From the IMG/VR virus record IMGVR_UViG_3300046660_000219, positions 1 through 64,000 of that record: 64,000 bases of DNA; one strand, written 5' to 3'. The translations under genes were made by a program, and so were the position numbers. The notes below the pieces were generated by a model. It searched no databases. It was not told the origin of the DNA and saw only the letters and a list, made by a program, of their open reading frames with translations. Below are positions 1-64,000 of this stretch, one piece after another; the stretch's first letter is position 1, and each line of letters opens with the position of its first letter. This DNA comes from a virus.

Positions 1-1913
1 GATTGCGGCGTAACCACCAACAGATTGTCGTAACCGTTGTCTAAAACAGTAGGCAACAACTCTGCTAGTGCATGACGATTAGACGCCTGCGAACCGGCCT
101 CGATTTCGTCCAGCACCAGTGTACGCAAGCGCGCGTCAATAGGCAAGCAGAGCTGTGTAGAAACGGCCATCAGCAACATGAACACCCGGCTCTCATGCCC
201 AGAAAAGGTAGATACGTTTGCGGCCGCACCTTTGCGGTTGGCGATCAACGCACCAGCTTGCCAATCAAACTCCACAGGATAACTGTAGAAATTCTGAGAG
301 TGTTCGTTGAGCATAGCCACAAGGTGCGCTCCTACCATTTCTAGGTATGGATTACGGGCGTTCTTGCTCTCAAGCGCCTTGAGCATTTCGCGGATCAGTT
401 CAACGTCTTCGGTTTCCGGCAGTTGATCTAACTCGCTGCTGACCGTAGCGAAACGCTTGGCAGACGCCGAGAACTCAAGCTGTTGCTCGCGGTAGTCTGA
501 CAGAGATCGGATATAATGCGATAGCTTCTCGTGGCTAGCCGCCAACGTGTCGTACTGTTTTTCAGCATCGTCTGTAGCCATGACGAAGCCCTTCTCGCGT
601 AGCGCTAGCTCATCCTTGGCGTCGTCTATGCGATTGACGTCGGGGCGCGCGGTCTTCGGTCGTTTTACCTTTTTAAGATTAAAATCGCATGTACGGTTAT
701 GCTGTGCGGCGTCCTCTAACTCGTCAAGGTCGCGCACCAGGGCCATAAAACCCTCCGGGCTAACTTTGAGCGATGCTTGAATGCTGTCGATCCTATTGGC
801 CGCAGTTGCAAGCTCGGCCGACATAACCGCTGCTGCTATTTCACCCTCGACGCGTCGTAATTCTTTGGACATGGTACGCAGCATGATATCGCGATTTATT
901 TTACCATTACATGTCGGGCATTTGTCGTTATCATGAGCGCCTTTGAGATGAGAAACGCTAACACGCAAGTGACTAAGCCTATCTTGCAGAGCCGTAGCAT
1001 GACGGAGAGCACGAGCGCGGTTACGCGGCGGCACGTGCTTACCGTAAACAACTTCCCAGATGTATGGCAGTTGGTGCGCGTTGAGTCGTGTGTAGATTTC
1101 ACGTGCCAGCTCTAGGCGTTTAACGTCGAGAGGGCGCGGTTTAGGCGCGGCTTCGTATTCGTCGAAGTCTTGCCACGCCTGGAGATCCGCTTCCCCATCT
1201 TTTACTATTTGCTTAAGAGCAGCATCGCTTTCATGGGCGAGCGGCCGCACGGTATCCAGTTGTTCGCCGAGACGTTCCGCTCGCTCACGAATGGTAGCCT
1301 TGCGGCTCTGCAACGTCGCCAGCTTTTCATCAATCTTCGGGATAACTCGGAAGCTGGAAACAGATGGCTGCAACGCGTCGATTTCAGTTTGCAACCGCGA
1401 ACGAATTTCCGCTGTCAGACCCTCGCGATCGTAGATGGCGGACATGGCCTTGCGCAGTGTATCGAAAACAGTAAGACCAACAATGTCAGCGAGCAACTCG
1501 TTGCATTGGGTTGCATTACCAGACAAGATCGTGCCGGAGCGCAGCGCCGAGATGTAGTTAACAGTAGAGAAAGCCGAGTACGACAACGGCATACGCTTCT
1601 TCAGCCAAGCCTTAGCCGTACCTTTAAGGCGAATCTCCTGGGCTTGATTGTCTTCCATGCACCGCCATGACGTCTTACCTTTAACGGCTTGGACGAAACA
1701 CGAAGCTGGGACGCCGTTGTTCTCCCACGATACGCCCAATGTAGAGCCAGCGGTCAGCTTGCTTTGATCGAAGAACACGTCAGGAATAGTCGCGGCCAAC
1801 ATGGATTTTCCCGCTGCGTTGTTACCAGTGACAATGGTAACTCCGTCACGCAGCGGGAGAGTCATGCGGTAGCCGAGATGACCGACACGCGAAACGCTGG
1901 TCAGCTTCGTCAT
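1..1913 (-). CDS. Recombination endonuclease ATPase subunit (gp46/SbcC/Rad50-like), 3' end outside window
   Basis: SMC-type ABC ATPase that would pair with the gp47/SbcD nuclease encoded at 20603 to process DNA ends in recombination-dependent replication. The frame is open for 637 codons from ATG 1913 to the left edge. It shows a Walker A (GNNAAGKS, about residues 29-36), a long coiled-coil-like middle with a zinc hook CPTC (residues 332-335), an ABC signature-like FSGHESR near 571, and Walker B LVLDEIEA near 602, followed by a D-loop-like segment. This is the complete family order, so only the last residues are missing. It starts 8 nt after the stop of the AAA+ gene and is probably in one operon with it. 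The 20-kb separation from its presumed partner is unusual but seen in large phages. Family assignment is secure; the exact partner is inferred. Confidence 0.93.
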   Translation of the reverse strand, partial: MTKLTSVSRVGHLGYRMTLPLRDGVTIVTGNNAAGKSMLAATIPDVFFDQSKLTAGSTLGVSWENNGVPASCFVQAVKGKTSWRCMEDNQAQEIRLKGTAKAWLKKRMPLSYSAFSTVNYISALRSGTILSGNATQCNELLADIVGLTVFDTLRKAMSAIYDREGLTAEIRSRLQTEIDALQPSVSSFRVIPKIDEKLATLQSRKATIRERAERLGEQLDTVRPLAHESDAALKQIVKDGEADLQAWQDFDEYEAAPKPRPLDVKRLELAREIYTRLNAHQLPYIWEVVYGKHVPPRNRARALRHATALQDRLSHLRVSVSHLKGAHDNDKCPTCNGKINRDIMLRTMSKELRRVEGEIAAAVMSAELATAANRIDSIQASLKVSPEGFMALVRDLDELEDAAQHNRTCDFNLKKVKRPKTARPDVNRIDDAKDELALREKGFVMATDDAEKQYDTLAASHEKLSHYIRSLSDYREQQLEFSASAKRFATVSSELDQLPETEDVELIREMLKALESKNARNPYLEMVGAHLVAMLNEHSQNFYSYPVEFDWQAGALIANRKGAAANVSTFSGHESRVFMLLMAVSTQLCLPIDARLRTLVLDEIEAGSQASNRHALAELLPTVLDNGYDNLLVVTPQ

Positions 1914-1921
1914 GATTACTA

Positions 1922-3091
1922 TTACTTTCGTCTGTTGACCGTGTCACCGGCTTGAGGCAACTCCGCCTTCAACAAGCCTTCGGCAATGCCTGGGGTGAGT
2001 GCGTAGCCAAGAAGCACGTCAAAAAGAATGATAGGTGGAACGTTGCCAGCAGAGGCGTGCGTCAGGGCCATGCCGACCGCGCGTTGCAAACGCACAACGT
2101 CGCTGACGTTGAAATCACCGCGCTTCATACCCTTAGCTAAGGAATTGAATTGCTCGCGAGTGTCACCGTCAACCCACATGGACAGGCCAAGCAATGCTCG
2201 AAGGTATTTACCCATGGCCATAAGAGTAGACGTGGTGATTTGCTCGTACTTAGCGTTGCCATTGGTGTGGCCGCCGACAAGCAACGCGCCTAGCAGATGC
2301 AGCGCCCCGCGCTCATCCGCAACGTCTTCAATTGTAGTGGAACCACCTAGCGCAGTCAATACCTGCCTAGGATTGGCCAAGCTATGCAAAGCATTGTCGG
2401 ATAGCGTTGGCTTACCATAACGCTTGGCGTATTTATCCGCGAACTTACGCAGTGCTTGTGCATCCCATGATGGTGCACGGATAATAGTAAATCGATCCTT
2501 GAACGTAGCCAGCAGCTTGTTAGGCATGTTGGTACAAGCAATGAACAGCGCGCCGCCCGGTTTGGGGCGTTCCAGCGGGGTTAGCAGCGCAGACACCGCC
2601 TCTTCCGTCAGCTTATGAACTTCGTCTAGTAGATAGACCTTGCGCTTGCCGGGATGCGCCACCAACGGCATGTCGCACATCTCAACGATCTTGCGGATGT
2701 CTGCTACCTTACCATCAGTACCGCAATTGACTTCGTTCAGAAGCTTGTCGGGGATGTTACCGTTTTCGTCCATGACAAGTTCATTGGCGATGGCTTGCGC
2801 CAAAGTTGTCTTACCATTACCAGTAGGGCCGATGATCAGGATACCGCGCGAGGTTTGCGCCATCTCCGTGTAACTGTCGATCTGCGCAGGCGTGATGTTG
2901 TCCAGAGCTGCCAGGGAGCCTGGACGTGCGTCAATGTTCAGTTGGGTACGTGGAACGCGTACAGCGCCCCTGTCAGGCGTCCTTACGGGCTTGGTGGTCG
3001 TTGATGGAGCCACACCCCGATTGGGGCGCTCGCTACCAGTACGTCGCGTGGCAACAACCTTCTTGATAGGCTTGATGGGTGCTTTAGCCAT
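1922..3091 (-). CDS. AAA+ ATPase, clamp-loader-like (T4 gp44 / RFC / RuvB type)
   Basis: 389-residue P-loop ATPase, probably the motor subunit that loads the replicative sliding clamp. After about 60 basic, disordered residues come Walker A GPTGNGKT (88-95), Walker B VYLLDEVH (152-159), sensor-1-like FIACTN (183-188) and a DRF box just after. The DEVH Walker B and the TN sensor fit clamp loaders. RuvB-like or other AAA+ remodelers are alternatives because I see no textbook SRC arginine-finger motif and no small-subunit gene next door. It lies upstream of the gp46-like gene in a leftward operon and downstream of a terminator, so it may have its own promoter in the roughly 100-nt gap. Confidence 0.78.
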   Translation of the reverse strand: MAKAPIKPIKKVVATRRTGSERPNRGVAPSTTTKPVRTPDRGAVRVPRTQLNIDARPGSLAALDNITPAQIDSYTEMAQTSRGILIIGPTGNGKTTLAQAIANELVMDENGNIPDKLLNEVNCGTDGKVADIRKIVEMCDMPLVAHPGKRKVYLLDEVHKLTEEAVSALLTPLERPKPGGALFIACTNMPNKLLATFKDRFTIIRAPSWDAQALRKFADKYAKRYGKPTLSDNALHSLANPRQVLTALGGSTTIEDVADERGALHLLGALLVGGHTNGNAKYEQITTSTLMAMGKYLRALLGLSMWVDGDTREQFNSLAKGMKRGDFNVSDVVRLQRAVGMALTHASAGNVPPIILFDVLLGYALTPGIAEGLLKAELPQAGDTVNRRK

Positions 3092-3118
3092 AAAATGGTA
3101 TCCTGGGCTTGGCGCAAA

Positions 3119-3157
3119 GAAAAAGCCCCGCGACCTGTTGAGGGGCCACGGGGCTTT
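3119..3157 (-). terminator. Rho-independent terminator after the acidic coiled-coil gene
   Basis: Perfect 9-bp stem, AAAGCCCCG (3122-3130) with CGGGGCTTT (3149-3157). Read leftward it is followed by a T-rich run, placed just after the stop of the 3196-4302 gene. Confidence 0.8.
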
Positions 3158-3195
3158 GGTCGTCGTTAAACTAACGACGTGGAACCAGAGGTGTA

Positions 3196-4302
3196 TTAGC
3201 CTTCGATCGCGTCGGCCGGGACCGTCAAGGCCGGGATTGCTTCATCGTCGGCACGCACGTTCCCCAGTGCATCGCCATTGGCTTGCATGATGGCCGTGAG
3301 CACCTTGTTGAAATCGGCGGCTTCCAAGTTCTGCACGAACGCTTGGGCGTGCGCCGCTTCTTCCTCCGAAAAGGTAGAAACGTCGCCGACCATCTTGACG
3401 GCTTCGCGCACGATCTGACGCGTGTTCTTGGTGATCAGCGCGTCCTTAACGAACGGCGCGAGACCGTCGTACCACAGGCTGTCGAGGGTCGCCGCCGACG
3501 TCGTGATCAGGCCGATCAAGTTGTCGGTAGTCAGCAGGTTGTCGAGAGCTTCGCCGGGCGTCAAATCAGCGCTACCGTTTTCGATGGCGGCGTCCGCGAA
3601 GTCGTCTTCACCGCGCGGCGCGAGAACTTCGTCGTCCTCTTCCTCGCCGAAGACAACCACATCGTCGTCTTCACCATACACCGGCACGTCTTCCGCCGCG
3701 AGTTGATCTTCGCCTTCTTCGTGCAATTCCGGCAGATCATCGTCGTCATCGTCGTCGAAGTTGACGGCCGACATGTCGAAGTTGTTAGTACCATTATTTT
3801 CGTCATCGACGATCGTATCGTCGTCTTCGTCGTCAGCGTCTTCTTCGCTGTCGTCGCTTTGACCTTCCGTCGCGACCATCGCGTCGTCGTAGCGACCTTC
3901 CTTCAGGGCTTGCGCCATGTCGGCGGCAGCGGTGTAGATGATGGCCAAGCCAGCTTCCACGGCTTCTTCGATTTGACCCATACCGGTGCTGTTACCATTT
4001 CCGCCAGCACGCAGCGCGGCGACTTCGGCTTGCAGCTCGGCGTTCTCGGATTGCAGAGCGTCCAGGGCGGCTTGATTGGCCAGACGCTCTTGATTGAGTT
4101 CGTCTTGCAGGCGCTCGATGTCCTTGCGCGCGTCCTCCAGCAAGGTCTGAGCAGTGCGCGCGTCGGTCTGGTATTGCTTACCCAGCTCCTTCAGCCGCGC
4201 ACGCGACTCCATGGCTTCTTCGTAGGTCTTCGGCTTGGGGTTACCCTTTTTGACCGGGATAGCTTGTCCCGGCTTCACGGGCGGGCGAAGGATGGCGTTC
4301 AT
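3196..4302 (-). CDS. Acidic coiled-coil protein, unknown function
   Basis: 368 residues, not recognised. Residues ~1-30 are basic and proline-rich. About 30-95 form a heptad-rich coiled coil (ARTAQTLLEDARKDIERLQD and following). About 150-230 are almost pure Asp/Glu with Asn (several DDDDD runs). The C-terminal ~120 residues look helical and globular. An upstream GGGA-type ribosome site supports the ATG at 4302. The acidic linker between a coiled coil and a small domain recalls scaffold or DNA-mimic proteins, but nothing specific supports either. It is flanked by replication ATPases on one side and degenerate HNH genes on the other. It has its own terminator and possibly its own promoter. Confidence 0.85.
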   Translation of the reverse strand: MNAILRPPVKPGQAIPVKKGNPKPKTYEEAMESRARLKELGKQYQTDARTAQTLLEDARKDIERLQDELNQERLANQAALDALQSENAELQAEVAALRAGGNGNSTGMGQIEEAVEAGLAIIYTAAADMAQALKEGRYDDAMVATEGQSDDSEEDADDEDDDTIVDDENNGTNNFDMSAVNFDDDDDDDLPELHEEGEDQLAAEDVPVYGEDDDVVVFGEEEDDEVLAPRGEDDFADAAIENGSADLTPGEALDNLLTTDNLIGLITTSAATLDSLWYDGLAPFVKDALITKNTRQIVREAVKMVGDVSTFSEEEAAHAQAFVQNLEAADFNKVLTAIMQANGDALGNVRADDEAIPALTVPADAIEG

Positions 4303-4409
4303 GTAGTGATGTCCCTTTGCAAAGGTCCGGCAAGGTCGCCGGGTTGTGACCCCTTATCTTAGCAGGTTAACGGGCCTTGCGCAAATATCCCGCCCTGTAA
4401 GGGGTTTAG

Positions 4410-4419
4410 ATCAATTAGA
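4410..4419 (-). promoter_or_regulatory. Weak match to the phage promoter-like box
   Basis: On the minus strand this reads TCTAATTGAT, a variant of GCTAATTTA, about 110 nt upstream of ATG 4302. The strand is right, but the match is weaker than most. Confidence 0.3.
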
Positions 4420-4423
4420 CGAG

Positions 4424-5029
4424 CTATTCCGCGAGCGCTATCACGTCTACGACATGACCGAAGTAGAGGTAGGTAAGACATGCTTGTCGATTAACGCCCA
4501 CGTCCGAATAGATGTTGTATGGGTTACCATTAATCAATCGCAAGACATGCGTAATGACCATGTTATTAGACGGATCATTCCAGTCCACGTCGATAGCTCG
4601 ACCCTCTAGAATAGCGTCCAAGCTGGCGCGCGGTAAACGGTAACTTACCAGCGCATGTAAGCGTCGATGAAAGGTAGCGCGCCCGGCGTTCAACGTAAGC
4701 ACCAGTTCCGCGTCATCCATGCTATACTTTACGCGGTTCAGTTCAGGGTGCGTGAAATCGTTAACATCTAGTGTCGGACGCACAATCGACAAGACGCTAG
4801 GGGCGTGCATGCCACGTGCCGTGATTACACCCGGCGCTATGCATTCAACCTCATAAAGGTATTCAACCTTGTCCTGGGCGCACAACAGCGCGTGATCGCC
4901 GACAGGATCTATACCTTTACTGGACCAACGTAGCTGGTTAATAGAACGTGGCGATAGCGTACACGCATGTACTGAGTTGTGTATAACGCCTCCACTGTAC
5001 ATGCGCGATAGATGTTTTTTACTAGCCAT
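4424..5029 (-). CDS. Degenerate HNH-fold protein
   Basis: 201 residues. The ATG at 5029 is preferred over upstream starts because it follows an AGGAAG site and the previous gene's TAA with a 1-nt gap. The C-terminal part keeps the scaffold of phage HNH/homing-type proteins: a FHRRLHALVSYRLP helix, then IDVDWNDPSNN and a VLRLI strand. That matches the usual ...DHINGDPSNN...NLRLV, with the metal-binding His positions replaced. It therefore probably keeps the DNA-binding fold but not nuclease activity. It is paired with a similar degenerate protein immediately upstream. The fold assignment is by eye. Confidence 0.6.
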   Translation of the reverse strand: MASKKHLSRMYSGGVIHNSVHACTLSPRSINQLRWSSKGIDPVGDHALLCAQDKVEYLYEVECIAPGVITARGMHAPSVLSIVRPTLDVNDFTHPELNRVKYSMDDAELVLTLNAGRATFHRRLHALVSYRLPRASLDAILEGRAIDVDWNDPSNNMVITHVLRLINGNPYNIYSDVGVNRQACLTYLYFGHVVDVIALAE

Positions 5030-5030
5030 C

Positions 5031-5465
5031 TTAAGTCTTCCTACGAGAGCGCGACACCGGTATACGTACGTAGTCGTTGGCGTCATGAGGCGCGTAAACA
5101 ACAGTACCGGGTGTCATAGATTTTGTGATTTTAGCGTTGGTCGCTGGTTGAGCGCATGTGACGAAAGACACGTCGCGCATACGCAGATTGATCCAACGTA
5201 AATCAGTAGCTTGCCCATTGATGTAGACGGGTTCACGATCGGGAAGCTTACCGGTATGCAACCACTGCGCCAACCTTCCGGCGCTAAGTGCAATGCGTTC
5301 CCCGTTGAGCATAATACTGACAAATACCACACCGTCTACGTTCCAAGCTTGCAGACCAATCTTACCTTTTATACAGGATTCGTGGCGCTCACTAGACGGG
5401 ATAGTACTGATCTCACCTGTATGAGGATCATATTTGAGGTACAGGTTCCAGGCGATTGAAGACAT
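5031..5465 (-). CDS. Degenerate HNH-fold protein (second of pair)
   Basis: 144 residues. It opens like many phage HNH proteins (LKYDPHTGEI). The middle, RLAQWLHTGKLPDREPVYIN, GQATDLRWINLRMR, is a clear match to the HNH scaffold RLAW..TGE.P...DHINGDR.DNRW.NLR. The catalytic DH pair reads VY here, so the ββα-metal site looks dead. A basic tail (SRSRRKT) follows. It is the first gene of a two-gene leftward operon behind a strong GCTAATTTGC box at 5532. It could be a repressor-like DNA binder or a decaying homing nuclease. Confidence 0.65.
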   Translation of the reverse strand: MSSIAWNLYLKYDPHTGEISTIPSSERHESCIKGKIGLQAWNVDGVVFVSIMLNGERIALSAGRLAQWLHTGKLPDREPVYINGQATDLRWINLRMRDVSFVTCAQPATNAKITKSMTPGTVVYAPHDANDYVRIPVSRSRRKT

Positions 5466-5531
5466 CGCAGGCTCTCACAATAAATAGTAAATCCAGCGTG
5501 AGCCTCTGCGCGCACGGGTGGTTCTCGTCTA

Positions 5532-5541
5532 GCAAATTAGC
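5532..5541 (-). promoter_or_regulatory. Phage promoter-like box GCTAATTTGC
   Basis: Minus-strand GCTAATTTGC, 67 nt upstream of the ATG at 5465. It is followed in the leader by an imperfect stem (AGGCTCAC with GTGAGAGCCT). This is one of the best matches to the intergenic box found throughout the window. Confidence 0.6.
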
Positions 5542-5572
5542 AAAACCGTGTTTTGGCTGGAATCATGGCACG

Positions 5573-5602
5573 AAAAAAGCCCCCAGGAAATTCCTGGGGG
5601 CT
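5573..5602 (-). terminator. Rho-independent terminator of the H1-like gene
   Basis: Stem GCCCCCAGG/CCTGGGGGC (5579-5601) with a short A/T loop. Read leftward it is followed by TTTTTT. It lies just beyond the stop of 5638-6309. Confidence 0.88.
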
Positions 5603-5637
5603 CTCTTCATTCAGAAACGGTAGCCGAAGCTAACGTC

Positions 5638-6309
5638 TTACTTCATCGAACGCGCGCGCGACTTCGGCTTAGCGGCAGCCTTGGCCGGAGCCTTGGCGGC
5701 GGGCTTCGACGGCTTCGCGGCCTTCGGCGCAGGCTTGGCAGCGCGTTGCGGCTTAGCCGGCGGCGTCGGAGCCTTAGCGGGCTTCTTCGGCGCGGCCTTG
5801 GCCGGAGCCTTAGCAGCAGGCTTGCTAGCCTTTTGCGGCTTAGCCGGAGCGGCAGCAGCGGGCTTCTTCTTCAGCTTGCTCGGATCGGTCTTCGAACCGG
5901 GCGGACGGCCAAGACGCTTGATCTTACGACCGCCCTTGGTCATGCCGGTCTTAATGGCACGCTTAACGGCAAGACCAATCTTCTTATTCCAAGCAGGCGT
6001 GCGGACTTGCTTGTGCGTCTTAGCAGCCTTCTTGGCGGCGACCGAAGCAGCCATATCCTTCTTACGCAGCTTGCCGGTACCCTTATCGACGATCATACCT
6101 TTCGGCACGTTCTTGACAGGGGCCTTGTTTTGCAGGACCGGCTTAGCCTTCGGCTTACGCGCGGCGACCGGTTCGGCCTTGTGCACCGGAGCCTTCTTCA
6201 CCGGCTTACCGGGCTTGGTCGGCTTCGCCGTGGTCGCGGTCGGGGTCTTCTTGGCGGGCTTCTGCGGCTTAGCCGGAGCGGCCGCCTTCTTAACGGGCTT
6301 ACGGGCCAT
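5638..6309 (-). CDS. Histone-H1-like Lys/Ala/Pro-rich nucleoid protein with AT-hook
   Basis: 223 residues dominated by Lys, Ala and Pro in AKPAKPxK-type repeats, typical of bacterial H1-like DNA-binding proteins. Near the centre is KIKRLGRPPGSK, an AT-hook core (GRP flanked by basic residues), next to a less repetitive basic stretch. It would bind DNA non-specifically with minor-groove preference, perhaps compacting phage DNA or acting on the host nucleoid. It is monocistronic, with its own promoter-like box (6407) and terminator (5573). A second protein of similar composition is encoded at 19608. The 261-residue opposite-strand frame here is only the mirror of this composition. Confidence 0.85.
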   Translation of the reverse strand: MARKPVKKAAAPAKPQKPAKKTPTATTAKPTKPGKPVKKAPVHKAEPVAARKPKAKPVLQNKAPVKNVPKGMIVDKGTGKLRKKDMAASVAAKKAAKTHKQVRTPAWNKKIGLAVKRAIKTGMTKGGRKIKRLGRPPGSKTDPSKLKKKPAAAAPAKPQKASKPAAKAPAKAAPKKPAKAPTPPAKPQRAAKPAPKAAKPSKPAAKAPAKAAAKPKSRARSMK

Positions 6310-6406
6310 GATTGGCTCTCCTATTCGAGTTGAGGACTTCCACTTGGTATCAACTCAACCCTTCGGAGGTCGGCGTCAATCCGTTGTGGCTTCGGACTTA
6401 ACAGTA

Positions 6407-6416
6407 TTTAATTAGT
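6407..6416 (-). promoter_or_regulatory. Promoter-like box ACTAATTAAA
   Basis: Minus-strand ACTAATTAAA about 100 nt upstream of the H1-like gene. It is a variant of GCTAATTTA in the correct orientation. Confidence 0.4.
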
Positions 6417-6462
6417 AAGGTACGGTTAAGGGTATAGGCCTTTAGCATTTCACTGTCAACAC

Positions 6463-7836
6463 CTATCTCGTGCCTTGTCTGGGCTCGATACCCATAAACA
6501 ATTTCTGCGCCACAATCTTCTCTGCATACATGGGGAACAGCGTAGCTTCAATCTCAGACGGTCCAACCAATTTGGTCTGCGTAGATACCGATGTGACCCG
6601 AAGATCCTTGTCTGAGATGGTATCCAGATCAGTCACCCTCCACACTAAAGCATATTTGGCTTCAGCAATGATAGAGTTGTTGTCGATGATCCCGACTTCA
6701 GCAGGCAGGGTAACAGTAAGTGGGTTGGCCTTGACTACCTGATCGAGGCCAGCTTGCGCCGTATAGTTACTCACCTGACCCTTCAGCATTATATGGCGCA
6801 CAGTAAGATCAACGTGCGTAAGCTTTTGCGGCTGGTTTGAGATGTTGGTTACTTTTACCACTAAATCATCGAGCGGTGACTGTGCGAAATCTTTGAGATT
6901 AGGTGAAGGTGTACCATTGCTACCGATGGAGAAAGCAAACTGTAAGCCAGCCGCCGCGTCACGGTTGTTGCGTGCCAGGGTCCAGGCAACCGTGAAATAG
7001 CTAGGCAGTGAAGTTCGCCACGCCGCATAACCGCCCGGCTGAATAGTCCACACCGGAACCTTGGCGTTATCTTCGTCAAGGACAGCACCCTCTGCTTCAT
7101 ACGCATACTCGACCGGCAAGATACGATGCGTACCACCCCACAAAGAGTAACCACCGATGAAGCCGGTGTTTAGGCACAGCGGACAGGCGGTATGTGTCAT
7201 ACCTAAAAGGTATGCATTGTCGAGGAGCATCTGCTCCGGGTTCCAAGACTGCTCACCTTCGAAATCGGCGATTAGTTGATCGGAAAACAGACCATCCGTA
7301 TTATCCCATTCGTGGTCTAACGGGTTCTGACCTGGGCCACCCGGCGTCACACGACCGTAACCGTGCAGCGCCTCCAACGGATCAATGGTAGGCTCAACAT
7401 CACTATCTTTAGTAGCTTCGAAATGGTGAGCCGGTTCAGCGTCAGAAACCAACGGCTTTTCCCATTCGGTGTGACGATGCGCAGGCGACACGTCAACGGC
7501 GTGTACCTTAATACTGCTATAACCGTCGTTGACGCTCGGCACGTGAGGCGAGTCATCTATACTGACCACATTGGGATCGGTGTTGGGCTCATCTTCTGGT
7601 GCACCACCTCGACAAGGACACGTCTCCCCAGCGTACAGGCGTTGCCACAGAAAAAGAGTAACACCATCGATGTTGGAGATGGCTTCCTTCTGACGCCTAG
7701 CGCTGGCGGCGGCTAGGGCCGCTAACGTGTCGTTAGCATTATCACCAATACCTGTGTTGGCAGGCACAATACCGGGAGCAAGACCAACACCAGTCGGGTG
7801 TAGACTAACGCCCCCTTGTCGGGGTCCAAAGCGCAT
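6463..7836 (-). CDS. Probable virion structural protein with two Cys clusters
   Basis: 457 residues. It carries CPCRGG near residue 73 and CPLCLNTGFIGGY near residue 217. The second resembles the CPxCxGTGFxGGY signature I know from structural (neck/baseplate-type) proteins of many tailed phages, where the Cys pairs probably bind one zinc. Residues ~250-440 look β-rich, with Ig-like spacing (DDLVVKVTNIS...LTHVDLTVRHIML). The N terminus is Gly/Pro-rich. It is the only clearly structural-looking gene in the leftward block and has its own strong upstream box (7927). The exact virion location cannot be deduced. Confidence 0.7.
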   Translation of the reverse strand: MRFGPRQGGVSLHPTGVGLAPGIVPANTGIGDNANDTLAALAAASARRQKEAISNIDGVTLFLWQRLYAGETCPCRGGAPEDEPNTDPNVVSIDDSPHVPSVNDGYSSIKVHAVDVSPAHRHTEWEKPLVSDAEPAHHFEATKDSDVEPTIDPLEALHGYGRVTPGGPGQNPLDHEWDNTDGLFSDQLIADFEGEQSWNPEQMLLDNAYLLGMTHTACPLCLNTGFIGGYSLWGGTHRILPVEYAYEAEGAVLDEDNAKVPVWTIQPGGYAAWRTSLPSYFTVAWTLARNNRDAAAGLQFAFSIGSNGTPSPNLKDFAQSPLDDLVVKVTNISNQPQKLTHVDLTVRHIMLKGQVSNYTAQAGLDQVVKANPLTVTLPAEVGIIDNNSIIAEAKYALVWRVTDLDTISDKDLRVTSVSTQTKLVGPSEIEATLFPMYAEKIVAQKLFMGIEPRQGTR

Positions 7837-7878
7837 GCGGCTCGTCCTTGTAAAAGGTAGTCATCAAGGGGCTGTTGC

Positions 7879-7888
7879 GCTAATTTGC
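7879..7888 (+). promoter_or_regulatory. Promoter-like box GCTAATTTGC (rightward)
   Basis: Plus-strand GCTAATTTGC upstream of the resolvase gene. It faces away from the minus-strand box at 7927, so 7840-7990 is a divergent promoter region. Confidence 0.55.
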
Positions 7889-7926
7889 TGATAACCGGGT
7901 CATCACGCGCGCCTGCCTACTCACAA

Positions 7927-7936
7927 GTAAATTAGC
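7927..7936 (-). promoter_or_regulatory. Promoter-like box GCTAATTTAC (leftward)
   Basis: Minus-strand GCTAATTTAC 90 nt upstream of ATG 7836. It is identical to the plus-strand boxes at 28437 and 49441. Confidence 0.6.
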
Positions 7937-7991
7937 CCACGTGTCGAGTATGGGTATTAGAGTAAGCAGCGTCATAAGAATGGAAAATCTC

Positions 7992-8654
7992 ATGGCTAGC
8001 ACTCCTACAGTTGTATGGGAGGAAACAGTTTTAGGCCTGGACATGGGGACCAGCAATTTTGGCTGGTGCGTCATTCGTGTCAGGCTTATGACTGACGGAC
8101 GTTATCGTTTTCGCGTACTTGGTGGTGGCTTGATGGCTATGCCGCTGTCCAATCTCACGCATCAAGCTAAGGTGGAAAAAGTAACTGTCAGTCGCAAGAC
8201 CGGTAAGGCTAAAAAGACCAACGCCGGTAAGAGTGAGCCTCCGCTAGATGTGGGTGTGCATTTGTTCCTCGATGAGGTCTCCTACATATTCTCTACCTAT
8301 TATATAACGCGCGTAGTGGCAGAAAGGTTCATGTCACGGGGTAGGGGTGGAGACAGCACGATTGAGGCGATTAGCCTCATGATTGGCCTGATCCTCGCAG
8401 AGTGTAAAAAGCTATCTCTGCATTATACCGTTTTAGCGGCCGCCACGTGGAAGCTGACTTGTGCGCGGGCTGCAAATGACAAGGAAATTCTGCCTAAATT
8501 ATACGCCTATGCTAAGCGGCAATATGGTAAAGAGCCTCACGCTTTCGACGCTGCACTGATGGCGCTGTATACCGTTGTACCGACTGAGGCTATGCGCGAC
8601 GTTCTTAAAACCCAGTTCATCGATCACGTCGCTTCGCGACAAATAGAGATTTAG
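7992..8654 (+). CDS. RuvC-like Holliday-junction resolvase (RNase H fold)
   Basis: 220 residues. The RNase H-fold acidic residues are visible: VLGLDMGTSNFGW (Asp17) on β1, VVAERFMSRG (Glu111) on β4, and EPHAFDAALMALY (Asp186 with a neighbouring His) on the last helix. That is the RuvC/poxvirus-type order D-E-(H)D. It would cleave branched DNA before packaging or during recombination. A Lys-rich insertion (about 60-80) is extra. In-frame ATGs at 7941 and 7980 are possible; 7992 is favoured by a GGAAA 7 nt upstream. It is the first gene of the rightward block and is followed after 4 nt by a small unknown gene. Confidence 0.82.
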   Translation: MASTPTVVWEETVLGLDMGTSNFGWCVIRVRLMTDGRYRFRVLGGGLMAMPLSNLTHQAKVEKVTVSRKTGKAKKTNAGKSEPPLDVGVHLFLDEVSYIFSTYYITRVVAERFMSRGRGGDSTIEAISLMIGLILAECKKLSLHYTVLAAATWKLTCARAANDKEILPKLYAYAKRQYGKEPHAFDAALMALYTVVPTEAMRDVLKTQFIDHVASRQIEI

Positions 8655-8658
8655 AAAA

Positions 8659-8919
8659 ATGGCTACCAACAAACTGCGTTACCTTTCTATGCAGATACCG
8701 GCCGATCGGTTCCCGCCCAACATGAACCTCACACTAATTCCCGCCAATAGTCTCATAGGAAAACTATTGGCGGCCATTGATGGCACGGTAACTAAGAAGA
8801 TCGATAGTAAAGGAAATACTAGTGTACGTATTTCCGGCGCTTTGAAATCAGCAGGCGTCATCCCTGATGAATTTAAGCGCCGTAACAAGCTGGCCAGTAT
8901 TCCTAAGTGGGGTGAGTAG
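8659..8919 (+). CDS. Small unknown protein
   Basis: 86 residues, not recognised. It is mildly basic, with a short Lys-rich C-terminal third (FKRRNKLASIPKWGE). It sits 4 nt after the resolvase stop and 1 nt before the next gene, so it is translationally coupled in a three-gene operon of nucleic-acid enzymes. No membrane segment or Cys motif is seen. Confidence 0.7.
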   Translation: MATNKLRYLSMQIPADRFPPNMNLTLIPANSLIGKLLAAIDGTVTKKIDSKGNTSVRISGALKSAGVIPDEFKRRNKLASIPKWGE

Positions 8920-8920
8920 A

Positions 8921-9682
8921 ATGTTGATGGCTGATAATAGTACGAAAATACGCGTAGTTTGGGACGCTCGCTACAACTCCTTTGTGATGACGATTGACGG
9001 CAAAGAGCCAGAGTTTATCAGCGAGGCTACTGTTTCTGCACTAGGGCTTACGCCCGAGCAAATTCGCGAAGCAGATTCTTCCCTAAACACGCGAGACCGT
9101 CTTGCGGAAATGGGTATACCCGTCCGACCGTTAAAGTGGGAAGAGATTGCGAAAATCACGGGTGTAAGTTTAGAAGAAATGGTGGCTGAACTTACGAGTC
9201 TAAGCACCAAAGAACTCCCAACAGCGGTGCGATCTACCCCGGAGACACCCTCTCGCGGTTGTTGGATCGGCCCTCCGGCGATCGACAAACTAGACCTCGC
9301 CTGTAACCTAATCAATCGTGCGTTTGGTGAGGTCTGCTACTTGGTCGGTTCAGCCACACGTACGCGCGACTACCGCGACGTGGATGTGCGAATGATGATA
9401 CCGGATGAAAAGGTAAATCTCCTATTCGGCCCGATCCGACCTTTGGAGCACTACGCGCTGTTCAATCTGATCAACCTGTCTGTTACTATTTATCTGCGTG
9501 AACAGACAGGTCTACCGATTGACTTCCAAGTTCAATCACGTGAGCAGGCCAACAAGACCTATTCAGGCGAAGTGAAACACTCACGCCACCCGCTAGGCCT
9601 GCACTCGAAACTGTCGCGCGAACAACTCCCCGCGTGGATGACAATCGACTGGCCGGAGGACGTGGATGAGGACGACGATTAA
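8921..9682 (+). CDS. Nucleotidyltransferase-fold protein
   Basis: About 253 residues from ATG 8921 (a second ATG at 8927 is possible); both start right after the previous stop. Near residue 140 is LVGSATRTRDYRDVDVRMMI, the GS...DxD signature of the polymerase-β-type nucleotidyltransferase fold. A third acidic strand (LPIDFQVQSRE) follows about 50 residues later. The N-terminal half is a separate helical region (LTPEQIREADSSL...). The substrate is unknown; related stand-alone phage proteins are common but mostly uncharacterised. The C terminus is strongly acidic (EDVDEDDD). Confidence 0.7.
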   Translation: MLMADNSTKIRVVWDARYNSFVMTIDGKEPEFISEATVSALGLTPEQIREADSSLNTRDRLAEMGIPVRPLKWEEIAKITGVSLEEMVAELTSLSTKELPTAVRSTPETPSRGCWIGPPAIDKLDLACNLINRAFGEVCYLVGSATRTRDYRDVDVRMMIPDEKVNLLFGPIRPLEHYALFNLINLSVTIYLREQTGLPIDFQVQSREQANKTYSGEVKHSRHPLGLHSKLSREQLPAWMTIDWPEDVDEDDD

Positions 9683-9741
9683 GTTCGTTTTTGTTTACCG
9701 TTAAATACGCCTACTATTGGGAAATCAACGGGGACGGATCA

Positions 9742-10200
9742 ATGAGATTAGCGACAACGCTGGTTCAGCAGCGTAATGATACAGATTGCGCGGTTTGCGC
9801 CGTCGCAATGGCCCTGGATTTGCCGTACGACCGGGTGATGGCAGCGGCAATGGCCGCCAAGTGCTACAGCCGGGAAAACGGTACATCAGCCGTGTACAAA
9901 GTACTGGAGAAGCTAGGGCTGTCGTATACCTTTCTCCAGGGTAAACCGATTGGTGATTTCACGACGCGCATGCGCGATTACGCGCTGTCTAACGACATAT
10001 TCCGCGACATGGTGTGGGGACGGCCGGCGATCATCACCGCCAAGTCGATCAACGGCGCATTCAGTCATGCCGTTTGGTACGACGGAGAGAAGGTGTACGA
10101 CCCCAGCGCACGTCAAGTGCATACGTCGCTGTGGACGATGGAGATCGAAGACACTATACTATTTGCACCAGGTTTTCGGAGTAGCGTAGAAAAGGTATAA
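9742..10200 (+). CDS. C39-like (papain-fold) cysteine peptidase
   Basis: 152 residues from ATG 9742, which has a GGGGACGGA ribosome site; an upstream TTG extension lacks one. The start QQRNDTDCAVCAVAMAL gives an oxyanion Gln (10) and nucleophile Cys (16). FSHAVWYDG gives His109, and KVYDPS gives Asp120. This Q-C-H-D order matches C39-like peptidases. No leader or transporter domain is attached, so a stand-alone protease or inactive binding domain is possible. A perfect terminator follows the stop, ending this operon. Confidence 0.72.
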   Translation: MRLATTLVQQRNDTDCAVCAVAMALDLPYDRVMAAAMAAKCYSRENGTSAVYKVLEKLGLSYTFLQGKPIGDFTTRMRDYALSNDIFRDMVWGRPAIITAKSINGAFSHAVWYDGEKVYDPSARQVHTSLWTMEIEDTILFAPGFRSSVEKV

Positions 10201-10205
10201 CTTCC

Positions 10206-10236
10206 AGGGTGTCGGCAATGCCGACACCCTTTCTTT
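10206..10236 (+). terminator. Rho-independent terminator
   Basis: Perfect 10-bp stem GGGTGTCGGC / GCCGACACCC (10207-10216, 10220-10229) with an AAT loop, then TTTCTTT. It lies 6 nt past the stop of the peptidase gene. Confidence 0.93.
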
Positions 10237-10239
10237 GTG

Positions 10240-11160
10240 TCAAAATTCAGCAATGTTGCGTGTTTCGGAAGTATTTCTTGAAATATTGCCGGAAATTTCT
10301 CCGAAAACAGGCTAAACCGGAGGCCATAGAAGCATTGTAATTGTCTAGTGATCCAATGAGCTAGCCTAGTCTCCTCCTCTCCTTGGAATACACACTCCCT
10401 CCACTAATCTAGGGAGCTAGAGAGACAGCCTAATTCTTAATCACAGCCAAACAGGGTAACAGAGGCTAGACACACTAGACGCAGTCCTCTACGTCATTTT
10501 TCGGGCTCCCTACAAAAACGCCTATTTTCTACACTTTTCTTCAATTCTCCCCTCTACCCTCCCTACAGCTCAGCTTCAATACTCAAGCTTCCCATCTTTC
10601 GTACCTACCATTACGTGCTAAACGCTTTACAAACCTGAAGATTTTTCACACCTCGATTTTAGCTCCTAAAACGTACCCTAAAATCCGAACACCCTCTAAT
10701 CGCTTCTTTACGGTGCGCAGCACCTAATGCGCCAAGTCTACGCAAAGATTGGCCGTTTCTACACGTCTAAAATAAAAGGTATTTACCACTTTTACCAAGC
10801 GCCAGGTTTAGCAGACCTTTAGCTAAAATTTCCTAAAGCTCGCTAAACTTGAACGTTGCTTCTTTCTGGGGTCTAGACACGTCTAGACCCCTCCCACACG
10901 AGTAGTTCAAAATCACGTCTCTCGCTAACTTGGCACTTGGTAAAATTTGCTAAAGCACCTCCACGCTCCAAGTGCACTTACCATTGTAGCAATATTTCCG
11001 ACGATCCTGTGGATCACCCATGTCATGGCTAGATCGGGTGAGCCAGTGTCCTGTGTGACGTGACTACTCTTCAGAGCGTACGTACTGTGGACATCCTGCC
11101 TTGTCCATGGGTGTTGCCGTGGGACCTGTGGTGGTAATTTATTTTCAGGTTTGAGGGGCG
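10240..11160 (+). other. Non-coding region with GC-skew flip, candidate replication origin
   Basis: About 920 nt with no credible gene on either strand. The plus strand is strikingly G-poor: 10501-10560 has 4 G to 23 C, and 10561-10620 has 6 G to 22 C. By 11101-11160 the bias has reversed (23 G to 8 C). It contains a perfect 24-nt inverted repeat (10868-10891), recurring CTAGACAC/ACACGTCTA words (10465, 10757, 10872), many CTAAA words and an imperfect stem near 10265-10308. A negative-to-positive skew change is the usual signature of a bidirectional origin. All genes for 60 kb to the right and 3 kb to the left are rightward, so transcription direction does not explain it. Confidence 0.5.
10868..10891. 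repeat. Perfect inverted repeat (GGGGTCTAGAC arms)
   Basis: GGGGTCTAGAC, 2-nt spacer AC, GTCTAGACCCC. Each 11-nt arm is the exact complement of the other, and each contains a TCTAGA palindrome. It lies inside the G-poor non-coding region just before the skew flip. It could be a protein-binding site in an origin or a cruciform. Confidence 0.85.
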
Positions 11161-11173
11161 TGGAGTGCGTAAA

Positions 11174-11284
11174 ATGGTAAAGAAAACAGGACGTATTGTC
11201 CTCTGGGTGACAGGTGGTTTGGCTGTGTACGCGGTCCTGCTGTGGCTCGTCGGCATGGCGGGCTACTACTGGTTTGGACGTTGA
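11174..11284 (+). CDS. 36-residue membrane peptide
   Basis: ATG 11174 to TGA 11284, with GGAG 9 nt upstream. The sequence is MVKKTGRIVLW, then a hydrophobic stretch of about 22 residues (VTGGLAVYAVLLWLVGMAGY) and YWFGR: one transmembrane helix with positively charged ends. It precedes the HUH-like gene by 40 nt and shares its G-rich composition. The function is unknown; a holin- or inhibitor-type peptide is possible but unsupported. Confidence 0.6.
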   Translation: MVKKTGRIVLWVTGGLAVYAVLLWLVGMAGYYWFGR

Positions 11285-11323
11285 CAGTACTTGTGTGTTT
11301 GAAGTCGGGGACGAGTAGAGATA

Positions 11324-12196
11324 ATGGTAGGGTTTACGAAGCACGTAGAGTTGGTAGAGAGCGCCGGGGACGTGAGGCGCGTACAGGCCGTGGGGAAGCG
11401 GCGGTTTGGTCTGTTACGTCTGGTGCTCAACTACTTGCGCGCCGTGGGCTTGGTGACGGCCAAGGAAGCCAGGGGGCACTTGTCGGAGGTCAAAGCCTGG
11501 GTAGAGAAGTTCCGCCGTGCACCGGCCTTGTCAGCCTCGCTAGTGGAACTGTCTCGCATGGGTCGTAACGTCGTAACGTTGGCTGTTGATACCATTGTTG
11601 GCTTGCTGGAGACGCGGTTTACGGCCGAAGGCCTAGGGGCGTTTCCCAAGGTGGAGGTGAAGACTACCGTCATGCGTTTCTTCAGCAATCGACAGGCCTT
11701 GACGCGGCTACTTGATTGCCTGGGTGGTTCAGAAGTGCACGGGGTGGTGTATTGTCGTCGAAAAGGTAAGATGCGGGGTGTGGAAGTAGACTCCGTATTG
11801 GAGTGCTTGCGGGGCTTGGCTAGGCGTGAGGATCTTGCCTACATGCTGGACGTTGGGCCGGGCGGTGTGCACTTCCACTTCTTGTGCGCTAGAGAGGTAG
11901 CGAAAAAGGTAGAGGAACGGGTAAACAGGTTGGAGCTTGGTTTACAAGCCTCAGTGACGCCTAAAGTGGTGCGTGAGTATTGGCAAGAAGTCGCGCCTAG
12001 CAGAGACGTCCACACGTACTTGGCCTTGAAGTTGACGCCTGCCTTGCAGGGAGACGGGATTTCGCGTAGAGTGCGCCGTGAAGTAGGGACCGTGTTCCAC
12101 GACTCACGTGAGTTCGGCCGCGTCACCTGTCACCTCTCCCGTCATCGCAGTAGCTCTGAGTTAGGCGCGTCTTCGCGTCGGTCTCGTGCTGCCTAA
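11324..12196 (+). CDS. Unknown protein with HUH-like motif beside the skew flip
   Basis: 290 residues, strongly basic. It has a helical N-terminal half, then alternating strands. A G-G-V-H-F-H-F-L-C segment near residue 185 looks like the HUH metal site of rolling-circle/relaxase endonucleases. HTYLALK about 45 residues later offers a Tyr with a Lys four residues on (YxxxK, as in the φX174 A protein). A preceding strand, VHGVVYCRRKGK, could be motif 1. All three are by eye and the family is not confirmed. The gene is unusually G/T-rich and uses many GTG/TTG codons, unlike its neighbours, and it directly follows the candidate origin. The C-terminal SSELGASSRRSRAA tail is disordered. Confidence 0.6.
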   Translation: MVGFTKHVELVESAGDVRRVQAVGKRRFGLLRLVLNYLRAVGLVTAKEARGHLSEVKAWVEKFRRAPALSASLVELSRMGRNVVTLAVDTIVGLLETRFTAEGLGAFPKVEVKTTVMRFFSNRQALTRLLDCLGGSEVHGVVYCRRKGKMRGVEVDSVLECLRGLARREDLAYMLDVGPGGVHFHFLCAREVAKKVEERVNRLELGLQASVTPKVVREYWQEVAPSRDVHTYLALKLTPALQGDGISRRVRREVGTVFHDSREFGRVTCHLSRHRSSSELGASSRRSRAA

Positions 12197-12209
12197 AAGG
12201 TAAGGTATT

Positions 12210-12665
12210 ATGTCCACGCTCACGCACACTCACGTCACGCTGTCGCCGTCCTTTCCTGTTGAGCGTTCTTTGAACTTCAACGTACACATAGGTGAGGACG
12301 TCACGTTCAGCAGTACAGTGCTTGCGAGTGAGATACGTTTTCCCGGGCGCGTATCTTTTACCCTGTCGAAAGGGCGATTGACTCCTGACCTGTGGTGCGC
12401 GTGGATTCGCGCAACCAGTAAAGTTGATCGTGTTCGGGACGGACGTGTAATAGCGTTATTGAACGAGAATGGTGATCTATTTATTGCGCTACATCTGCGC
12501 CCGAATGGACAATTACTCTTTATGACACCCGAAGCTTGGGTCGTCCACTGTGCACTTGTCGGCGCGTTTGCTACGATGTTTGAACGTAGCGTTACGTTGA
12601 AAGGTGCAGAGCCCGTGCCGCTAGTGATCAGTGAACACATCAGGTTCATCTTCGATTTGAAATAA
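12210..12665 (+). CDS. Tandem paralogue array, member 1 (unknown family)
   Basis: 151 residues. The β-rich core contains VSFTLSKGRLTPDLW and then LFIALHLRPNGQLLFMTPEAW followed by a hydrophobic helix (VVHCALVGA). The same layout (a strand ending before a W/Y, an ALxLR/VMxLR strand, then FxTPExW) recurs in the next members at 12677, 13764 and 14176 and, weaker, 14643. No known domain is recognised. An AAAAGGTAAGG ribosome-site-like leader precedes the ATG. Confidence 0.8.
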   Translation: MSTLTHTHVTLSPSFPVERSLNFNVHIGEDVTFSSTVLASEIRFPGRVSFTLSKGRLTPDLWCAWIRATSKVDRVRDGRVIALLNENGDLFIALHLRPNGQLLFMTPEAWVVHCALVGAFATMFERSVTLKGAEPVPLVISEHIRFIFDLK

Positions 12666-12676
12666 AGGTACAAAAT

Positions 12677-13099
12677 ATGGAAAACGAAACCGTCATCACC
12701 TGTGGCGTCGGCGCGTACTCTGGCGGCACGTTGGACGTTACTTTTACCATCGACAAGGTGACTTTCTCCGAGCGCATCGATTACTTCGTGCTGCGTAACC
12801 ACGGTCGCCTGTACATCCATGTCGATCGTGACGTATTGACGCCGAAAGCCTACAAGAACTGGTGTGTCGTTACGCTTGGGCTAGTTGGTAAAAATATTAT
12901 GCTAGAGACCAGCACGGGTGAACCATTAACGGTAATGATCATCCGTTCGGATGAAGTGGCTTTCGTCACACCGGAATACTGGGGTGGCTACTGCGCGCTC
13001 TACGGTGCGCAAGAGATTGACGGCAAGGTGAGTTTGCCGGTTGGCGAAAAGACTATCGAAAAACTCTTCGGGTACCCTTTCACTTTTACACTGGTCTAG
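12677..13099 (+). CDS. Tandem paralogue array, member 2
   Basis: 140 residues. It shares with its neighbour the pattern GRLYIHVDRDVLTPKAY, then GEPLTVMIIRSDEVAFVTPEYW and a small helix (CALYGAQ). Identity looks low but collinear. It has an 11-nt gap after member 1. No catalytic motif is visible; it is a likely small β-barrel or sandwich of unknown role. Confidence 0.8.
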   Translation: MENETVITCGVGAYSGGTLDVTFTIDKVTFSERIDYFVLRNHGRLYIHVDRDVLTPKAYKNWCVVTLGLVGKNIMLETSTGEPLTVMIIRSDEVAFVTPEYWGGYCALYGAQEIDGKVSLPVGEKTIEKLFGYPFTFTLV

Positions 13100-13103
13100 C
13101 GTC

Positions 13104-13304
13104 GTGCCTAGGTGGTTGCGCCTGTGGCGAGCGGCTTGGTACTTGCGGTGTAGGCGCGCTAGGATCTGTCACTGTTATTTCTGTGTCGGACGCACGGACA
13201 ACCGTCCGTGGTCGCCTAACGTCAGCCACGGCTTGTATTTGTGGGTCGGCAAAGACGGCGAACTGCACGGGCAGACAAAGAGCCGCATCGTGTCTCTGCA
13301 TTGA
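13104..13304 (+). CDS. Small Cys-rich protein, putative zinc binder
   Basis: About 66 residues if started at GTG 13104, 4 nt after the previous stop; no good Shine-Dalgarno is visible, so the start is uncertain. A basic Trp/Arg-rich N terminus leads to CRRARICHCYFCVGR, then RPWSPNVSHG and a WVGKDGELHG turn. The clustered Cys with nearby His suggests a zinc-stabilised mini-domain. The function is unknown. Confidence 0.5.
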   Translation: MPRWLRLWRAAWYLRCRRARICHCYFCVGRTDNRPWSPNVSHGLYLWVGKDGELHGQTKSRIVSLH

Positions 13305-13318
13305 AAGGTTATAAGGGT

Positions 13319-13492
13319 ATGTCGAAAACAAAAGCCGCTTGGGCCAGTTTAGTGTACAATTTACGTGGTCTGCTCATGGACACACTATTGGCGTGGGCCA
13401 TGGAGGTAGCGCCGCCCGAAGACCAAGCCGCGCTCGCTGGTGCGTTATTACCTTTCCTTGAGCAACAACAGGAGAAGCTTGCTAATGGCTAA
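13319..13492 (+). CDS. Small helical protein
   Basis: 57 residues from ATG 13319 (AAGG upstream). One amphipathic to hydrophobic helix (VYNLRGLLMDTLLAWAMEV) is followed by a Pro break and a second helix ending EQQQEKLANG. It overlaps the next gene by 8 nt, so translation is probably coupled. No known family. Confidence 0.6.
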   Translation: MSKTKAAWASLVYNLRGLLMDTLLAWAMEVAPPEDQAALAGALLPFLEQQQEKLANG

Positions 13493-13736
13493 ATATCCGA
13501 CACCGGAAAAGGAAGGCCACTACTGGGCCAAGTTACGACTGCACGACGAGCCGGATCAGAATTCAACGGATTGGGAAGTCGTGCAAGTGTTCGACAACAT
13601 CTTGCGCCCGTGGTGCGAAGCCGACATTGAGACTGGTGAATGCATGATGGTGCATGTCCCAGGTCTTGGTGAAAGTCAGCCGATCGACCACTTCATCTGG
13701 GGTCCAGAAGTCGTCAAGCCGACAGAGCTTGGTTAA
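13485..13736 (+). CDS. Small phage protein of unknown function
   Basis: 83 residues from ATG 13485 with GGAG upstream. It contains HYWAKLRLHDEP and DWEVVQVFDN, a layout I associate with a small family of uncharacterised phage proteins (GHYWAKW...EWEVVEVFEN). Acidic, soluble, β-rich. Confidence 0.7.
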   Translation: MAKYPTPEKEGHYWAKLRLHDEPDQNSTDWEVVQVFDNILRPWCEADIETGECMMVHVPGLGESQPIDHFIWGPEVVKPTELG

Positions 13737-13763
13737 TAATATTTCGTGAGGGGAGACAAGAAC

Positions 13764-14183
13764 ATGACAGAGCATTGGGCGGCAACGCAAAGCTTTGGGA
13801 TGACTTACCTAGAGTTAATGGTAAGATGGCGTGACGATAAGCGTACCGATTTCGCTTGCAAAGGCGTAGTGCCGTTAGACACACTAAGCCGCCTAGGCGT
13901 CGTGTGGTTGGATTTCGCTGTAGATGGTAAGACCCCAGCCTTCGGTAACCGCGCTCGTCAGCCGTACCTGCTGATGGATGAGCCGGGTGGTTTGCCACTG
14001 TGCGTCATGCAGTTGCGTGAAAACGGTAGAATCGCTTTCTTCACGCTAACGGCGTGGGCGGCTTTCTCATTGACGATTACTCTGGACGGCATGACGACGT
14101 TCGGTGTGACTGGGCCGCATTCCATTTGCACGAACACACTAACCACGATCGGCTTTGCGTTAACGAGGCAGGACCATGACTGA
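13764..14183 (+). CDS. Tandem paralogue array, member 3
   Basis: 139 residues from ATG 13764, which has GAGGGGA upstream; the in-frame GTG at 13746 would put the ribosome site inside the gene. The core LGVVWLDFAVDGKTP, then LPLCVMQLRENGRIAFFTLTAW, matches the shared array pattern, with TLTAW in place of TPExW. It overlaps member 4 by 8 nt (ATGACTGA). Confidence 0.75.
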   Translation: MTEHWAATQSFGMTYLELMVRWRDDKRTDFACKGVVPLDTLSRLGVVWLDFAVDGKTPAFGNRARQPYLLMDEPGGLPLCVMQLRENGRIAFFTLTAWAAFSLTITLDGMTTFGVTGPHSICTNTLTTIGFALTRQDHD

Positions 14184-14646
14184 AGAGTTCTTGCGTAATC
14201 GGACCATCGGCAGTGACAGCGAGTTTGAACTAGAAATAGTAATGGCTAGCGGTCAGCGCCATTCGCATTGGTTCACTTACGTGTCGTTACGCAACATGGG
14301 TGTCCTGACCGTCAGCATTGATCTAGAAAAGGTTTCAGATTACGAGCGGAGTCGCTTGCGGGAAACTGACTACCGGGCTGGGCAGATTGTCGGTGGTCAA
14401 TACGCCGCGCCATTTATGGTCGTGCAGATGTGCCGATCTGGCATATACCATTTGTTCACACCGGAGCGCTGGGCTGCTCAGCACATAATGCTTGGCGTGC
14501 CGCAATATCTTACTGCGACCGCGTCTTTGAACAACATTCGCTGCCAGGTTCCCGGTGACGAGCAAACACTCGTCACACAGTTATTGGTGCCTACGGATGC
14601 GATCAAGTCGGTTACCATTATTCATCATTCCCACAAGTTCGTGTGA
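14176..14646 (+). CDS. Tandem paralogue array, member 4
   Basis: 156 residues. Pattern: MGVLTVSIDLEKVS, then PFMVVQMCRSGIYHLFTPERW and a helix. An array-specific long tail (about 40 residues) ends in a basic-His segment. The start overlaps the end of member 3 and its own end overlaps the next start. Confidence 0.78.
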   Translation: MTEEFLRNRTIGSDSEFELEIVMASGQRHSHWFTYVSLRNMGVLTVSIDLEKVSDYERSRLRETDYRAGQIVGGQYAAPFMVVQMCRSGIYHLFTPERWAAQHIMLGVPQYLTATASLNNIRCQVPGDEQTLVTQLLVPTDAIKSVTIIHHSHKFV

Positions 14647-15392
14647 GTTCGTCCATGTCGCTACCATATTCCGCGTTTATGTCGCACAGTGGCAAGGCCT
14701 ACAGGCTCACTGAACTGTTCGTGGTCCTGGCGTTCTCTTCGCGGCCGGGTGAGGGTTACTCGCTAGGCTCGTACACGCTGCATGACTTGCACGCGGCTAG
14801 AGACGGCACGTTGCACGACTTCAACGCCGACGCGAAGCGGTTAGCCGACGCTAACGTTATTAAAGAAATCCCCTTCTACCGTTCGCATGAGTCGTACCTT
14901 TTATGGTACGACGGCATGCCGCTGGTTTTCGTCAAGATGTTGGACGACCACGTCGAACTGCATCACGTCATGGACTTGTTGGTGTCACGGCGGCTATCAG
15001 ATCGTCAAGAATCGCCATCGCGCTATCGTGACATCCTCGCCGAGCGTTTTAACGTCGCGCCAGCATCTATCACTACCATTACCAGCACCGACGGCGTGTT
15101 CTACAAGTCACCGCTGGGATCGCGCACATCGCCGCAACTACACCTTGCTATTCATCCTGTTGCGCGTCCGCCCGTGGATCCAGTCATATCCACGGCCATG
15201 CCACTGGACGCTGAAGAGAAGGCGGATTTACGGCTGGCGCTAGTTACTATTTCGGGTCTGATGTCTGTGCTCGAAAACCTAGAAAGAGAAGACGGCGATT
15301 ATGCGGTCCCTTCCATGGAGGATGTGCGCGAGTATACTCTGGCCCGCGCCTTCGTTGAGCGCATGAAGGCAAAGCACGGTATAAAGCTATAG
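14643..15392 (+). CDS. Tandem paralogue array, member 5 (extended, most diverged)
   Basis: 249 residues from GTG 14643; ATG 14655 is an alternative, and neither has a strong ribosome site. The first ~120 residues follow the array plan (SYLLWYDGMPLVFVKMLDDH, where others have GxPLxVMxLR). The rest is a new helical extension (DAEEKADLRLALVTISGLMS...). It ends the overlapping run of paralogues. The function is unknown. Confidence 0.72.
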   Translation: MSSSMSLPYSAFMSHSGKAYRLTELFVVLAFSSRPGEGYSLGSYTLHDLHAARDGTLHDFNADAKRLADANVIKEIPFYRSHESYLLWYDGMPLVFVKMLDDHVELHHVMDLLVSRRLSDRQESPSRYRDILAERFNVAPASITTITSTDGVFYKSPLGSRTSPQLHLAIHPVARPPVDPVISTAMPLDAEEKADLRLALVTISGLMSVLENLEREDGDYAVPSMEDVREYTLARAFVERMKAKHGIKL

Positions 15393-15413
15393 TGAAGCTT
15401 CTGGGTCGGCTCC

Positions 15414-15423
15414 GCTAATTGAG
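15414..15423 (+). promoter_or_regulatory. Weak promoter-like box GCTAATTGAG
   Basis: It sits in the 137-nt gap between 15392 and 15530. It is a one- to two-base variant of GCTAATTTA, same strand as the following gene. Confidence 0.3.
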
Positions 15424-15529
15424 ATTCACACCCCGTGCATTTGCTTGCGCAGCCGTCCCGTGGTAGATTCCGACCACATTAGTCAGACGTGATGCGCAGG
15501 TTTGTGCTTACCTTTTGAGAGCACTCGCC

Positions 15530-16294
15530 ATGGCCCATGAAGACCGTGATTTCTTAGTCTGTTCTTTCCCGCCCTATCCGTCCTACCGCACCCACCCAGA
15601 CGGTACTAAGCGCAAGCGCCCCATTCTGGATTGGCTATATTACACAGCCAGTACGGTCATCGGCTTTAGCATCTGGCATAAAGGTAACCACGGGTGCGAA
15701 ACTTTCCCGCGTGGTCCTGGCGTATACGAAGCTGCTGCAAAGGCCGTGGCTAAAGACGAGCTGCTGCAAAAGATGGTGCAAGACAGTCTTGCGATGCATT
15801 CATTGTATAACAACGGTGCTATGCCGCTGTATTGCGGCGCAGTGGCTTTCCAGGCTATTGCACACCAGCTAGAGGTCGAGCGTTTTAGCTACCATTATCG
15901 TGTGACCGGTCGTTCGCTCAATCGCCGCAAACGTGAAGAACGTCTAGCTGTTGTCGCTGCCGAGGCCCTAAACCTAGCAACTAACCCGGTAGACAACCTG
16001 CTACACGTACATGAGTATGACGCTCTCGTTCGCATGATCGCTGCGTGTCTAAACCGACGTCTCATTCCATGGTGGAAGCATCCGCGTTGGCACGTACACC
16101 ACTGGCGTTTCAACTTCGAGTTGCCTAGGAACATCCGCCGCGCTTTCTTTGAAAAGTGTATCGTGTGCCGTACGGCCATTGGCTGGGGCAAGTCGCCGAC
16201 TGCGGACAGCCGTGGCTCCTACCATTGTGATTGCTATCCTTCCACGCCTGTTAATACCCCTGCTGTGGTGACTGCGGACCATGTCATCCACTGA
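15530..16294 (+). CDS. Unknown protein with zinc-ribbon-like C terminus
   Basis: 254 residues from ATG 15530. The last third reads KHPRWHVHHWRFNF, then CIVCRTAIGWG and YHCDCY, a CxxC...CxC zinc-ribbon-like layout. I associate this 'HPRWHxHHWR...CxxC' arrangement with uncharacterised phage proteins. The N-terminal part is helical with Arg-rich segments. It overlaps the next gene by 14 nt. Confidence 0.72.
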   Translation: MAHEDRDFLVCSFPPYPSYRTHPDGTKRKRPILDWLYYTASTVIGFSIWHKGNHGCETFPRGPGVYEAAAKAVAKDELLQKMVQDSLAMHSLYNNGAMPLYCGAVAFQAIAHQLEVERFSYHYRVTGRSLNRRKREERLAVVAAEALNLATNPVDNLLHVHEYDALVRMIAACLNRRLIPWWKHPRWHVHHWRFNFELPRNIRRAFFEKCIVCRTAIGWGKSPTADSRGSYHCDCYPSTPVNTPAVVTADHVIH

Positions 16295-16589
16295 TCAGCC
16301 ACCCACCAAACCCGTCAAACCTAAGCGTTCACAGAGTAAAACCACCATGCACGCATCATCCTCCACTCAGGAAACGTTTACGGTTGTCAGTTATCCTAGC
16401 GGCAACCCAACTACCAGCGAAGAGACGCAGCATCCCGATTTCGACGCAGCTTTGGCGGCCTTCGCTATGCAGCAAGAAACGGTATCTATCGGAAAGGACG
16501 TCGTGCTGATGTACGATCATCCTGAGCTACGTGGACGTTGGGCTGACAGCCCAGAGTTCGAACACCTTTTCAGCGACACGAGGCACTGA
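16281..16589 (+). CDS. Small unknown protein
   Basis: 102 residues. The N-terminal ~45 are a disordered Pro/Ser/Thr/Lys segment. The remainder is acidic and soluble (DFDAALAAFAMQQET...). The start overlaps the upstream gene by 14 nt. The stop overlaps the lipoprotein ATG by one base (TGATG), so translation is coupled. Confidence 0.68.
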   Translation: MSSTDQPPTKPVKPKRSQSKTTMHASSSTQETFTVVSYPSGNPTTSEETQHPDFDAALAAFAMQQETVSIGKDVVLMYDHPELRGRWADSPEFEHLFSDTRH

Positions 16590-16660
16590 TGAAACAATTA
16601 CTATTTCTTTCGCTGGCCGTAGTGCTAGTTGGTTGTGGATCAAAATCGCAGGAACCTTGA
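16589..16660 (+). CDS. Lipoprotein signal peptide ORF (23 aa), probably 5' part of a frameshifted gene
   Basis: MKQLLFLSLAVVLVGCGSKS is a textbook type-II signal: two-residue charged start, hydrophobic core, lipobox LVGC with Cys16. The frame stops at 16660 after only 7 more residues. The -1 frame continues for 85 codons with a plausible secreted sequence and no start of its own except TTG. An AAAA run at 16642-16645 would allow Lys-tRNA slippage into that frame. Either a translational frameshift, a sequence error or a genuine tiny lipoprotein would explain it. Confidence 0.6.
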   Translation: MKQLLFLSLAVVLVGCGSKSQEP

Positions 16661-16911
16661 ACGACGTCGTTCAAGGTGATGGCTTCACTATCCAACGTGA
16701 CTACTTGAACAATGTTGTCACGTGCAAGAGCGTGTACGGCGAAACATTCACGTTCACTGGTGCGGACGTCCGCACTGCTCACAGCGATTTTCTAGGCTCT
16801 GCCGGAGTTATTACCGTTAAGGACGATAAAGGCTTCGTCCGTAACATCCGCACCGACTCGGAAATCTGGTCGTGTGGCGGTGAAACAATAAAAGTAAAAC
16901 CACAGGAGTAA
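16657..16911 (+). CDS. Probable mature part of the lipoprotein (-1 frame)
   Basis: About 85 residues in the -1 frame relative to the lipoprotein signal, overlapping its stop. Only a TTG (16657) with a badly spaced AGGA could start it independently. It is β-rich, with DGFTIQRDYLNNVVTC, GETFTFTGADVRT and a C-terminal WSCGGET. Its two Cys suggest a disulfide, in keeping with an exported domain. It is best read as the continuation of the 16589 gene. Confidence 0.55.
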   Translation: MNDVVQGDGFTIQRDYLNNVVTCKSVYGETFTFTGADVRTAHSDFLGSAGVITVKDDKGFVRNIRTDSEIWSCGGETIKVKPQE

Positions 16912-16913
16912 TC

Positions 16914-17141
16914 ATGCCGAAAAAGTACACAGTGCGTGTTGAGCGCGTTATCAACAAACACATTTACGCCAAGGCTGGCGAAGTCGTCTATGACTATATG
17001 GGCTGCGACTATGGTCTCAGCGGTGACGACAGACGATTGACCGGAGACGAGCACACTTCGGTAACTAAACAGGCCGATGGGTCTGCACCGTCGTTTACCA
17101 TTCCCAAGCACCACTTGGAGGAAATCCAGGAGGACGCGTGA
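16914..17141 (+). CDS. Small unknown protein
   Basis: 75 residues with a strong CAGGAG ribosome site 6 nt before the ATG. It has a basic N-terminal strand (KKYTVRVERVINKHIYAKAGEVVYDY), then an acidic-polar tail. It overlaps the next start region. No family recognised. Confidence 0.72.
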   Translation: MPKKYTVRVERVINKHIYAKAGEVVYDYMGCDYGLSGDDRRLTGDEHTSVTKQADGSAPSFTIPKHHLEEIQEDA

Positions 17142-17383
17142 TGCGGAAGTACAACAGTCCGTACCATGGCGGCTACGGTACGTGTAATGGTTTCGGAAGT
17201 GTATGGGTAGATGACGGGGTTGCGTCTAACTCTTACACTGGTGGCCCACCGTGTCCTAACTGCTTAACTATGCAAGACAAGCTAGCTAAAGCGATGGTTG
17301 CGACACCTAATCCGCCTGCGCAGCAACCCGTTCCCGTGGAACGTCCATGGCCATACTCGCACCACGTAATCATGGTTAAGTAA
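17141..17383 (+). CDS. Small protein with GGPPCPNC motif
   Basis: 80 residues from ATG 17141 (AGGAGG upstream). GTCNGFGSVW and GGPPCPNC give three Cys in a Gly-rich context, like half a zinc knuckle or the DnaJ-type CxxCxG elements. The tail is Pro-rich. Unknown function. Confidence 0.62.
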   Translation: MRKYNSPYHGGYGTCNGFGSVWVDDGVASNSYTGGPPCPNCLTMQDKLAKAMVATPNPPAQQPVPVERPWPYSHHVIMVK

Positions 17384-17408
17384 GTGTAGCGTAACGGAGT
17401 GCTCAACC

Positions 17409-17687
17409 GTGCGTAAATCATCAACGAAACGTGACGCCTTACTATACCGTTTAGGTATACTGCTGTTTCTGGTGAGTTGGCTTCTGGTCATGCAGGCTTT
17501 TGCACAGCTCGTGCAGCCTGCCTTGATCCCTAGCGAAGTGATCGGTGTCGTCAAACGTTGCACCAATTCCAAAGAAGATTTGGTGCAACTGTATGGTGGT
17601 ACGTTGGCGTTTCGCAAGGAGACGAAGACCGCTGTGGAAATTACACCGTTGCCTGCTGGAGATATAGGTAGTAACACCAGTTGTTAG
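17409..17687 (+). CDS. Membrane-anchored small protein
   Basis: 92 residues from GTG 17409. A basic N terminus (MRKSSTKRDALLYR) and a ~20-residue hydrophobic helix (LGILLFLVSWLLVMQAFAQL) give N-in topology, with about 55 residues outside the cytoplasm including two Cys. It may be an inner-membrane lysis or exclusion component. The identity is unknown. Confidence 0.68.
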   Translation: MRKSSTKRDALLYRLGILLFLVSWLLVMQAFAQLVQPALIPSEVIGVVKRCTNSKEDLVQLYGGTLAFRKETKTAVEITPLPAGDIGSNTSC

Positions 17688-17709
17688 GTATACTCATTTT
17701 GAGTATACC
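17687..17709. repeat. Perfect inverted repeat at gene end
   Basis: GGTATACTCA, TTT loop, TGAGTATACC. It starts on the last base of the preceding stop codon. No T-run follows, so it is an mRNA-end stem-loop or operator rather than a classical terminator. Confidence 0.75.
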
Positions 17710-17720
17710 ATTACAGAATA

Positions 17721-17730
17721 GGTAATTTAG
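17721..17730 (+). promoter_or_regulatory. Promoter-like box GGTAATTTAG
   Basis: It matches the intergenic box and is followed by a 5-bp stem-loop (GAGGA/TCCTC, about 17741-17757) before the next small ORF. Confidence 0.45.
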
Positions 17731-17777
17731 ACTCAACCAGAGGATGCTCACTCCTCGGTCGTCTATGTAAGGGTAAG

Positions 17778-17849
17778 ATGATGATTAATCGCTCGCAATA
17801 TCTCCAGATGCTCGCTCACACCAGGGCTAGGTTGATGACTAACAAATAG
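17778..17849 (+). CDS. 23-residue peptide ORF
   Basis: ATG 17778 (preceded by AAGGGTAAG) to TAG 17849. The product begins MMINRSQYLQMLAHTRAR: polar and basic. It could be a leader peptide for the downstream genes or chance; nothing else supports it. Confidence 0.35.
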   Translation: MMINRSQYLQMLAHTRARLMTNK

Positions 17850-17858
17850 TAATCTAGT

Positions 17859-18020
17859 GTGAACCAAGCTCCATACGATGCTGCCGAGATCAACGCTTTC
17901 CGCTTGCGTGCATTGCTAGCCTTCCACTATTGGAAGGAAATAATAGTGGTGGCGTTCTCGTCCATCGAGCCATACAACCTAATAGGTCATTGGCTGTACA
18001 CCGTGCTATTCGATCGTTGA
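17859..18020 (+). CDS. 53-residue ORF, hydrophobic helices
   Basis: GTG 17859 to TGA 18020, with no convincing ribosome site. The product contains FRLRALLAFHYWKEIIVVAF and a second aromatic helix (LIGHWLYTVLFDR). It fills an otherwise empty gap, but coding status is uncertain. Confidence 0.4.
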   Translation: MNQAPYDAAEINAFRLRALLAFHYWKEIIVVAFSSIEPYNLIGHWLYTVLFDR

Positions 18021-18067
18021 TCGCGCTAGCACAAAAACTGTAAGCTTTATAGTCGGGGGAATACACT

Positions 18068-18388
18068 ATGCACATTCTACACGCAGCTCCGCTGCAATCC
18101 GAAGCGATCATCAATGCCGCGCTTTGTTTGCGCGATTGCATCATGTCGTTCAGTACAAGTACTGACAGACCGTACGTCGCGGTGATTGTAAACACCGCCG
18201 ATATTGAACGCTTCGTCGATGATCAAGAACTGAAAGCGTTGAGTGGTGAAAGGGTAGTTGGCAATACGTTGCGGCTGACTTTCGCCGACATGAACGTCTA
18301 TCTAGATAAAGAGTATTTCGATCAACCTCTTCCGCCTGGACGTGCGTATATCGTCGCGGAGGATGCATTGGCGTCAGGCTATGCTTGA
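18068..18388 (+). CDS. Small unknown protein
   Basis: 106 residues with a GGGGG stretch 9 nt before the ATG. Mixed α/β with one Cys pair spaced far apart. It overlaps the winged-helix gene by 8 nt (ATGCTTGA), suggesting translational coupling. Confidence 0.68.
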   Translation: MHILHAAPLQSEAIINAALCLRDCIMSFSTSTDRPYVAVIVNTADIERFVDDQELKALSGERVVGNTLRLTFADMNVYLDKEYFDQPLPPGRAYIVAEDALASGYA

Positions 18389-19112
18389 CCCAGCCGAAAT
18401 TGATCTAACACCTGACGGTTCAATCGGTAACAGCGATGTCGTTCTGATAGATCGCTTTGCCGAACTTGCCGCGAGCTATCGCAAGCTTCACGAGGCGTAC
18501 ACTTACCGGATTGGTTCTGGTGATACCTCTTGTGCTGCGCGTGTACGCCAATACCCTATGCGTCAGCTAACCGTGGTCGAGAAGATCGGTGCTTTGCTGG
18601 ACTCAGCCGCGACGCATACCAAGATCGTAACGAAACTATACTACGCCCAAGAGCCAGTTTCCCGCCAAGAGCTTTGTGATATAGCGGGTATAATAGAGGC
18701 TTCATGGAACCCTACCATTGCTCGTATGCGGACGCTGACGAGCGTTAACATCACTTGTGTGAGTCGTTCGACGCACGTGTACGACGCCAAGACCGACACG
18801 GCGCAACGCGTGTCCTACTATGTTCTTGATGAAAGTGTACGGCAGCGGATTGACTTCGCTCTAGCACATAGCGTTGTAGCCTATGGTTCCGACGAAGCTA
18901 TTATTGCGGCGATCTTGGCGATGCTTCGTGTCAACCCTAGCATGTCAATAAATAGTATCGCTGATCGAACTGGCTATCGCGATATGCTGGATATCGTCAA
19001 GATCGTCGCCCGCCGGATGCTGATCAACGATTTGGTCAATCGTCGGGCCGGACTTTATCGCATCACCAGTGCCGGCTTAGCGCTTGTGCGCGCCGAAGGT
19101 AATTCGAATTGA
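18381..19112 (+). CDS. Winged-helix DNA-binding protein (putative regulator)
   Basis: 243 residues from ATG 18381. Two HTH-like units are visible. Near 75-105 is KLYYAQEPVSRQELCDIAGI. At the C terminus, IIAAILAMLRVNPSMSINSI, ADRTGY and a second recognition helix are followed by the wing RRAGLYRITSAG. That last segment closely follows the winged-helix plan (helix-turn-helix, LVxRRxGxYRLTxxG). It may regulate a phage or host operon. The target is unknown. Confidence 0.62.
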   Translation: MLDPAEIDLTPDGSIGNSDVVLIDRFAELAASYRKLHEAYTYRIGSGDTSCAARVRQYPMRQLTVVEKIGALLDSAATHTKIVTKLYYAQEPVSRQELCDIAGIIEASWNPTIARMRTLTSVNITCVSRSTHVYDAKTDTAQRVSYYVLDESVRQRIDFALAHSVVAYGSDEAIIAAILAMLRVNPSMSINSIADRTGYRDMLDIVKIVARRMLINDLVNRRAGLYRITSAGLALVRAEGNSN

Positions 19113-19129
19113 AACCTAGGGAGGGCCTT

Positions 19130-19474
19130 ATGCAACACGACATCATCGCTATCATTCCGAAAGACGGGTTCACCGGTACGTACGTCGAGCCCGGCTCAAA
19201 AGCTGTTACCTTTAAAGAGGTAGATGAACACATCTGTAGGTTCCCTGTTGGCAGGATGAACCTGTTAAATCCGGAAGAGTCGCTTTGTTGTGGTGCTGGC
19301 GTCGTCAATCCGAAGGCCAAGCGCGGTCACGCTGCGTCCTATTGCTGCGAACATCTACCGCTGGTCGCCGTGAAGAACAAAGAGCCCAAAAAGAGCCGCC
19401 ACGGCACGCGCCAGCACTACCGCGAACAAGCGCCAGTTCTACAGTCCCGGTTCGAGGATTTCCTTGAAGGTTAA
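19130..19474 (+). CDS. GcrA C-terminus-like zinc protein
   Basis: 114 residues from ATG 19130, with GGGAGGG upstream. The centre reads CRFPVG, then about 14 residues, CCGAG, about 11 residues, and YCCEH. This CRxPxG...CG...YCxxH order is the conserved C-terminal region of GcrA-type transcription regulators, which act with σ70 at methylated GANTC sites in alphaproteobacteria. The usual N-terminal DNA-recognition helices of GcrA are not visible; the tail is basic (KNKEPKKSRHGTRQHYRE). It may be a phage mimic that redirects host transcription. That role is inference. Confidence 0.55.
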   Translation: MQHDIIAIIPKDGFTGTYVEPGSKAVTFKEVDEHICRFPVGRMNLLNPEESLCCGAGVVNPKAKRGHAASYCCEHLPLVAVKNKEPKKSRHGTRQHYREQAPVLQSRFEDFLEG

Positions 19475-19530
19475 AGGTACAAAATCACGTGGTCATTCAG
19501 CTAATAAGCTTGCGCCCGTGATACGGGATC

Positions 19531-19540
19531 GCTAGTTTAA
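19531..19540 (+). promoter_or_regulatory. Promoter-like box GCTAGTTTAA
   Basis: It lies in the gap before the H1-like gene. GCTAGT here can pair with ACTAGC about 25 nt downstream. Confidence 0.5.
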
Positions 19541-19607
19541 TCCAGTGAACCACAGAGGGCGGACTAGCTCTCGATTTTGACAATGAACCCACGAAAGGGA
19601 CTACCAC

Positions 19608-20477
19608 ATGAGCAAGGGTAACACCGCTCGCAAGTCGGCTGATGTCATCGACATCAAGACGCATCCGAAGGCCGCCAAGAACACCAAGGCCACCGCTCCG
19701 GCGAAGGCTGAGAAGACCACCAAGCAAGCTAAGCCGGAAAAGGCTAAGGCCGTTGCCGCTACCAAGCCCAGCACGAAGACCCCGGCCGTTGCGCCGAAGG
19801 CTCCCAAGGCTGCTGCCAAGCCCACTAAGGCTGTGGTTCGTACCGCGACGATCGTTGGCAAGGCTACCGACGCCAAGGCCCCGCGTGCGGCTAAGGGTCA
19901 CTTCCTGTTTGCGTTTGGTAAGAGTATCGCGCAACAAGCGCTGATCACCCGCGAAGTTCCGGCCGGTCTGCTGGTTTCGAATAAGGTTCCGGCTGTCGCC
20001 AAGCAACTGCTAACGGAGGGCGGTATCCTTTCGAAGGCTGTCGCTAAAGAAGCTGGCCTGGACTTCGCCGCCGTGGTCGCCAAGGTTTCGGAAAGCCGCA
20101 AGGCTCACGTGATCGCCAAGGCCACGTCGCTGTCGGTTACGCCGTATGCCGACAAGGCTAATCTGATCCTCCCGGTTACCGCTGCGGCCTTGGCTAAGGG
20201 CGTGTCGGCTCCGGGTGCTAAGGCCTCTTCGGCTAAGAACATCCCGGCCGCCGCCGTGAAGGTTCCGGCCAAGGTGTCGATCAAGGAAAAAGCTATCACT
20301 CACGCTAAGAACGTGAAGGCTGAAAAGGGTAAGACTCAAGCTGCTCCTAGCAAGCCGCAAAAGTCTGCTACCAAGGCCACCGCTCCGGCGAAGGCTGAGA
20401 AGACCACCAAGCCGGTGAAGTCCGGTAAGACGAGCGCCAAGGTTGAGGCTTCGGCCAAGCCGAAGCGCACGAAGTAA
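19608..20477 (+). CDS. Histone-H1-like Lys/Ala/Pro-rich protein (second copy)
   Basis: 289 residues. The N-terminal ~85 and the C-terminal ~70 are AK/PK repeats (AKAEKTTKQAKPEKAKA). The middle ~110 (FLFAFGKSIAQQALITREVP...) is less repetitive and may fold. A direct repeat (KATAPAKAEKTTK) occurs near both ends. Like the 5638 gene it is a likely DNA-coating protein, but it has no AT-hook and does have a globular-looking centre. It is monocistronic, with its own upstream box and a strong terminator. High expression is likely from its codon pattern and isolated unit. Confidence 0.82.
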   Translation: MSKGNTARKSADVIDIKTHPKAAKNTKATAPAKAEKTTKQAKPEKAKAVAATKPSTKTPAVAPKAPKAAAKPTKAVVRTATIVGKATDAKAPRAAKGHFLFAFGKSIAQQALITREVPAGLLVSNKVPAVAKQLLTEGGILSKAVAKEAGLDFAAVVAKVSESRKAHVIAKATSLSVTPYADKANLILPVTAAALAKGVSAPGAKASSAKNIPAAAVKVPAKVSIKEKAITHAKNVKAEKGKTQAAPSKPQKSATKATAPAKAEKTTKPVKSGKTSAKVEASAKPKRTK

Positions 20478-20541
20478 ACCATTAAGCCGTAAGACGTCTA
20501 GCTAGGGGGTTATTCCTTCCCTTAGCTTTTCGCACGCTCGG

Positions 20542-20575
20542 AAACCCCGGCTCTCGTGATGGAGCCGGGGTTTTT
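20542..20575 (+). terminator. Rho-independent terminator
   Basis: 12-bp stem AAACCCCGGCTC / GAGCCGGGGTTT followed by T-rich sequence, 65 nt after the H1-like stop. Confidence 0.93.
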
Positions 20576-20602
20576 CTGTGTCTATGGGTCGGGAAATGGA
20601 CC

Positions 20603-21724
20603 ATGCGTAATACCTTTAAAGAGCGCTCTCATACACGTGACGATCGCCACACGGCGCGGCGCAAAGCACGCCAAGACAATCAAGCACGCATCATCGTTGT
20701 TGGCGATCTGCATCTTGATTGGAACCCGCGCTTTTTGCAGCAAGGCGAGCACGACAAGTACACCTTGGACGTTATGCGTCACGCTGTAGCGCGGGCCGTA
20801 TTTCATGACGCTCACGCGATAGTGTTTACTGGGGATGTCTTCGACACGCCACAACCCTCACAAGATGCGCGCGCCGTCTTATCTACCTTTCTTAACGAGG
20901 TAGCACAGAACCACCCCGAACTAACCCTGTGGTTTTACACGGGCAATCACGATACTGAGTCAGCGACAGTCTACAGCCTGCGTTGGTTGAAGCCGCTCTG
21001 CGGAAAAGGTAGAGTGTTGCACAACGTGCGTGTCACAAACCGGCCGCAACGGATCAAAATCAACGGCGCTAACGTCCTGATCTTGCCGTGGTTTGAAGCC
21101 AACGAACAGAACAACGAAAATGTAAAGAAACTGCTTATCGGCGGGCGGCAACTAGTGTTCGCTCACAACGAGGTGCGCGGTGCTCTAATGGATAATGGTT
21201 GGGTTGCCGATGGCCTCGACCTGTCCACTACGCAACACGCCTGGGTCATCGGACACTTGCACACTGCACAAGACCTCCACCAAGGCATGGTTACCTACGT
21301 TGGTACGCCCACCGCCCGTCACATGAACCATAAGACGCGGCGGATGCTGCTAGTGACTTTGACTCATGACGATGGTACAATGACGGCCGTCGAAAAGCAG
21401 GATATTCCTGTACCGCAGCCTTACGAATTAGTGGAAGGCTTACCTCCGAAAAGGTATGAGCCAAACACTTACTATAAGGTTCACCTTGAGCTAGGCGAAC
21501 CCGTTCCAAACAACCCGCAAGTGGTTGCTACCAAGCGGATCGGCGAGACGTCCACCAAGGACAAGAAGAAAGCTCACATAAAGGTACCGGCAACGCTCCT
21601 GCCCAATCCCACCGATTGGTTGGTTTCGCGTTTGGCTCCGGAAAAACAGGAGCGCGGCCGCGCACTGTTGATGCGGGCTATCTCCGAAAGTAAACAGCAG
21701 TCGTTACACGATCAAGACGCATAA
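20603..21724 (+). CDS. Recombination nuclease subunit (gp47/SbcD/Mre11-like)
   Basis: 373-residue calcineurin-type metallophosphoesterase. The motifs are in order: GDLHL (34-38), GDVFD (77-81), GNHDT (114-118), FAHNEV with the catalytic-loop His (~187), GHLHT (217-221) and YVGTPTARH. It would form the nuclease heart of the gp46/gp47 complex, with the ATPase encoded at 1-1913. The C-terminal ~120 residues carry basic linkers (KDKKKAHIKV), likely the capping/ATPase-binding part. The primase gene follows 10 nt downstream. Confidence 0.9.
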   Translation: MRNTFKERSHTRDDRHTARRKARQDNQARIIVVGDLHLDWNPRFLQQGEHDKYTLDVMRHAVARAVFHDAHAIVFTGDVFDTPQPSQDARAVLSTFLNEVAQNHPELTLWFYTGNHDTESATVYSLRWLKPLCGKGRVLHNVRVTNRPQRIKINGANVLILPWFEANEQNNENVKKLLIGGRQLVFAHNEVRGALMDNGWVADGLDLSTTQHAWVIGHLHTAQDLHQGMVTYVGTPTARHMNHKTRRMLLVTLTHDDGTMTAVEKQDIPVPQPYELVEGLPPKRYEPNTYYKVHLELGEPVPNNPQVVATKRIGETSTKDKKKAHIKVPATLLPNPTDWLVSRLAPEKQERGRALLMRAISESKQQSLHDQDA

Positions 21725-21734
21725 AGGTAGAAGC

Positions 21735-22709
21735 ATGGCGCGCTACAATGGCGATGAGCGCATCACCAAGGAAGGCTCGGCGCAAGTCGAGTTTATCCTT
21801 TCGGAGCTGCGCGACAACGACATTCGGAACGAAGTAAAAGGCGAGCACGTTTGGGTGTCGTGCCCATTCCACGGTAATGGTACGGAAACAACCGCGTCAC
21901 GTCGCATCAATCTCAGTGATCCGCGCTATCCAACTGGCGAGTCTTTCTGTTTCGCGTGCTCGGAAGGCAAGGTCAAATCGTGGAATGCTCTTGCCGCCGC
22001 GCGAGGCCTCGCGCCTATGGACAACGGCGGCGGGGAGCGCAACGAAAACTGGCTCCGCATCCCTAGTGAAGCCGAGTTTTACGGTACGCGTTCGGCCGGA
22101 GAGGTTCTGCGCCTCTACAAGCGTCCCAAAGGCTCCTGGCGCAACATCGGGGCGCGTATGATGGAGCGTATGGAGACCCGTCTTATCCAGTCCAAGGACG
22201 GGACACGGGTTTATTTCCCAGTAAAGGTAGGTGGCATTGTAGTAGGCCACTGCGATGCCTGCCCAACTGGGGAGAGCAAGGACAAGTACCTGCTATCAGG
22301 ACCGTGGTCCAACAGCGTCATGTACCCTTACGATTACGTGTCGTTGATGTTGCGCAGCGGTAGTTATCGATACGTGGTCATTGTAGAGGGTTTGAGGGAC
22401 GCTCTTACCCTTATTCAGCGTGGCGTGCCAGCTCTGTGTATGTGGGGTACAGGTGCGTGGACGCGAGAGAAAACCAAAGCTATACGCGCTCTTGGTGCTA
22501 TGGTTGTCATCGCCACGGATGACGACGCGGCCGGGGACGGTGCACGTCGCAAGCTACGGGAAGTATTGACGGATCTTGATCCGGTTGATTTAGAGTTCCA
22601 CAACGGCGGCGACCCTGGTAAACTCAAGCGACACGAAGTGGACAAGATCAAGACTATGCTTGAGCGCACAGCGCGTACGCGTGGGTTCGTTAACCGTAGA
22701 GCCGCCTAA
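21735..22709 (+). CDS. DnaG-like DNA primase
   Basis: 324 residues. The N-terminal zinc finger is CPFH (43-46) with CFAC (72-75), the CHC2-type arrangement. The TOPRIM domain starts at VVIVEGLRDAL (~218; the Glu is the first catalytic acid), with ATDDDAAGDGA (~259) supplying the DxD. It lacks the long C-terminal helicase-interaction domain of DnaG, so it is a short phage primase. It would lay primers for the lagging strand. The operon is gp47-like then primase, and an AAAGGTA word sits in its leader. Confidence 0.9.
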   Translation: MARYNGDERITKEGSAQVEFILSELRDNDIRNEVKGEHVWVSCPFHGNGTETTASRRINLSDPRYPTGESFCFACSEGKVKSWNALAAARGLAPMDNGGGERNENWLRIPSEAEFYGTRSAGEVLRLYKRPKGSWRNIGARMMERMETRLIQSKDGTRVYFPVKVGGIVVGHCDACPTGESKDKYLLSGPWSNSVMYPYDYVSLMLRSGSYRYVVIVEGLRDALTLIQRGVPALCMWGTGAWTREKTKAIRALGAMVVIATDDDAAGDGARRKLREVLTDLDPVDLEFHNGGDPGKLKRHEVDKIKTMLERTARTRGFVNRRAA

Positions 22710-22714
22710 TTTAG
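22705..22714 (+). promoter_or_regulatory. Promoter-like box CCTAATTTAG
   Basis: It overlaps the primase stop codon. CCTAA pairs with TTAGG immediately after, and the SprT-type gene starts about 90 nt downstream. Confidence 0.4.
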
Positions 22715-22805
22715 TTAGGAAGCGTTGCTTTATAAACAGTAACGTAATTGTTCTAGCTATGTGAACCGCAGACGTTGGTTCGCCCGTCTTCAGGAGTATC
22801 TATCA

Positions 22806-25800
22806 ATGGCCGACGTCGTCACAACTAAGAACTATAATTTGTCCGCTAAGTTCGACGAATTCAATGCTAAATACTTTGACGGTCGCTTGGACAAGATCCG
22901 CGTTGAGTGGGCCGATCTACCCGGTGCGCACGCGCTGTTCCAAGCTTACACTTACGGTAAGACGGGTGGCTATGTCGCCAGCAAAGCCAAGATCCTGATG
23001 GATAACCGTTATGAGCGGACGGAGCGTCTGCTTGACGGTAATCTTATTCACGAAATGGTACACCAATGGGTGGCTCAGGTATTGCGCAATCCGCAAGCAG
23101 AAAACGGTGGCCACAACGATCAATTCTACGCCAAGTGCGAAGAGATTCAGAAGCGCGCCGGGTTCAACATTCCGATCAACGAAGAGGATGCTAGCGACAC
23201 TCTAGGCGCGTCGGAAATCGAGCCCGTGTCTATGGTTCTTCTAGACTCGATCGGCGGTAATGCAGATCGGATTTACTTTGCTGTGATCGCCAATCGTGAG
23301 GCCGACGAGCTACAAAGTGATGGTCGGGATGTTGCGGATAGCACTCTTAAGAGTATGCTCCAACGCCTAAAGCGTACGGATGCTTCTGCCGTGATCGCTA
23401 CCATTCGTGATCCCGATATTGCGCTGTGGTGGCTAGAGGCGTCGCAGCGCGTGCGTGTGTATGACGGTCTGCACGAACTACAGACCAATAGCTTCTATTC
23501 GAGTTCAGAGCTAAGCGATAAACTGCGCGGATTTATGGCGGGTGGCCCTGGTGCTACTATTATAGCGCAGACTCTGTCCTCTACTCCAAATCAAATAACC
23601 CCTGTTGCTCCTGCGCCGGAAATCGATGCGCCAGCGCCTAGTGTTGGGGAGGCTGCGCCCAAGCGCGATCTGATGACGCCGTTCCCCAACCTACCTAGTG
23701 CTGAACAACCCAATAGCAGCAACGCACAGCGTTTCCTTTACCGTAATGTCTTTGGTCAAGGCTCTGGTGTTGAATATCCTTACGTACTGGCGGGTGTTAC
23801 ATCCGAAGGCTTACCCACCCTTCAGGCCACAGATGATCTTACGGAACTGGCGGAGACTGGTTCCGACTATTTCGTCAACATCACGGTGTTAGCTAAAGGT
23901 AGTGAATTAAAAGCTAATCGCGGTGCAGACTTCGCTCGTGCGTTGTCGCGTATTACTGTTACATCTGTGGCGCAGGGCAAGAGCCACAACTACTCCGGCC
24001 AAGACATCCGTACGTGTACGCAGTTGGCTATGGAAAACGGCTTGTTCGCGCAAGATCGCCTGACATCTATGTTGTCGTGGCTTAACGGTATGAACCCGGC
24101 TGTGTCGATCGACGTCTCCAAGTTGACAGCATCTAATATTATTCCGTGGTTCCGTGAGGCTGTTTATGATGCGACTAGCGGTGACCAAAAATTCACGGCG
24201 TTCGTCGCTTTGGCTTGTGGTCTAGGCTCCGCAGACGGCTCGTTGTATCTTGCGGATCGCGTGCTTATGATGCGGCCGGATTATCGGCCCGGTATGGCCA
24301 TGAACGCTATCCCGTTGCTGTCGTATCTGGTCGAAGTGTTCCCAGAGAAATTCTATACCAATATCGCTACCTCAGATTGGTCTGACGACGATTTTGATCG
24401 TGTGTTTTCCAACAAGGGTTTGCTGAAGAAATACAAGGCGCAAGGCGGGGACGCTGGTGTTGTAGAGGCACCACCTAAACCGGAAAAGGAAACAAGCCCG
24501 GTTGATGCACCGGTACCGGAAACTATCCTTTTGCACACCAATCCCGATGGCGATCCGTACGATCGATATTCTATCGTCGTGCTGGACAAGATTGAGAATG
24601 GTAAAGGCTTCATCAAGCAAGTTCAGGCGCAAGATGCAGCGGAATTAGAGCAATACCGCGAAGCAATGATTTTCGATCGTAACGATCCTAAATACCAAGT
24701 GCGATCGTTCGACATCAGTGTCTTACTACTGGAATTGGACGCCGTTCTCCGACGCTTCGACGTACGTATCACGAAAGAGATGTTGCTTACCTTTGTTGAT
24801 AGTGCGCTGGATCGTGACGATTTCGAGTTAGTCGATAGCACGCGTGTCAAGACGCTGGAACAATGGTTCTACCAATGGTTCGGCGAAACCTTCAAGTTCG
24901 ACACAGCCCTTCCTTACACCAAGGCTCTGTTGCAGCTCGCGGGCGCTATCACCAACGCCAAGCGTGATGACCCGGAGTTCAATCGCTACGTCTTGAAAGA
25001 GATGCGCATTGGCGACGGTAAGGACTCTCGCGTACACAACGCTGGACTCATGGCCCAGTTGATGTGGAATGGTAGATTCGGCTCCTCGACTGACTCGCTT
25101 GGTCTGTGGTTGTTGCGTTTGCTGCCTCCCGTTAGTACGGAGCTGATGGACGCCGGCCTCATCAACTATGAGGCTATTAGCTACACTTTCTCGCAGACGT
25201 CTGTTGCTACGTTGCGGGAACGTTGGTTGGAACTGCAAAAGCCTCCGACGCCATCGGTAATTGAGTACACGCAAGACGACGTCACGGAAAAGGGCTACAA
25301 GCCTACGCCGCGCATCTTTGACGAACGTCCGGATGCTGAAGACCTTCGTAAGGTGCAAGCGGATTACAGTATCAGTAAGGACGATTACACAGTGTTTTTG
25401 ATGCACGGTGGTCGTTGGCAAGTGTTCCTCAATCCTGGCGTTACTAGCCCTGTCCTTGAACCGGAGTCTACGGTGCGAGCACCCAAAGTCACTGCGCCCA
25501 CGGGTGCGCGATCTAATCTACAAATGGTACCGGATCCGGAAACCAAACGCCTCGTGCTTCGGGTGGAACCGGGCGACGAGCCGGAAGGTAAAAACCGTAT
25601 GGGTCAGGTTGGTAAACGTGAGGCTCGTCCGATCGCGGCGCTTCTTAACGTGGTTATGGCTAATGACCTCGACGCCGTCCTAGATTTGATCAAGGATGGG
25701 CGACGGAAAGAAGCGGCGCAGAAGGCGGCTCATATATCCGCACGCATGTTGCCGTACTTCAAAAGAACGGTAGAAGAGAAGCAACCGTTCGCGGGACTTC

Positions 25801-25967
25801 AACCGTGGATCGACGCCAACTTCGGCGAGGGTCTGCAAGGCCAGAAAGCGGCCATGTACGCCCTAGAGGGTCAACGGGCTAAGTTGACCACCAAACAGCG
25901 CCAGTACTTGACCCAAGAGAAGAACAAGCGAGAGATCTTCGGCCTGCTGGGCATCAAGTGGAAATAG
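22806..25967 (+). CDS. Giant protein with N-terminal SprT-like zinc metalloprotease domain
   Basis: 1053 residues from ATG 22806 (AGGAG upstream). LIHEMVHQWV near residue 80 is the HExxH zinc site. GGHNDQFYAKC about 24 residues later supplies the third His in SprT style. The N-terminal ~110 residues therefore look like a complete SprT-like domain, as in SPRTN DNA-protein crosslink proteases. The remaining ~900 residues are unknown: a Pro-rich linker (~270-300), another linker with PPKPEKE (~560-580), α-helical domains, and a basic end (KQRQYLTQEKNKREIFGLL). Context is replication genes. It may be a virion- or fork-associated protease; no relatives were checked. Confidence 0.78.
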   Translation: MADVVTTKNYNLSAKFDEFNAKYFDGRLDKIRVEWADLPGAHALFQAYTYGKTGGYVASKAKILMDNRYERTERLLDGNLIHEMVHQWVAQVLRNPQAENGGHNDQFYAKCEEIQKRAGFNIPINEEDASDTLGASEIEPVSMVLLDSIGGNADRIYFAVIANREADELQSDGRDVADSTLKSMLQRLKRTDASAVIATIRDPDIALWWLEASQRVRVYDGLHELQTNSFYSSSELSDKLRGFMAGGPGATIIAQTLSSTPNQITPVAPAPEIDAPAPSVGEAAPKRDLMTPFPNLPSAEQPNSSNAQRFLYRNVFGQGSGVEYPYVLAGVTSEGLPTLQATDDLTELAETGSDYFVNITVLAKGSELKANRGADFARALSRITVTSVAQGKSHNYSGQDIRTCTQLAMENGLFAQDRLTSMLSWLNGMNPAVSIDVSKLTASNIIPWFREAVYDATSGDQKFTAFVALACGLGSADGSLYLADRVLMMRPDYRPGMAMNAIPLLSYLVEVFPEKFYTNIATSDWSDDDFDRVFSNKGLLKKYKAQGGDAGVVEAPPKPEKETSPVDAPVPETILLHTNPDGDPYDRYSIVVLDKIENGKGFIKQVQAQDAAELEQYREAMIFDRNDPKYQVRSFDISVLLLELDAVLRRFDVRITKEMLLTFVDSALDRDDFELVDSTRVKTLEQWFYQWFGETFKFDTALPYTKALLQLAGAITNAKRDDPEFNRYVLKEMRIGDGKDSRVHNAGLMAQLMWNGRFGSSTDSLGLWLLRLLPPVSTELMDAGLINYEAISYTFSQTSVATLRERWLELQKPPTPSVIEYTQDDVTEKGYKPTPRIFDERPDAEDLRKVQADYSISKDDYTVFLMHGGRWQVFLNPGVTSPVLEPESTVRAPKVTAPTGARSNLQMVPDPETKRLVLRVEPGDEPEGKNRMGQVGKREARPIAALLNVVMANDLDAVLDLIKDGRRKEAAQKAAHISARMLPYFKRTVEEKQPFAGLQPWIDANFGEGLQGQKAAMYALEGQRAKLTTKQRQYLTQEKNKREIFGLLGIKWK

Positions 25968-25986
25968 ACAACACAGGGGGCGTAAC

Positions 25987-26205
25987 GTGTATGACGGAGA
26001 AACTGTAACCAGTACCCAAGAGCGTTGCGTAAGATCCTACGAGAAGACGGGCTTTCTCCGGTTGGTCGCGGCGGACTTAGAGCTGCCGTGGCAACTGGTA
26101 TATGTCCACCTTCGTGAGGCTGGTGTTAATGGTATTGCGTTCGACAACGACTTCACCCGTTGCGCCGCGCAGACCTATCGCACCGATCCACCGGACGATG
26201 ACTAA
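25987..26205 (+). CDS. Small HTH-like protein
   Basis: 72 residues from GTG 25987 (GGGGGC upstream). FLRLVAADLELPWQLVYVHL has the spacing of a helix-turn-helix. The tail is acidic. It is the last gene before a strong terminator. Confidence 0.55.
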   Translation: MYDGETVTSTQERCVRSYEKTGFLRLVAADLELPWQLVYVHLREAGVNGIAFDNDFTRCAAQTYRTDPPDDD

Positions 26206-26207
26206 AA

Positions 26208-26242
26208 GAAAGGGGATGGCACTGTAAACGCCATCCCCTTTC
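26208..26242. terminator. Terminator hairpin
   Basis: Perfect 13-bp stem GAAAGGGGATGGC / GCCATCCCCTTTC, 3 nt after the stop codon. A and T tracts on the two sides allow it to work in both directions. Confidence 0.9.
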
Positions 26243-26266
26243 TTCCGTTTGACGTGGTACAGTATT

Positions 26267-26276
26267 GTTAGTTTAG
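26267..26276 (+). promoter_or_regulatory. Promoter-like box GTTAGTTTAG
   Basis: It is followed at once by an 8-bp stem-loop (AGCTGAGA/TCTTAGCT, one G-U), then the ATG at 26309. Confidence 0.5.
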
Positions 26277-26308
26277 CTGAGACAATAACTCTTAGCTTAG
26301 GTGCTAAC

Positions 26309-26581
26309 ATGCAAGTCATCGCTACCATTCCCGAATTTTCTATCGCTGCTTTGGCTACCGCTTTAGACGAAGTGCCGCGCAGCGCTCACGCCTATATCCA
26401 AATGAACATGGCCGCTGAAACCTATGCTCGTATGGAACGTGATCCAAAATTCACTGACGTGTTCGATCCTATCTGCGCTGTTTCCGAAATCAATAAAGGT
26501 AACATGGGCTACCTATACGGTATGCTCGTGGTGCGTGTCGAGGGTCAAAATGTTGAGGCCCAGTTAATCACAAAACAATAG
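26309..26581 (+). CDS. Small unknown protein
   Basis: 90 residues from ATG 26309. A hydrophobic, non-membrane start (MQVIATIPEFSIAALATAL), Met-rich middle and β-strand end. It is the first gene after a promoter-like box with a leader hairpin. No family recognised. Confidence 0.65.
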   Translation: MQVIATIPEFSIAALATALDEVPRSAHAYIQMNMAAETYARMERDPKFTDVFDPICAVSEINKGNMGYLYGMLVVRVEGQNVEAQLITKQ

Positions 26582-26603
26582 TACTAAACCTGGGGAGGCC
26601 ACT

Positions 26604-27020
26604 GTGTTTGCTTTTTTCAAAGCGCGCCGATTAGCAACGCTTAAGTACTTCACCTTGCAGGATTACGAGAACGCATTTTACGAAGCCATGTTGCATATGG
26701 ATGGTACACAGCTAACGCCCTTCAACATGTACCTCGTGACCAACGACGACGGCCTTCTTACCCTCTCTAATCCGAGTATCTTCGGGTGGCTAAGCGCGAC
26801 TAGTCTAGGCGATGTAATGGCCGGCGAAGAAGGCAGCTTCTGCGGTTACCCCATTCGTTATGGTACCATTATGGATGGCGAGGGCGCTATCATGTTACGA
26901 TCTACCTTTTCACTATGGTGGCGTGGCATAGTGCAGGACTGGAAAGACGGTGTGTTCCCATTGTCAAGGTTGTTCCAGCGCCGCTATACAGCGCAGCTTG
27001 CGGAACCGCCCGCGAACTGA
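26604..27020 (+). CDS. Unknown protein
   Basis: 138 residues from GTG 26604 with GGGGAGG upstream. Aromatic-rich, with LTPFNMYLVTNDDGLLTLSN and a WWRGIVQDWKDG segment. It loosely recalls the 12210-15392 paralogues, but the TPExW element is absent, so I do not include it with them. Confidence 0.65.
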   Translation: MFAFFKARRLATLKYFTLQDYENAFYEAMLHMDGTQLTPFNMYLVTNDDGLLTLSNPSIFGWLSATSLGDVMAGEEGSFCGYPIRYGTIMDGEGAIMLRSTFSLWWRGIVQDWKDGVFPLSRLFQRRYTAQLAEPPAN

Positions 27021-27051
27021 TAGACTGACGGATCAATTTTCGGGGTCTACC

Positions 27052-27405
27052 ATGCCGCTGCAACGCTGCTTAAATGATAATACCTTGGGCTTCGACACAG
27101 CTAAGGGCTGCCCTACAAAAGGCTGCTACAGAAATGATAACGGACGCTGTGTCACGGTGACGCCGCCGTTGTCCACCAAACAGTTAACTGCGATAGCCGA
27201 CGTTGCTACCGAAATCACCACGGCTATCGACATTACACGGGACTGTACACCTACTATTACGGTTAACGCCCGCACTCAGCGGTTCTTCAACGCTAAGCGA
27301 CGTTTCTTTACCGAAGCCGATATAACCGCCGGGCAGGTAGAGTCTGCTCTGACACAAGGGATAGACTGGATAAGCATGGTGCACAGCTCTAAAGTTACTC
27401 TGTAA
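27052..27405 (+). CDS. Small unknown protein with N-terminal Cys cluster
   Basis: 117 residues from ATG 27052 (GGGG upstream). Four Cys in the first 40 residues (LQRCL...KGCPTKGCYRNDNGRC) suggest a small metal-bound or disulfide knot, followed by an α/β domain. No family recognised. Confidence 0.6.
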   Translation: MPLQRCLNDNTLGFDTAKGCPTKGCYRNDNGRCVTVTPPLSTKQLTAIADVATEITTAIDITRDCTPTITVNARTQRFFNAKRRFFTEADITAGQVESALTQGIDWISMVHSSKVTL

Positions 27406-27419
27406 TTGTGTACCACAAC

Positions 27420-27429
27420 GTTAGTTTAC
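27420..27429 (+). promoter_or_regulatory. Promoter-like box GTTAGTTTAC
   Basis: 46 nt before ATG 27475, in a 69-nt gap. Confidence 0.45.
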
Positions 27430-27474
27430 TTGCGAACATAACCCCCTCGTTCTTTCGCTTTAGGAGCGACAACA

Positions 27475-28107
27475 ATGCAAGTGACTAACCCTATTCGCGG
27501 CAGCGCGAGCATGCAGACTTTTGCTGCTGAGCAAAAGCTTATCCAGGCTATCCGTGAATCCGAACATCCGGAACTCTTTGTAATCAACAATTCGGACCTG
27601 CCGGATCATCATAACCGGCCTACGGATCAGCAAGGCACTATCCTTATGCGGTGTTCGCAAAAAGGTATCAATGGCGATCACCGTATTCGTATACCGTCGT
27701 CGTTTGTGCCAATCCAACTTACCACACAGAGCCCGTGCACTAAGGACGATCTTCTAGCGTCGGCCGATCTGGCGCGCCTGCGCCAGACTAAGCGTATCAA
27801 GCTGATTAGCTATGAAGACGCTATGGACATCATCGATAAGGATGGTGAGTCCCGAGCTGAATACGATCGCGTCATGGCTATTGCTATGCGCATCGGTGAT
27901 TATACCGGTGCTGATACACAAGGTAACATTGGTGAGCCTACGGAGATTTCGCAAATCAACGGCCACCTGGAAACGGTTGTCGATGGCTATAAGAGCGGGG
28001 CTATGAGCCTGCCTCGCCTACGTGCCGAGGTGCGTCGCATGGAGCGTACGCTTAACCTTGAAGATATGGCTTACCTTAACCGGGAAGTTCCCGATTGGAA
28101 CAACTAA
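27475..28107 (+). CDS. Unknown soluble protein
   Basis: 210 residues with a GGAG ribosome site. A short N-terminal helix is followed by a β-rich core (LFVINNSDLPDHHNRP...) and a helical, charged C-terminal half. Stand-alone transcription unit with its own upstream box. Virion or early host-takeover roles are both possible; nothing discriminates. Confidence 0.7.
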   Translation: MQVTNPIRGSASMQTFAAEQKLIQAIRESEHPELFVINNSDLPDHHNRPTDQQGTILMRCSQKGINGDHRIRIPSSFVPIQLTTQSPCTKDDLLASADLARLRQTKRIKLISYEDAMDIIDKDGESRAEYDRVMAIAMRIGDYTGADTQGNIGEPTEISQINGHLETVVDGYKSGAMSLPRLRAEVRRMERTLNLEDMAYLNREVPDWNN

Positions 28108-28112
28108 TTTAG
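28103..28112 (+). promoter_or_regulatory. Promoter-like box ACTAATTTAG for the structured RNA
   Basis: It overlaps the stop codon of the preceding gene and ends 2 nt before the first stem of the RNA candidate. Confidence 0.5.
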
Positions 28113-28113
28113 T

Positions 28114-28345
28114 AGCGTGAGATACCTTAACGAGACCGTCCCTCTCGGTTTAAGGTAGTCGCTATCTTCGGATAGCGATTGGTTGATCGGTGGCTCAACC
28201 TCTCACCTTTTAGAGCGGCCAGTAAAGGCCGCTCGGACGACGCGTGAGTATGCAGCAGTAGGTCCACTTGCTTTCCCCTCAGCAGGTTCGGTATAACTGG
28301 TCTGGCGCTCGTGTAGCGCTTATACTCACGCGTCGTCTTACAGTT
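28114..28345 (+). ncRNA. Structured non-coding RNA candidate
   Basis: There is no ORF of note, but stem pairing is dense. Domain 1 (28116-28206) is closed by GTGAGA/TCTCAC and contains three hairpins: TACCTTAA+CGAGA with TCTCG+TTAAGGTA; TCGCTATC-TTCG-GATAGCGA (a UUCG tetraloop); and GGTTGA/TCAACC. Next is GAGCGGCC-AGTAAA-GGCCGCTC (28213-28234). Domain 2 is a perfect 16-bp stem, 28236-28251 with 28322-28337, enclosing about 70 nt with a GCGCT/AGCGC hairpin and a repeated CAGCAG. A promoter-like box precedes it and a terminator follows. It is not a recognisable tRNA (no T-loop consensus) or a known riboswitch to my eye. Confidence 0.65.
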
Positions 28346-28379
28346 AGTGTTCTAGTCTCCTGTGAAGTCCCTCACCTCA

Positions 28380-28412
28380 AAGCCCGTCAGGCCTCGTGCT
28401 TGGCGGGTTTTT
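28380..28412 (+). terminator. Rho-independent terminator (copy A)
   Basis: AAGCCCGTCA with TTGGCGGG(TT) and a GGCCTCGTGC loop, then TTTTTT. Its 28-nt core is identical to the terminator at 62707. Confidence 0.88.
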
Positions 28413-28436
28413 TCGTGTCCGTACACTTAGCATTTA

Positions 28437-28446
28437 GCTAATTTAC
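28437..28446 (+). promoter_or_regulatory. Promoter-like box GCTAATTTAC
   Basis: Identical to boxes at 49441 (+) and 7927 (-). A GGAACG/CGTTCC stem-loop follows, then ATG 28508. Confidence 0.6.
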
Positions 28447-28507
28447 TGTAGAACGGAACGCTACCCGCCGACGTTCCCACTGTTTTGTTATTCAAGGTTT
28501 CGAGCCT

Positions 28508-29530
28508 ATGAAGGACTCTCGTTCGTTTGAGGCTGTGACGCGTGAATTGCGTAGGCAAGAAGCCGTTGGCGAAAAGGTAATCGCTAGCATCAAGGCTTTC
28601 CGTCCAGCAGGCAAGGCCAAGATCACCTTGGCTAACGCTAGTATCATGCTCGGTAATGCCGAATCCGTGATGCGTGAAGTCTCCACGCTGCGCGACGAGC
28701 TACGCCTCAATGCGTTTGCGGTTGAGGCGCGCTATGTCCAGCGTAACGCGATTGATCTGGATACCCTTTACGACAATCTGTTGGCCGCCGCTAACGATCT
28801 AGTCGAAAAGGCCAGCCCGATAGCGCCACTGGGTGCGTGCACTGACGTTATCGATACCGTTACTGCGGCATTGGTAAACGGTGGTCAAAACTGGGCTGCG
28901 CGTACGTCGGCTTTTTCTGAAAGTCCGACGACATCGTTCATCATCGCTACCTATACACGTCAGCCTTATACGGATGGCGATAACAAGTTGGTGGTGATTG
29001 TGTCGGTCGAGTATCCAGACACCGGTTATGCCCCGACGTCGGCCCGCTACGCGCTCAGCGTCCTTTACGGACCACTTGAGGCCTATGTCTGGGAAGCCAA
29101 CGTTGTGCACCGTAGCTTCAGCGTCAACCTGGGTGCTGCTAGCAGCACTATTGGTACACGTGCCGCTGACATCATCGCTAGCCGCCTGGAACGTGATGAC
29201 GTGACTCTACGATTTAATCGTAGGTTCAAGCAACCACGTCGCGCTAACGAGATTCGTGCCGATGACATCTGCGGTATGAGCATTCTACCGTTAGCTATCA
29301 CCGATATGGACGAGGAGCGTTGTCTTCTTACTGTCGGTGTTGATCTGCCTGGATTGATCAGCCCTACGTCGCTAGTTGCACTAGGTAGCGAGATCAAGCG
29401 GCGCACGATTAACCAGCTTGGTATCCGCGATATCAACGTCACGGATGAAGCTACACTTGTTATCGGCTTTGTCCCAGAGACGGATATGTCGTTGGCGGCC
29501 GAGCGGATCAAGAAGCTAGCGCAACGATAG
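28508..29530 (+). CDS. Unknown protein, probable virion or large-complex component
   Basis: 340 residues. The N-terminal ~115 are helical (coiled-coil-like, LRDELRLNAFAVEAR). The rest is α/β with strands such as NKLVVIVSVEYPDTGY. No enzyme motif. It starts a cluster (28508-31481) of similarly sized, strongly translated genes without nucleic-acid motifs, which suggests structural proteins. Confidence 0.7.
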   Translation: MKDSRSFEAVTRELRRQEAVGEKVIASIKAFRPAGKAKITLANASIMLGNAESVMREVSTLRDELRLNAFAVEARYVQRNAIDLDTLYDNLLAAANDLVEKASPIAPLGACTDVIDTVTAALVNGGQNWAARTSAFSESPTTSFIIATYTRQPYTDGDNKLVVIVSVEYPDTGYAPTSARYALSVLYGPLEAYVWEANVVHRSFSVNLGAASSTIGTRAADIIASRLERDDVTLRFNRRFKQPRRANEIRADDICGMSILPLAITDMDEERCLLTVGVDLPGLISPTSLVALGSEIKRRTINQLGIRDINVTDEATLVIGFVPETDMSLAAERIKKLAQR

Positions 29531-29539
29531 GAGACGGCA

Positions 29540-30652
29540 ATGCTACTGTATCCGTCATCCAATACCGTTGTGTCGCAGTTTTTCGATCCCAGTGTGCTTA
29601 GCATCACGGTAGAAGCGCGAGATTTCAACGGTCTTAGCTTGCCAATCACACCGCCAACTAAAGCGGTTGATGGTACGTGGAGCGCTACGCTTACTATTCC
29701 TGCCGCCGCGCCATTGTGCACTGTTGCGACCGACTACTACACGCTGACGTGGATCAACGGCACTAGCCGCACTATCCTACAGTTTCAAGTAGTAGGTTAC
29801 AGTGAAGGTCAAGAAGAGCCACCGCCAGCCGCGCTAGGGATAATCAACCAAAACCTCTACGACCAAGTCATCCTACCGTCCAACACAGATACTATTTCTG
29901 TCTCACTGTTGGATTTGGCTGGCAACGTAGTGTTAACGGCTGATCCCAGTGATATCACGTTGGTCGGCGAGAATCCCGGAGGTAAACAGTATCACGTAAA
30001 GTTTGCACTGGGTAACAACGCACTGCCTGCTGGTGTGACGCTGTACATCGGTGAGTACATCATGCTTTGGGAGTTCGGTCAGGGTGCGTTACAGGCGCAA
30101 GAGTACCGGCAAACCTTCATGATCACGTCAATGACGGCAGCATTGGTAACTGGGCTGCGTAACTCTCTGAAGCAGGTTATGTCCGCTTGGTTGCCGCGTC
30201 ACCAGATGCACGACGTTGAGCTTATCGATTGTTTGTACCGGGCAGCAGATCGTATCAATACGGAGCCACCGCAAGCCTGGAACTTCACGCCCGATAGACT
30301 ACAAAAACTTGTACCGATGGCTTTGCGGGAGGCTGGTGTTTACGAGGTGTTGTCGCGACTCTATTTAGCTGAAGGTATGGCGGCGTTTGATTATCAAGGT
30401 GGTTCTATTTCCGCCAACATCGACCGCACACAATATCTTCAATCGCGTATGCAAGAGGCCACGTCGTGGTTGGATAGCCATCTGAAGCAAAACAAGCTCA
30501 TGGCCGCCCGCAAATCTGGTCTGTCGCCGATCGGTGCGCTGCGCATCACGGTTAGTCCGACCGGAAACAATAACAACTTCGCTGCTATTCGCCCAAGCAC
30601 GGCGGAAATGTTCGCGTTGAGCGGTGCTCGCTCTTACTTTTTTGCTTCCTAA
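29540..30652 (+). CDS. Probable structural protein with two β-sandwich domains
   Basis: 370 residues, GGAG upstream. Residues 1-95 and 100-195 look like two repeated Ig-like β domains: SVLSITVEARDFNGLSLP versus DTISVSLLDLAGNVVLT, each ending in an EYxxxW/YYTLTW strand and a linker. The C-terminal half is helical (LKQVMSAWLPRHQMHDVELI...YLQSRMQEATSWLD), a little like neck/adaptor proteins. This points to a virion connector or decoration role. Confidence 0.7.
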   Translation: MLLYPSSNTVVSQFFDPSVLSITVEARDFNGLSLPITPPTKAVDGTWSATLTIPAAAPLCTVATDYYTLTWINGTSRTILQFQVVGYSEGQEEPPPAALGIINQNLYDQVILPSNTDTISVSLLDLAGNVVLTADPSDITLVGENPGGKQYHVKFALGNNALPAGVTLYIGEYIMLWEFGQGALQAQEYRQTFMITSMTAALVTGLRNSLKQVMSAWLPRHQMHDVELIDCLYRAADRINTEPPQAWNFTPDRLQKLVPMALREAGVYEVLSRLYLAEGMAAFDYQGGSISANIDRTQYLQSRMQEATSWLDSHLKQNKLMAARKSGLSPIGALRITVSPTGNNNNFAAIRPSTAEMFALSGARSYFFAS

Positions 30653-30680
30653 CCAAACATTTTCTTCGGAGTAACTTTCC

Positions 30681-31481
30681 ATGTCTAACATTCCTACCGT
30701 CGCTAACGTGCGTACTTTCGAAGTCGCTCGTGACAACACTGTCGCCAACGTTCTCGCCATCACTGGCGGTCGAGTGGAAACCGCTGCTGCGTACGACCAG
30801 AAGGTTCGCGACGTTACCGGCGGCAAGTTGGAACTGGTTCCCGGCTCGCTGCGAAAGGTTAAGACCGAAGTCGCCTCGGCGCTTCCGGCCGTAGCCTTCC
30901 ACGTGCGCGCCGTTCGTGAAAGCCTTCCTTACGAGGAAGCTGCGAATATGCGTACCGTTGTTGAGGCAAATGTTTTTGAAGACACGTCGGATTCCATCTG
31001 GCAAGTCGTCGAAGCTAACGGCGTGAAGCGTCTGCTGAAGAAGACCGACACGGATATCGGCGCTCTCCTCGCCAAGGTAGCTGCTACCAATGTGACCTTC
31101 GTTGCGGCTAGCACTTATGCTGCCAATGCGTTGGATCACTTCCAAAACGGTAACTTCATCGCTTACGCCAACGCTAATGGCGAGCTTGATCACGGTGTTG
31201 CCGTGCGCGGTGATGACGGTGCTATCCACGTCGTGTCGGTGTCTACCAATGAAATGGTAGCTATCGACGATGCGCAGGTCGTCGCCCATGCGCCGTTTAC
31301 GGCTGTCGCGGAAGAAGGTGATACGAGCGCTGAAGTGGCCAGTCTGAACGTCGTCACTGCTGCGCCGCTAGACAGCGGACAGCGTGTGCGTGTGAAAGAC
31401 TATTACCGTGTGCTCTATGAAAAGCGCGGTGAATTCTGGGCTATCCTGTCGACTCAAATCGACAACATGTTCAAGGCTTAA
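30681..31481 (+). CDS. Unknown protein, probable virion component
   Basis: 266 residues with a good GGAG site. Ala/Val-rich α/β sequence without catalytic motifs. Its codon usage looks biased toward GCT/AAG, as in the H1-like genes, suggesting high expression. A GC-rich terminator hairpin follows. Confidence 0.7.
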   Translation: MSNIPTVANVRTFEVARDNTVANVLAITGGRVETAAAYDQKVRDVTGGKLELVPGSLRKVKTEVASALPAVAFHVRAVRESLPYEEAANMRTVVEANVFEDTSDSIWQVVEANGVKRLLKKTDTDIGALLAKVAATNVTFVAASTYAANALDHFQNGNFIAYANANGELDHGVAVRGDDGAIHVVSVSTNEMVAIDDAQVVAHAPFTAVAEEGDTSAEVASLNVVTAAPLDSGQRVRVKDYYRVLYEKRGEFWAILSTQIDNMFKA

Positions 31482-31503
31482 TAGCTAAGAACGGTAAGAA
31501 ATC

Positions 31504-31530
31504 AGGGCGGGCCAATCTAGGTCCGCCCTT
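31504..31530 (+). terminator. Terminator-like hairpin
   Basis: AGGGCGGGCC with GGTCCGCCCT (10 bp, one G-U) and AATCTA loop, in the gap after 31481. Only a short T tract follows. Confidence 0.65.
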
Positions 31531-31556
31531 ACTAACTGTATGTTTGAGGTGAACCG

Positions 31557-32375
31557 ATGCGAAACGCTCCGAAGGTGAGTGTCTTCCTTATGGACCAAAG
31601 CGCTCACAAGGCGCTGAACACGCTGGTGGATGCGTGGAGCACGGTGGTTAATCCCAACAGCGAAGAGGATATGGTAGAAACGCCGGAGCTTTCGCCAGAT
31701 AAACGCGCTGTGCTCATGCATGCCATTTTCGACAAGCTTTCTGAGATCGCGCCAGAACTAATGACTGGCGACATCGTCGATAACGGCGAAGATGACGAGC
31801 CTGATGAGGACTACGACGCAGACGAGTACGCTCGCGCCTTTGAGACGGCGGGTGACAAGGACATGTCAAAGTTCTACAAGGCCTTTATGGGTAAGATGCG
31901 TAATGGCGTTGCACCATGGCACAACAACGTGCAAGCTTTCCTGCGCTTCTGGGCTGATCTTGGCAATGCTACGGCTGCTAAATCCCCGGCGGTTGATGGT
32001 GAGATTGGTTACCGTTTATCCGTGGTTCCGGATGACGCTCTAGAGGTCGCGGGTGGCTCGTTGCCCACGCCGCTGTTGATGGCGTTGCAACGCTATGGTT
32101 TCCAGCGCAACCACAATGACTCTAGCCTCATCAAATACGAGTTGATGGGTGGCGGGGATTCGCTGCCTAGCGGTTTCCGCTTGGACGTGGTGCGCAATAC
32201 CAACGAACCTACGGGCCACTACGTAGTTACTCTTTTTGCTAACGTGAACACTACCCGCGATTTTGGTCGTCCTGTACGTGAGCGCACGTTAGACTCTAGT
32301 GTGAAGACTGACAAAATCATTGACGTTATCGGACAAATGATAACGCGCGCCAGTACACATGAAGTGGTGGGATAG
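31557..32375 (+). CDS. Unknown acidic protein
   Basis: 272 residues. A helical start, then an acidic linker (DNGEDDEPDEDYDADEYA, ~80-97), then an α/β domain (LLMALQRYGFQRNHND...). Followed closely by two membrane-protein genes, which it may serve. Confidence 0.7.
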   Translation: MRNAPKVSVFLMDQSAHKALNTLVDAWSTVVNPNSEEDMVETPELSPDKRAVLMHAIFDKLSEIAPELMTGDIVDNGEDDEPDEDYDADEYARAFETAGDKDMSKFYKAFMGKMRNGVAPWHNNVQAFLRFWADLGNATAAKSPAVDGEIGYRLSVVPDDALEVAGGSLPTPLLMALQRYGFQRNHNDSSLIKYELMGGGDSLPSGFRLDVVRNTNEPTGHYVVTLFANVNTTRDFGRPVRERTLDSSVKTDKIIDVIGQMITRASTHEVVG

Positions 32376-32386
32376 GAGACGCGATT

Positions 32387-32710
32387 ATGGAAATCAAAGC
32401 AAGCGCGATGACCGCTGCTGGTATTGGTAGTTTGGTGGGAATGGTGCTAACCAGACCTACTTCGATTACCGAAGCAGTCCTGTCTCTGTTCACCGGTGGC
32501 GTTACAGCCTACTATTTAGGTGAAGAAGTCGCCAAACTCATCCACTTCAACAACGGTGCAGCAACCTTTCTCGTCGGTGCGCTAGGCATGGCGGCGTTGA
32601 AGATTCTGAATGCGTTGGTCACTAAGATGGCGTCCGATCCATTACTATTTGTTGATCGGTTGATCAGCACGTGGTTCAACCGTGGCGGTGCCGCCAAACA
32701 GGAGGCTTAG
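32387..32710 (+). CDS. Small membrane protein (holin-like architecture)
   Basis: 107 residues with two or three hydrophobic helices (TAAGIGSLVGMVLT; AVLSLFTGGVTAYYLGEE; GAATFLVGALGMAALKILNALV) and a charged end. Size and layout suit a holin, but no lysis enzyme is recognisable next to it. The next gene is also a membrane protein. Confidence 0.62.
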   Translation: MEIKASAMTAAGIGSLVGMVLTRPTSITEAVLSLFTGGVTAYYLGEEVAKLIHFNNGAATFLVGALGMAALKILNALVTKMASDPLLFVDRLISTWFNRGGAAKQEA

Positions 32711-32717
32711 ACGCGCC

Positions 32718-33071
32718 ATGACATTTGACACTGTTGTAAACCTGCTAGCTGTTGTCTCTCTGGTCCTCACGAGTTTCGTGCTCGTGATGATACAGTTTCG
32801 TTACTACAGCTACAGCCGGTTCAATCCGCGCCGCCTCATGTATTTGACCGGTGCTGGAGCGTCTTTCACATTCGCAGTGCAAATTCTGGCGCGTACCTCG
32901 CCATTCTTCGATCCGCTGTTACGGTTTTTGCCGGTACAGCCGATCGAAAAGATTCTGGCGTTCATCGTCTTAGGTCTTGTACTGCACACGTGGTCACACC
33001 TATCGAGATCAGACCCGGATCACATCCGCAACACACCTATCATTCCTCACGAACTACTCCCCTGGAAATAG
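32718..33071 (+). CDS. Small membrane protein
   Basis: 117 residues from ATG 32718. Three predicted transmembrane helices (VVNLLAVVSLVLTSFVLVMI; YLTGAGASFTFAVQILA; ILAFIVLGLVLHTW) and a hydrophilic tail. It forms a pair with the preceding holin-like gene, 7 nt away. Confidence 0.65.
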   Translation: MTFDTVVNLLAVVSLVLTSFVLVMIQFRYYSYSRFNPRRLMYLTGAGASFTFAVQILARTSPFFDPLLRFLPVQPIEKILAFIVLGLVLHTWSHLSRSDPDHIRNTPIIPHELLPWK

Positions 33072-33080
33072 ATAGCCGTC

Positions 33081-33776
33081 ATGCAAGGTCAACGGATGGG
33101 CAACAAGCGACGTGCGCGTACTGAAGACGCTGCACCTTGGGACGATGACGACAACACGTCCTTAACGGTATACTCTCACGACGTCAGCGCCGATACTAAG
33201 CCCCGCAAGAATGTGGTGCCTGGAAAAGGTAGCTTTCGCGGTGCACTGCCTGTTGCTGCTCCTACTGCTGATCTAGACGGCATTCAAGAGGGTCACGAAG
33301 CGTATGGTAAGGCCATGCGTCGGCTAGCCAAACGTGTTCGTGATCTCGATCGTCCGTATAACAGCGTCGCGATCAAGGAAGAGGCTACGCGCCAAGCGCT
33401 AGGCTCGATTATGCGCTTGGTGCAGTTGTCAGAACAACAGTACATTGAGACGCGTTCTGACAAATCGAGCTATGCGCACTCAAACCTTTTGTCTCAGCAG
33501 CAATCCTTGCTCGCTGAGATGGCTACGATGGTTACCACCGATGCTCAAGCTGAGCGGGTGATCGCCGAAGTCATGCGCCCGGCGTTTGCTGACGTTCTAC
33601 AGTTTGTAGTGGCAGAGATTGGCGCGATCCGCCAAGCTTTGACCAATGCTAAAGACATGGCCACGCTGCAACGCAATACTAATCAGTCTCTAGGTAACCT
33701 GTTGCGCTCTCTAGGGACGTACATGCAGGAAGCGTCAGACAAGGCTGAGAGTGAGACGGCACGTGCGCTAAAATAG
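33081..33776 (+). CDS. Unknown helical protein
   Basis: 231 residues. The basic/acidic N-terminal ~70 are disordered (WDDDDNTS). The rest is a long series of amphipathic helices with many Gln/Ala (LLSQQQSLLAEMATM), likely coiled-coil. Located just before the HNH gene, where small terminase subunits often sit, but no terminase is seen and that is only a positional thought. Confidence 0.68.
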   Translation: MQGQRMGNKRRARTEDAAPWDDDDNTSLTVYSHDVSADTKPRKNVVPGKGSFRGALPVAAPTADLDGIQEGHEAYGKAMRRLAKRVRDLDRPYNSVAIKEEATRQALGSIMRLVQLSEQQYIETRSDKSSYAHSNLLSQQQSLLAEMATMVTTDAQAERVIAEVMRPAFADVLQFVVAEIGAIRQALTNAKDMATLQRNTNQSLGNLLRSLGTYMQEASDKAESETARALK

Positions 33777-33788
33777 TAAGGTATCATC

Positions 33789-34151
33789 ATGCGGTACATG
33801 CGCGGTGCTCCCAACTACGGGCCACCTAAGATGGCAAAACCCCGTAGCGTGCTAACCAAACAGTACCGCATGCCTGATGCTTATGGTACGGCTGACGAAT
33901 GGGCGCAAACTCGCACGCATATCTTGCGGCGCGATAACTACACCTGTCAGTATAGGGGATGTGGTCTTTACCGCCCGCCTCCCAAGCATGGCGCTTTACA
34001 CGTGCATCACATCTTACCGTTATCTCGCGGCGGTACGAACGCGCACCACAACCTGATTACTCTGTGTCACCCTTGTCACGACAAGACGCACGAAGAGCTA
34101 GATCGGTCCCACGGTAAGACACCAAGGAAGCGCACTTATGGTCGCACCTAG
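33789..34151 (+). CDS. HNH endonuclease
   Basis: 120 residues with an intact HNH motif: CQYRGC (zinc knuckle), LHVHHILPLSRGGTN (catalytic His pair), HNLITLCHPCHDKTH. About 30 basic residues precede it. Unlike the 4424/5031 proteins, all catalytic residues are present. It may assist packaging cleavage, as HNH proteins beside terminases do, or be a free-standing homing enzyme. It overlaps the next gene by 14 nt. Confidence 0.92.
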   Translation: MRYMRGAPNYGPPKMAKPRSVLTKQYRMPDAYGTADEWAQTRTHILRRDNYTCQYRGCGLYRPPPKHGALHVHHILPLSRGGTNAHHNLITLCHPCHDKTHEELDRSHGKTPRKRTYGRT

Positions 34152-34605
34152 CCCACGCATCAAGCCGCTACCTTTTGGCAAGCCCACGCAGGTAACCAAG
34201 TTCGGTAGCGAGCGCTTCAGACCCGAGAACTTACCGCCGCTCAACATTCGTGAATGGGTGATGCTCAGTCCAGAAGGGCGCGCACATCTGTTCTCGTCTA
34301 CGTCAGATCAACAAGCCGCTGATACAAGCTTGAAACCTGTGTTCGGCAAGACCTTCGTGGAAATGCTGCAATTAGGATGGATGTCTATAAGTAATGGTAG
34401 CGTTCGTCTTCCGGTGATCACCATGTTGGCTGGTCACGATATGGGAATACGGCAGCTCGCGGCGTTTCGCGTAGTGCTGAACCGTTACCCTACGGATCTG
34501 ATTACTATTATCGTGCGTGCGTACAGCCCCCAAGATAAAGCCTACAACAACGTCGGTCAATTTCGTACAAAGATCGGTGCTGAAATGGGCGCGCGGGGTG
34601 GCTAA
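34138..34605 (+). CDS. Unknown protein
   Basis: 155 residues. A Pro/Lys-rich leader (PSPRIKPLPFGKPTQVTK) is followed by an α/β domain with no recognised motif. Overlaps the HNH gene, hence likely co-translated. Confidence 0.7.
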   Translation: MVAPSPRIKPLPFGKPTQVTKFGSERFRPENLPPLNIREWVMLSPEGRAHLFSSTSDQQAADTSLKPVFGKTFVEMLQLGWMSISNGSVRLPVITMLAGHDMGIRQLAAFRVVLNRYPTDLITIIVRAYSPQDKAYNNVGQFRTKIGAEMGARGG

Positions 34606-34635
34606 CTCGCTGCCGTCTAGTGGTGGGTTACTGTC

Positions 34636-35535
34636 ATGCTGCGACCGCGCCGCCAGCTATTGGTAGATTGCGACTTTAATCGGCCGTTCATGAATGGTTA
34701 CTATTATTGTCGCTACAACAAGATGCTGTTTCGTGCCTATCACCTGTTACTGCAAGATCCCAGGAGCGCCAAAGCACTACTAGGTCTGTTGCAGGACTTA
34801 ACGCCTAATTTTCGAGGCGTTGTGAACCGCACGCGTCATTCTATAGTTTTCACGCTATTCGCTGGTCGATTTATCGCGGCAACAGCTACCTACGATTTGT
34901 TTCACGACACGCTCATTGACGTGCGCTCGTATCAGCGCAGGAGTGGCCTTGCGCGTATGCTCGTAGGGTTCATTTGCCGACACTTCGGCCCCCGCCATAT
35001 CACAGCCCGCGCCAGCCTCGATGAGCCGGGTGCACCCACATATGTTCTGCTACCCTTTTACGCAAGTTTCGGGTACCAGATCATCCCCAACAGTGACAGG
35101 TTGATCCTAATGCCCCAACTCGCCGAAATCATCCGAGAAGACAAGGCCGACCTCGCGGAAGAGAGCGAGGAAATGGAAGGCAAGGATGGTGTTGAAGAAG
35201 CTGGCGCTGATCCGCTAGATAGTGATGAAACGCTAGCTTTGACGGCGGTCCGTGCGGCTGTTAGTCGCAACGATTCCGCCAAGCTGGCGCAGCTTTATCG
35301 CTTGCTTCACAAGCCCAATTCTGATACTGTTAACAGCTTGCTCGCCAGCCAAGATCGAACCCCGGCGGCACTGCTTACAGCTACCACTATCTACACGGTT
35401 GACTGGTTCGATAACCAGCCGTGGGCGGACTATCACAAATCGGAATTCGCTGCCGGTATGCTTCAGATGATCCATACTATTTTGGGTCAGACGAACATCG
35501 TCTGGGAACGCTACGCCAATCTGTCCGCCGACTAA
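34636..35535 (+). CDS. GNAT-like acetyltransferase domain with acidic extension
   Basis: 299 residues. YQRRSGLARMLVGFICRHFG resembles the acetyl-CoA-binding motif A of GNAT enzymes (RRxGLxxxL). PFYASFGYQII matches the FYxxxGF motif B. An acidic linker (LAEESEEMEGKDGVEEAG) and a ~100-residue helical domain follow. It is probably a GNAT fold; activity and substrate are unknown. It lies directly before the giant helicase gene. Confidence 0.55.
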   Translation: MLRPRRQLLVDCDFNRPFMNGYYYCRYNKMLFRAYHLLLQDPRSAKALLGLLQDLTPNFRGVVNRTRHSIVFTLFAGRFIAATATYDLFHDTLIDVRSYQRRSGLARMLVGFICRHFGPRHITARASLDEPGAPTYVLLPFYASFGYQIIPNSDRLILMPQLAEIIREDKADLAEESEEMEGKDGVEEAGADPLDSDETLALTAVRAAVSRNDSAKLAQLYRLLHKPNSDTVNSLLASQDRTPAALLTATTIYTVDWFDNQPWADYHKSEFAAGMLQMIHTILGQTNIVWERYANLSAD

Positions 35536-35563
35536 CATCAACCAGCGAACACCCGAGGACACT

Positions 35564-38500
35564 ATGTACGTTGACAAGCTTGGCGGTGATGTTTCGCACA
35601 CCGCGCTTTCGCTGGCTATGCCTGAGCATGCTCCGCTTCCCACGCGCGATAGGGAAATCGCCCTTACAAAGGGTAAGAACAAAACTCCGCGTACGGCTAT
35701 TGGTAAGGACATCGCAGCGAAGAACGAAGAGACGGCGCGCGAAGTCCATAACTCCTTGCGTCAGATTGGTCTTACCGTCGCCTATGCTAGCTTAACCGTG
35801 GCTACGTTCCTGCGTGGTGCTGGTTTACGTAGTCTAGATGATCGTGGTCAAGAAGTCGGTACGCTGCGACGTGAAACGGATCACGATCCGCAAAAGGCTA
35901 ACTCCATCGCGGCTGGCGCACTGTCTGCGGAAAGCTTGTTCAAGCACGCGGCATATGATGACGATACTATTACGTTCACGATGGGCAAGTTGAACGGCGC
36001 GGCGTCGATCATTATCGATCCCTATTCGGATAACTTCGAAACGGTAATCAAGCGTGTCCTCCCGGCGTACAACAAGCCGGTTGGTTACGAGAAAGCTGGT
36101 TACAGCTCGGTCAACCTCGATTTCGGTGACAAGACTGACGAAGATTTCGATCTTACCATTGCGTATGACGATCTAGTCAAGGCTATTCAAGGTACTGGTA
36201 TCGAACTGGACACGCCGCTGTTCTGTGGCAAAGCCAAGCTACCGAAAGGTGTGCGAATCGATATCAACCTGCAAGGGTCTATGCGCGCTAGTGTACAAAC
36301 GGTAACGTCATTCCCGTCGCTAGCGTCCCTGACTAATGGTAAGGGTAGCATAACGTCGAATATGTACGCCATCATGCCTGTCGTGGCCACCGTGAAGGTG
36401 ACTGTGCCAAAGGCCTGGGCGATGTGGGCGACGTACGCGGATAATGATTCCGAATTCGTCCCTACTCTGGCTATGTCGCACTTCTCTACTCTTCTGGCAA
36501 CCGCTGTCGGTACCAAAGGTGGTCGTAGCAACGGCATTACGAAGCGTGATCCGTTCGACAAGGAGAACGAAGCGAAGTTTGCGAACAACTTTGCCAAGAT
36601 CAGTGCGCGTATTAGTAACGTCGCCACGGCTAAGCGCCTAAATCAATCCCGTGCGAAGGTGCTGGGTTTTGAGGCTAAAATCCGTACCAATAAAGATGGC
36701 TACGCCATTCTTCCTAACGGCGAGTTGTGGTTCATTCCGCCGACCGACAATGTCGCGGAATTCGTCAAGCTTTCCAAGGAAGCTTCGGACGGCACGATTG
36801 ATGGTTCGCGCTTCGACTACCCGTCGCGTATCCTTTACGTCGATGCGGTCAACGAAGTCCTCGTGCACACTACGGCGTCATCTACCATTCATACGGTGGA
36901 CTTGCGCGGTAGTCGGCCGCTCGATGACATCTCGCAAGCTAAGTACAGCGCGACCTGGGCGTTAAACCCTACGGCGCTCAAGCACCTGTCGCTGTTTAAC
37001 GGTGCGGATCTTCCGGTCCCGGCTGCATTTATAGCTAGCCTTATCCGCAACAACAACAAAAACAACGAAGTACTAGCCAACGTCCCGTATTTCGCTGATC
37101 TCTGGCGACCTATTCCGGAGAACGGTTCACATGCGGGCGCATCTGCCATGCAAGCCGGTGACTGGTCGCAGCTCATCCGTCTAACAGACGGCAAGAATAC
37201 CTATATGATCAGTGACCCGGCAGAGCGTGAGCGTCTGTTGGGTATCTTGGCGCTTAAGCGTAGCAACGCTGATGTTGATCAAGAAACTGTATGGGCTGCG
37301 GAAAATCGTGTCATCGGTGCGATCCACGAAGCCGCCTTGGCCTTCACCACGGAAGCTCAAAAGTTTGCCGCTAGCGGTGGCCTAGAGCTGAACATGCCGG
37401 AAGGCGCACACAGCGTTTCGACCACGAACCAAGTGCGAATTGCGCTGTATGCGTTTACCCATTTGCTGTCGCGTTGGCCGGAATGTGAATCTAAGCGTCA
37501 GCGCAAGTTCTACGCCAACACACCCAAACCTCTTGATCGCATGGCTTTGAAAGACAAGCCTATTGCGATCCCAAACGTCGATATCGATACCGGTCTGTCG
37601 TACCTTTTCCCACACCAAGCGGAAGTGGTCCAGAACATCGATATCGCTGATCCGCCGGAAGCTGCGGTAATTGGTGGTGCGCCTGGTTTTGGTAAGACCA
37701 ACGTCATCATGGCGGACGTGTTGCTCTTGCTACAAAAAGGTAAGATCAAGCGCCCGCTGGTCGTTGTTCCGAACAAGTTGGAAGGCCAATTTATTAGCGA
37801 GATCAACCGCTTCACTCGCGGTCGGGTCAACGCTTACTGCGCCACCTTCCAAAACCTCAAGGACATGCAGTCGCCAGACGGCCTAAACTTCTCCTATGAA
37901 GAGACCGTCAAGTTCCTGCGCGATCTACCGCCGAATACCATTTTGGTTACCAACTACAACACGCTGACCAACAGCTTCTCGCAGTTCCCGCAACTGTATG
38001 ACTCGATGGCGGCGTACGATACGGTAGGCACGACGCAACAGCTCATGTCGTTCCCGTTCGTGGACATGTTCTATGCGGCGGGTGTGGACTACGTGTGCGG
38101 CGACGAGAGCCACAAGGTCAAAAACCTTAAGGCTGGTCGTGGTCAAGCGTTCTTAGCGCTTTGCGCCAAGGTCGATTACATCCGTCTGTCTTCCGGTACT
38201 ACCGTTAACAACGTGGTTTCTGACCTCGTTGGCCAGATGCAGAAGATCAATCCGCTGGCGCTGGGTGCATCGGTTGAGGCTTTCCAGAAAAGGTTCTTGG
38301 GCGGTGACAAGCAAGTCACTCGTGCAAGCCAAGCGGAAGACATCACCGAAGCCATGCGTGAATACGCTATGGTTATCCAAAAGGATAGTCGTAGCTGGGC
38401 GTACATGTTGCCGCCGTTGACGGAAATCTATCACCGCGTCGAGTTGACGACGCTGCAAGCTCGTTACTACGCCATTCTATTTTACAAGATGGCCGCGCTG

Positions 38501-41467
38501 ATCGAACGAGACGCTGCAAAGCGTAAGATCGATCTGCGTGAAGAGGACGATCTTGACAGCGGCGGACGTGGTAGGCGTCGGCGTCGTCCTAGTGACGATG
38601 AAATGGATGATGCTTCGCCGGAACAGTCGAAGCGCGACTCTATCATCGAAGCCATTTCGGCACGCCATTTCGGCGTGATCGATCGCTTCGTCAATTCGCC
38701 TGATACCTTTGTTGACTTCGTTGATGGTTCGTGGACCGCCGATGAAGAAGACGTGCGTCGGGCAAAGTTGAAGATGGATCCGCTTAGCCCAACTGAGCGC
38801 GCTTCTTGGCCGGCTATTGTTCCAAGTGACAACGACCTTGTATCGGTGAAGGCCAAGTGGGCGTATACCCTTATGTACGCCCACTTCAACATGCACGGTG
38901 CTCTTGCCGAAGTGCAGGCTAACCCTGGCTCGGCCAAGTTCCGCGCCGACCCTGAAAACAAGGTCATTACCCTTTCGCCGTACAAGGTTACCGGCACGCA
39001 CCTTTACGACAAGATGCCTGCTGACCTGAAAGCGATGACTGTCCGCTACCAAGCTGGTAACTTCGTGGAGGTTGAGCGCTTCAAACGCGACGACAAGATT
39101 AAGATTGTCGTCGCTGATGAGATCTCGATCACCGAAGGCCATAATCTACAAATGGCCTCGCGTACTATTCGTATGCAGGGCGTCTGGACGCCGGGCTCTG
39201 AAACTCAGGCCCTTGCGCGTACCCGTCGCCCCGATCCGGGTGGTAAGCGTCAACGATTGGGCTACGATCACATCGTGGCTACTCTTCCTGGCGCTAACGC
39301 TGGCGAAACCAAGCCTACCATTGACGATCTGCGTACTGCCCGTTTGTTAGCTAAGAAACTGTCTAACTCGCGTGTCGAGTTCGGTTACGAGCTGTCTTAT
39401 CAACGTGCGGTCGGTCAGGTTGTGTCGGCACTGCCGCCGGTCAAGATGAGCATGAAGAACATCGAGGAGTTCAAGACCGAACAACTTGCTGCTTACTTCG
39501 ATGCACTTACTCGCCTGAACAACTGGATGTACGACAGTTCGAAGGCGATGACCAAGCAAATTGGTAAGGAAATCTTCGAGGCTACAGGCGAACAGGTTAT
39601 CGATGAAAACGGTAATCCTATCGACCTCGGAAAGTTCGTCGCTGCTGCTGTCGTCAAGACCGCTGCTGCGCCGGAACTGCCCGGTTCGCGTCGCTCCTAC
39701 GTTCCGTGGGTTGGTGGTTCTGAACCTATCAACCCACTCGGCTTTGAAATGATACCGGTACGATCGGCCACACCGATTTCGCTGGAGGATGACGAAGACG
39801 ACGGTGACGAAGGCGATGACGATGATCTAGCCTATGAGCGTATTTCCAACAACGTCGAGATTGATATCGGCACTTATGTGATGACCGAATACGGTCCCGG
39901 TATCGTTTCGCGCGTTGGTCGCCGTAAACGTGGTTCTTGGGCTGCTGCGGATGACATGTCGCCCGATGCTTTCCACGACGCGTCGTTTTACTATATCTCG
40001 ATCCCGTCTATTCGTAATGGTAAAGAAGCGCTGAACGTCCGTCTTGCTGCCAACCGCATCTTCGTCCCCGTTGATGATAATGGTAAGAAGATGTTGCGTG
40101 ACGCGATTAAGAACCGCACAAGCACGATGGCTCCTGTGCCTAATCCCATCACGGGTAAGCAGGTAGAGGATGCGCGCGACCGTAAGGCCGGTCGCAAAGC
40201 GGAAGAAGATCGTCGCTCGAAAAATCCGTCTGATGATGGATCGTTCGCCGACTATTCCGCGCCGACCGCTGATGACTTCGACTTCGACGACGAAGACTTT
40301 GATTTCATCGTTGATGACGAAGACGAGGCAGCCGATCCCGTCGATATCCTCGCGGATATGCTTGATGAAAACGGTAACATTGACTTCAGCGATGAGGTTG
40401 ATGACGACGAAGACGAGACAGACGACCAAGCCGACGATGAAGAAGAGTTCTACGGTTTCGCTCTAGCCATCAACGGCCAACTGGCCTTGTTGGTGGACAG
40501 TGAAAGTCAGGAAGACAACGCCCTGGACGGTATTATTTCCGACTATGGCTTCAAACGCTTCCCGAACTTCACCCGTCTGCACATCAAAACCAAAGCGGCT
40601 CTAGACGCTGTGCTTACACGTCTGGCTAAGAAACGCTATGTCATTCCGCCCCAAAACATGGCTGAAATTCAAAGCCTTGCTAAGGGTTTGACGCAGCGTG
40701 GTGCGCTGAAGCAAACGGAACCGTTCAACTTCCGCGAAGTCACGAACTTCATGATGACGGAGCAACGTCGCGTGCCGGCTGGTACTAATGGTACGAAGCC
40801 GTTCCGTGTCTACGCTCTTGTTCAGCACGGGCTGTTCTATCTTGTCGCCTCTACGGACAAACATCCGTTCCGCGTCAAGCAAGCCTTTACTGATGCTGCC
40901 GCTGGTGTTGCTGGTGTCGGCAAAATCAAGGATTTCTACAACCAAGCTGTTATGTTCGTGAAAAACAAACGGCAAGCGCAAACCGTCGCGAATAACCTCA
41001 TTTCTGCTGGCCTGATCAGCAACGAAGAGGAGTTCCTGTCGGATCTAGCGGAATTCCGTGTCGGCGGTCCTGCTGCCGGCCTACTGAGTCCGCCGGAACG
41101 TGAAGAGCCGGCGGTACCTAAAACGGTACCGACGCCAAAGGCTCCCGTGCCTGCGCAAGTGACTAGCGATTACAGAGAAGGGCCTAACAACCCTGACGTG
41201 GAAAATCTCGCTGAGTTCCGTAACTTCCTGCAAGCCAATAAACCGGTCATGGTGCTCGTTAAGGGTACAATGCTGCCTACGGGCGTGCCTTACATGGTCA
41301 AGGGCTACAGTAACGGAGAGTTCGCGCTCTCGAATCGCAAGAACCAAGCGCGCGACGACTACGAGATGTTCCATGTCCCGGGTAAGGCCGACGTCAGGTT
41401 CGACAACACCAAGGGCCTGATGTACGTCGGAAAAACTGTATGGCGTCTGTCCTATACGGCGTCTTAA
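35564..41467 (+). CDS. Giant SF2/SNF2-type helicase (1967 aa)
   Basis: Walker A GAPGFGKT (~705-712), DEAH-type box DESHK (~847), motif III-like SSGTT (~877) and motif VI QALARTRRPD (~1213-1222) make a complete SF2 core with SNF2 character. Around it are a ~600-residue unknown N-terminal region, an acidic Arg-flanked insert (~1000-1030), acidic linkers (~1405-1425, ~1570-1630) and ~330 C-terminal residues with a repeated small β-domain feel (ALAINGQLALLVDSES, VYALVQHGLFYLVAST). The size is extreme. Such proteins are sometimes virion-associated and injected, or remodel replication forks; both are inference. A large stem-loop follows the stop. Confidence 0.88.
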   Translation: MYVDKLGGDVSHTALSLAMPEHAPLPTRDREIALTKGKNKTPRTAIGKDIAAKNEETAREVHNSLRQIGLTVAYASLTVATFLRGAGLRSLDDRGQEVGTLRRETDHDPQKANSIAAGALSAESLFKHAAYDDDTITFTMGKLNGAASIIIDPYSDNFETVIKRVLPAYNKPVGYEKAGYSSVNLDFGDKTDEDFDLTIAYDDLVKAIQGTGIELDTPLFCGKAKLPKGVRIDINLQGSMRASVQTVTSFPSLASLTNGKGSITSNMYAIMPVVATVKVTVPKAWAMWATYADNDSEFVPTLAMSHFSTLLATAVGTKGGRSNGITKRDPFDKENEAKFANNFAKISARISNVATAKRLNQSRAKVLGFEAKIRTNKDGYAILPNGELWFIPPTDNVAEFVKLSKEASDGTIDGSRFDYPSRILYVDAVNEVLVHTTASSTIHTVDLRGSRPLDDISQAKYSATWALNPTALKHLSLFNGADLPVPAAFIASLIRNNNKNNEVLANVPYFADLWRPIPENGSHAGASAMQAGDWSQLIRLTDGKNTYMISDPAERERLLGILALKRSNADVDQETVWAAENRVIGAIHEAALAFTTEAQKFAASGGLELNMPEGAHSVSTTNQVRIALYAFTHLLSRWPECESKRQRKFYANTPKPLDRMALKDKPIAIPNVDIDTGLSYLFPHQAEVVQNIDIADPPEAAVIGGAPGFGKTNVIMADVLLLLQKGKIKRPLVVVPNKLEGQFISEINRFTRGRVNAYCATFQNLKDMQSPDGLNFSYEETVKFLRDLPPNTILVTNYNTLTNSFSQFPQLYDSMAAYDTVGTTQQLMSFPFVDMFYAAGVDYVCGDESHKVKNLKAGRGQAFLALCAKVDYIRLSSGTTVNNVVSDLVGQMQKINPLALGASVEAFQKRFLGGDKQVTRASQAEDITEAMREYAMVIQKDSRSWAYMLPPLTEIYHRVELTTLQARYYAILFYKMAALIERDAAKRKIDLREEDDLDSGGRGRRRRRPSDDEMDDASPEQSKRDSIIEAISARHFGVIDRFVNSPDTFVDFVDGSWTADEEDVRRAKLKMDPLSPTERASWPAIVPSDNDLVSVKAKWAYTLMYAHFNMHGALAEVQANPGSAKFRADPENKVITLSPYKVTGTHLYDKMPADLKAMTVRYQAGNFVEVERFKRDDKIKIVVADEISITEGHNLQMASRTIRMQGVWTPGSETQALARTRRPDPGGKRQRLGYDHIVATLPGANAGETKPTIDDLRTARLLAKKLSNSRVEFGYELSYQRAVGQVVSALPPVKMSMKNIEEFKTEQLAAYFDALTRLNNWMYDSSKAMTKQIGKEIFEATGEQVIDENGNPIDLGKFVAAAVVKTAAAPELPGSRRSYVPWVGGSEPINPLGFEMIPVRSATPISLEDDEDDGDEGDDDDLAYERISNNVEIDIGTYVMTEYGPGIVSRVGRRKRGSWAAADDMSPDAFHDASFYYISIPSIRNGKEALNVRLAANRIFVPVDDNGKKMLRDAIKNRTSTMAPVPNPITGKQVEDARDRKAGRKAEEDRRSKNPSDDGSFADYSAPTADDFDFDDEDFDFIVDDEDEAADPVDILADMLDENGNIDFSDEVDDDEDETDDQADDEEEFYGFALAINGQLALLVDSESQEDNALDGIISDYGFKRFPNFTRLHIKTKAALDAVLTRLAKKRYVIPPQNMAEIQSLAKGLTQRGALKQTEPFNFREVTNFMMTEQRRVPAGTNGTKPFRVYALVQHGLFYLVASTDKHPFRVKQAFTDAAAGVAGVGKIKDFYNQAVMFVKNKRQAQTVANNLISAGLISNEEEFLSDLAEFRVGGPAAGLLSPPEREEPAVPKTVPTPKAPVPAQVTSDYREGPNNPDVENLAEFRNFLQANKPVMVLVKGTMLPTGVPYMVKGYSNGEFALSNRKNQARDDYEMFHVPGKADVRFDNTKGLMYVGKTVWRLSYTAS

Positions 41468-41470
41468 GAC

Positions 41471-41480
41471 GCTAGTTTAA
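41471..41480 (+). promoter_or_regulatory. Promoter-like box GCTAGTTTAA
   Basis: 4 nt after the helicase stop. A perfect 9-bp stem-loop begins 8 nt later. Confidence 0.5.
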
Positions 41481-41487
41481 TGGAGAA

Positions 41488-41517
41488 GCGGTGGAGGTCT
41501 TAACGGGTCTCCACCGC
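41488..41517 (+). other. Leader stem-loop
   Basis: GCGGTGGAG / CTCCACCGC with a 12-nt loop and no T-run. It lies between the box at 41471 and ATG 41554, so it is a 5' leader hairpin rather than a terminator. Confidence 0.6.
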
Positions 41518-41553
41518 ATTACCATTTCAATCCAATCAAGGAACCATGCCGTC

Positions 41554-42303
41554 ATGAGTAAGAACAACCGCAACAATCGTGCGCAACCAGCCGCCGACAA
41601 GCCGACGACTGCGCCTGCTACCACTACCACGTTGGAAGAAGTGCTGAACAACTCCGCGTTCACCACCGGTACCAGCGATGATCAAACCAGCGCTGGCGGG
41701 GAACAGCAAGGTGGCGAGCAAAACAGTAACGCGTCAGAAGCTACTGAGCAGGGCTCAGACGGCAATAATGACTCCAATCAAAACGGTACTGACACTGGTT
41801 CTAACGGCGACGCTGCTGAGCTTGGCGCTGCTATTGGGGACAACAGTAATGGCGATCAGTCTAACAACGGCAATGTTGAGCAGGGTGCGCCAGTAGTAAC
41901 CGTCGCCACAACCATCGAAGACATACGCGCGGCATTGGTTGCGCAGTTAGCTCCGCCTACCTCCGCGCCGCCTGAATTGGTTACTGAAGATTCTGAGTTA
42001 GGCGCGGCTGCCGAAGAAGAAACGGTAGACGAGATCGTCGAAGTCGTCGAAGGTGACGAGTATCACCCGACTGACGAAGAACGTCTGCCGTGGCTGTTTA
42101 ACTACGGTAAAAACTGCCTGCCGAACATCCCGCAGAACACTACGTCTCTATGGGGTGCGTTCTGCATGGATTTCCCTGGTATGCTAGGTCACATCCGCTC
42201 GTCTCCGGATGTCAATCTGATCCAAAGCGCTTACAAGGAAATGTTCGAAGCTCGTACGGTTGATCCGGAAGAGTACGTGGCGGAAGCCCAAGGCGAACAA
42301 TAG
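41554..42303 (+). CDS. Low-complexity Asn/Gly/Ser-rich protein
   Basis: 249 residues from ATG 41554. The first ~110 are Thr/Asn/Gly/Gln-rich and disordered. An acidic segment (EEETVDEIVEVVEGDE) leads to a conserved-looking 65-residue C-terminal domain with LPWLFNYGKNCLPNIPQNT. It lies three genes before the portal, so a scaffold or head-assembly role is possible. Not recognised. Confidence 0.7.
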   Translation: MSKNNRNNRAQPAADKPTTAPATTTTLEEVLNNSAFTTGTSDDQTSAGGEQQGGEQNSNASEATEQGSDGNNDSNQNGTDTGSNGDAAELGAAIGDNSNGDQSNNGNVEQGAPVVTVATTIEDIRAALVAQLAPPTSAPPELVTEDSELGAAAEEETVDEIVEVVEGDEYHPTDEERLPWLFNYGKNCLPNIPQNTTSLWGAFCMDFPGMLGHIRSSPDVNLIQSAYKEMFEARTVDPEEYVAEAQGEQ

Positions 42304-42316
42304 TACTACGTGGCTA

Positions 42317-42344
42317 AAGCCCGGTGGCGCTTACCACCGGGCTT
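42317..42344 (+). terminator. Terminator-like hairpin
   Basis: AAGCCCGGTGG / CCACCGGGCTT (11 bp, loop CGCTTA), followed by CCTTCC. Likely partial terminator between 42303 and 42362. Confidence 0.65.
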
Positions 42345-42361
42345 CCTTCCGTGAGGCTAAC

Positions 42362-42556
42362 ATGACTGTACCTTATCGTGATCCCTTCGAAGTGCATGAA
42401 GAAAACGCGACGCGCCTCCGCGAAGAAGCGGCGCGATCGCCTAGCCCTAACCTGAACGGTGATGAAATCGCCTGTGTGGTTGGTGGTTACGGTGAAGCCT
42501 CCATCCCTGCGTTGTTCGATCCCTCTACTCGTACTGTTTTTCCTGTCCGTAAGTAA
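42362..42556 (+). CDS. Small acidic/basic protein
   Basis: 64 residues from ATG 42362. Charged helical start (FEVHEENATRLREEAARSPS), short β end. Unknown; immediately upstream of the portal gene. Confidence 0.6.
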   Translation: MTVPYRDPFEVHEENATRLREEAARSPSPNLNGDEIACVVGGYGEASIPALFDPSTRTVFPVRK

Positions 42557-42587
42557 TTCAATCGCGTGTCCTTGAAGGGTATTCGCC

Positions 42588-44417
42588 ATGATTCGAGGTT
42601 TTGGTAGCTACAGCGAGCGTGGCGGTGTTATTCAAGCTAGAGAAACCGCCTCTTCGCAACGGCGCGGCGCTGAGCTTGCCGTGCGTGGTCGCGCTGGTCG
42701 TAATGTTGAGACTGCTAGCGGTGGCGCTGCTGTTTCGTCCATGGGTTTTGGTGGTTTGACCGCCGACGATCTTAGCTTGAGCTACATCGGTGGTTCGGCT
42801 AGTCGTAACACCCAGAACACCTATAGCGCTCCGCCAGAAGTCTACAATTATTACGCTGCCATCTTCCGTGAAGATCATGTGTGTGGTGCGGCTGTGGAGC
42901 TGCGCTCTAACATTCCGTACGCGGCAGGCATGCGCCTGTCTGGTACCAAGGACGCTAGCCGTCTGAAGGTCTATCAAGATACCGTTTCCGCACTCCGCAT
43001 GGAGTCGATGATGGCGCGTATCTCGATCGAGCGTGACGCCATGGGTGCGTTCTTCGGCTCGTTGGATTTCAACGCAGAGAAGAAGACCTTCGACTCCATT
43101 CTACCCTTATCGCGTCTGGACATCACGAAGATCAAGTATCCGCCTGTACACGGTCTTGATCCTGTCGTGGACGTTAAGCCTAGCCAACTCATCATGGATT
43201 TGCTTGCGGATGCTAACGATCCGCGCGTCAAGCCGTTGCTAGACTGTGTTCCGGACTTCCTGAAGACCGCACAAGGCACAAACGGTGTAGCCGTCCCCTC
43301 TAAAAACCTCGTGTGGATCGCACGTCCGCACATCGATCCGCGCTACAATTCTATCTATCACCGCATCCTACCTATTTTCTTGATCGAACGTGCGTTGATG
43401 CGCGGTACCATTGAAGGCGCGCACCGCCGTCAAAAACCTATCCTACACCTAATGCTAGGACAGGGCGAAGAATGGGCTCCTACTCCGGAAGAATTTGACT
43501 TCGTCTCAGGCCTGTTCACTGATGCTGACGCCGACCCGCTTGGCGCTATCGTCGCGACGCGTGACAACATTAGCGTCAACGAAGTGCGCAGCCCACAAGA
43601 CTTCTGGAAAATCACGGACATCTCCGATCAGACGCTTACCTTTAAGCTACGTGCTCTAGGGATTAGCGAAGCCTTCCTGTCGGCCGACGCTTCATTCGCT
43701 AACGCGGACTCTGCCGTTACCGTTTTCATCGAAGGTCTGCGAGCTGAACGTAACCAAGTGGAAAAGCAAGTCTTCTATGACAAGTTGTTTCCGCAAATCG
43801 CCATGGCTAACTCGTTCTTCAAAGGTAAGAAGGGCGCTGCTGGCTCTAACATGTCGCTCAATTCGATTGATGACATCAGCAACCTCGACGTTCCTACCGT
43901 TGAATGGCGGCGTTCGCTCCAACCAGAAGGCGACGGCGCGTACATGGATCTGTTGGCCGCGCTAGAGGCTCACAATGTACCTATTCCGGTGCGTATGTTT
44001 GCTGCTGCGTCCGGCATCGATTTGAATACTCTTTTGGAAGCTTCCGAACAAGACGTCAAGGACCGTAAGGCCATTGCTGATTGGCGGGAGAAAATCAAGG
44101 AATTCCAGCCTGAAGATCCTGCGATGATGGGTGCTGAAGGTGGTGGAGAGTTTGCTAGAGCCTCGCTCTTCGATGCACTGGCGTCGCCTAACTCTCTGCG
44201 TCCGATTGGTGTTCTCAATCGTGATTACGGTGACGTAGAACGGTACGATCATGCACCGCTAGACGGTCGTGGTCATCGCCAACCGGCTTCGAAGAAATGG
44301 AAGCTTGAGAAGCGTGACGAAATACATCGTCTTCTGGCGCGCGTAACCGCGCAAGTGGCGCAAAAAGAGAACTACCACGCCCGCCAACGCGGGCTGTTGG
44401 TCGACGGTCAAGTGTAG
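42588..44417 (+). CDS. Portal protein
   Basis: 609 residues. The central and C-terminal parts follow the portal plan: an IxYxxHRILPxFLIERALMRG stem helix region, FKLRALGISEAFLSADASFA, then SAVTVFIEGLRAERNQVEKQ and VFYDKLFPQIA, which is the crown/stem pattern of HK97- and T4-type portals. A Gly-rich flexible N terminus precedes it. The protein forms the dodecameric vertex through which DNA enters. It marks the head-morphogenesis cluster, with the protease-like gene (53845) downstream. No terminase is in this window. Confidence 0.82.
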   Translation: MIRGFGSYSERGGVIQARETASSQRRGAELAVRGRAGRNVETASGGAAVSSMGFGGLTADDLSLSYIGGSASRNTQNTYSAPPEVYNYYAAIFREDHVCGAAVELRSNIPYAAGMRLSGTKDASRLKVYQDTVSALRMESMMARISIERDAMGAFFGSLDFNAEKKTFDSILPLSRLDITKIKYPPVHGLDPVVDVKPSQLIMDLLADANDPRVKPLLDCVPDFLKTAQGTNGVAVPSKNLVWIARPHIDPRYNSIYHRILPIFLIERALMRGTIEGAHRRQKPILHLMLGQGEEWAPTPEEFDFVSGLFTDADADPLGAIVATRDNISVNEVRSPQDFWKITDISDQTLTFKLRALGISEAFLSADASFANADSAVTVFIEGLRAERNQVEKQVFYDKLFPQIAMANSFFKGKKGAAGSNMSLNSIDDISNLDVPTVEWRRSLQPEGDGAYMDLLAALEAHNVPIPVRMFAAASGIDLNTLLEASEQDVKDRKAIADWREKIKEFQPEDPAMMGAEGGGEFARASLFDALASPNSLRPIGVLNRDYGDVERYDHAPLDGRGHRQPASKKWKLEKRDEIHRLLARVTAQVAQKENYHARQRGLLVDGQV

Positions 44418-44430
44418 GAAGGGTAAGACC

Positions 44431-44700
44431 ATGTCAACCCCCGGTCCTATTCGCTACGTTCTGTTGGCCGATATAGACGCTATGGACGGGGACACTGTGC
44501 CAGTGTTTCTGTCTACCTTTATTAACGAGCACACGTGGGTAAAAGCTGATCGCTGGCAAGCGACGGCTGTACGCGATAAGGCGATGCTGTTCCACAACGA
44601 ATGGACCGCACGCTTCTTCTATTCGCATTGGCTTACTGCTGATGCGCAAGCCACCTTCCGTGTTGCTACCGTGCGACTGCCCGTTAAAGGCCGCGCTTAA
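44431..44700 (+). CDS. Small unknown protein
   Basis: 89 residues, with a leader GGAAGGGTAAG before the ATG. β-rich and basic-ended (VRLPVKGRA). It sits between the portal and the fibre-type gene. Unknown. Confidence 0.65.
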   Translation: MSTPGPIRYVLLADIDAMDGDTVPVFLSTFINEHTWVKADRWQATAVRDKAMLFHNEWTARFFYSHWLTADAQATFRVATVRLPVKGRA

Positions 44701-44718
44701 TCGCAAGGAAATAGTATT

Positions 44719-45084
44719 ATGAGTGTAGCTGTTCTGGTGTCTTCGGACCTAACTAATGCGGGTGGCGCGTTGGTCACTGATACCTTTTCTACTGTCACCG
44801 GTACGACGTATACAGTGCAGTCTACTGACGCCGGCAAGATCTTGCGCTTCACTTCGGCGACGGCTGTAACGGTAACTTTACCAGCATTGACTGCGGGCTT
44901 CAATTGTCTGTGGCGTCAAGTTGGTGCTGGTAAGATTAGTTTCGTCGTAGCTGTGACTGATCCTGTGCAAACCTTGCGCAACACGGACGCTTTTTCAAAG
45001 TCGTCTGGCCAGTACGCCGAGGGCAGTCTGTCCGTGGATCTGGTCACGACTGATTGGTACCTGTCAGGTTCGTGCGGCGCGTAG
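44719..45084 (+). CDS. Fibre-domain protein with shared N-terminal tag
   Basis: 121 residues. MSVAVLVSSDLTNAGG is the most diverged form of the N-terminal tag found on five SGNH proteins downstream (54658 to 61508). The rest is a β-rich domain (YTVQSTDAGKILRFTSATAV, then TVTLPAL), the small fold common in phage tail-fibre proteins. Leader AAGGAAATAGTATTATG resembles those of the tagged genes. It has no hydrolase domain, so it is a tag plus a single fibre module. Confidence 0.72.
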   Translation: MSVAVLVSSDLTNAGGALVTDTFSTVTGTTYTVQSTDAGKILRFTSATAVTVTLPALTAGFNCLWRQVGAGKISFVVAVTDPVQTLRNTDAFSKSSGQYAEGSLSVDLVTTDWYLSGSCGA

Positions 45085-45103
45085 CTGTTATTAGGAAACA
45101 GTA

Positions 45104-45232
45104 ATGAGCAAGCTCGCTAGACGAACGGTGCTTAAGCGTGGTGTACCTGCAAACGCACTGTATAATCGTAGCGGTTCGTTGGTGCTGACCAACAAGACCG
45201 GCTCTCTAATCCTGACCAAAAAGGTAAGCTAA
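45104..45232 (+). CDS. 42-residue peptide MSKL-type, copy 1
   Basis: ATG 45104 to TAA 45232 with AGGAAACAGTA leader. The product begins MSKLARRTVLKRG and is basic and β-prone. It ends 1 nt before the SGNH gene at 45234. A same-length relative occupies the same position before the SGNH gene at 52254. Function unknown; the fixed position suggests a fibre-assembly or coupling peptide. Confidence 0.65.
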   Translation: MSKLARRTVLKRGVPANALYNRSGSLVLTNKTGSLILTKKVS

Positions 45233-45233
45233 C

Positions 45234-46898
45234 ATGGCGAACGCCCGTGGCTATTTGGCCGACTACATTAACGGCCTGACCGGTGACGAGCGTATCGAGG
45301 TTGGCAATGCGCTAGCTGCGATTATCTCCTACGATCCGGCGGCACTGGACCTCTATACCCGCTTCACTTCTGCACCCAATGAGGCGTACAAGCGTGCAAT
45401 CTCAAACCGTATCCGCCTGCTGAAAGAGGCGAGCATTTGGCCCACCATTGACGTCACCTACGCTCTTGCGGCTGCTGATAGCCAAGCAGCGGCGCGTAAC
45501 TGGGTAGCGGACACGAAAAACCTAACGGCTACTGGCTCACCTACCTTTACGGCCAACAAAGGCTTCACGGGTAATGGCACGAGCGCATACCTCGATACCG
45601 GCGTCAATCCTGGTGCTGGCGGCACGAAGGCTACGCAAAATTCAGCGTGCATAAGCTTCTGGTGTTTGTCGCTGCGTAACCCGGACGCTAGTATTACTGT
45701 TGGTGCACGTAACGCCGGCGCAACCTCGTTCATGGACATGAACCCGCGCTTGACGGGCGAGCTGATCCTAGGTCGCCTGAACAACGCTGGCGGTGGTTTA
45801 TTCAACAACACCGTCACGCTAGGCCATTTTACCATTAATCGTCCAAACTCAACGACGATTGAAATCTATCGCGACGGCCAATTGATCGGCTCTAGTACCG
45901 TAGCGTCAACCACGCCGCCTAACGCTAATCTGTTGATCCTGGCGCGACAAGTTGCCGGTGGCGCAGCAGAGTCTTTCTCGTCTGATCAGATCGCTATGGT
46001 TACAATTGGTTCGGCTCTGACCTCGCAACAGGTTGCCGCTCTCTACAAGGCCGATTGCGCCTACCTTGACGCTATTGCAGGTTCTAGCGACCTCATCGCG
46101 GCGTTTGGTGATAGCCTTACGGCTACCGGATCGAGCACCTATCTGGCTACGGCCGGTGGCTTGTTCAGTCCGACGCGTTCACCTGCTAACAATGGTATCG
46201 GTGGGCAGACCAGTACGCAGGTTGCCGCACGTCAAGGTGGTCTACCGGTAAAGCTAACGGTAACTAGCAATCAAATTCCGGCGTCGGGCACTGTTGCAGT
46301 GACAGCTAAGTCCATCGGTGACTACGGCGTCGACGATGGCCCAATCACGGTGAACGGCGCACAAAGTCTGGCTGGTACTTTGGCTGGTATTCCCGGTACG
46401 TTGGCGCGTGATGGTGCTGGCGCGTACACTTTCACGCGTACGGCTTCCGGCTCTATCACCGCATGTCCGCCGAACTCAGTCTTTACTGTCAGTCTTGCGA
46501 TTAACAGTAAGCAGATGACGCAGTGGCTTTGGGTTGGTACGAACTTCACGAGCCGTGCTTCTACCTTGGCTGATGCTGCCGCGATGATTGCGTTCCTGGG
46601 TCATAGTCGCTACCTTATCGTTGGTCCGTTGACCAAGACGACGGACAGTCCTTCCGTGGTCGCGGAAAAGGTTCAAACCAACACGGATCTAGCCGCCTTG
46701 TATGGCTCGAAATTCCGCAACATGTTGTCCATCCTGCAAGCCAGTAACGATGGTTCGGCGAACGACCTTGCGGACGTCGCCGCCGGCTATACGCCGCGTT
46801 CGCTTCGTGTGGATGAAGTTCACCTTACCACTACTGCTAATAACACTATCGTTGCCCCTACGATGTACAACGCGCATCTGGCCAACGGTTATGCTTAA
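45234..46898 (+). CDS. Lectin-domain plus SGNH-hydrolase adhesin
   Basis: 554 residues. The ~60-residue helical N terminus lacks the tag. Residues ~90-280 look like a LamG/ConA-type lectin sandwich (ISFWCLSLRNPD...IEIYRDGQLIGSST). From ~285 an SGNH domain starts with AFGDSLTATGSS (catalytic Ser), and the C terminus has DEVHLTTTANN (Asp-His pair). About 100 residues between hold an extra β insertion. The likely role is binding and de-acetylating surface polysaccharide. Confidence 0.78.
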   Translation: MANARGYLADYINGLTGDERIEVGNALAAIISYDPAALDLYTRFTSAPNEAYKRAISNRIRLLKEASIWPTIDVTYALAAADSQAAARNWVADTKNLTATGSPTFTANKGFTGNGTSAYLDTGVNPGAGGTKATQNSACISFWCLSLRNPDASITVGARNAGATSFMDMNPRLTGELILGRLNNAGGGLFNNTVTLGHFTINRPNSTTIEIYRDGQLIGSSTVASTTPPNANLLILARQVAGGAAESFSSDQIAMVTIGSALTSQQVAALYKADCAYLDAIAGSSDLIAAFGDSLTATGSSTYLATAGGLFSPTRSPANNGIGGQTSTQVAARQGGLPVKLTVTSNQIPASGTVAVTAKSIGDYGVDDGPITVNGAQSLAGTLAGIPGTLARDGAGAYTFTRTASGSITACPPNSVFTVSLAINSKQMTQWLWVGTNFTSRASTLADAAAMIAFLGHSRYLIVGPLTKTTDSPSVVAEKVQTNTDLAALYGSKFRNMLSILQASNDGSANDLADVAAGYTPRSLRVDEVHLTTTANNTIVAPTMYNAHLANGYA

Positions 46899-46925
46899 TA
46901 GTAGAATCGAGGTTGCACCAACCTT

Positions 46926-46935
46926 GGTAATTTAG
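46926..46935 (+). promoter_or_regulatory. Promoter-like box GGTAATTTAG
   Basis: It is followed by a perfect TGGCCCCG/CGGGGCCA stem (46949-46978) and then ATG 47017. Confidence 0.5.
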
Positions 46936-46948
46936 TGCATGCAAGACG

Positions 46949-46978
46949 TGGCCCCGTTGCTTCATTGCTTCGGGGCCA
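46949..46978 (+). other. Leader stem-loop
   Basis: TGGCCCCG / CGGGGCCA, 14-nt loop, then ATTGTC; not a clear T-run. Between the promoter-like box and the methyltransferase start. Confidence 0.55.
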
Positions 46979-47016
46979 TTGTCGTATCCAGATTATCATT
47001 TGCGGTGGGACAACAC

Positions 47017-47790
47017 ATGGGGCGTAGGTCCAACTTCAAGCGCCATCCGCGCGACCTGTATAAGACGTGCGACATACGCGCCATCATACCTTTGTTGCCA
47101 CATATCAAACACGTTTCTGTTTACGCGGAAACGTGCGCAGGCGACTCCGATCTGGTGCGCCTGTTGCTACCACATGGCAAGCGACCAATTGCGCAGTACG
47201 ACATCGTTCCACTAAATAGAAGTGTAGAGCGACGGGACGCGTTCTCGCTTACTCGTGCTGATATGCGTGGCTGTGGTACTATTATCACCAATCCGCCGTG
47301 GGATAGGAAGCTGTTACATCCGCTGATAATGCACTTCCTGTCGCTGGGCGTGGACGTGTGGTTGCTGTTTGACGCGGCATGGTGTCAGACTTTGCAATCC
47401 GTGCCGTTTATGCCATACTGTCGCAAGGTGGTAGCAGTCGGTCGGGTCTGTTGGTTTCCCAAGACCAAACAGACCGGCAAAGAAGATGCTAGCTGGTACC
47501 ATTTCTCACCGTACAATGTCGGCGAAGACACCCTGTTCTTTGGCCGTATACCTTCCGACGCCATAAAGGGACAACATGGCTCGCACCTACAGTTTCAAGA
47601 CGAAAGCCGAGGCCGCAAGGTTCAAGCCCACGTACGAGGCGGCCAACAACGCCTTCCACAACGGCGACAGCATAATGCTGGACTCGGACTTCGAAGCCCT
47701 CAAAGAAGCGCTGCTGCCGTGGTATCCGGAAATAGAAAGCCACATCGGCGCAACGCAAAACGCTTCAGCACGCATGGTGCCTCTGCCTAA
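47017..47790 (+). CDS. Amino-methyltransferase-like protein with overlapping tail
   Basis: 257 residues from ATG 47017 (GTGGG upstream). SVYAETCAGDSDLV is the SAM-binding strand/loop, and TIITNPPWDRK carries the NPPW (NPPY-type) catalytic motif of N6-adenine/N4-cytosine methyltransferases. WYHFSP follows the usual C-terminal aromatic. No target-recognition domain is obvious. The last ~70 residues overlap the ligase gene by 215 nt in another frame and are Arg/Gln-rich low complexity, so they are probably an accidental extension rather than a domain. Confidence 0.72.
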   Translation: MGRRSNFKRHPRDLYKTCDIRAIIPLLPHIKHVSVYAETCAGDSDLVRLLLPHGKRPIAQYDIVPLNRSVERRDAFSLTRADMRGCGTIITNPPWDRKLLHPLIMHFLSLGVDVWLLFDAAWCQTLQSVPFMPYCRKVVAVGRVCWFPKTKQTGKEDASWYHFSPYNVGEDTLFFGRIPSDAIKGQHGSHLQFQDESRGRKVQAHVRGGQQRLPQRRQHNAGLGLRSPQRSAAAVVSGNRKPHRRNAKRFSTHGASA

Positions 47791-49429
47791 TGCGATGACC
47801 AGTCAGGTTAAGGCGCGCAAAGATACGATTCACAAGTACGTGGATCGCATCGGACCTGACACCCACGGTTCAGCCAAAGCCGATGGCTCATCGTTGCAGA
47901 TCGTCAACGTCAAAGGCGTCAAGAAATTGTACTCTAGAGGTGACGCCAAGACCAATACCGGTCAAGACGTTAGCCATCTAATACCATTGTTGAAGATTGG
48001 TGAATGTCCGCCCGGTTACGCGATCCGCTTTGAGTGCGTGCTGACACGCGCGGCCTTTGAGCAAGTAAAAGTCATCACCAAGGGTAAGCGCATCAAGGAT
48101 TACACAGCGGCGCGTAACGTGGCGTCCAGTGGGATCGTCAACAACTCCCGCCCAGACCCTGCGATAGTTGCTCTCGCGTCTTGCCCGGCTTTTACTATTT
48201 ACAAGCCGAAGATGACGCCGCGCCAAGCCTTCGCCAGACTAGTTGAGCTGGGTTGGGAAGTGCCGCTCAATCAACCAATCACCGATCTGTCCCCTAGAGC
48301 ACTAACCCTATTGCTGAAGACGTGGGAGCGTACCGTTCCGTACGACATCGACGGTATCGTGCTGTCAAAGAACGTGCACGAAGCGCCAGTAGCCGGTAGC
48401 AATCCGCACCACAGCGTTGCGTTCAAGGTAGATAAGCCGCCACAAAAGGTAGTTGTCAGCAAGGTTGTTTGGGAGGCTTCACAATATGGTAGACTCAAAC
48501 CAGTCGCCCATTTCGTTACACCCGTCAACCTCAACGGAGCCGAGGTCAGTAAAGCCACCGCTCACGACGCAAGAATGGTTCGCACTAAACGTATTGGGCC
48601 AGGAGCAGAAATCTTCATTATTCGGTCCGGGGAAGTTATTCCGAAGATCGTCGGTGTAGCCAAGCCTGCACTTAAAGCGTCGTTCCCTAAAAAGGGTACG
48701 TACACGTGGAACGGTGCGAACATCGAGGCAGTGGGTGACAACTACCGGGCCGAGATCCTGACCCGTCAGCGTGTAGCGTTCTTCGCCGACATCGGCGTGC
48801 TTGGCCTAGGCGAGTCCGTGGCGTCCAAGCTGACGGCCCTGTCGATCCCAGAAATCGCCCGCAAGAGCCCGATTGAGCTACGGGCGCTGGGTGTGGGCCA
48901 AGCGGACTCAGTAAAGCTCCCAGCGGCCATTAAAAAGGCCCTGGAGACGACCTCCATGCCACGGCTCATGGCCGCGTCGTCGGTGTTTGGTTCTGGGTTC
49001 GGTCTGACCAAGGCCAATGCTGTGTGGGCTGTGCTAAAAGGTAACCCACCTAAAACCCGCGCGGAGCTTGTCGAACGCGTGGTCGCGCTGCATGGCTTCT
49101 CCAAGGTATCCGCTGAGTCGTTCGCCGCACGTTATGCGCAGTGGCTAAAGTTCCTCAAGGACTTACCCTTTAAACCGATCGTATCTGGCGGCTCTGGTAA
49201 ATTGGTCGGTAAGCTGTATGCGTTTTCCGAGTTCCGCGACAAGGAGCTGGAGAACTTCATCATAGACCAGGGTGGTCAAGTTAAAGGTAGCGTATCGAAA
49301 GCAACAACTGCTGTGTTCGCCCCTCCCGGTGCTAACAGCACTAAAGCGCAAAAGGCTAGATTGCTACAGGTGCCAATCGTACCGCCTAGCCAAGCGCGCG
49401 ACTTTATCGGGTATGAGCCTAAACCATAG
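47576..49429 (+). CDS. NAD+-dependent DNA ligase (LigA-type)
   Basis: 617 residues. KADG with active-site Lys101, then YSRGDAKTNTGQDVSHLIP (motif III region), DGIVLS and VAFKVDKPP (motifs IV-V), EIFIIRSGEVIPKI (OB domain), HhH-type helices (~405-530) and a C-terminal BRCT domain (~545-617). It seals nicks at Okazaki and recombination sites. Two departures from cellular LigA: the four-Cys zinc finger between the OB and HhH regions is missing, and the N-terminal Ia domain is short. Start ATG 47576 follows AAAGGGAC. It lies in the fibre region, far from the other replication genes. Confidence 0.9.
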   Translation: MARTYSFKTKAEAARFKPTYEAANNAFHNGDSIMLDSDFEALKEALLPWYPEIESHIGATQNASARMVPLPNAMTSQVKARKDTIHKYVDRIGPDTHGSAKADGSSLQIVNVKGVKKLYSRGDAKTNTGQDVSHLIPLLKIGECPPGYAIRFECVLTRAAFEQVKVITKGKRIKDYTAARNVASSGIVNNSRPDPAIVALASCPAFTIYKPKMTPRQAFARLVELGWEVPLNQPITDLSPRALTLLLKTWERTVPYDIDGIVLSKNVHEAPVAGSNPHHSVAFKVDKPPQKVVVSKVVWEASQYGRLKPVAHFVTPVNLNGAEVSKATAHDARMVRTKRIGPGAEIFIIRSGEVIPKIVGVAKPALKASFPKKGTYTWNGANIEAVGDNYRAEILTRQRVAFFADIGVLGLGESVASKLTALSIPEIARKSPIELRALGVGQADSVKLPAAIKKALETTSMPRLMAASSVFGSGFGLTKANAVWAVLKGNPPKTRAELVERVVALHGFSKVSAESFAARYAQWLKFLKDLPFKPIVSGGSGKLVGKLYAFSEFRDKELENFIIDQGGQVKGSVSKATTAVFAPPGANSTKAQKARLLQVPIVPPSQARDFIGYEPKP

Positions 49430-49440
49430 CCTAACCTTCG

Positions 49441-49450
49441 GCTAATTTAC
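49441..49450 (+). promoter_or_regulatory. Promoter-like box GCTAATTTAC
   Basis: Perfect match to the consensus box, 11 nt after the ligase stop. The hairpin with T-run at 49460 comes right after, which would put a terminator-like stem in the leader of ATG 49582. Confidence 0.55.
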
Positions 49451-49459
49451 TATTGAGCA

Positions 49460-49494
49460 AGCGCGCTGGGTTCACCGCTCAGCGCGCTTTTTTG
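49460..49494 (+). terminator. Rho-independent terminator or leader attenuator
   Basis: AGCGCGCTG / CAGCGCGCT (9 bp) followed by TTTTTT. It would end ligase transcripts. If the box at 49441 is a promoter, it could also attenuate its transcripts. Confidence 0.85.
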
Positions 49495-49581
49495 TTGTCT
49501 AAATCACAGGCAAAATAGTATAGTGCTTGCTAGTCACGGCCAGACTGAGCCTATACTTAAGCCATCACTATGGGACGAATA

Positions 49582-50136
49582 ATGAGCTACGTAAGAGACA
49601 TAACAGAACGCACCATGCACGAGATAGCTGACCATTTTGGGCCTAAGCCCTTGACGCAAACTGATCTGGCTAACTATTGGAACGCCAGTGCTGTTGCGCC
49701 GCGAAAGGCTATGAAGCTGGACGTTACCGCGCGCCTAGCGCAAACAGGTGAGAAGGTCGTTACTACTATTAACGGTAAGGTGGAGACGGTAAATATCGCC
49801 AAGACTGAAAGCGTCGTAGTACGCAATCAAACAGGCGAAGAGTATATTCTGCCGTACTCTACCTTTAAAGATCAATACAGCGGACCACCAGTTAATGGAA
49901 CCTATCAGGAATACGAAAGCATCGGCTTCCGCTATGTCATGCCGTACGATGGCAACGCTACGCAGCTAGAGGCGTCGTGGGGTGAATTGCAGACGTTAGA
50001 GCCCGGCGACATGCTAGGTTGCCTGACTTCTGGTCCTAACGGTGACATCTACCGTATCGCCTACGACGCCTGGAAAGACGGTTACAGTTTCATCGATGAC
50101 GGAACTACCGACCCGCGCCTTAAGCTTACGGTCTAG
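49582..50136 (+). CDS. Unknown protein with MSxVxDI N-terminal tag
   Basis: 184 residues from ATG 49582 (GGGACGAATA upstream). The first 20 residues (MSYVRDITERTMHEIADHF) match those of the Nudix-like protein at 50675. The rest is β-rich with an acidic C terminus. Function unknown; possibly a cargo or targeting peptide on different bodies. Confidence 0.7.
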   Translation: MSYVRDITERTMHEIADHFGPKPLTQTDLANYWNASAVAPRKAMKLDVTARLAQTGEKVVTTINGKVETVNIAKTESVVVRNQTGEEYILPYSTFKDQYSGPPVNGTYQEYESIGFRYVMPYDGNATQLEASWGELQTLEPGDMLGCLTSGPNGDIYRIAYDAWKDGYSFIDDGTTDPRLKLTV

Positions 50137-50147
50137 GAGCTTTATAG

Positions 50148-50663
50148 ATGAGCCACGTAGCTGCCAGACTCTCGCGCCTGTTTGCAGAATTCGCTCAACA
50201 AACCAGAGTTCAGCATGTGGTTATTGACGCCAAAAATGGTATGGGTGCGACGCCTAACGGCGCTGACATCGATTACTTTGGCGTCCAAGTTCGTATGAAG
50301 CCTCTTGTGTTTTTGGATCTAGCAGACAAGCTACGAGGCGGTGCACAACGCATTGCAGCTATAGCTAATAAAATCGAAGAAGGTGCTCCCATAGCACCAC
50401 CATTTCTTACTATTATGGTGCCGAGTAATTGGCGGGACGCTGATTTTTCCGGTGTGCTACCAAAGATCGTTGGACATGACGGTCGCCATAGAATGCGTGC
50501 TGTCGCGCAAGTATTTGGCCCAGAGCCTATACCAGTCAATCTTTTTCTAAAGTCGCCCGATCGTCAATGGCGGGGGTCTAACATTACGCCAGATGTTCTT
50601 GATCACCTTAGAAAGGGTATGATCGAGCAAGATGGTTCCCGTGTTGTACAAGATGCGTTCTAA
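50148..50663 (+). CDS. ParB/Srx-like fold protein
   Basis: 171 residues. IVGHDGRHRMRAVAQVFGPE resembles the xGxHRxxAxxxxG motif of ParB-N/sulfiredoxin-like domains, which bind nucleotides. Strands before it (PLVFLDLADKL, PFLTIMVPSNW) suit that fold. Whether it acts as a nuclease, kinase-like enzyme or DNA-binding factor is unknown. It lies between the two MSxVxDI-tagged genes and starts MSHVAARLSRLF, perhaps a weak tag. Confidence 0.55.
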   Translation: MSHVAARLSRLFAEFAQQTRVQHVVIDAKNGMGATPNGADIDYFGVQVRMKPLVFLDLADKLRGGAQRIAAIANKIEEGAPIAPPFLTIMVPSNWRDADFSGVLPKIVGHDGRHRMRAVAQVFGPEPIPVNLFLKSPDRQWRGSNITPDVLDHLRKGMIEQDGSRVVQDAF

Positions 50664-50674
50664 GGAAACAAGCC

Positions 50675-51202
50675 ATGAGCTTCGTCAAAGATATAGCAGA
50701 TAAAACCTTACGGGAAGTGGCTAATGCTTTTCCACTCGCGCACAGCCCGCACTACATCTATGACCCTGTAAATAGTTATCAGAGTGGCGCGGCTGCTGGT
50801 GCTTTTCTGTACTCGCAGGATCGCGGTAACTTCTGCCTTCTTCAACGTGGGCACGCCGGTGATCAATCCGGTACATGGGGCACGGCTGGCGGTTTATTAA
50901 ATCCAGGTGAATCAGAGGCCGATGCAATACCGCGTCTCCTGAAAAGCACTATTGGCTATATCGGTGAAATTGTAGCCCTGGTTCCCATCTACATTTACCA
51001 GCGTGCTGCTTTTACATACGAAACTTTCGCGGCTGTCGTGCGTGAAGAATTCGTACCAGATTTAACACCCGATATTACAGGTTTCCGGTGGGATAAATTC
51101 GGCCGCTGGCCTGATCCGTTGCACTACGGTTGGCAGGCGGTAATGGATGACAAAACTGCCTATGAGCGTGTGATGCAAGTAGACATCACTTACGGCCTGT
51201 AA
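50675..51202 (+). CDS. Degenerate Nudix-fold protein with MSxVxDI N-terminal tag
   Basis: 175 residues. GGLLNPGESEADAIPRLLKSTIG fits the Nudix box GGxxExGE...A..RExxEE only in its first half: the REUxEE catalytic glutamates are RLLKST here, so hydrolase activity is unlikely. N-terminal MSFVKDIADKTLREVANAF matches the protein at 49582. It may bind a nucleotide ligand rather than cleave it. Confidence 0.62.
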   Translation: MSFVKDIADKTLREVANAFPLAHSPHYIYDPVNSYQSGAAAGAFLYSQDRGNFCLLQRGHAGDQSGTWGTAGGLLNPGESEADAIPRLLKSTIGYIGEIVALVPIYIYQRAAFTYETFAAVVREEFVPDLTPDITGFRWDKFGRWPDPLHYGWQAVMDDKTAYERVMQVDITYGL

Positions 51203-51225
51203 CGATAATACTAGATCAGTATCCG

Positions 51226-51235
51226 CCTAATTTAA
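51226..51235 (+). promoter_or_regulatory. Promoter-like box CCTAATTTAA
   Basis: In a 62-nt gap, about 30 nt before ATG 51265. Confidence 0.45.
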
Positions 51236-51264
51236 GTACTGAATAGCCCTAAGAGGAATACACC

Positions 51265-52113
51265 ATGGAACTCTGCCTTGCTATCATGCTGGCGGCTAAG
51301 AAGGCCGGTATCCTCGCTGGCGGTGACGGCAAGGACGGCACGCACGTCTATACCGTTGTTGACGCCCGTGATCCGGTTACCGTGGTCATTCGGCCGACTG
51401 GTCGTGCTACCCTTTCTACCGTTGAGAGTGACAAGGAACACCACTTCACGCTGAATGACGAGGATGACGTCGCTTCGCTGTTCGAGACCCTGGCCAAGAT
51501 GTTGATTGAGGAAAATCTCGACACCAAGGCTAACCGCTTGCTCAAGATTATCGAGTCAATGGGCGCTCAAGCCGACTCGGAGATTGAAGCGGACGGTGAC
51601 AATGCTACAGTTTCCGCCGATGACTCGGAAGAGGACGATACCAGTGAAGACGATGAAGAAGAGTACGAAGAGGAAGCTCGCGTGACCCAACCTTCTTTGC
51701 TGTCTAACAAGAGCGCCGCCTTAGACCTTTTTGAGCAAGAGTTAGCCACGGCGGCACAGCTTCCTATGCATATGCCTGCTGTGGATTTGGTTGTCGCTCC
51801 CGTTGAAACGGCGGCTAGCGCGTTAATGTCGTCGTGCGTTGATATGGTAGTGCTGACCAACATGACGAAGGGTGATTTCACGGTCTTTCAGATCATGGCA
51901 GCCTTAGCCGAAATGGTTGGTCATACCGACGCCGCGCGTATCTTCAACGCTGTGCAAACCTTCCACGAAGTAAATGGTATTCTGCCAGGCGGAGTAGGCG
52001 AACTGGCAGACCAGTGGATCTACAAGCTCATGGGCTATGTGGTTGACACGGCGGGTCCGATTACTGGTGCCGAGGTGCGCGGTACGCTCATCTCGTACAT
52101 GCCTATGATTTAG
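51265..52113 (+). CDS. Unknown protein with acidic linker
   Basis: 282 residues. N-terminal α/β domain (~1-100), acidic linker DDSEEDDTSEDDEEEYEEEA (~118-137), then a ~140-residue helical domain. The AAGAGGA ribosome site is good. It sits next to the MSKL peptide and the SGNH gene. Unknown. Confidence 0.7.
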   Translation: MELCLAIMLAAKKAGILAGGDGKDGTHVYTVVDARDPVTVVIRPTGRATLSTVESDKEHHFTLNDEDDVASLFETLAKMLIEENLDTKANRLLKIIESMGAQADSEIEADGDNATVSADDSEEDDTSEDDEEEYEEEARVTQPSLLSNKSAALDLFEQELATAAQLPMHMPAVDLVVAPVETAASALMSSCVDMVVLTNMTKGDFTVFQIMAALAEMVGHTDAARIFNAVQTFHEVNGILPGGVGELADQWIYKLMGYVVDTAGPITGAEVRGTLISYMPMI

Positions 52114-52123
52114 GAGCACCGTT

Positions 52124-52252
52124 ATGAGCAAACTCACTAGACGCTCTGTTGTGCATGGTAGCAGTGCTACCGTTTTACGCTCCGCTATTAATGGCGCAGT
52201 CCTTGTTTCTGCCATAAATGGTAAATTGTTGACTAGTGCTCGGAGCACCTAA
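52124..52252 (+). CDS. 42-residue peptide MSKL-type, copy 2
   Basis: ATG 52124 to TAA 52252. Begins MSKLTRRSVVHGSS and has the same length and position as the peptide at 45104. It ends 1 nt before the SGNH gene at 52254. Sequence similarity is confined to the first ~10 residues and the general β-prone composition. Confidence 0.62.
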   Translation: MSKLTRRSVVHGSSATVLRSAINGAVLVSAINGKLLTSARST

Positions 52253-52253
52253 C

Positions 52254-53798
52254 ATGACCGTTCTAAACGAACTTGAATTGGCTTCTGCTGGTGGGGCTAC
52301 GGCTGCTAGTGTTCGTCAGCGGGCTATCTTGTCGGCACTACGGTTTACGCCTGGGGTATTGCCGCTGGCGGCTTCCGCTCCTACCGTAACGGTAGCTACT
52401 AACGGCACAGCGACAATCACCAGTACGGTTGACGTGTCAAAGACTACACCTAACACAACGATACCTGTAACGAATGCGAAAATCGCTACTGTTGGTACTC
52501 CGTTGAGAGCTGTGAATTCACAGCTTTTCATGGGTAATAGTATTCAACAAGATGCCGCTAACACCGCGACATCGCGTCGGTCCAATCGACAGCGTTATCG
52601 TTTTTTGTTTGACGGTCCAGTGTTTGAAGCCGCTTTTACCAATCGCCAGGGTCGCGTTTGCATCATGGTCGATGGTGAGATGGTGTTCAATGCTCAAACA
52701 GAGCCGCGTCTCCCTATACAGTTATTGAACGACCAAAATGCGTCATTGGTAAAGGTAGATTTCGGTACTAACACGCCGTCTCTTTACGCGTCCTTCGTTC
52801 AAAACAACGGCGCGCCCGCCGTTGGTGGTAGCGGTTACGTGGTAGGCGAAGTTATTACTATGACAGGTGGGACTTTTACTGCACCTGCAAAAATAAAGGT
52901 AACAGCGATAAATGCCGGTGCCGTGCTCTCGGGGCAGATCGTAGATCCTGGCATTTATTCAGTGTTCCCAAACAATAACGTCGCACAGGGATCAACCACA
53001 GGGTCTGGGACTGGTGCGACGTGGAACCTAGTCTCTAGTGCTAGACATTCGGTACGACGTATGCGCCGTATTGAAATTATAACGTCTGGCGATAACTATC
53101 AGCCATACGTGATAGGTATCAATGTTGGTGCACAAGATTGCGTGCAGCCGTGGCCCGTAGTTGGTCCGCGCATCCTGTTCCTTGGTGACAGTCTTGTCGC
53201 TAATACCTTTTCTGACTGGCCGACTGGTGGTTTTGCGGATCTATCTGGTCAGTTTCTTGGCCTGGATGACATCTGGATTTCTGGTCGCAGCGGCGAAGGG
53301 TATTTGCAGCAAGTTAGTGGCGTCAAGTTGCGTGATCGCCTAATCAACGATGTGTACGCATACACCCCGGACATCATTGTTACCTGCATGGGCTACAATG
53401 ATAAGGCGCAAGATCCTACGGCGCTACAAGCCGAGGTGCAGGCCTGTCATGCTGACCTTCTAACCAATCTGCCCAATGCATTCCATTTCGCGATGAACGC
53501 CCATCGTGATTACTTAACTAGCCTTACTCCTCCAGCTAACGTCACAAATGCTATCGCAGCCGGTATTAATGCGGCCTACGCATCTTATGCTAATCGGGCG
53601 CGATTTATCGACAGTGTAGCCTTGGGTTGGGATGTTGGTGGTAGTGGTACCGTAAAAGCACCGACTGGTGTTGGTACGAGTGATTTCTGGATATCCAGCG
53701 ATACACTGCACATGACGCAGGCTGGCCACGAGCGCCGCGCCTACTTGCTAGCGCAGGCTATCTACTCAGCTTCGCGGTCTATTCTGCTGAACATCTAG
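52254..53798 (+). CDS. SGNH-hydrolase adhesin with shortened tag
   Basis: 514 residues from ATG 52254. Start MTVLNELELASAGG is a partial form of the N-terminal tag. β-rich N-terminal half. SGNH domain: ILFLGDSLVANT (Ser), VTCMGYNDKA (the GxND block), and DTLHMTQAGH at the end (Asp-His). It is a presumed carbohydrate esterase or adhesin. Confidence 0.8.
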   Translation: MTVLNELELASAGGATAASVRQRAILSALRFTPGVLPLAASAPTVTVATNGTATITSTVDVSKTTPNTTIPVTNAKIATVGTPLRAVNSQLFMGNSIQQDAANTATSRRSNRQRYRFLFDGPVFEAAFTNRQGRVCIMVDGEMVFNAQTEPRLPIQLLNDQNASLVKVDFGTNTPSLYASFVQNNGAPAVGGSGYVVGEVITMTGGTFTAPAKIKVTAINAGAVLSGQIVDPGIYSVFPNNNVAQGSTTGSGTGATWNLVSSARHSVRRMRRIEIITSGDNYQPYVIGINVGAQDCVQPWPVVGPRILFLGDSLVANTFSDWPTGGFADLSGQFLGLDDIWISGRSGEGYLQQVSGVKLRDRLINDVYAYTPDIIVTCMGYNDKAQDPTALQAEVQACHADLLTNLPNAFHFAMNAHRDYLTSLTPPANVTNAIAAGINAAYASYANRARFIDSVALGWDVGGSGTVKAPTGVGTSDFWISSDTLHMTQAGHERRAYLLAQAIYSASRSILLNI

Positions 53799-53844
53799 TA
53801 GTGTAGATTACCATTACGCTCTAAACAATATAGGAGTTACAGCT

Positions 53845-54642
53845 ATGAGTGCGGAGCGTTTCATTGAGACCGCCGATTGTCATGGTTTCCAAGCCTATTC
53901 GCTGCATGATGTGCTAAACGGTAGAGAAGACGATGCCAAGCGCGCGTTAATCACTGCCGGTATGGAAGTCAGTGACGGTGCTAGCGGTGCAGCTCTGGGT
54001 ATGGGGTGGCTTGAAGCCGCCGCTAGTCACTACAATGTCTCGCGCGATCCGAAAGACTACGTCATTGCACCGGTTAGCATCCTCGTTTCGGGCATGCCTA
54101 ACCGCAATGGTGTAGCATTTCCTTTGCGCGAGCTTGCTGCGTTCGACGTCGAATACAAGCAAATGGCTTACGAGACGTGGACCCGCTCGCCGGTGTTCTA
54201 CGAACACGCCAACGAAGATCACACCAAAGCACTCGGCGTGATCTTCGACACGACGATGCGTCATGCGCCAGAATTCGCTGGAGACGTACTATTTCGTGTC
54301 AATGCGTTGTGTGGTGTTGACCGTACGCGTGCACCAATGCTGGCTAATCGTGTTTTGACAGGTAACCTTAAGACGTGGAGCATGGGTGCTAGCGTTGCGC
54401 AGTATCAGTGCTCGATCTGCGGTCACAAGCCGACCAAGACCAGCCGTCGCTGTGAGCATATGAGCCTGGACAACAGGCAAATGCGTACCTTTGTTGGTGC
54501 ATCCGGTCGCCCCCCTAAGCTCGCTCACTACACGTGCGCGGGCATTCGTGGTTTCGAGACTTCGATGGTTGAGATTCCCGCTTGGGCTTCAGCGCAAAAT
54601 GAGCCTAATCAGCTCATGTCGCTGTACTCCCCCGCCGACTAA
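53845..54642 (+). CDS. Prohead-protease-like protein with zinc-type Cys cluster
   Basis: 265 residues. PVSILVSGMPNRNGVAFP, YEHANEDHTKALGVIFDT (candidate catalytic His), and VNALCGVDRTRAPMLANRV then LKTWSMGASV follow the layout of capsid-maturation proteases that process the prohead core in large phages. CSICGHKPTKTSRRCEHM is an added CxxC...CxxH zinc cluster, which I have seen in such proteins. It is placed in the fibre region but with the head genes not far upstream. Family call by eye. Confidence 0.62.
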   Translation: MSAERFIETADCHGFQAYSLHDVLNGREDDAKRALITAGMEVSDGASGAALGMGWLEAAASHYNVSRDPKDYVIAPVSILVSGMPNRNGVAFPLRELAAFDVEYKQMAYETWTRSPVFYEHANEDHTKALGVIFDTTMRHAPEFAGDVLFRVNALCGVDRTRAPMLANRVLTGNLKTWSMGASVAQYQCSICGHKPTKTSRRCEHMSLDNRQMRTFVGASGRPPKLAHYTCAGIRGFETSMVEIPAWASAQNEPNQLMSLYSPAD

Positions 54643-54657
54643 TAAGGAAATAGTAAC

Positions 54658-56040
54658 ATGGCTACTGCCGTTTTGTCGGCTTCTGATCTCGCCACGGCGG
54701 GTGGTTCGATCAATCTTTCGACGCGTTTGCGTCGCCTTGCGGAAAGGGCTGCGCTAAGTAACCCTTTCGATACGCCGCCTTTGGTGGTTCCACCCGACTA
54801 CGCTAACTCTACGGCGCTCCTGCAAGGGCACGTCGTCAAGAGTGGCGGTAACATGTTCATGACGGTGACGGCTGGTACTACTGCATCTAGCGGTACGCCG
54901 TCTACAGCCAATGGTGACGCCAATACTAACGGTACGGCGGCCCTGGCTTTCATGGGACCTATACCGCGCACCGCCGACGATCCTAGCGCACCTACTGTTA
55001 CTTTCGTAACGAGTAACCCGGCGCTCGGCGTTGTCTGGGACCCGGTTGGTAATCCTACTCTTTATCGTGCACTAGGTGCTACGCCGCAAGCCTATCGTAC
55101 GTCTCTCTGGGAGCTGCGTTCTTTCGTCCCGGCTGCTAGTGCGGCTACTGTTTGTCGTAGCGCGGTCATTCAGACGATCGTGGACGATTTCAAGTTCGCT
55201 GTCTCCATCCCGTCGAATTCGCAAAGTGTGCGTATCGCTATTGACGGTCAATTCTACAGTGTGTCGAGCTGGAACCCTGGTGGTTCTGACTCCTGGGCTG
55301 TTTTTGACTACACCGGCAAAGCCGCGAAGAAGCATCGCCTCGTTAGTGTTTACACTAACAAGAGCACTAGCTATTTCGGTGGCGTGCAAACGACCACGGC
55401 TGGACAGATTCACACGCCACCCGTCTCTGACACCATCAGAATGGTAGAATGTGCTGACAGCCTTGGCGCTGGTGCTGGTCCTGGCCCGTGGGGTGCGGGT
55501 AACGCCCCGGCTGTCGCTTTCGGTTCGATGATCGGCGTCGAAGATGTGTGGGTGCTGTCTACCGGCTCGACCGGCGACATCGCTAACGCTACTAACACTG
55601 CGTACAATTACGCAGAGCGCGTTCCGCAGATCATTGCTCTCGCGCCGCATATCATTTGGATACCGACATCGACTAACGATCTCGTGTCCACTACGAGTGC
55701 GGTTACCGCCGCACGTGTCGCTACGCTGCAAGCGTTACGCGCTGGTTTGCCTAACGCAATCATCGTCAATGAAGGTATCTGGCCCGTTCTGAACGGTGGT
55801 AACACCGCTGCTGTGACGGCACTAGAGAACGCTGTAAAAGCGGCTCACGATACCGTTGTTGACGCGCGCATGTTCTGGGTTCCGCGTGCTACTGAAACGC
55901 CGCCGTGGATCACCAGCAACAACCGTGGTTGGAACATCGCGGCCGACGGCATTCACCCGCCTGACGCGGGTTCGTTGTACATCGCCCGTCAGCGTGCGCT
56001 CGCTTGGCGTCGCTACGTCCTACCGTTCTTGCAAGGCTAA
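54658..56040 (+). CDS. SGNH-hydrolase adhesin with N-terminal tag
   Basis: 460 residues. Tag MATAVLSASDLATAGG, then a ~260-residue β domain, then SGNH: VECADSLGAGAG (GDSL with Gly replaced by Ala), IPTSTNDLVS (block III) and DGIHPPDAG (Asp-His). Leader AAGGAAATAGTAACATG. First of five tagged SGNH genes in sequence. Confidence 0.8.
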   Translation: MATAVLSASDLATAGGSINLSTRLRRLAERAALSNPFDTPPLVVPPDYANSTALLQGHVVKSGGNMFMTVTAGTTASSGTPSTANGDANTNGTAALAFMGPIPRTADDPSAPTVTFVTSNPALGVVWDPVGNPTLYRALGATPQAYRTSLWELRSFVPAASAATVCRSAVIQTIVDDFKFAVSIPSNSQSVRIAIDGQFYSVSSWNPGGSDSWAVFDYTGKAAKKHRLVSVYTNKSTSYFGGVQTTTAGQIHTPPVSDTIRMVECADSLGAGAGPGPWGAGNAPAVAFGSMIGVEDVWVLSTGSTGDIANATNTAYNYAERVPQIIALAPHIIWIPTSTNDLVSTTSAVTAARVATLQALRAGLPNAIIVNEGIWPVLNGGNTAAVTALENAVKAAHDTVVDARMFWVPRATETPPWITSNNRGWNIAADGIHPPDAGSLYIARQRALAWRRYVLPFLQG

Positions 56041-56060
56041 CGCACAAAGGAAATACTATT

Positions 56061-57389
56061 ATGACAACTGCGGTCCTTGCTGCTTCAGATTTAGCCACGG
56101 CTGGTGGTGCGTTAGCTAACGGGTCGCGCTCGTTCACTGGTACGCGCGTCTATACGGGCATGGGTGTAACTGCGTCTACCGCCTATCCTGGCTACACTTG
56201 GCAACAAATGGTAGCTGCGCCTGGACCTTTTGACGCTGTGCGCTTGATTTTCGCCAACACTACCAACGCTGCCGTGACGATTGACGCGGTGTGTTGCGGC
56301 GCTACGTCTAGCATTGCCGCTTATGATAACGTCTCAGGTACGGGTGTCAGCGGTCGTGCGGCACAATGGGTGCTAGGGAAATTTACAGCACCGGGAGCGG
56401 CTAGCACAACGGCTGGTGTAATGCCTGCCAACACCAACGCTGACATTACGGTAGAAGCGCTGGCGGGTGGTGCTACCTTTGCTACCATTCCTTCGCTCTT
56501 CTATTCCGACTGGATGGCTTGTGAGAGTGTAGCGCGCACGGATGGCGGTACAAAGCCGTTGGTTTTGGTGCGCGCTTACATTTCCCAGGCTGGTGCTATT
56601 CCGCTGTTTGGTACGAACTCATCGATCCCGGATTGGGATGACGAGACCAAGATCGGACTGGTTATTCAGAACCGACAGAAGGTGAATGACTTCGTCACCG
56701 TTAACAACGGTAGCTACACTTTTGCCGGCGAATTCCCGAACAATCCCATTCTTGGCGTTGAGTTCGCCATGCGCGTTCCTACTATTACGATGGTAGGCAT
56801 TGGCGATAGTAAGGTGCGCGGTCAGGCCAGCACGCCTGACGGCTACAATTATATGGAGATTTTAGCTAACTCTGTCAGCACTTTGACGGCTCCTGTCATA
56901 CCGGCCATTTACGGATGGGGCGGCCAACAGACGTCGTACAATTTCTCGCGCTGGCAGAAGCTTATTGCGGCTGGTATCAAACCACAAATTGCGATCTTCT
57001 CGCCGTTCTCTCAGAACAACTGGACAGGTACGGCCAGCCAAGTGTCGTCGGCGCAATATGCTACTATTCAATTCGTACGCTCCTGTTGCGAACGCGGTAT
57101 CTTCCCTATCCTCGTGACCGGCGAACCTATTGGTGCGGTTGACGACAGCAGCCCTACTCTACAAGCAGATAATGCTAGAAAGCTGGTGAACACTTTCATC
57201 CGCAATCTTGAGAGCACTTACGTGGGTGTCTTCGACAACGCAACGGTTATGGGTGACGGTGCTACGCCAGAACGGTATAAGCCATCTATGGTTAGCTCTG
57301 ACCACGTGCACCCCAACCTTGTCGGTCATCAAGCTGCCGCTACAGCGGCGTTGCCGAAACTGCAAGCGATCCTCGCGCGTATTCGCTAG
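56061..57389 (+). CDS. SGNH-hydrolase adhesin with N-terminal tag
   Basis: 442 residues from ATG 56061. Tag MTTAVLAASDLATAGG; β-rich middle; TMVGIGDSKVRGQA (Ser); no clear GxND block (SPFSQNNW stands in its place); SSDHVHPNLVGH (Asp-His). This makes it the most aberrant catalytic set of the row. Leader AAAGGAAATACTATTATG. Confidence 0.78.
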   Translation: MTTAVLAASDLATAGGALANGSRSFTGTRVYTGMGVTASTAYPGYTWQQMVAAPGPFDAVRLIFANTTNAAVTIDAVCCGATSSIAAYDNVSGTGVSGRAAQWVLGKFTAPGAASTTAGVMPANTNADITVEALAGGATFATIPSLFYSDWMACESVARTDGGTKPLVLVRAYISQAGAIPLFGTNSSIPDWDDETKIGLVIQNRQKVNDFVTVNNGSYTFAGEFPNNPILGVEFAMRVPTITMVGIGDSKVRGQASTPDGYNYMEILANSVSTLTAPVIPAIYGWGGQQTSYNFSRWQKLIAAGIKPQIAIFSPFSQNNWTGTASQVSSAQYATIQFVRSCCERGIFPILVTGEPIGAVDDSSPTLQADNARKLVNTFIRNLESTYVGVFDNATVMGDGATPERYKPSMVSSDHVHPNLVGHQAAATAALPKLQAILARIR

Positions 57390-57410
57390 CACATTCAAGG
57401 AATAAATAGT

Positions 57411-58571
57411 ATGACCACAGCAGTTCTCGCCGCGACGGATCTATCTAAGGCAGGCGGCGCGCTAAGGCAGTTTCGCGCGGCGTTCTCCAAAACCGGTACG
57501 CTGGGAAATACCGATACTACCGGTATTTCGGATGGTGTGGCCACTTCAGAAACCAGTCGTGATGTCTTCATGTCGCCGCCGTATCAAGTTAGCGACATTC
57601 AACTGTGCTTCAGCAATATCTACATCAACTCATCCGGCGAAGCTGTCACTACTAACGACATAACGGTACAAGCGAACGTCGAGATCGCAGGTGTGTCTTA
57701 TCCGCTGTTCCAGGCCGGTCGCCGTAACATGGTGCTGGAGCCGGGTGCGGTTGACGTACCGTTTGATCCACTAGCCATCGACATTCCCGCTAACACTGCG
57801 ATGTACTATCGGGTCTACGTTAGTGTTTCGTCTGGTGGCGTGTGGCCGCGTGGGCGTTTCGGCCGCCATAATCGCGCAGGCGGTATTACTGCTGGCGCGA
57901 ACTCTACGGCGGCTATTGGTACGCTACCTAACGATCAAGGCCAGTACATTTACGGTCCCAGCCTAGTGCTAGGTCGTACCGTTGGTAACTCGGCTCCTAG
58001 TGTTCTTGTTGTTGGTGATAGCCTCGTGGCTGGGCAAGGTGACACTGGCGACGCTAACGGCGCAGTCGGCTTCGCGGAACGCGCACTGACTGGTGTAGTA
58101 GGTTACACTACCCTTACCAAGTCCGGCTATCTGATGACGTCGCTCACCAACTCGCACACGCGGTCGCTGGCGCGCTGCACGCAGTTCTGCTCATCGGCCA
58201 TCTTGGAGCTTGGCTCTAACGATATTTTCGGCTCGCACGTCAACCTTGCCACCATGCAAAGCCGTGCGGCGGCTGGTGCCGCGCTCCTGAAGAATCGTGG
58301 TCTCAAGGTCTTTATGACTACTATTATGCCACGTTCGAGTGGCGGTGTGTCGGCTAACCCTACCGATAGCGCAACCACGGCGGCGTACAATGATTGGCTG
58401 CGCCTAGGTCAGTCATTCATGGACGGTCTGTTCGACATTGCTGACATCTGTGAGACGACGCGGAATTCGGGTCTGTGGAAGCCGGCGCTGCAACCGGGTG
58501 ATGGCATTCACCCCAACGGTGCTGGTTACGCTACTATTTCTGCGGGCATAATCACCAGTCAATTGGTCTAG
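57411..58571 (+). CDS. SGNH-hydrolase adhesin with N-terminal tag
   Basis: 386 residues. Tag MTTAVLAATDLSKAGG; β domain; VLVVGDSLVAGQGD; AILELGSNDIFGS; GDGIHPNGAGY. All canonical catalytic blocks are present. Similar in the SGNH part to the 59636 and 61508 proteins. Confidence 0.82.
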   Translation: MTTAVLAATDLSKAGGALRQFRAAFSKTGTLGNTDTTGISDGVATSETSRDVFMSPPYQVSDIQLCFSNIYINSSGEAVTTNDITVQANVEIAGVSYPLFQAGRRNMVLEPGAVDVPFDPLAIDIPANTAMYYRVYVSVSSGGVWPRGRFGRHNRAGGITAGANSTAAIGTLPNDQGQYIYGPSLVLGRTVGNSAPSVLVVGDSLVAGQGDTGDANGAVGFAERALTGVVGYTTLTKSGYLMTSLTNSHTRSLARCTQFCSSAILELGSNDIFGSHVNLATMQSRAAAGAALLKNRGLKVFMTTIMPRSSGGVSANPTDSATTAAYNDWLRLGQSFMDGLFDIADICETTRNSGLWKPALQPGDGIHPNGAGYATISAGIITSQLV

Positions 58572-58594
58572 CCACACATAGAAAAGGTAGGATC

Positions 58595-58936
58595 ATGAAT
58601 GAGCGCCCGGTAATCCGCCGTTTGGCTAGTAAGGACGATCCAGAAGGCGTGACACGTTTTCGTTTCCCTTGTCCCGGCTGTGAGTATGGTCATTGGGTAC
58701 GTGTGAACGCAGCAGATTCTCCCAACTGGACGTGGAATGGCGACTTCGTGCGTCCTACCTTTTCTCCTAGCGTGCATGTCTTTCCTGGCGGCAGCCTGCA
58801 GACTAAAGCCGAAGGTGCGCGAGACGGCACGTGTCACAGTCACGTCATTGATGGCAACATACAGTTTCTTAGCGATTGCTGGCACGACCTCAAGAATCAG
58901 ACTGTGCCGCTACCGCCACTCGACTACGGAGATTGA
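58595..58936 (+). CDS. Zinc-type protein of the DUF6527-like group, copy 1
   Basis: 113 residues. FPCPGCEYGHWV, WTWNGDFVRPTFSPSV, CHSHVIDGNIQFLSDCWHDL and QTVPLPPL agree with a small Cys/His family I know as DUF6527; the name should be confirmed by an HMM search. Two Cys, two His and a Cys/His near the end could bind zinc. A related protein lies at 61125. Confidence 0.62.
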   Translation: MNERPVIRRLASKDDPEGVTRFRFPCPGCEYGHWVRVNAADSPNWTWNGDFVRPTFSPSVHVFPGGSLQTKAEGARDGTCHSHVIDGNIQFLSDCWHDLKNQTVPLPPLDYGD

Positions 58937-58939
58937 ACC

Positions 58940-59209
58940 ATGGCAGTTAAAGACGGCCGCACGCATAAGAGTAAAGCACATCGCAAAGCTATTTCAGACG
59001 GTCTACGCGCTTACCACGCCAACAAGAAGTTGGGTGCTTACTACAAGCTCGATTCTCCAAGTAAGTGGCGTAAAAACCTAAAGAGTTCTATGGCAAAGCT
59101 AGAGCGTGAGATTAAAAATAATTCCGCTAGAGGGCTGCCAGCAAATAGAGAAAAGGCTATGCTGGCCAGTTATGCCAAGCTGCTGGCTAAAGGCCCTCCT
59201 AGCAATTAA
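58940..59209 (+). CDS. Small basic protein
   Basis: 89 residues, about one quarter Lys/Arg, start 3 nt after the previous stop. Helical and charged (KKLGAYYKLDSPSKWRKNLK), without the W..SP motif of the next gene. It may bind nucleic acid or act in the tail tip. Unknown. Confidence 0.65.
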   Translation: MAVKDGRTHKSKAHRKAISDGLRAYHANKKLGAYYKLDSPSKWRKNLKSSMAKLEREIKNNSARGLPANREKAMLASYAKLLAKGPPSN

Positions 59210-59227
59210 TAATAGGATTAGCAAATT

Positions 59228-59623
59228 ATGCCTAGCAGCAAGTGGTTCAACAGCCTGTCGCCACAGCGCAGGAAAGCTTACCTTAAACAGCACAAGAAAT
59301 CCAAGTTCCACGGCAAGCCTGTCAGTGGAGCCAAACCGGTGATTGGCGCACGCCCTAGCCTGGGTGGTGCTATCCAACCGTCCACGGCGGTTAAACCCGG
59401 CCAAAAGGCCGCTGTAAAGCCGCCTGGGAGCCACTTACAGGGCGTGAAGCCCGGTGCGCCTAACCCCGAGGCCGAAAAGCCGATCAAGCTTGTCCCCAAG
59501 GCTCCTAGCGATCACGACGGCAAGGCCGCGCCCGCTAGAGACGTCAAGAAACCTGACCCGGCGCGGGTAAAGGGTTTCACCAACAAGGTCGGCGACGCGA
59601 TCCGTCGTGCGCTCAAGTCGTAA
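59228..59623 (+). CDS. Basic protein with W-x-SLSP motif
   Basis: 131 residues. N terminus SKWFNSLSPQRRKAYLKQHK, then a Pro/Lys-rich disordered stretch, then a short amphipathic end. The first 30 residues match the start of the 60882 protein (W..MSP..R..Y...H..SK). Interleaved with tagged SGNH genes. Confidence 0.65.
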   Translation: MPSSKWFNSLSPQRRKAYLKQHKKSKFHGKPVSGAKPVIGARPSLGGAIQPSTAVKPGQKAAVKPPGSHLQGVKPGAPNPEAEKPIKLVPKAPSDHDGKAAPARDVKKPDPARVKGFTNKVGDAIRRALKS

Positions 59624-59635
59624 GGAAATAGTAAC

Positions 59636-60880
59636 ATGGTAACTGCGGTCCTTGCTTCTACGGACATTGCTACGGCTGGTGGTTCACTAAAAGAGTATGT
59701 ACCACGTCGCTTGATTCACGTTGGGACGCGCTCTGGTAACAACGGTGTTGGACAATCAAACGGTACGAACCTTCAATTCAATACCGTTACCAACCATTAT
59801 GTGCCGATCGCCGCTCGCGGTTTGCGTTTGATGTACGTTAACTTTCAAGTAGCGCAGGGCGCTGCCGAGGCTGATCAAACGGCTGACATTACCTTGAAAG
59901 TTGGCGCACGTCCCGCTGGTGCGTCGCCCGGTAAAACCCAACCTGACGCGCCGTCAATTGGTACCTGCCGCCGTGTTACTTGGGGCGGTGCTGTGTCCAC
60001 GACACTGTTAGGATCAGTGTCCGCTGTCGTCGGTAGCACCAACGCAATATCGGATCCACTACCTTTTTATCTGCCCGGCAACACTCTGCTATCAGTGCAG
60101 ACGTACGCTACCTTGACGTCTGGTCAGTACTGGCGAGGGCGTGGCGTAATTAGTGGCCCCGGCGAACGTAACGAAGAAGGCGTTACCGTTACCGATCGCT
60201 CGATTTCTGGTGGTGCGGCTGGTACGGCTGCGTGGTCCATCGGGCCTAACCTTATTTTAGGTATCCCTGATAACCCTAATGCTAGATCTGTGGCCATTAT
60301 CGGTGACAGTATCGCTACCGATACCGGAGACACGGCCGATACTTCGACTGGTATTGTTGGTTACGTTGAGCGCGGGCTAGGTATTTCTGTACCTAACGCC
60401 AAATTCACGCGTGGTGGTACTAAACTCGCGCACTGGACCACGCGTAGCTATTCGCAAATGGATCTAATCGCGGCGTACTTCACCGATGCTATTATCGAAC
60501 TTGGCATTAACGACGTTGGCACGCCGTCTAGTCTTTCGACCATGCAGGCAGATGTTGGTGCGATCATCAACAAACTCCGAGCCCAAGGTCTGCGTATCTA
60601 TCTTGCTACGCTGACGCCGTGGACTACGTCCACTGACAGTTGGGTTACGACTACCAATCAAACGGTAACAGCTAACGAAGCTCTACGTGTTGCGTACAAC
60701 ACGTGGGTCCGCACTATGCCTTTGGGGATTGCTGGCGTGATCGAGGCGGCGGACATCGCTGAAACCGCCCGCAATTCTGGCATCTGGAAAGCAAATAGTA
60801 CGGCAGACGGTGTTCACCCTAACGCCGCTATGCACTTGCTGTTGTCCGCGTCTGTTACTCCTGCCATGTTTGGCTACTAA
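59636..60880 (+). CDS. SGNH-hydrolase adhesin with N-terminal tag
   Basis: 414 residues. Tag MVTAVLASTDIATAGG; VAIIGDSIATDTGD; AIIELGINDVGT; ADGVHPNAAMH. All SGNH blocks are intact. The C-terminal half is close to the 61508 protein (VPNAKFTRGGTKLAHW against VPASKFTRGSDRLSYW), so it is a recent tandem duplication. Confidence 0.83.
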   Translation: MVTAVLASTDIATAGGSLKEYVPRRLIHVGTRSGNNGVGQSNGTNLQFNTVTNHYVPIAARGLRLMYVNFQVAQGAAEADQTADITLKVGARPAGASPGKTQPDAPSIGTCRRVTWGGAVSTTLLGSVSAVVGSTNAISDPLPFYLPGNTLLSVQTYATLTSGQYWRGRGVISGPGERNEEGVTVTDRSISGGAAGTAAWSIGPNLILGIPDNPNARSVAIIGDSIATDTGDTADTSTGIVGYVERGLGISVPNAKFTRGGTKLAHWTTRSYSQMDLIAAYFTDAIIELGINDVGTPSSLSTMQADVGAIINKLRAQGLRIYLATLTPWTTSTDSWVTTTNQTVTANEALRVAYNTWVRTMPLGIAGVIEAADIAETARNSGIWKANSTADGVHPNAAMHLLLSASVTPAMFGY

Positions 60881-60881
60881 G

Positions 60882-61112
60882 GTGGCGAAGGTTGTCAGCA
60901 AGAAAGGTAGCACGCAGAAAGATTGGTGGCACAGAATGTCACCGGAAGCGCGTGCTACCTATTTCCACAGCCACCCCAACAGCAAGCTACGCAAGGTGTC
61001 TGGCGTCAAGAAACCACTAGCCATTGGCGAGCTGTTGACCCTGCAAGACAAGCGGTTGCGCAAGCGTCGCGCCAAGTGGCACGACAGTAAAACCCGGCCT
61101 ATCCAGATCTAG
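60882..61112 (+). CDS. Small basic protein with W-x-MSP motif
   Basis: 76 residues from GTG 60882, one base after the previous stop. DWWHRMSPEARATYFHSHPN mirrors the start of the 59228 protein. The end is Arg/Lys-rich. Unknown. Confidence 0.6.
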   Translation: MAKVVSKKGSTQKDWWHRMSPEARATYFHSHPNSKLRKVSGVKKPLAIGELLTLQDKRLRKRRAKWHDSKTRPIQI

Positions 61113-61124
61113 AAGGTTATGTAA

Positions 61125-61511
61125 ATGGTAGCCTTAGAGAACCCGTTCCGCACAATCCGTCTTAGCGCCAAGCTAATGCGCCGTGAGGGTTACCACTACG
61201 TGCCAACCTATGCACATTGGTGTCCTGGCTGTGAAGAGCTGCATGATTATGCCGTAGATCAACCATTTCGTAACGGCGCGCGTTGGTCGTTTTCTGGACC
61301 TCCGGATAGACCTAGCTTTTCACCTTCCATGAACATCTCGATCGGTGAGCCTGTCGAAGAGCGCTGTCATTATTACCTGACTGTTGGTGTCTTACAATTC
61401 TGTCCCGATAGCACGCATGCTTTAGCCGGACAATCTGTGCCACTTCCCGATATCCCACAACATATTTGGCTACGCGCCGGTATTAACCTTTCTTCGGAGA
61501 CGTCAACATGA
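61125..61511 (+). CDS. Zinc-type protein of the DUF6527-like group, copy 2
   Basis: 128 residues. HWCPGCEELHDY, WSFSGPPDRPSFSPSM, CHYYLTVGVLQFCPDSTHAL, QSVPLPDIP: same plan as copy 1 at 58595. Overlaps the next tagged SGNH gene by 4 nt (ATGA). Confidence 0.65.
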   Translation: MVALENPFRTIRLSAKLMRREGYHYVPTYAHWCPGCEELHDYAVDQPFRNGARWSFSGPPDRPSFSPSMNISIGEPVEERCHYYLTVGVLQFCPDSTHALAGQSVPLPDIPQHIWLRAGINLSSETST

Positions 61512-62689
61512 CGACCGCTGTACTTAATGCTAATGATCTTGCTACGGCAGGCGGTCCGCGTCGCGTCATGCAAGTTGGTACTCGCTGCCAGATTCTGGGT
61601 ACGCCGGTGGCCTCAAAGAATAGTACCAACACGCTTACCCGTCACATCATTCCCATCGCCGCGCGCAACATTCAACTGGGTTATTGTAACTGGGCCGTCA
61701 CCTCAGTTAATAACACGCAAGGTGGCGAAACTGACGGCCCGGCGCAATACTCTCGAATGTCAGCAGGCTTCCTACCGGACTTTGCTGTAGCTAATGTTAT
61801 AGCCGCGCAATTCAGCGGTAAGACTACTCCGACGTTGGATGTTGGTGGTACTTTTATTTCTGATCCTATCGGTGTGTACATACCGGCCGGAACCGCTATT
61901 GGTGTTCGCAGCTCTATGGCTACGGCCACGGACGTTAACTGGTTCGGTGGTCTGACTACCGTTAGTGGTCTTACGGAGCGCACGGAATACGGTACGGTAG
62001 CCAGCCCGGTGACTGACAAGTCGCTCAGTGGTTCCATCGCTAATGGCCTTGGTGCTAGCTTCACGCCTACTCTTATTCTGGGTGTTCCTGTAAACCCATT
62101 GGCGCGCTCTGTTGCGATCATTGGCGACAGTATTCCCACGGGTACGGGCGACACGGCTGACGCCAGTACTGGCGCTATCGGTTATATCGAACGCGGCCTG
62201 ACCATGGCTGTACCTGCGTCTAAGTTTACTCGCGGTTCCGATCGCTTGAGTTATTGGGCGGTGCGTCGCTATTGCCGCATGTCTTTGATCACGAAGTATT
62301 TTACGGACGTGATCATCGAACTCGGTGTTAACGACTACCAATTGACGTTGTCTACCGCTTCGCAAATGCAGACCAACTTTATGGCTCTGCGTGATGAATT
62401 GCTTAGCGCCGGTATACGTGTTTGGGCGTGTACCGTTACGCCCGTTACCACGGGTACGGCTGGAGCCCAAACGCCAAGCACTTATGTGGCTGTACAGCAA
62501 GCCTATAACACTTGGTTACGCGCTGGTGTGGCTGGTGTAAGCGGGCTTATCGATGCTGCGCTTATAGCTGAAGGCGGTCTCAATACGGGTGTATGGGTGC
62601 AAGCTTATTTCGGTGATGGTACTCACCCTAATCAAGCTGGTTCTATTGCTATGTCGGCTGCACTTAACCCGGCTATGTTTGGATACTAA
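61508..62689 (+). CDS. SGNH-hydrolase adhesin with N-terminal tag
   Basis: 393 residues. Tag MTTAVLNANDLATAGG; VAIIGDSIPTGTGD; VIIELGVNDYQL; GDGTHPNQAGS. Last of the row; closest to the 59636 protein. The terminator at 62707 ends the transcription unit. Confidence 0.83.
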   Translation: MTTAVLNANDLATAGGPRRVMQVGTRCQILGTPVASKNSTNTLTRHIIPIAARNIQLGYCNWAVTSVNNTQGGETDGPAQYSRMSAGFLPDFAVANVIAAQFSGKTTPTLDVGGTFISDPIGVYIPAGTAIGVRSSMATATDVNWFGGLTTVSGLTERTEYGTVASPVTDKSLSGSIANGLGASFTPTLILGVPVNPLARSVAIIGDSIPTGTGDTADASTGAIGYIERGLTMAVPASKFTRGSDRLSYWAVRRYCRMSLITKYFTDVIIELGVNDYQLTLSTASQMQTNFMALRDELLSAGIRVWACTVTPVTTGTAGAQTPSTYVAVQQAYNTWLRAGVAGVSGLIDAALIAEGGLNTGVWVQAYFGDGTHPNQAGSIAMSAALNPAMFGY

Positions 62690-62706
62690 ACGCTAACTTT
62701 GGATTT

Positions 62707-62740
62707 AAGCCCGTCAGGCCTCGTGCTTGGCGGGCTTTTT
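62707..62740 (+). terminator. Rho-independent terminator (copy B)
   Basis: AAGCCCGTCA with TTGGCGGGCTT, then T-rich. Its first 28 nt are identical to the terminator at 28380. Confidence 0.9.
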
Positions 62741-62794
62741 AGTGCCTATACCGTAAGCTATAACGCAATTATGCCGAAAAGCTAACCGTATAAG

Positions 62795-62804
62795 TCTAAT
62801 TCAA
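62795..62804 (+). promoter_or_regulatory. Weak promoter-like box TCTAATTCAA
   Basis: Upstream of ATG 62863. A GCTAGC...GCTAGC stem-loop lies between. The box deviates at two or three positions. Confidence 0.3.
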
Positions 62805-62862
62805 TATAGCAAAGAACGCTAGCGGTATAGCTAGCCCGGTTAAACTCGCAAGGAGGCGGCTA

Positions 62863-64000
62863 ATGCCTAAGCCGAATAGCCTGCGTGGGAACGTGAACGC
62901 GGCCAATGGTCCCGCAGGCGCGCCGATGATCATTGGCGTCGCTTCGGGGGCTCGACCGCGAACCATTTCCACCGCCACCTATCAAGACGCAGTGGAAAAT
63001 CCTACTATTTCCCTGCGCACCAACCATTTCGGTATCGGCCAAGAGGTCGCTTCTCCGGTGGATGGTACGCCACTAACCCGCGTCGAAGAGCCGCAAGACG
63101 TCTCGGCCGCCGACCTTTTCGCCACTACGGCGAAAGTCGGTAGCTGTGAATTCTGCGCTACCGATCTTTACGCTGACAAACAAGTCGCGTCGCTGATCGA
63201 CGGCCATCAAGGCCACTGTGTGATGTGCGGTCACGGCGTCGCGTTCAAGGCGGAAACCAATCCGGTTACTGCTGAAACCCCTGCCGCCAATGTTGAAGCT
63301 ATCGAAACGGTACCCGGTGTTGCTCTCGCGAGCGATAACACTAACCGTTTCGCTTTCGACGACATGACCTTCGTTAACGAAGAGGGCGGCGAACCTAACC
63401 AAGAGGAAGCTGCCATGACGGATCGCGATAAGGACCGCGACGCTATCGTTTCGGCTCTTCGGCCGACTGTGATCGCATCCGATGCGAAGACCATGGACGG
63501 CGAGCCGGAAGGCGACGAAGACGAAGACGACACCGAAGAAGAGGACGAAGAACCGGAAGGCGAATCGTCTGAAGGTGGCGAAGAGAACACCGATGACGCT
63601 GCTGGCGATGCTTTCGCTGACGACGTTGAGAACGATGAAGAATCGGAAGGTGACGACGAAGGCGAAGACGACGATGACGAGGAAGAAAACGACGAGGAAG
63701 CTAATGCTAACCTCGACGCTCCTCCGGTTGTTGAACCTGTAGAACCTAGCGTTGACACGCCGCCTGCTGAAGTGGCTACCACGGAAGAGGCTCCGGCTCC
63801 TGTCGTGCCTACGGAAGTCATTGCGCAGCCTCCCGAGGCTGTTGCGGAACCTGTTACCGTTGTTGCTAACACGGAAGAACAGACGCCACCGGTTGAAGAG
63901 GCTCCTACGCCTACGCCGGATGCTACTGTTACGGCTGCTGACGTCGCCATCGATGATTATCAAGCCGTTGACATCAATACCGTTGATCTGACGAGCGCGG
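62863..64000 (+). CDS. Acidic protein with double CxxC, continues beyond window
   Basis: At least 379 residues from ATG 62863 with a strong AGGAGG. A basic Pro/Gly start (MPKPNSLRGN) is followed by CEFC...HCVMC (two CxxC about 25 apart, a zinc-ribbon layout). Then comes a ~90-residue Asp/Glu/Gly run (DEDEDDTEEEDEEPEGE) and a Pro/Thr/Val/Glu linker running to the edge. Such acidic regions in head-gene clusters can be scaffolds, but no scaffold or capsid domain is visible in the part seen. Confidence 0.72.
   Translation, partial: MPKPNSLRGNVNAANGPAGAPMIIGVASGARPRTISTATYQDAVENPTISLRTNHFGIGQEVASPVDGTPLTRVEEPQDVSAADLFATTAKVGSCEFCATDLYADKQVASLIDGHQGHCVMCGHGVAFKAETNPVTAETPAANVEAIETVPGVALASDNTNRFAFDDMTFVNEEGGEPNQEEAAMTDRDKDRDAIVSALRPTVIASDAKTMDGEPEGDEDEDDTEEEDEEPEGESSEGGEENTDDAAGDAFADDVENDEESEGDDEGEDDDDEEENDEEANANLDAPPVVEPVEPSVDTPPAEVATTEEAPAPVVPTEVIAQPPEAVAEPVTVVANTEEQTPPVEEAPTPTPDATVTAADVAIDDYQAVDINTVDLTSA

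Follow-up and report, generated by a model that had tools for sequence, protein, structure and literature searches.

The segment analysed here lies on the + strand in a 400-nt gap (28108-28507) between two genes of a 206-kb jumbo phage. The window, to which our coordinates refer, is a stretch of 64,000 nucleotides that makes up bases 1-64000 of a virus record 205,908 bases long; positions beyond it are given as record positions. The upstream gene (27475-28107) encodes a match to phrog_17686 and ends in a TAA stop codon at 28105-28107, whereas the downstream gene (28508-29530) has no family match, and an AlphaFold model of its product, built from one sequence, reached a pLDDT of 34 and was uninformative. 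A head-tail connector gene lies ∼1.4 kb downstream of the gap.

Because of its portal, terminase, capsid, DnaB-like helicase, gyrase, and sigma-like genes, we place the phage, by sequence comparison, among the jumbo myoviruses apparently related to PaBG, Lauda, GR11A, and Yoloswag. By terminase, its closest relative appears to be Rhizobium phage RHEph12, at 35% across almost the entire protein. A portal alignment recognised 132 distant relatives in IMG/VR, the best of them ∼37% identical, and none in genome_contigs; as far as these comparisons reach, the lineage is isolated.

Other features of the genome were recorded alongside. Upstream of the portal gene, 35564-41467 encodes a protein of 1967 aa whose middle part matches helicase families. 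Six genes at 52236-62689 (starting at 52236, 54658, 56004, 57411, 59636, and 61508) each encode a product matching the GDSL/SGNH esterase family; four of these matches exceed the Pfam cut-off and two fall short of it. The genes may represent an expansion of glycan-deacylating tail proteins. Four tRNA genes are clustered on the - strand at record positions ∼107122-108496.

Predicted fold of the intergenic segment

The whole noncoding unit spans 28117-28412 and is laid out as a 229-nt core (28114-28342), a 40-nt tail, and a terminator. Our fold and pair-probability computations resolve its 5' part into a four-way junction domain (28117-28206) with almost no unpaired linker, comprising (i) the closing stem P1, GTGAGA/TCTCAC (28117-28122 with 28201-28206); (ii) P2 (28123-28157), which carries the C-rich loop CCGUCCC; (iii) P3 (28158-28179), which is capped by a C(UUCG)G loop; and (iv) P4 (28181-28200). 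The junction is followed by P5, a GGCC hairpin of the form GAGCGGCC-AGUAAA-GGCCGCUC (28213-28234, pair probability 1.0), and by the P6 arm (28235-28338, pair probability 0.97-1.0), which includes two smaller hairpins and a G-U extension. The core of P6 is an exact 16-bp inverted repeat (28236-28251 with 28322-28337) that encloses 70 nt and is the sole inverted repeat found in the region by our repeat search. Pair probabilities in P3, P5, and P6 are at least 0.97, and those in P2 are mostly at least 0.9, with 0.57 for the last pair listed. An earlier, sequence-only reading had picked out a three-hairpin junction with this closing stem and a UUCG arm, a GGCC-rich hairpin, and a perfect 16-bp stem around ∼70 nt, all of which recur in the computed fold at the same places.

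The 5' domain is predicted to be complete after 95 nt have been synthesised, while the 3' tail (28339-28378) is weakly structured in the partition function. Within this tail, CUCAC (28371-28375) can pair with GUGAG at the 5' end (28117-28121), which would provide an alternative global closure. Accordingly, P1 is predicted to be bistable in the full transcript, pairing with its local partner at ∼46% and with the tail at ∼51%. The alternative comprises 5 bp and would close the whole RNA as a ring just before the terminator, an arrangement that may be due to chance.

The same reading had called the segment unusually structured, and the minimum-free-energy computation agrees. On the + strand, 28103-28412 folds at -136.7 kcal/mol (z -7.8), and the core reaches z -8.2 against dinucleotide shuffles, none of 200 being as stable. 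Moreover, the longest perfect inverted repeat measures 16 bp, and none of 60 shuffles has one longer than 10 bp. In a genome scan with 280-nt windows (step 70) the segment is the strongest fold outlier, and in one with 240-nt windows (step 120) it ranks about tenth, the rank varying with window phase; among the noncoding gaps of this genome it comes first by fold (z -6.7). In the 280-nt scan, the second strongest outlier is a 168-nt gap after a capsid-like gene (record 66732-66899), which contains a terminator and several strong hairpins. Related genomes have several gaps that are equally or more extreme (105117-105357 in RHEph12; 68381-68636 and 70347-70796 in GR11A), so strong folding alone is not unique in the group.

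No coding ORF was found in the region, as had been supposed from the letters: it contains two ORFs of at least 40 aa, both with negative hexamer scores. We also considered whether the inverted repeats merely resemble RNA and belong to a DNA-level element, such as a cruciform, a replication or partition site, or a mobile-element remnant. The - strand is indeed strongly folded as well (-122.1 kcal/mol, z -6.2), as it would be for any inverted repeats; however, the + strand folds better, and the C(UUCG)G loop, a tetraloop that is stable in that strand only, exists in the + strand only. Wobble pairs contribute little to this strand asymmetry, since G-U pairs make up only 4 of 84. Further, the segment is single-copy in the genome and its region has no direct repeats of at least 10 nt, which disfavours a mobile element, and the cumulative GC-skew extremes, at 54 and 128 kb, lie away from it. 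The lack of direct repeats is also what was observed with regard to a CRISPR-repeat mimic (Racr), in which units resembling CRISPR repeats would be expected. Taken with these observations, a DNA-level element is very improbable.

Flanking element and terminator

The element CTAATTTA, a probable phage promoter box, occupies 28104-28111 on the + strand, where it overlaps the stop codon of the upstream gene and ends 5 nt before P1. A second copy (28438-28445, + strand) follows shortly after the terminator U run, upstream of gene 28508-29530. The 206-kb genome contains 13 exact sites, 10 of which fall in the 12% that is noncoding: those in the window are at 7928-7935, 22706, 28104, 28438, 49442, and 51227, and those in the rest of the record are at 72789, 84553, 100059, 107924, 114645, 126344, and 152554. 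Most copies lie 20-120 nt upstream of a same-strand gene, and CTAATTT is the top enriched upstream 7-mer (p ∼1e-10). The site at 28104 is preceded by A, whereas most of the other exact sites are preceded by G or C.

We infer that CTAATTTA serves a phage sigma factor as its promoter box. A homologue of PaBG gp118, which the PaBG authors assigned as sigma-70-type (PMC7412058), is encoded at record position ∼126603-127310. Pfam Sigma70_r2 did not match this homologue, and its 24% identity to gp118 is the one observation that suggests a putative sigma factor in this phage. Since four of the 13 sites (84553, 107924, 126344, and 152554) lie between inverted repeats of 7-15 bp, it is also possible that CTAATTTA acts as an operator or RNA-loop signal, instead of or besides being a promoter box. 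Hence, of the promoter-like box originally proposed to overlap the previous stop codon, the position holds and genome-wide upstream enrichment now backs it, whereas its identity as a promoter is best worded as probable.

The strong terminator proposed for the 3' border is firmly reproduced. It is an intrinsic terminator on the + strand (28379-28416), with a 14-bp stem (28379-28392 with 28398-28411) followed by a U run; the computed pair probability of the stem is close to 1. A fold from which this stem is barred is 22 kcal/mol less favourable, and in it the computation predicted no competing antiterminator. A near copy is present at 62707-62744 (95% over 38 nt). The stretch that contains it (62690-62862) continues with a one-mismatch copy of CTAATTTA, which makes this a repeated terminator-promoter module.

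Because one CTAATTTA precedes the fold and the second follows the terminator, the segment has the appearance of an insulated transcription unit. The order of element, structured RNA, terminator, and gene is, at the same time, the classic layout of a leader or attenuator, in which a cis-acting 5' element, either riboswitch-like or working by put-like processive antitermination, would control terminator readthrough into gene 28508 and the connector operon. P1 is predicted to be bistable and its alternative partner lies immediately before the terminator, which also fits such a leader. We nevertheless regard it as unlikely, because a terminator this robust meets no competing antiterminator and because gene 28508 has its own CTAATTTA after the terminator; moreover, Rfam riboswitch families did not match the segment.

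No terminator was found between gene 27475-28107 and the fold, so transcripts from upstream should run through it, and the RNA could also form part of a longer transcript by readthrough. This bears on a further explanation, namely that the fold is an intercistronic or 3' UTR stabiliser that shields the upstream transcript at its 3' end, with no separate RNA being made. For that purpose, however, the terminator hairpin alone would protect the 3' end, a UUCG-armed four-way junction exceeds the need, and CTAATTTA overlaps the upstream stop codon; we consider a stabiliser distinctly unlikely. In view of the fold statistics, the lack of coding, the enrichment of CTAATTTA and its presence on both sides, and the strong terminator, a transcription unit devoted to a folded RNA, as the first reading had suggested, is well supported, its start signal being the part that we infer.

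Search for homologues and for targets of the loops

Searches of the window against Rfam 15 returned no match at or above a gathering score, the best sub-threshold score being that of RybB (21.6 bits against a cut-off of 40), which covered the tail and terminator only. Neither ARAGORN nor Rfam reported a tRNA or tmRNA at the segment, and its four-way junction lacks tRNA loop sequences. The GOLLD and ROOL covariance models did not match the segment either. These searches concur with the initial impression that no tRNA, riboswitch, or known phage RNA is recognisable here. A retron noncoding RNA was tried as a candidate and rejected, the reverse transcriptase family RVT_1 being absent from the whole record while control searches matched.

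DNA similarity searches in phages and plasmids returned no homologue of the segment. Exact peptide patterns from the proteins of genes 27475 and 28508 found no relatives in viral_contigs, and an alignment of the head-tail connector gave three weak matches. A covariance model of the segment, built from a single sequence and thus of low sensitivity, matched only itself among 38 records and 162 other loci, so a diverged homologue may exist. Scans with 16-mers, 14-mers, and a stem-gap pattern yielded chance matches only. Furthermore, in PaBG and Lauda the gaps adjoining the phrog_17686 homologue contain no equivalent RNA (z -2.1 and -1.3, respectively). The segment is therefore presented as a candidate orphan, apparently new as a sequence family and of a known general kind.

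The pyrimidine-rich loops of the fold (CCGUCCC, UUCCCCUC, GUCUCC, and GUCCCUCACCUC) raise the alternative of a base-pairing sRNA that blocks phage or host Shine-Dalgarno sites. GUCCCU occurs twice unpaired, and its complement, AGGGAC, is present in 10 translation-start regions of the phage where 0.9 would be expected; complements of open 6-mers are likewise enriched in translation-start regions relative to those of paired ones (p 0.0015). However, compared with shuffles of the same loops the signal is not significant (p 0.12 and 0.055). An equal or higher score was also obtained for 9 of 81 other noncoding gaps, and the signal may thus reflect base composition. In addition, we conceived the test after seeing the loops. 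We consider this alternative improbable.

Proposed role and comparison with known phage RNAs

The reading that we prefer, with a probability of about 0.55, is that the segment is a stand-alone phage noncoding RNA gene, whose product would be a compact RNA with protected ends that acts in trans via protein binding. Transcription, in which a phage sigma factor probably guides RNA polymerase, would begin ∼5-6 nt downstream of CTAATTTA (near G28117) and end at the terminator around position 28412, so that the RNA would be ∼296 nt long. With its 5' end locked in P1 and its 3' end formed by the terminator hairpin, this RNA would probably be stable. It would fold in the order of its synthesis, namely, four-way junction, hairpin, and long two-branched arm. 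Speculatively, and from form alone, the RNA may bind a phage or host protein in trans and serve as a decoy, a scaffold, or a regulator. Being compact and having clear borders, such a jumbo-phage RNA gene is an easy target for expression analysis, probing, and pull-down.

Two distant relatives by portal and terminase, RHEph12 and Vibrio phage GR11A, also contain long, strongly folded noncoding gaps. That of RHEph12 (49176-49718) is 543 nt long, has an elaborate predicted fold (z -4.2 for the whole; z -6.2 for a 300-nt part) with no Rfam match, and is conserved at ∼90% in four sister phage records. While its structure is kept at 97.9% of cells among these relatives (3 distinct rows aligned), this retention is no proof of structure, because covariation in those three rows did not exceed that of shuffles (154/500). 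In GR11A, 1,175 nt without annotated genes (69827-71001) follow just after tRNA-Cys, with a minimum free energy of -399 kcal/mol and parts at z -8.2; the position is GOLLD/ROOL-like, but the stretch has no GOLLD, ROOL, or other Rfam match. Neither region shows covariance-model similarity to the RNA in the window, and both differ from it in gene neighbourhood.

Since RHEph12 and GR11A carry these other unclassified structured regions, structured noncoding regions may be a recurring habit of related jumbo phages. A bolder and rather doubtful proposal is that the segment is the first described member of a new RNA class and that jumbo phages of the PaBG/Lauda/RHEph12 assemblage habitually carry large, lineage-specific, stand-alone structured RNAs (∼300 nt, 543 nt, and 1.2 kb) that serve a common infection step and whose sequences can no longer be aligned. 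If unalignable units do recur across jumbo phages, comparative pipelines that depend on covariation would have missed them.

Few phage-encoded structured RNAs have been characterised, and those that are known, namely pRNA, put, and GOLLD/ROOL, are unusual. The phi29 pRNA is likewise a small structured phage RNA, and its size class, together with the head-tail connector gene nearby, is what commends the packaging-motor role that had been guessed for the segment. The guess finds no support: the terminase of this phage is of another type, being a large enzyme (806 aa) of the PaBG/RHEph12 kind, and its gene lies on the opposite strand at a distance of ∼81 kb; the phi29 gp16 family (PF05894) was not found in a search that had no positive control. 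To our knowledge, phi29 pRNA occurs only with a phi29-type motor, and we consider a pRNA-like function extremely improbable.

The segment resembles HK022 put, compared in layout and without sequence alignment, in being a structured phage RNA directly downstream of a promoter (here a probable one) and followed by a terminator. The put RNA works in cis, where it suppresses both pausing and termination (PMC9378689); in the window, by contrast, a new CTAATTTA follows the terminator. GOLLD and ROOL are elaborate, stand-alone noncoding RNAs of phages and prophages, with functions that are unknown (PMC12286853). Whereas they measure 600-800 nt or more, the RNA in the window is ∼300 nt long, does not lie beside tRNA genes, and has no Rfam match; like them, it is phage-encoded and is predicted to be elaborate, stand-alone, and noncoding.
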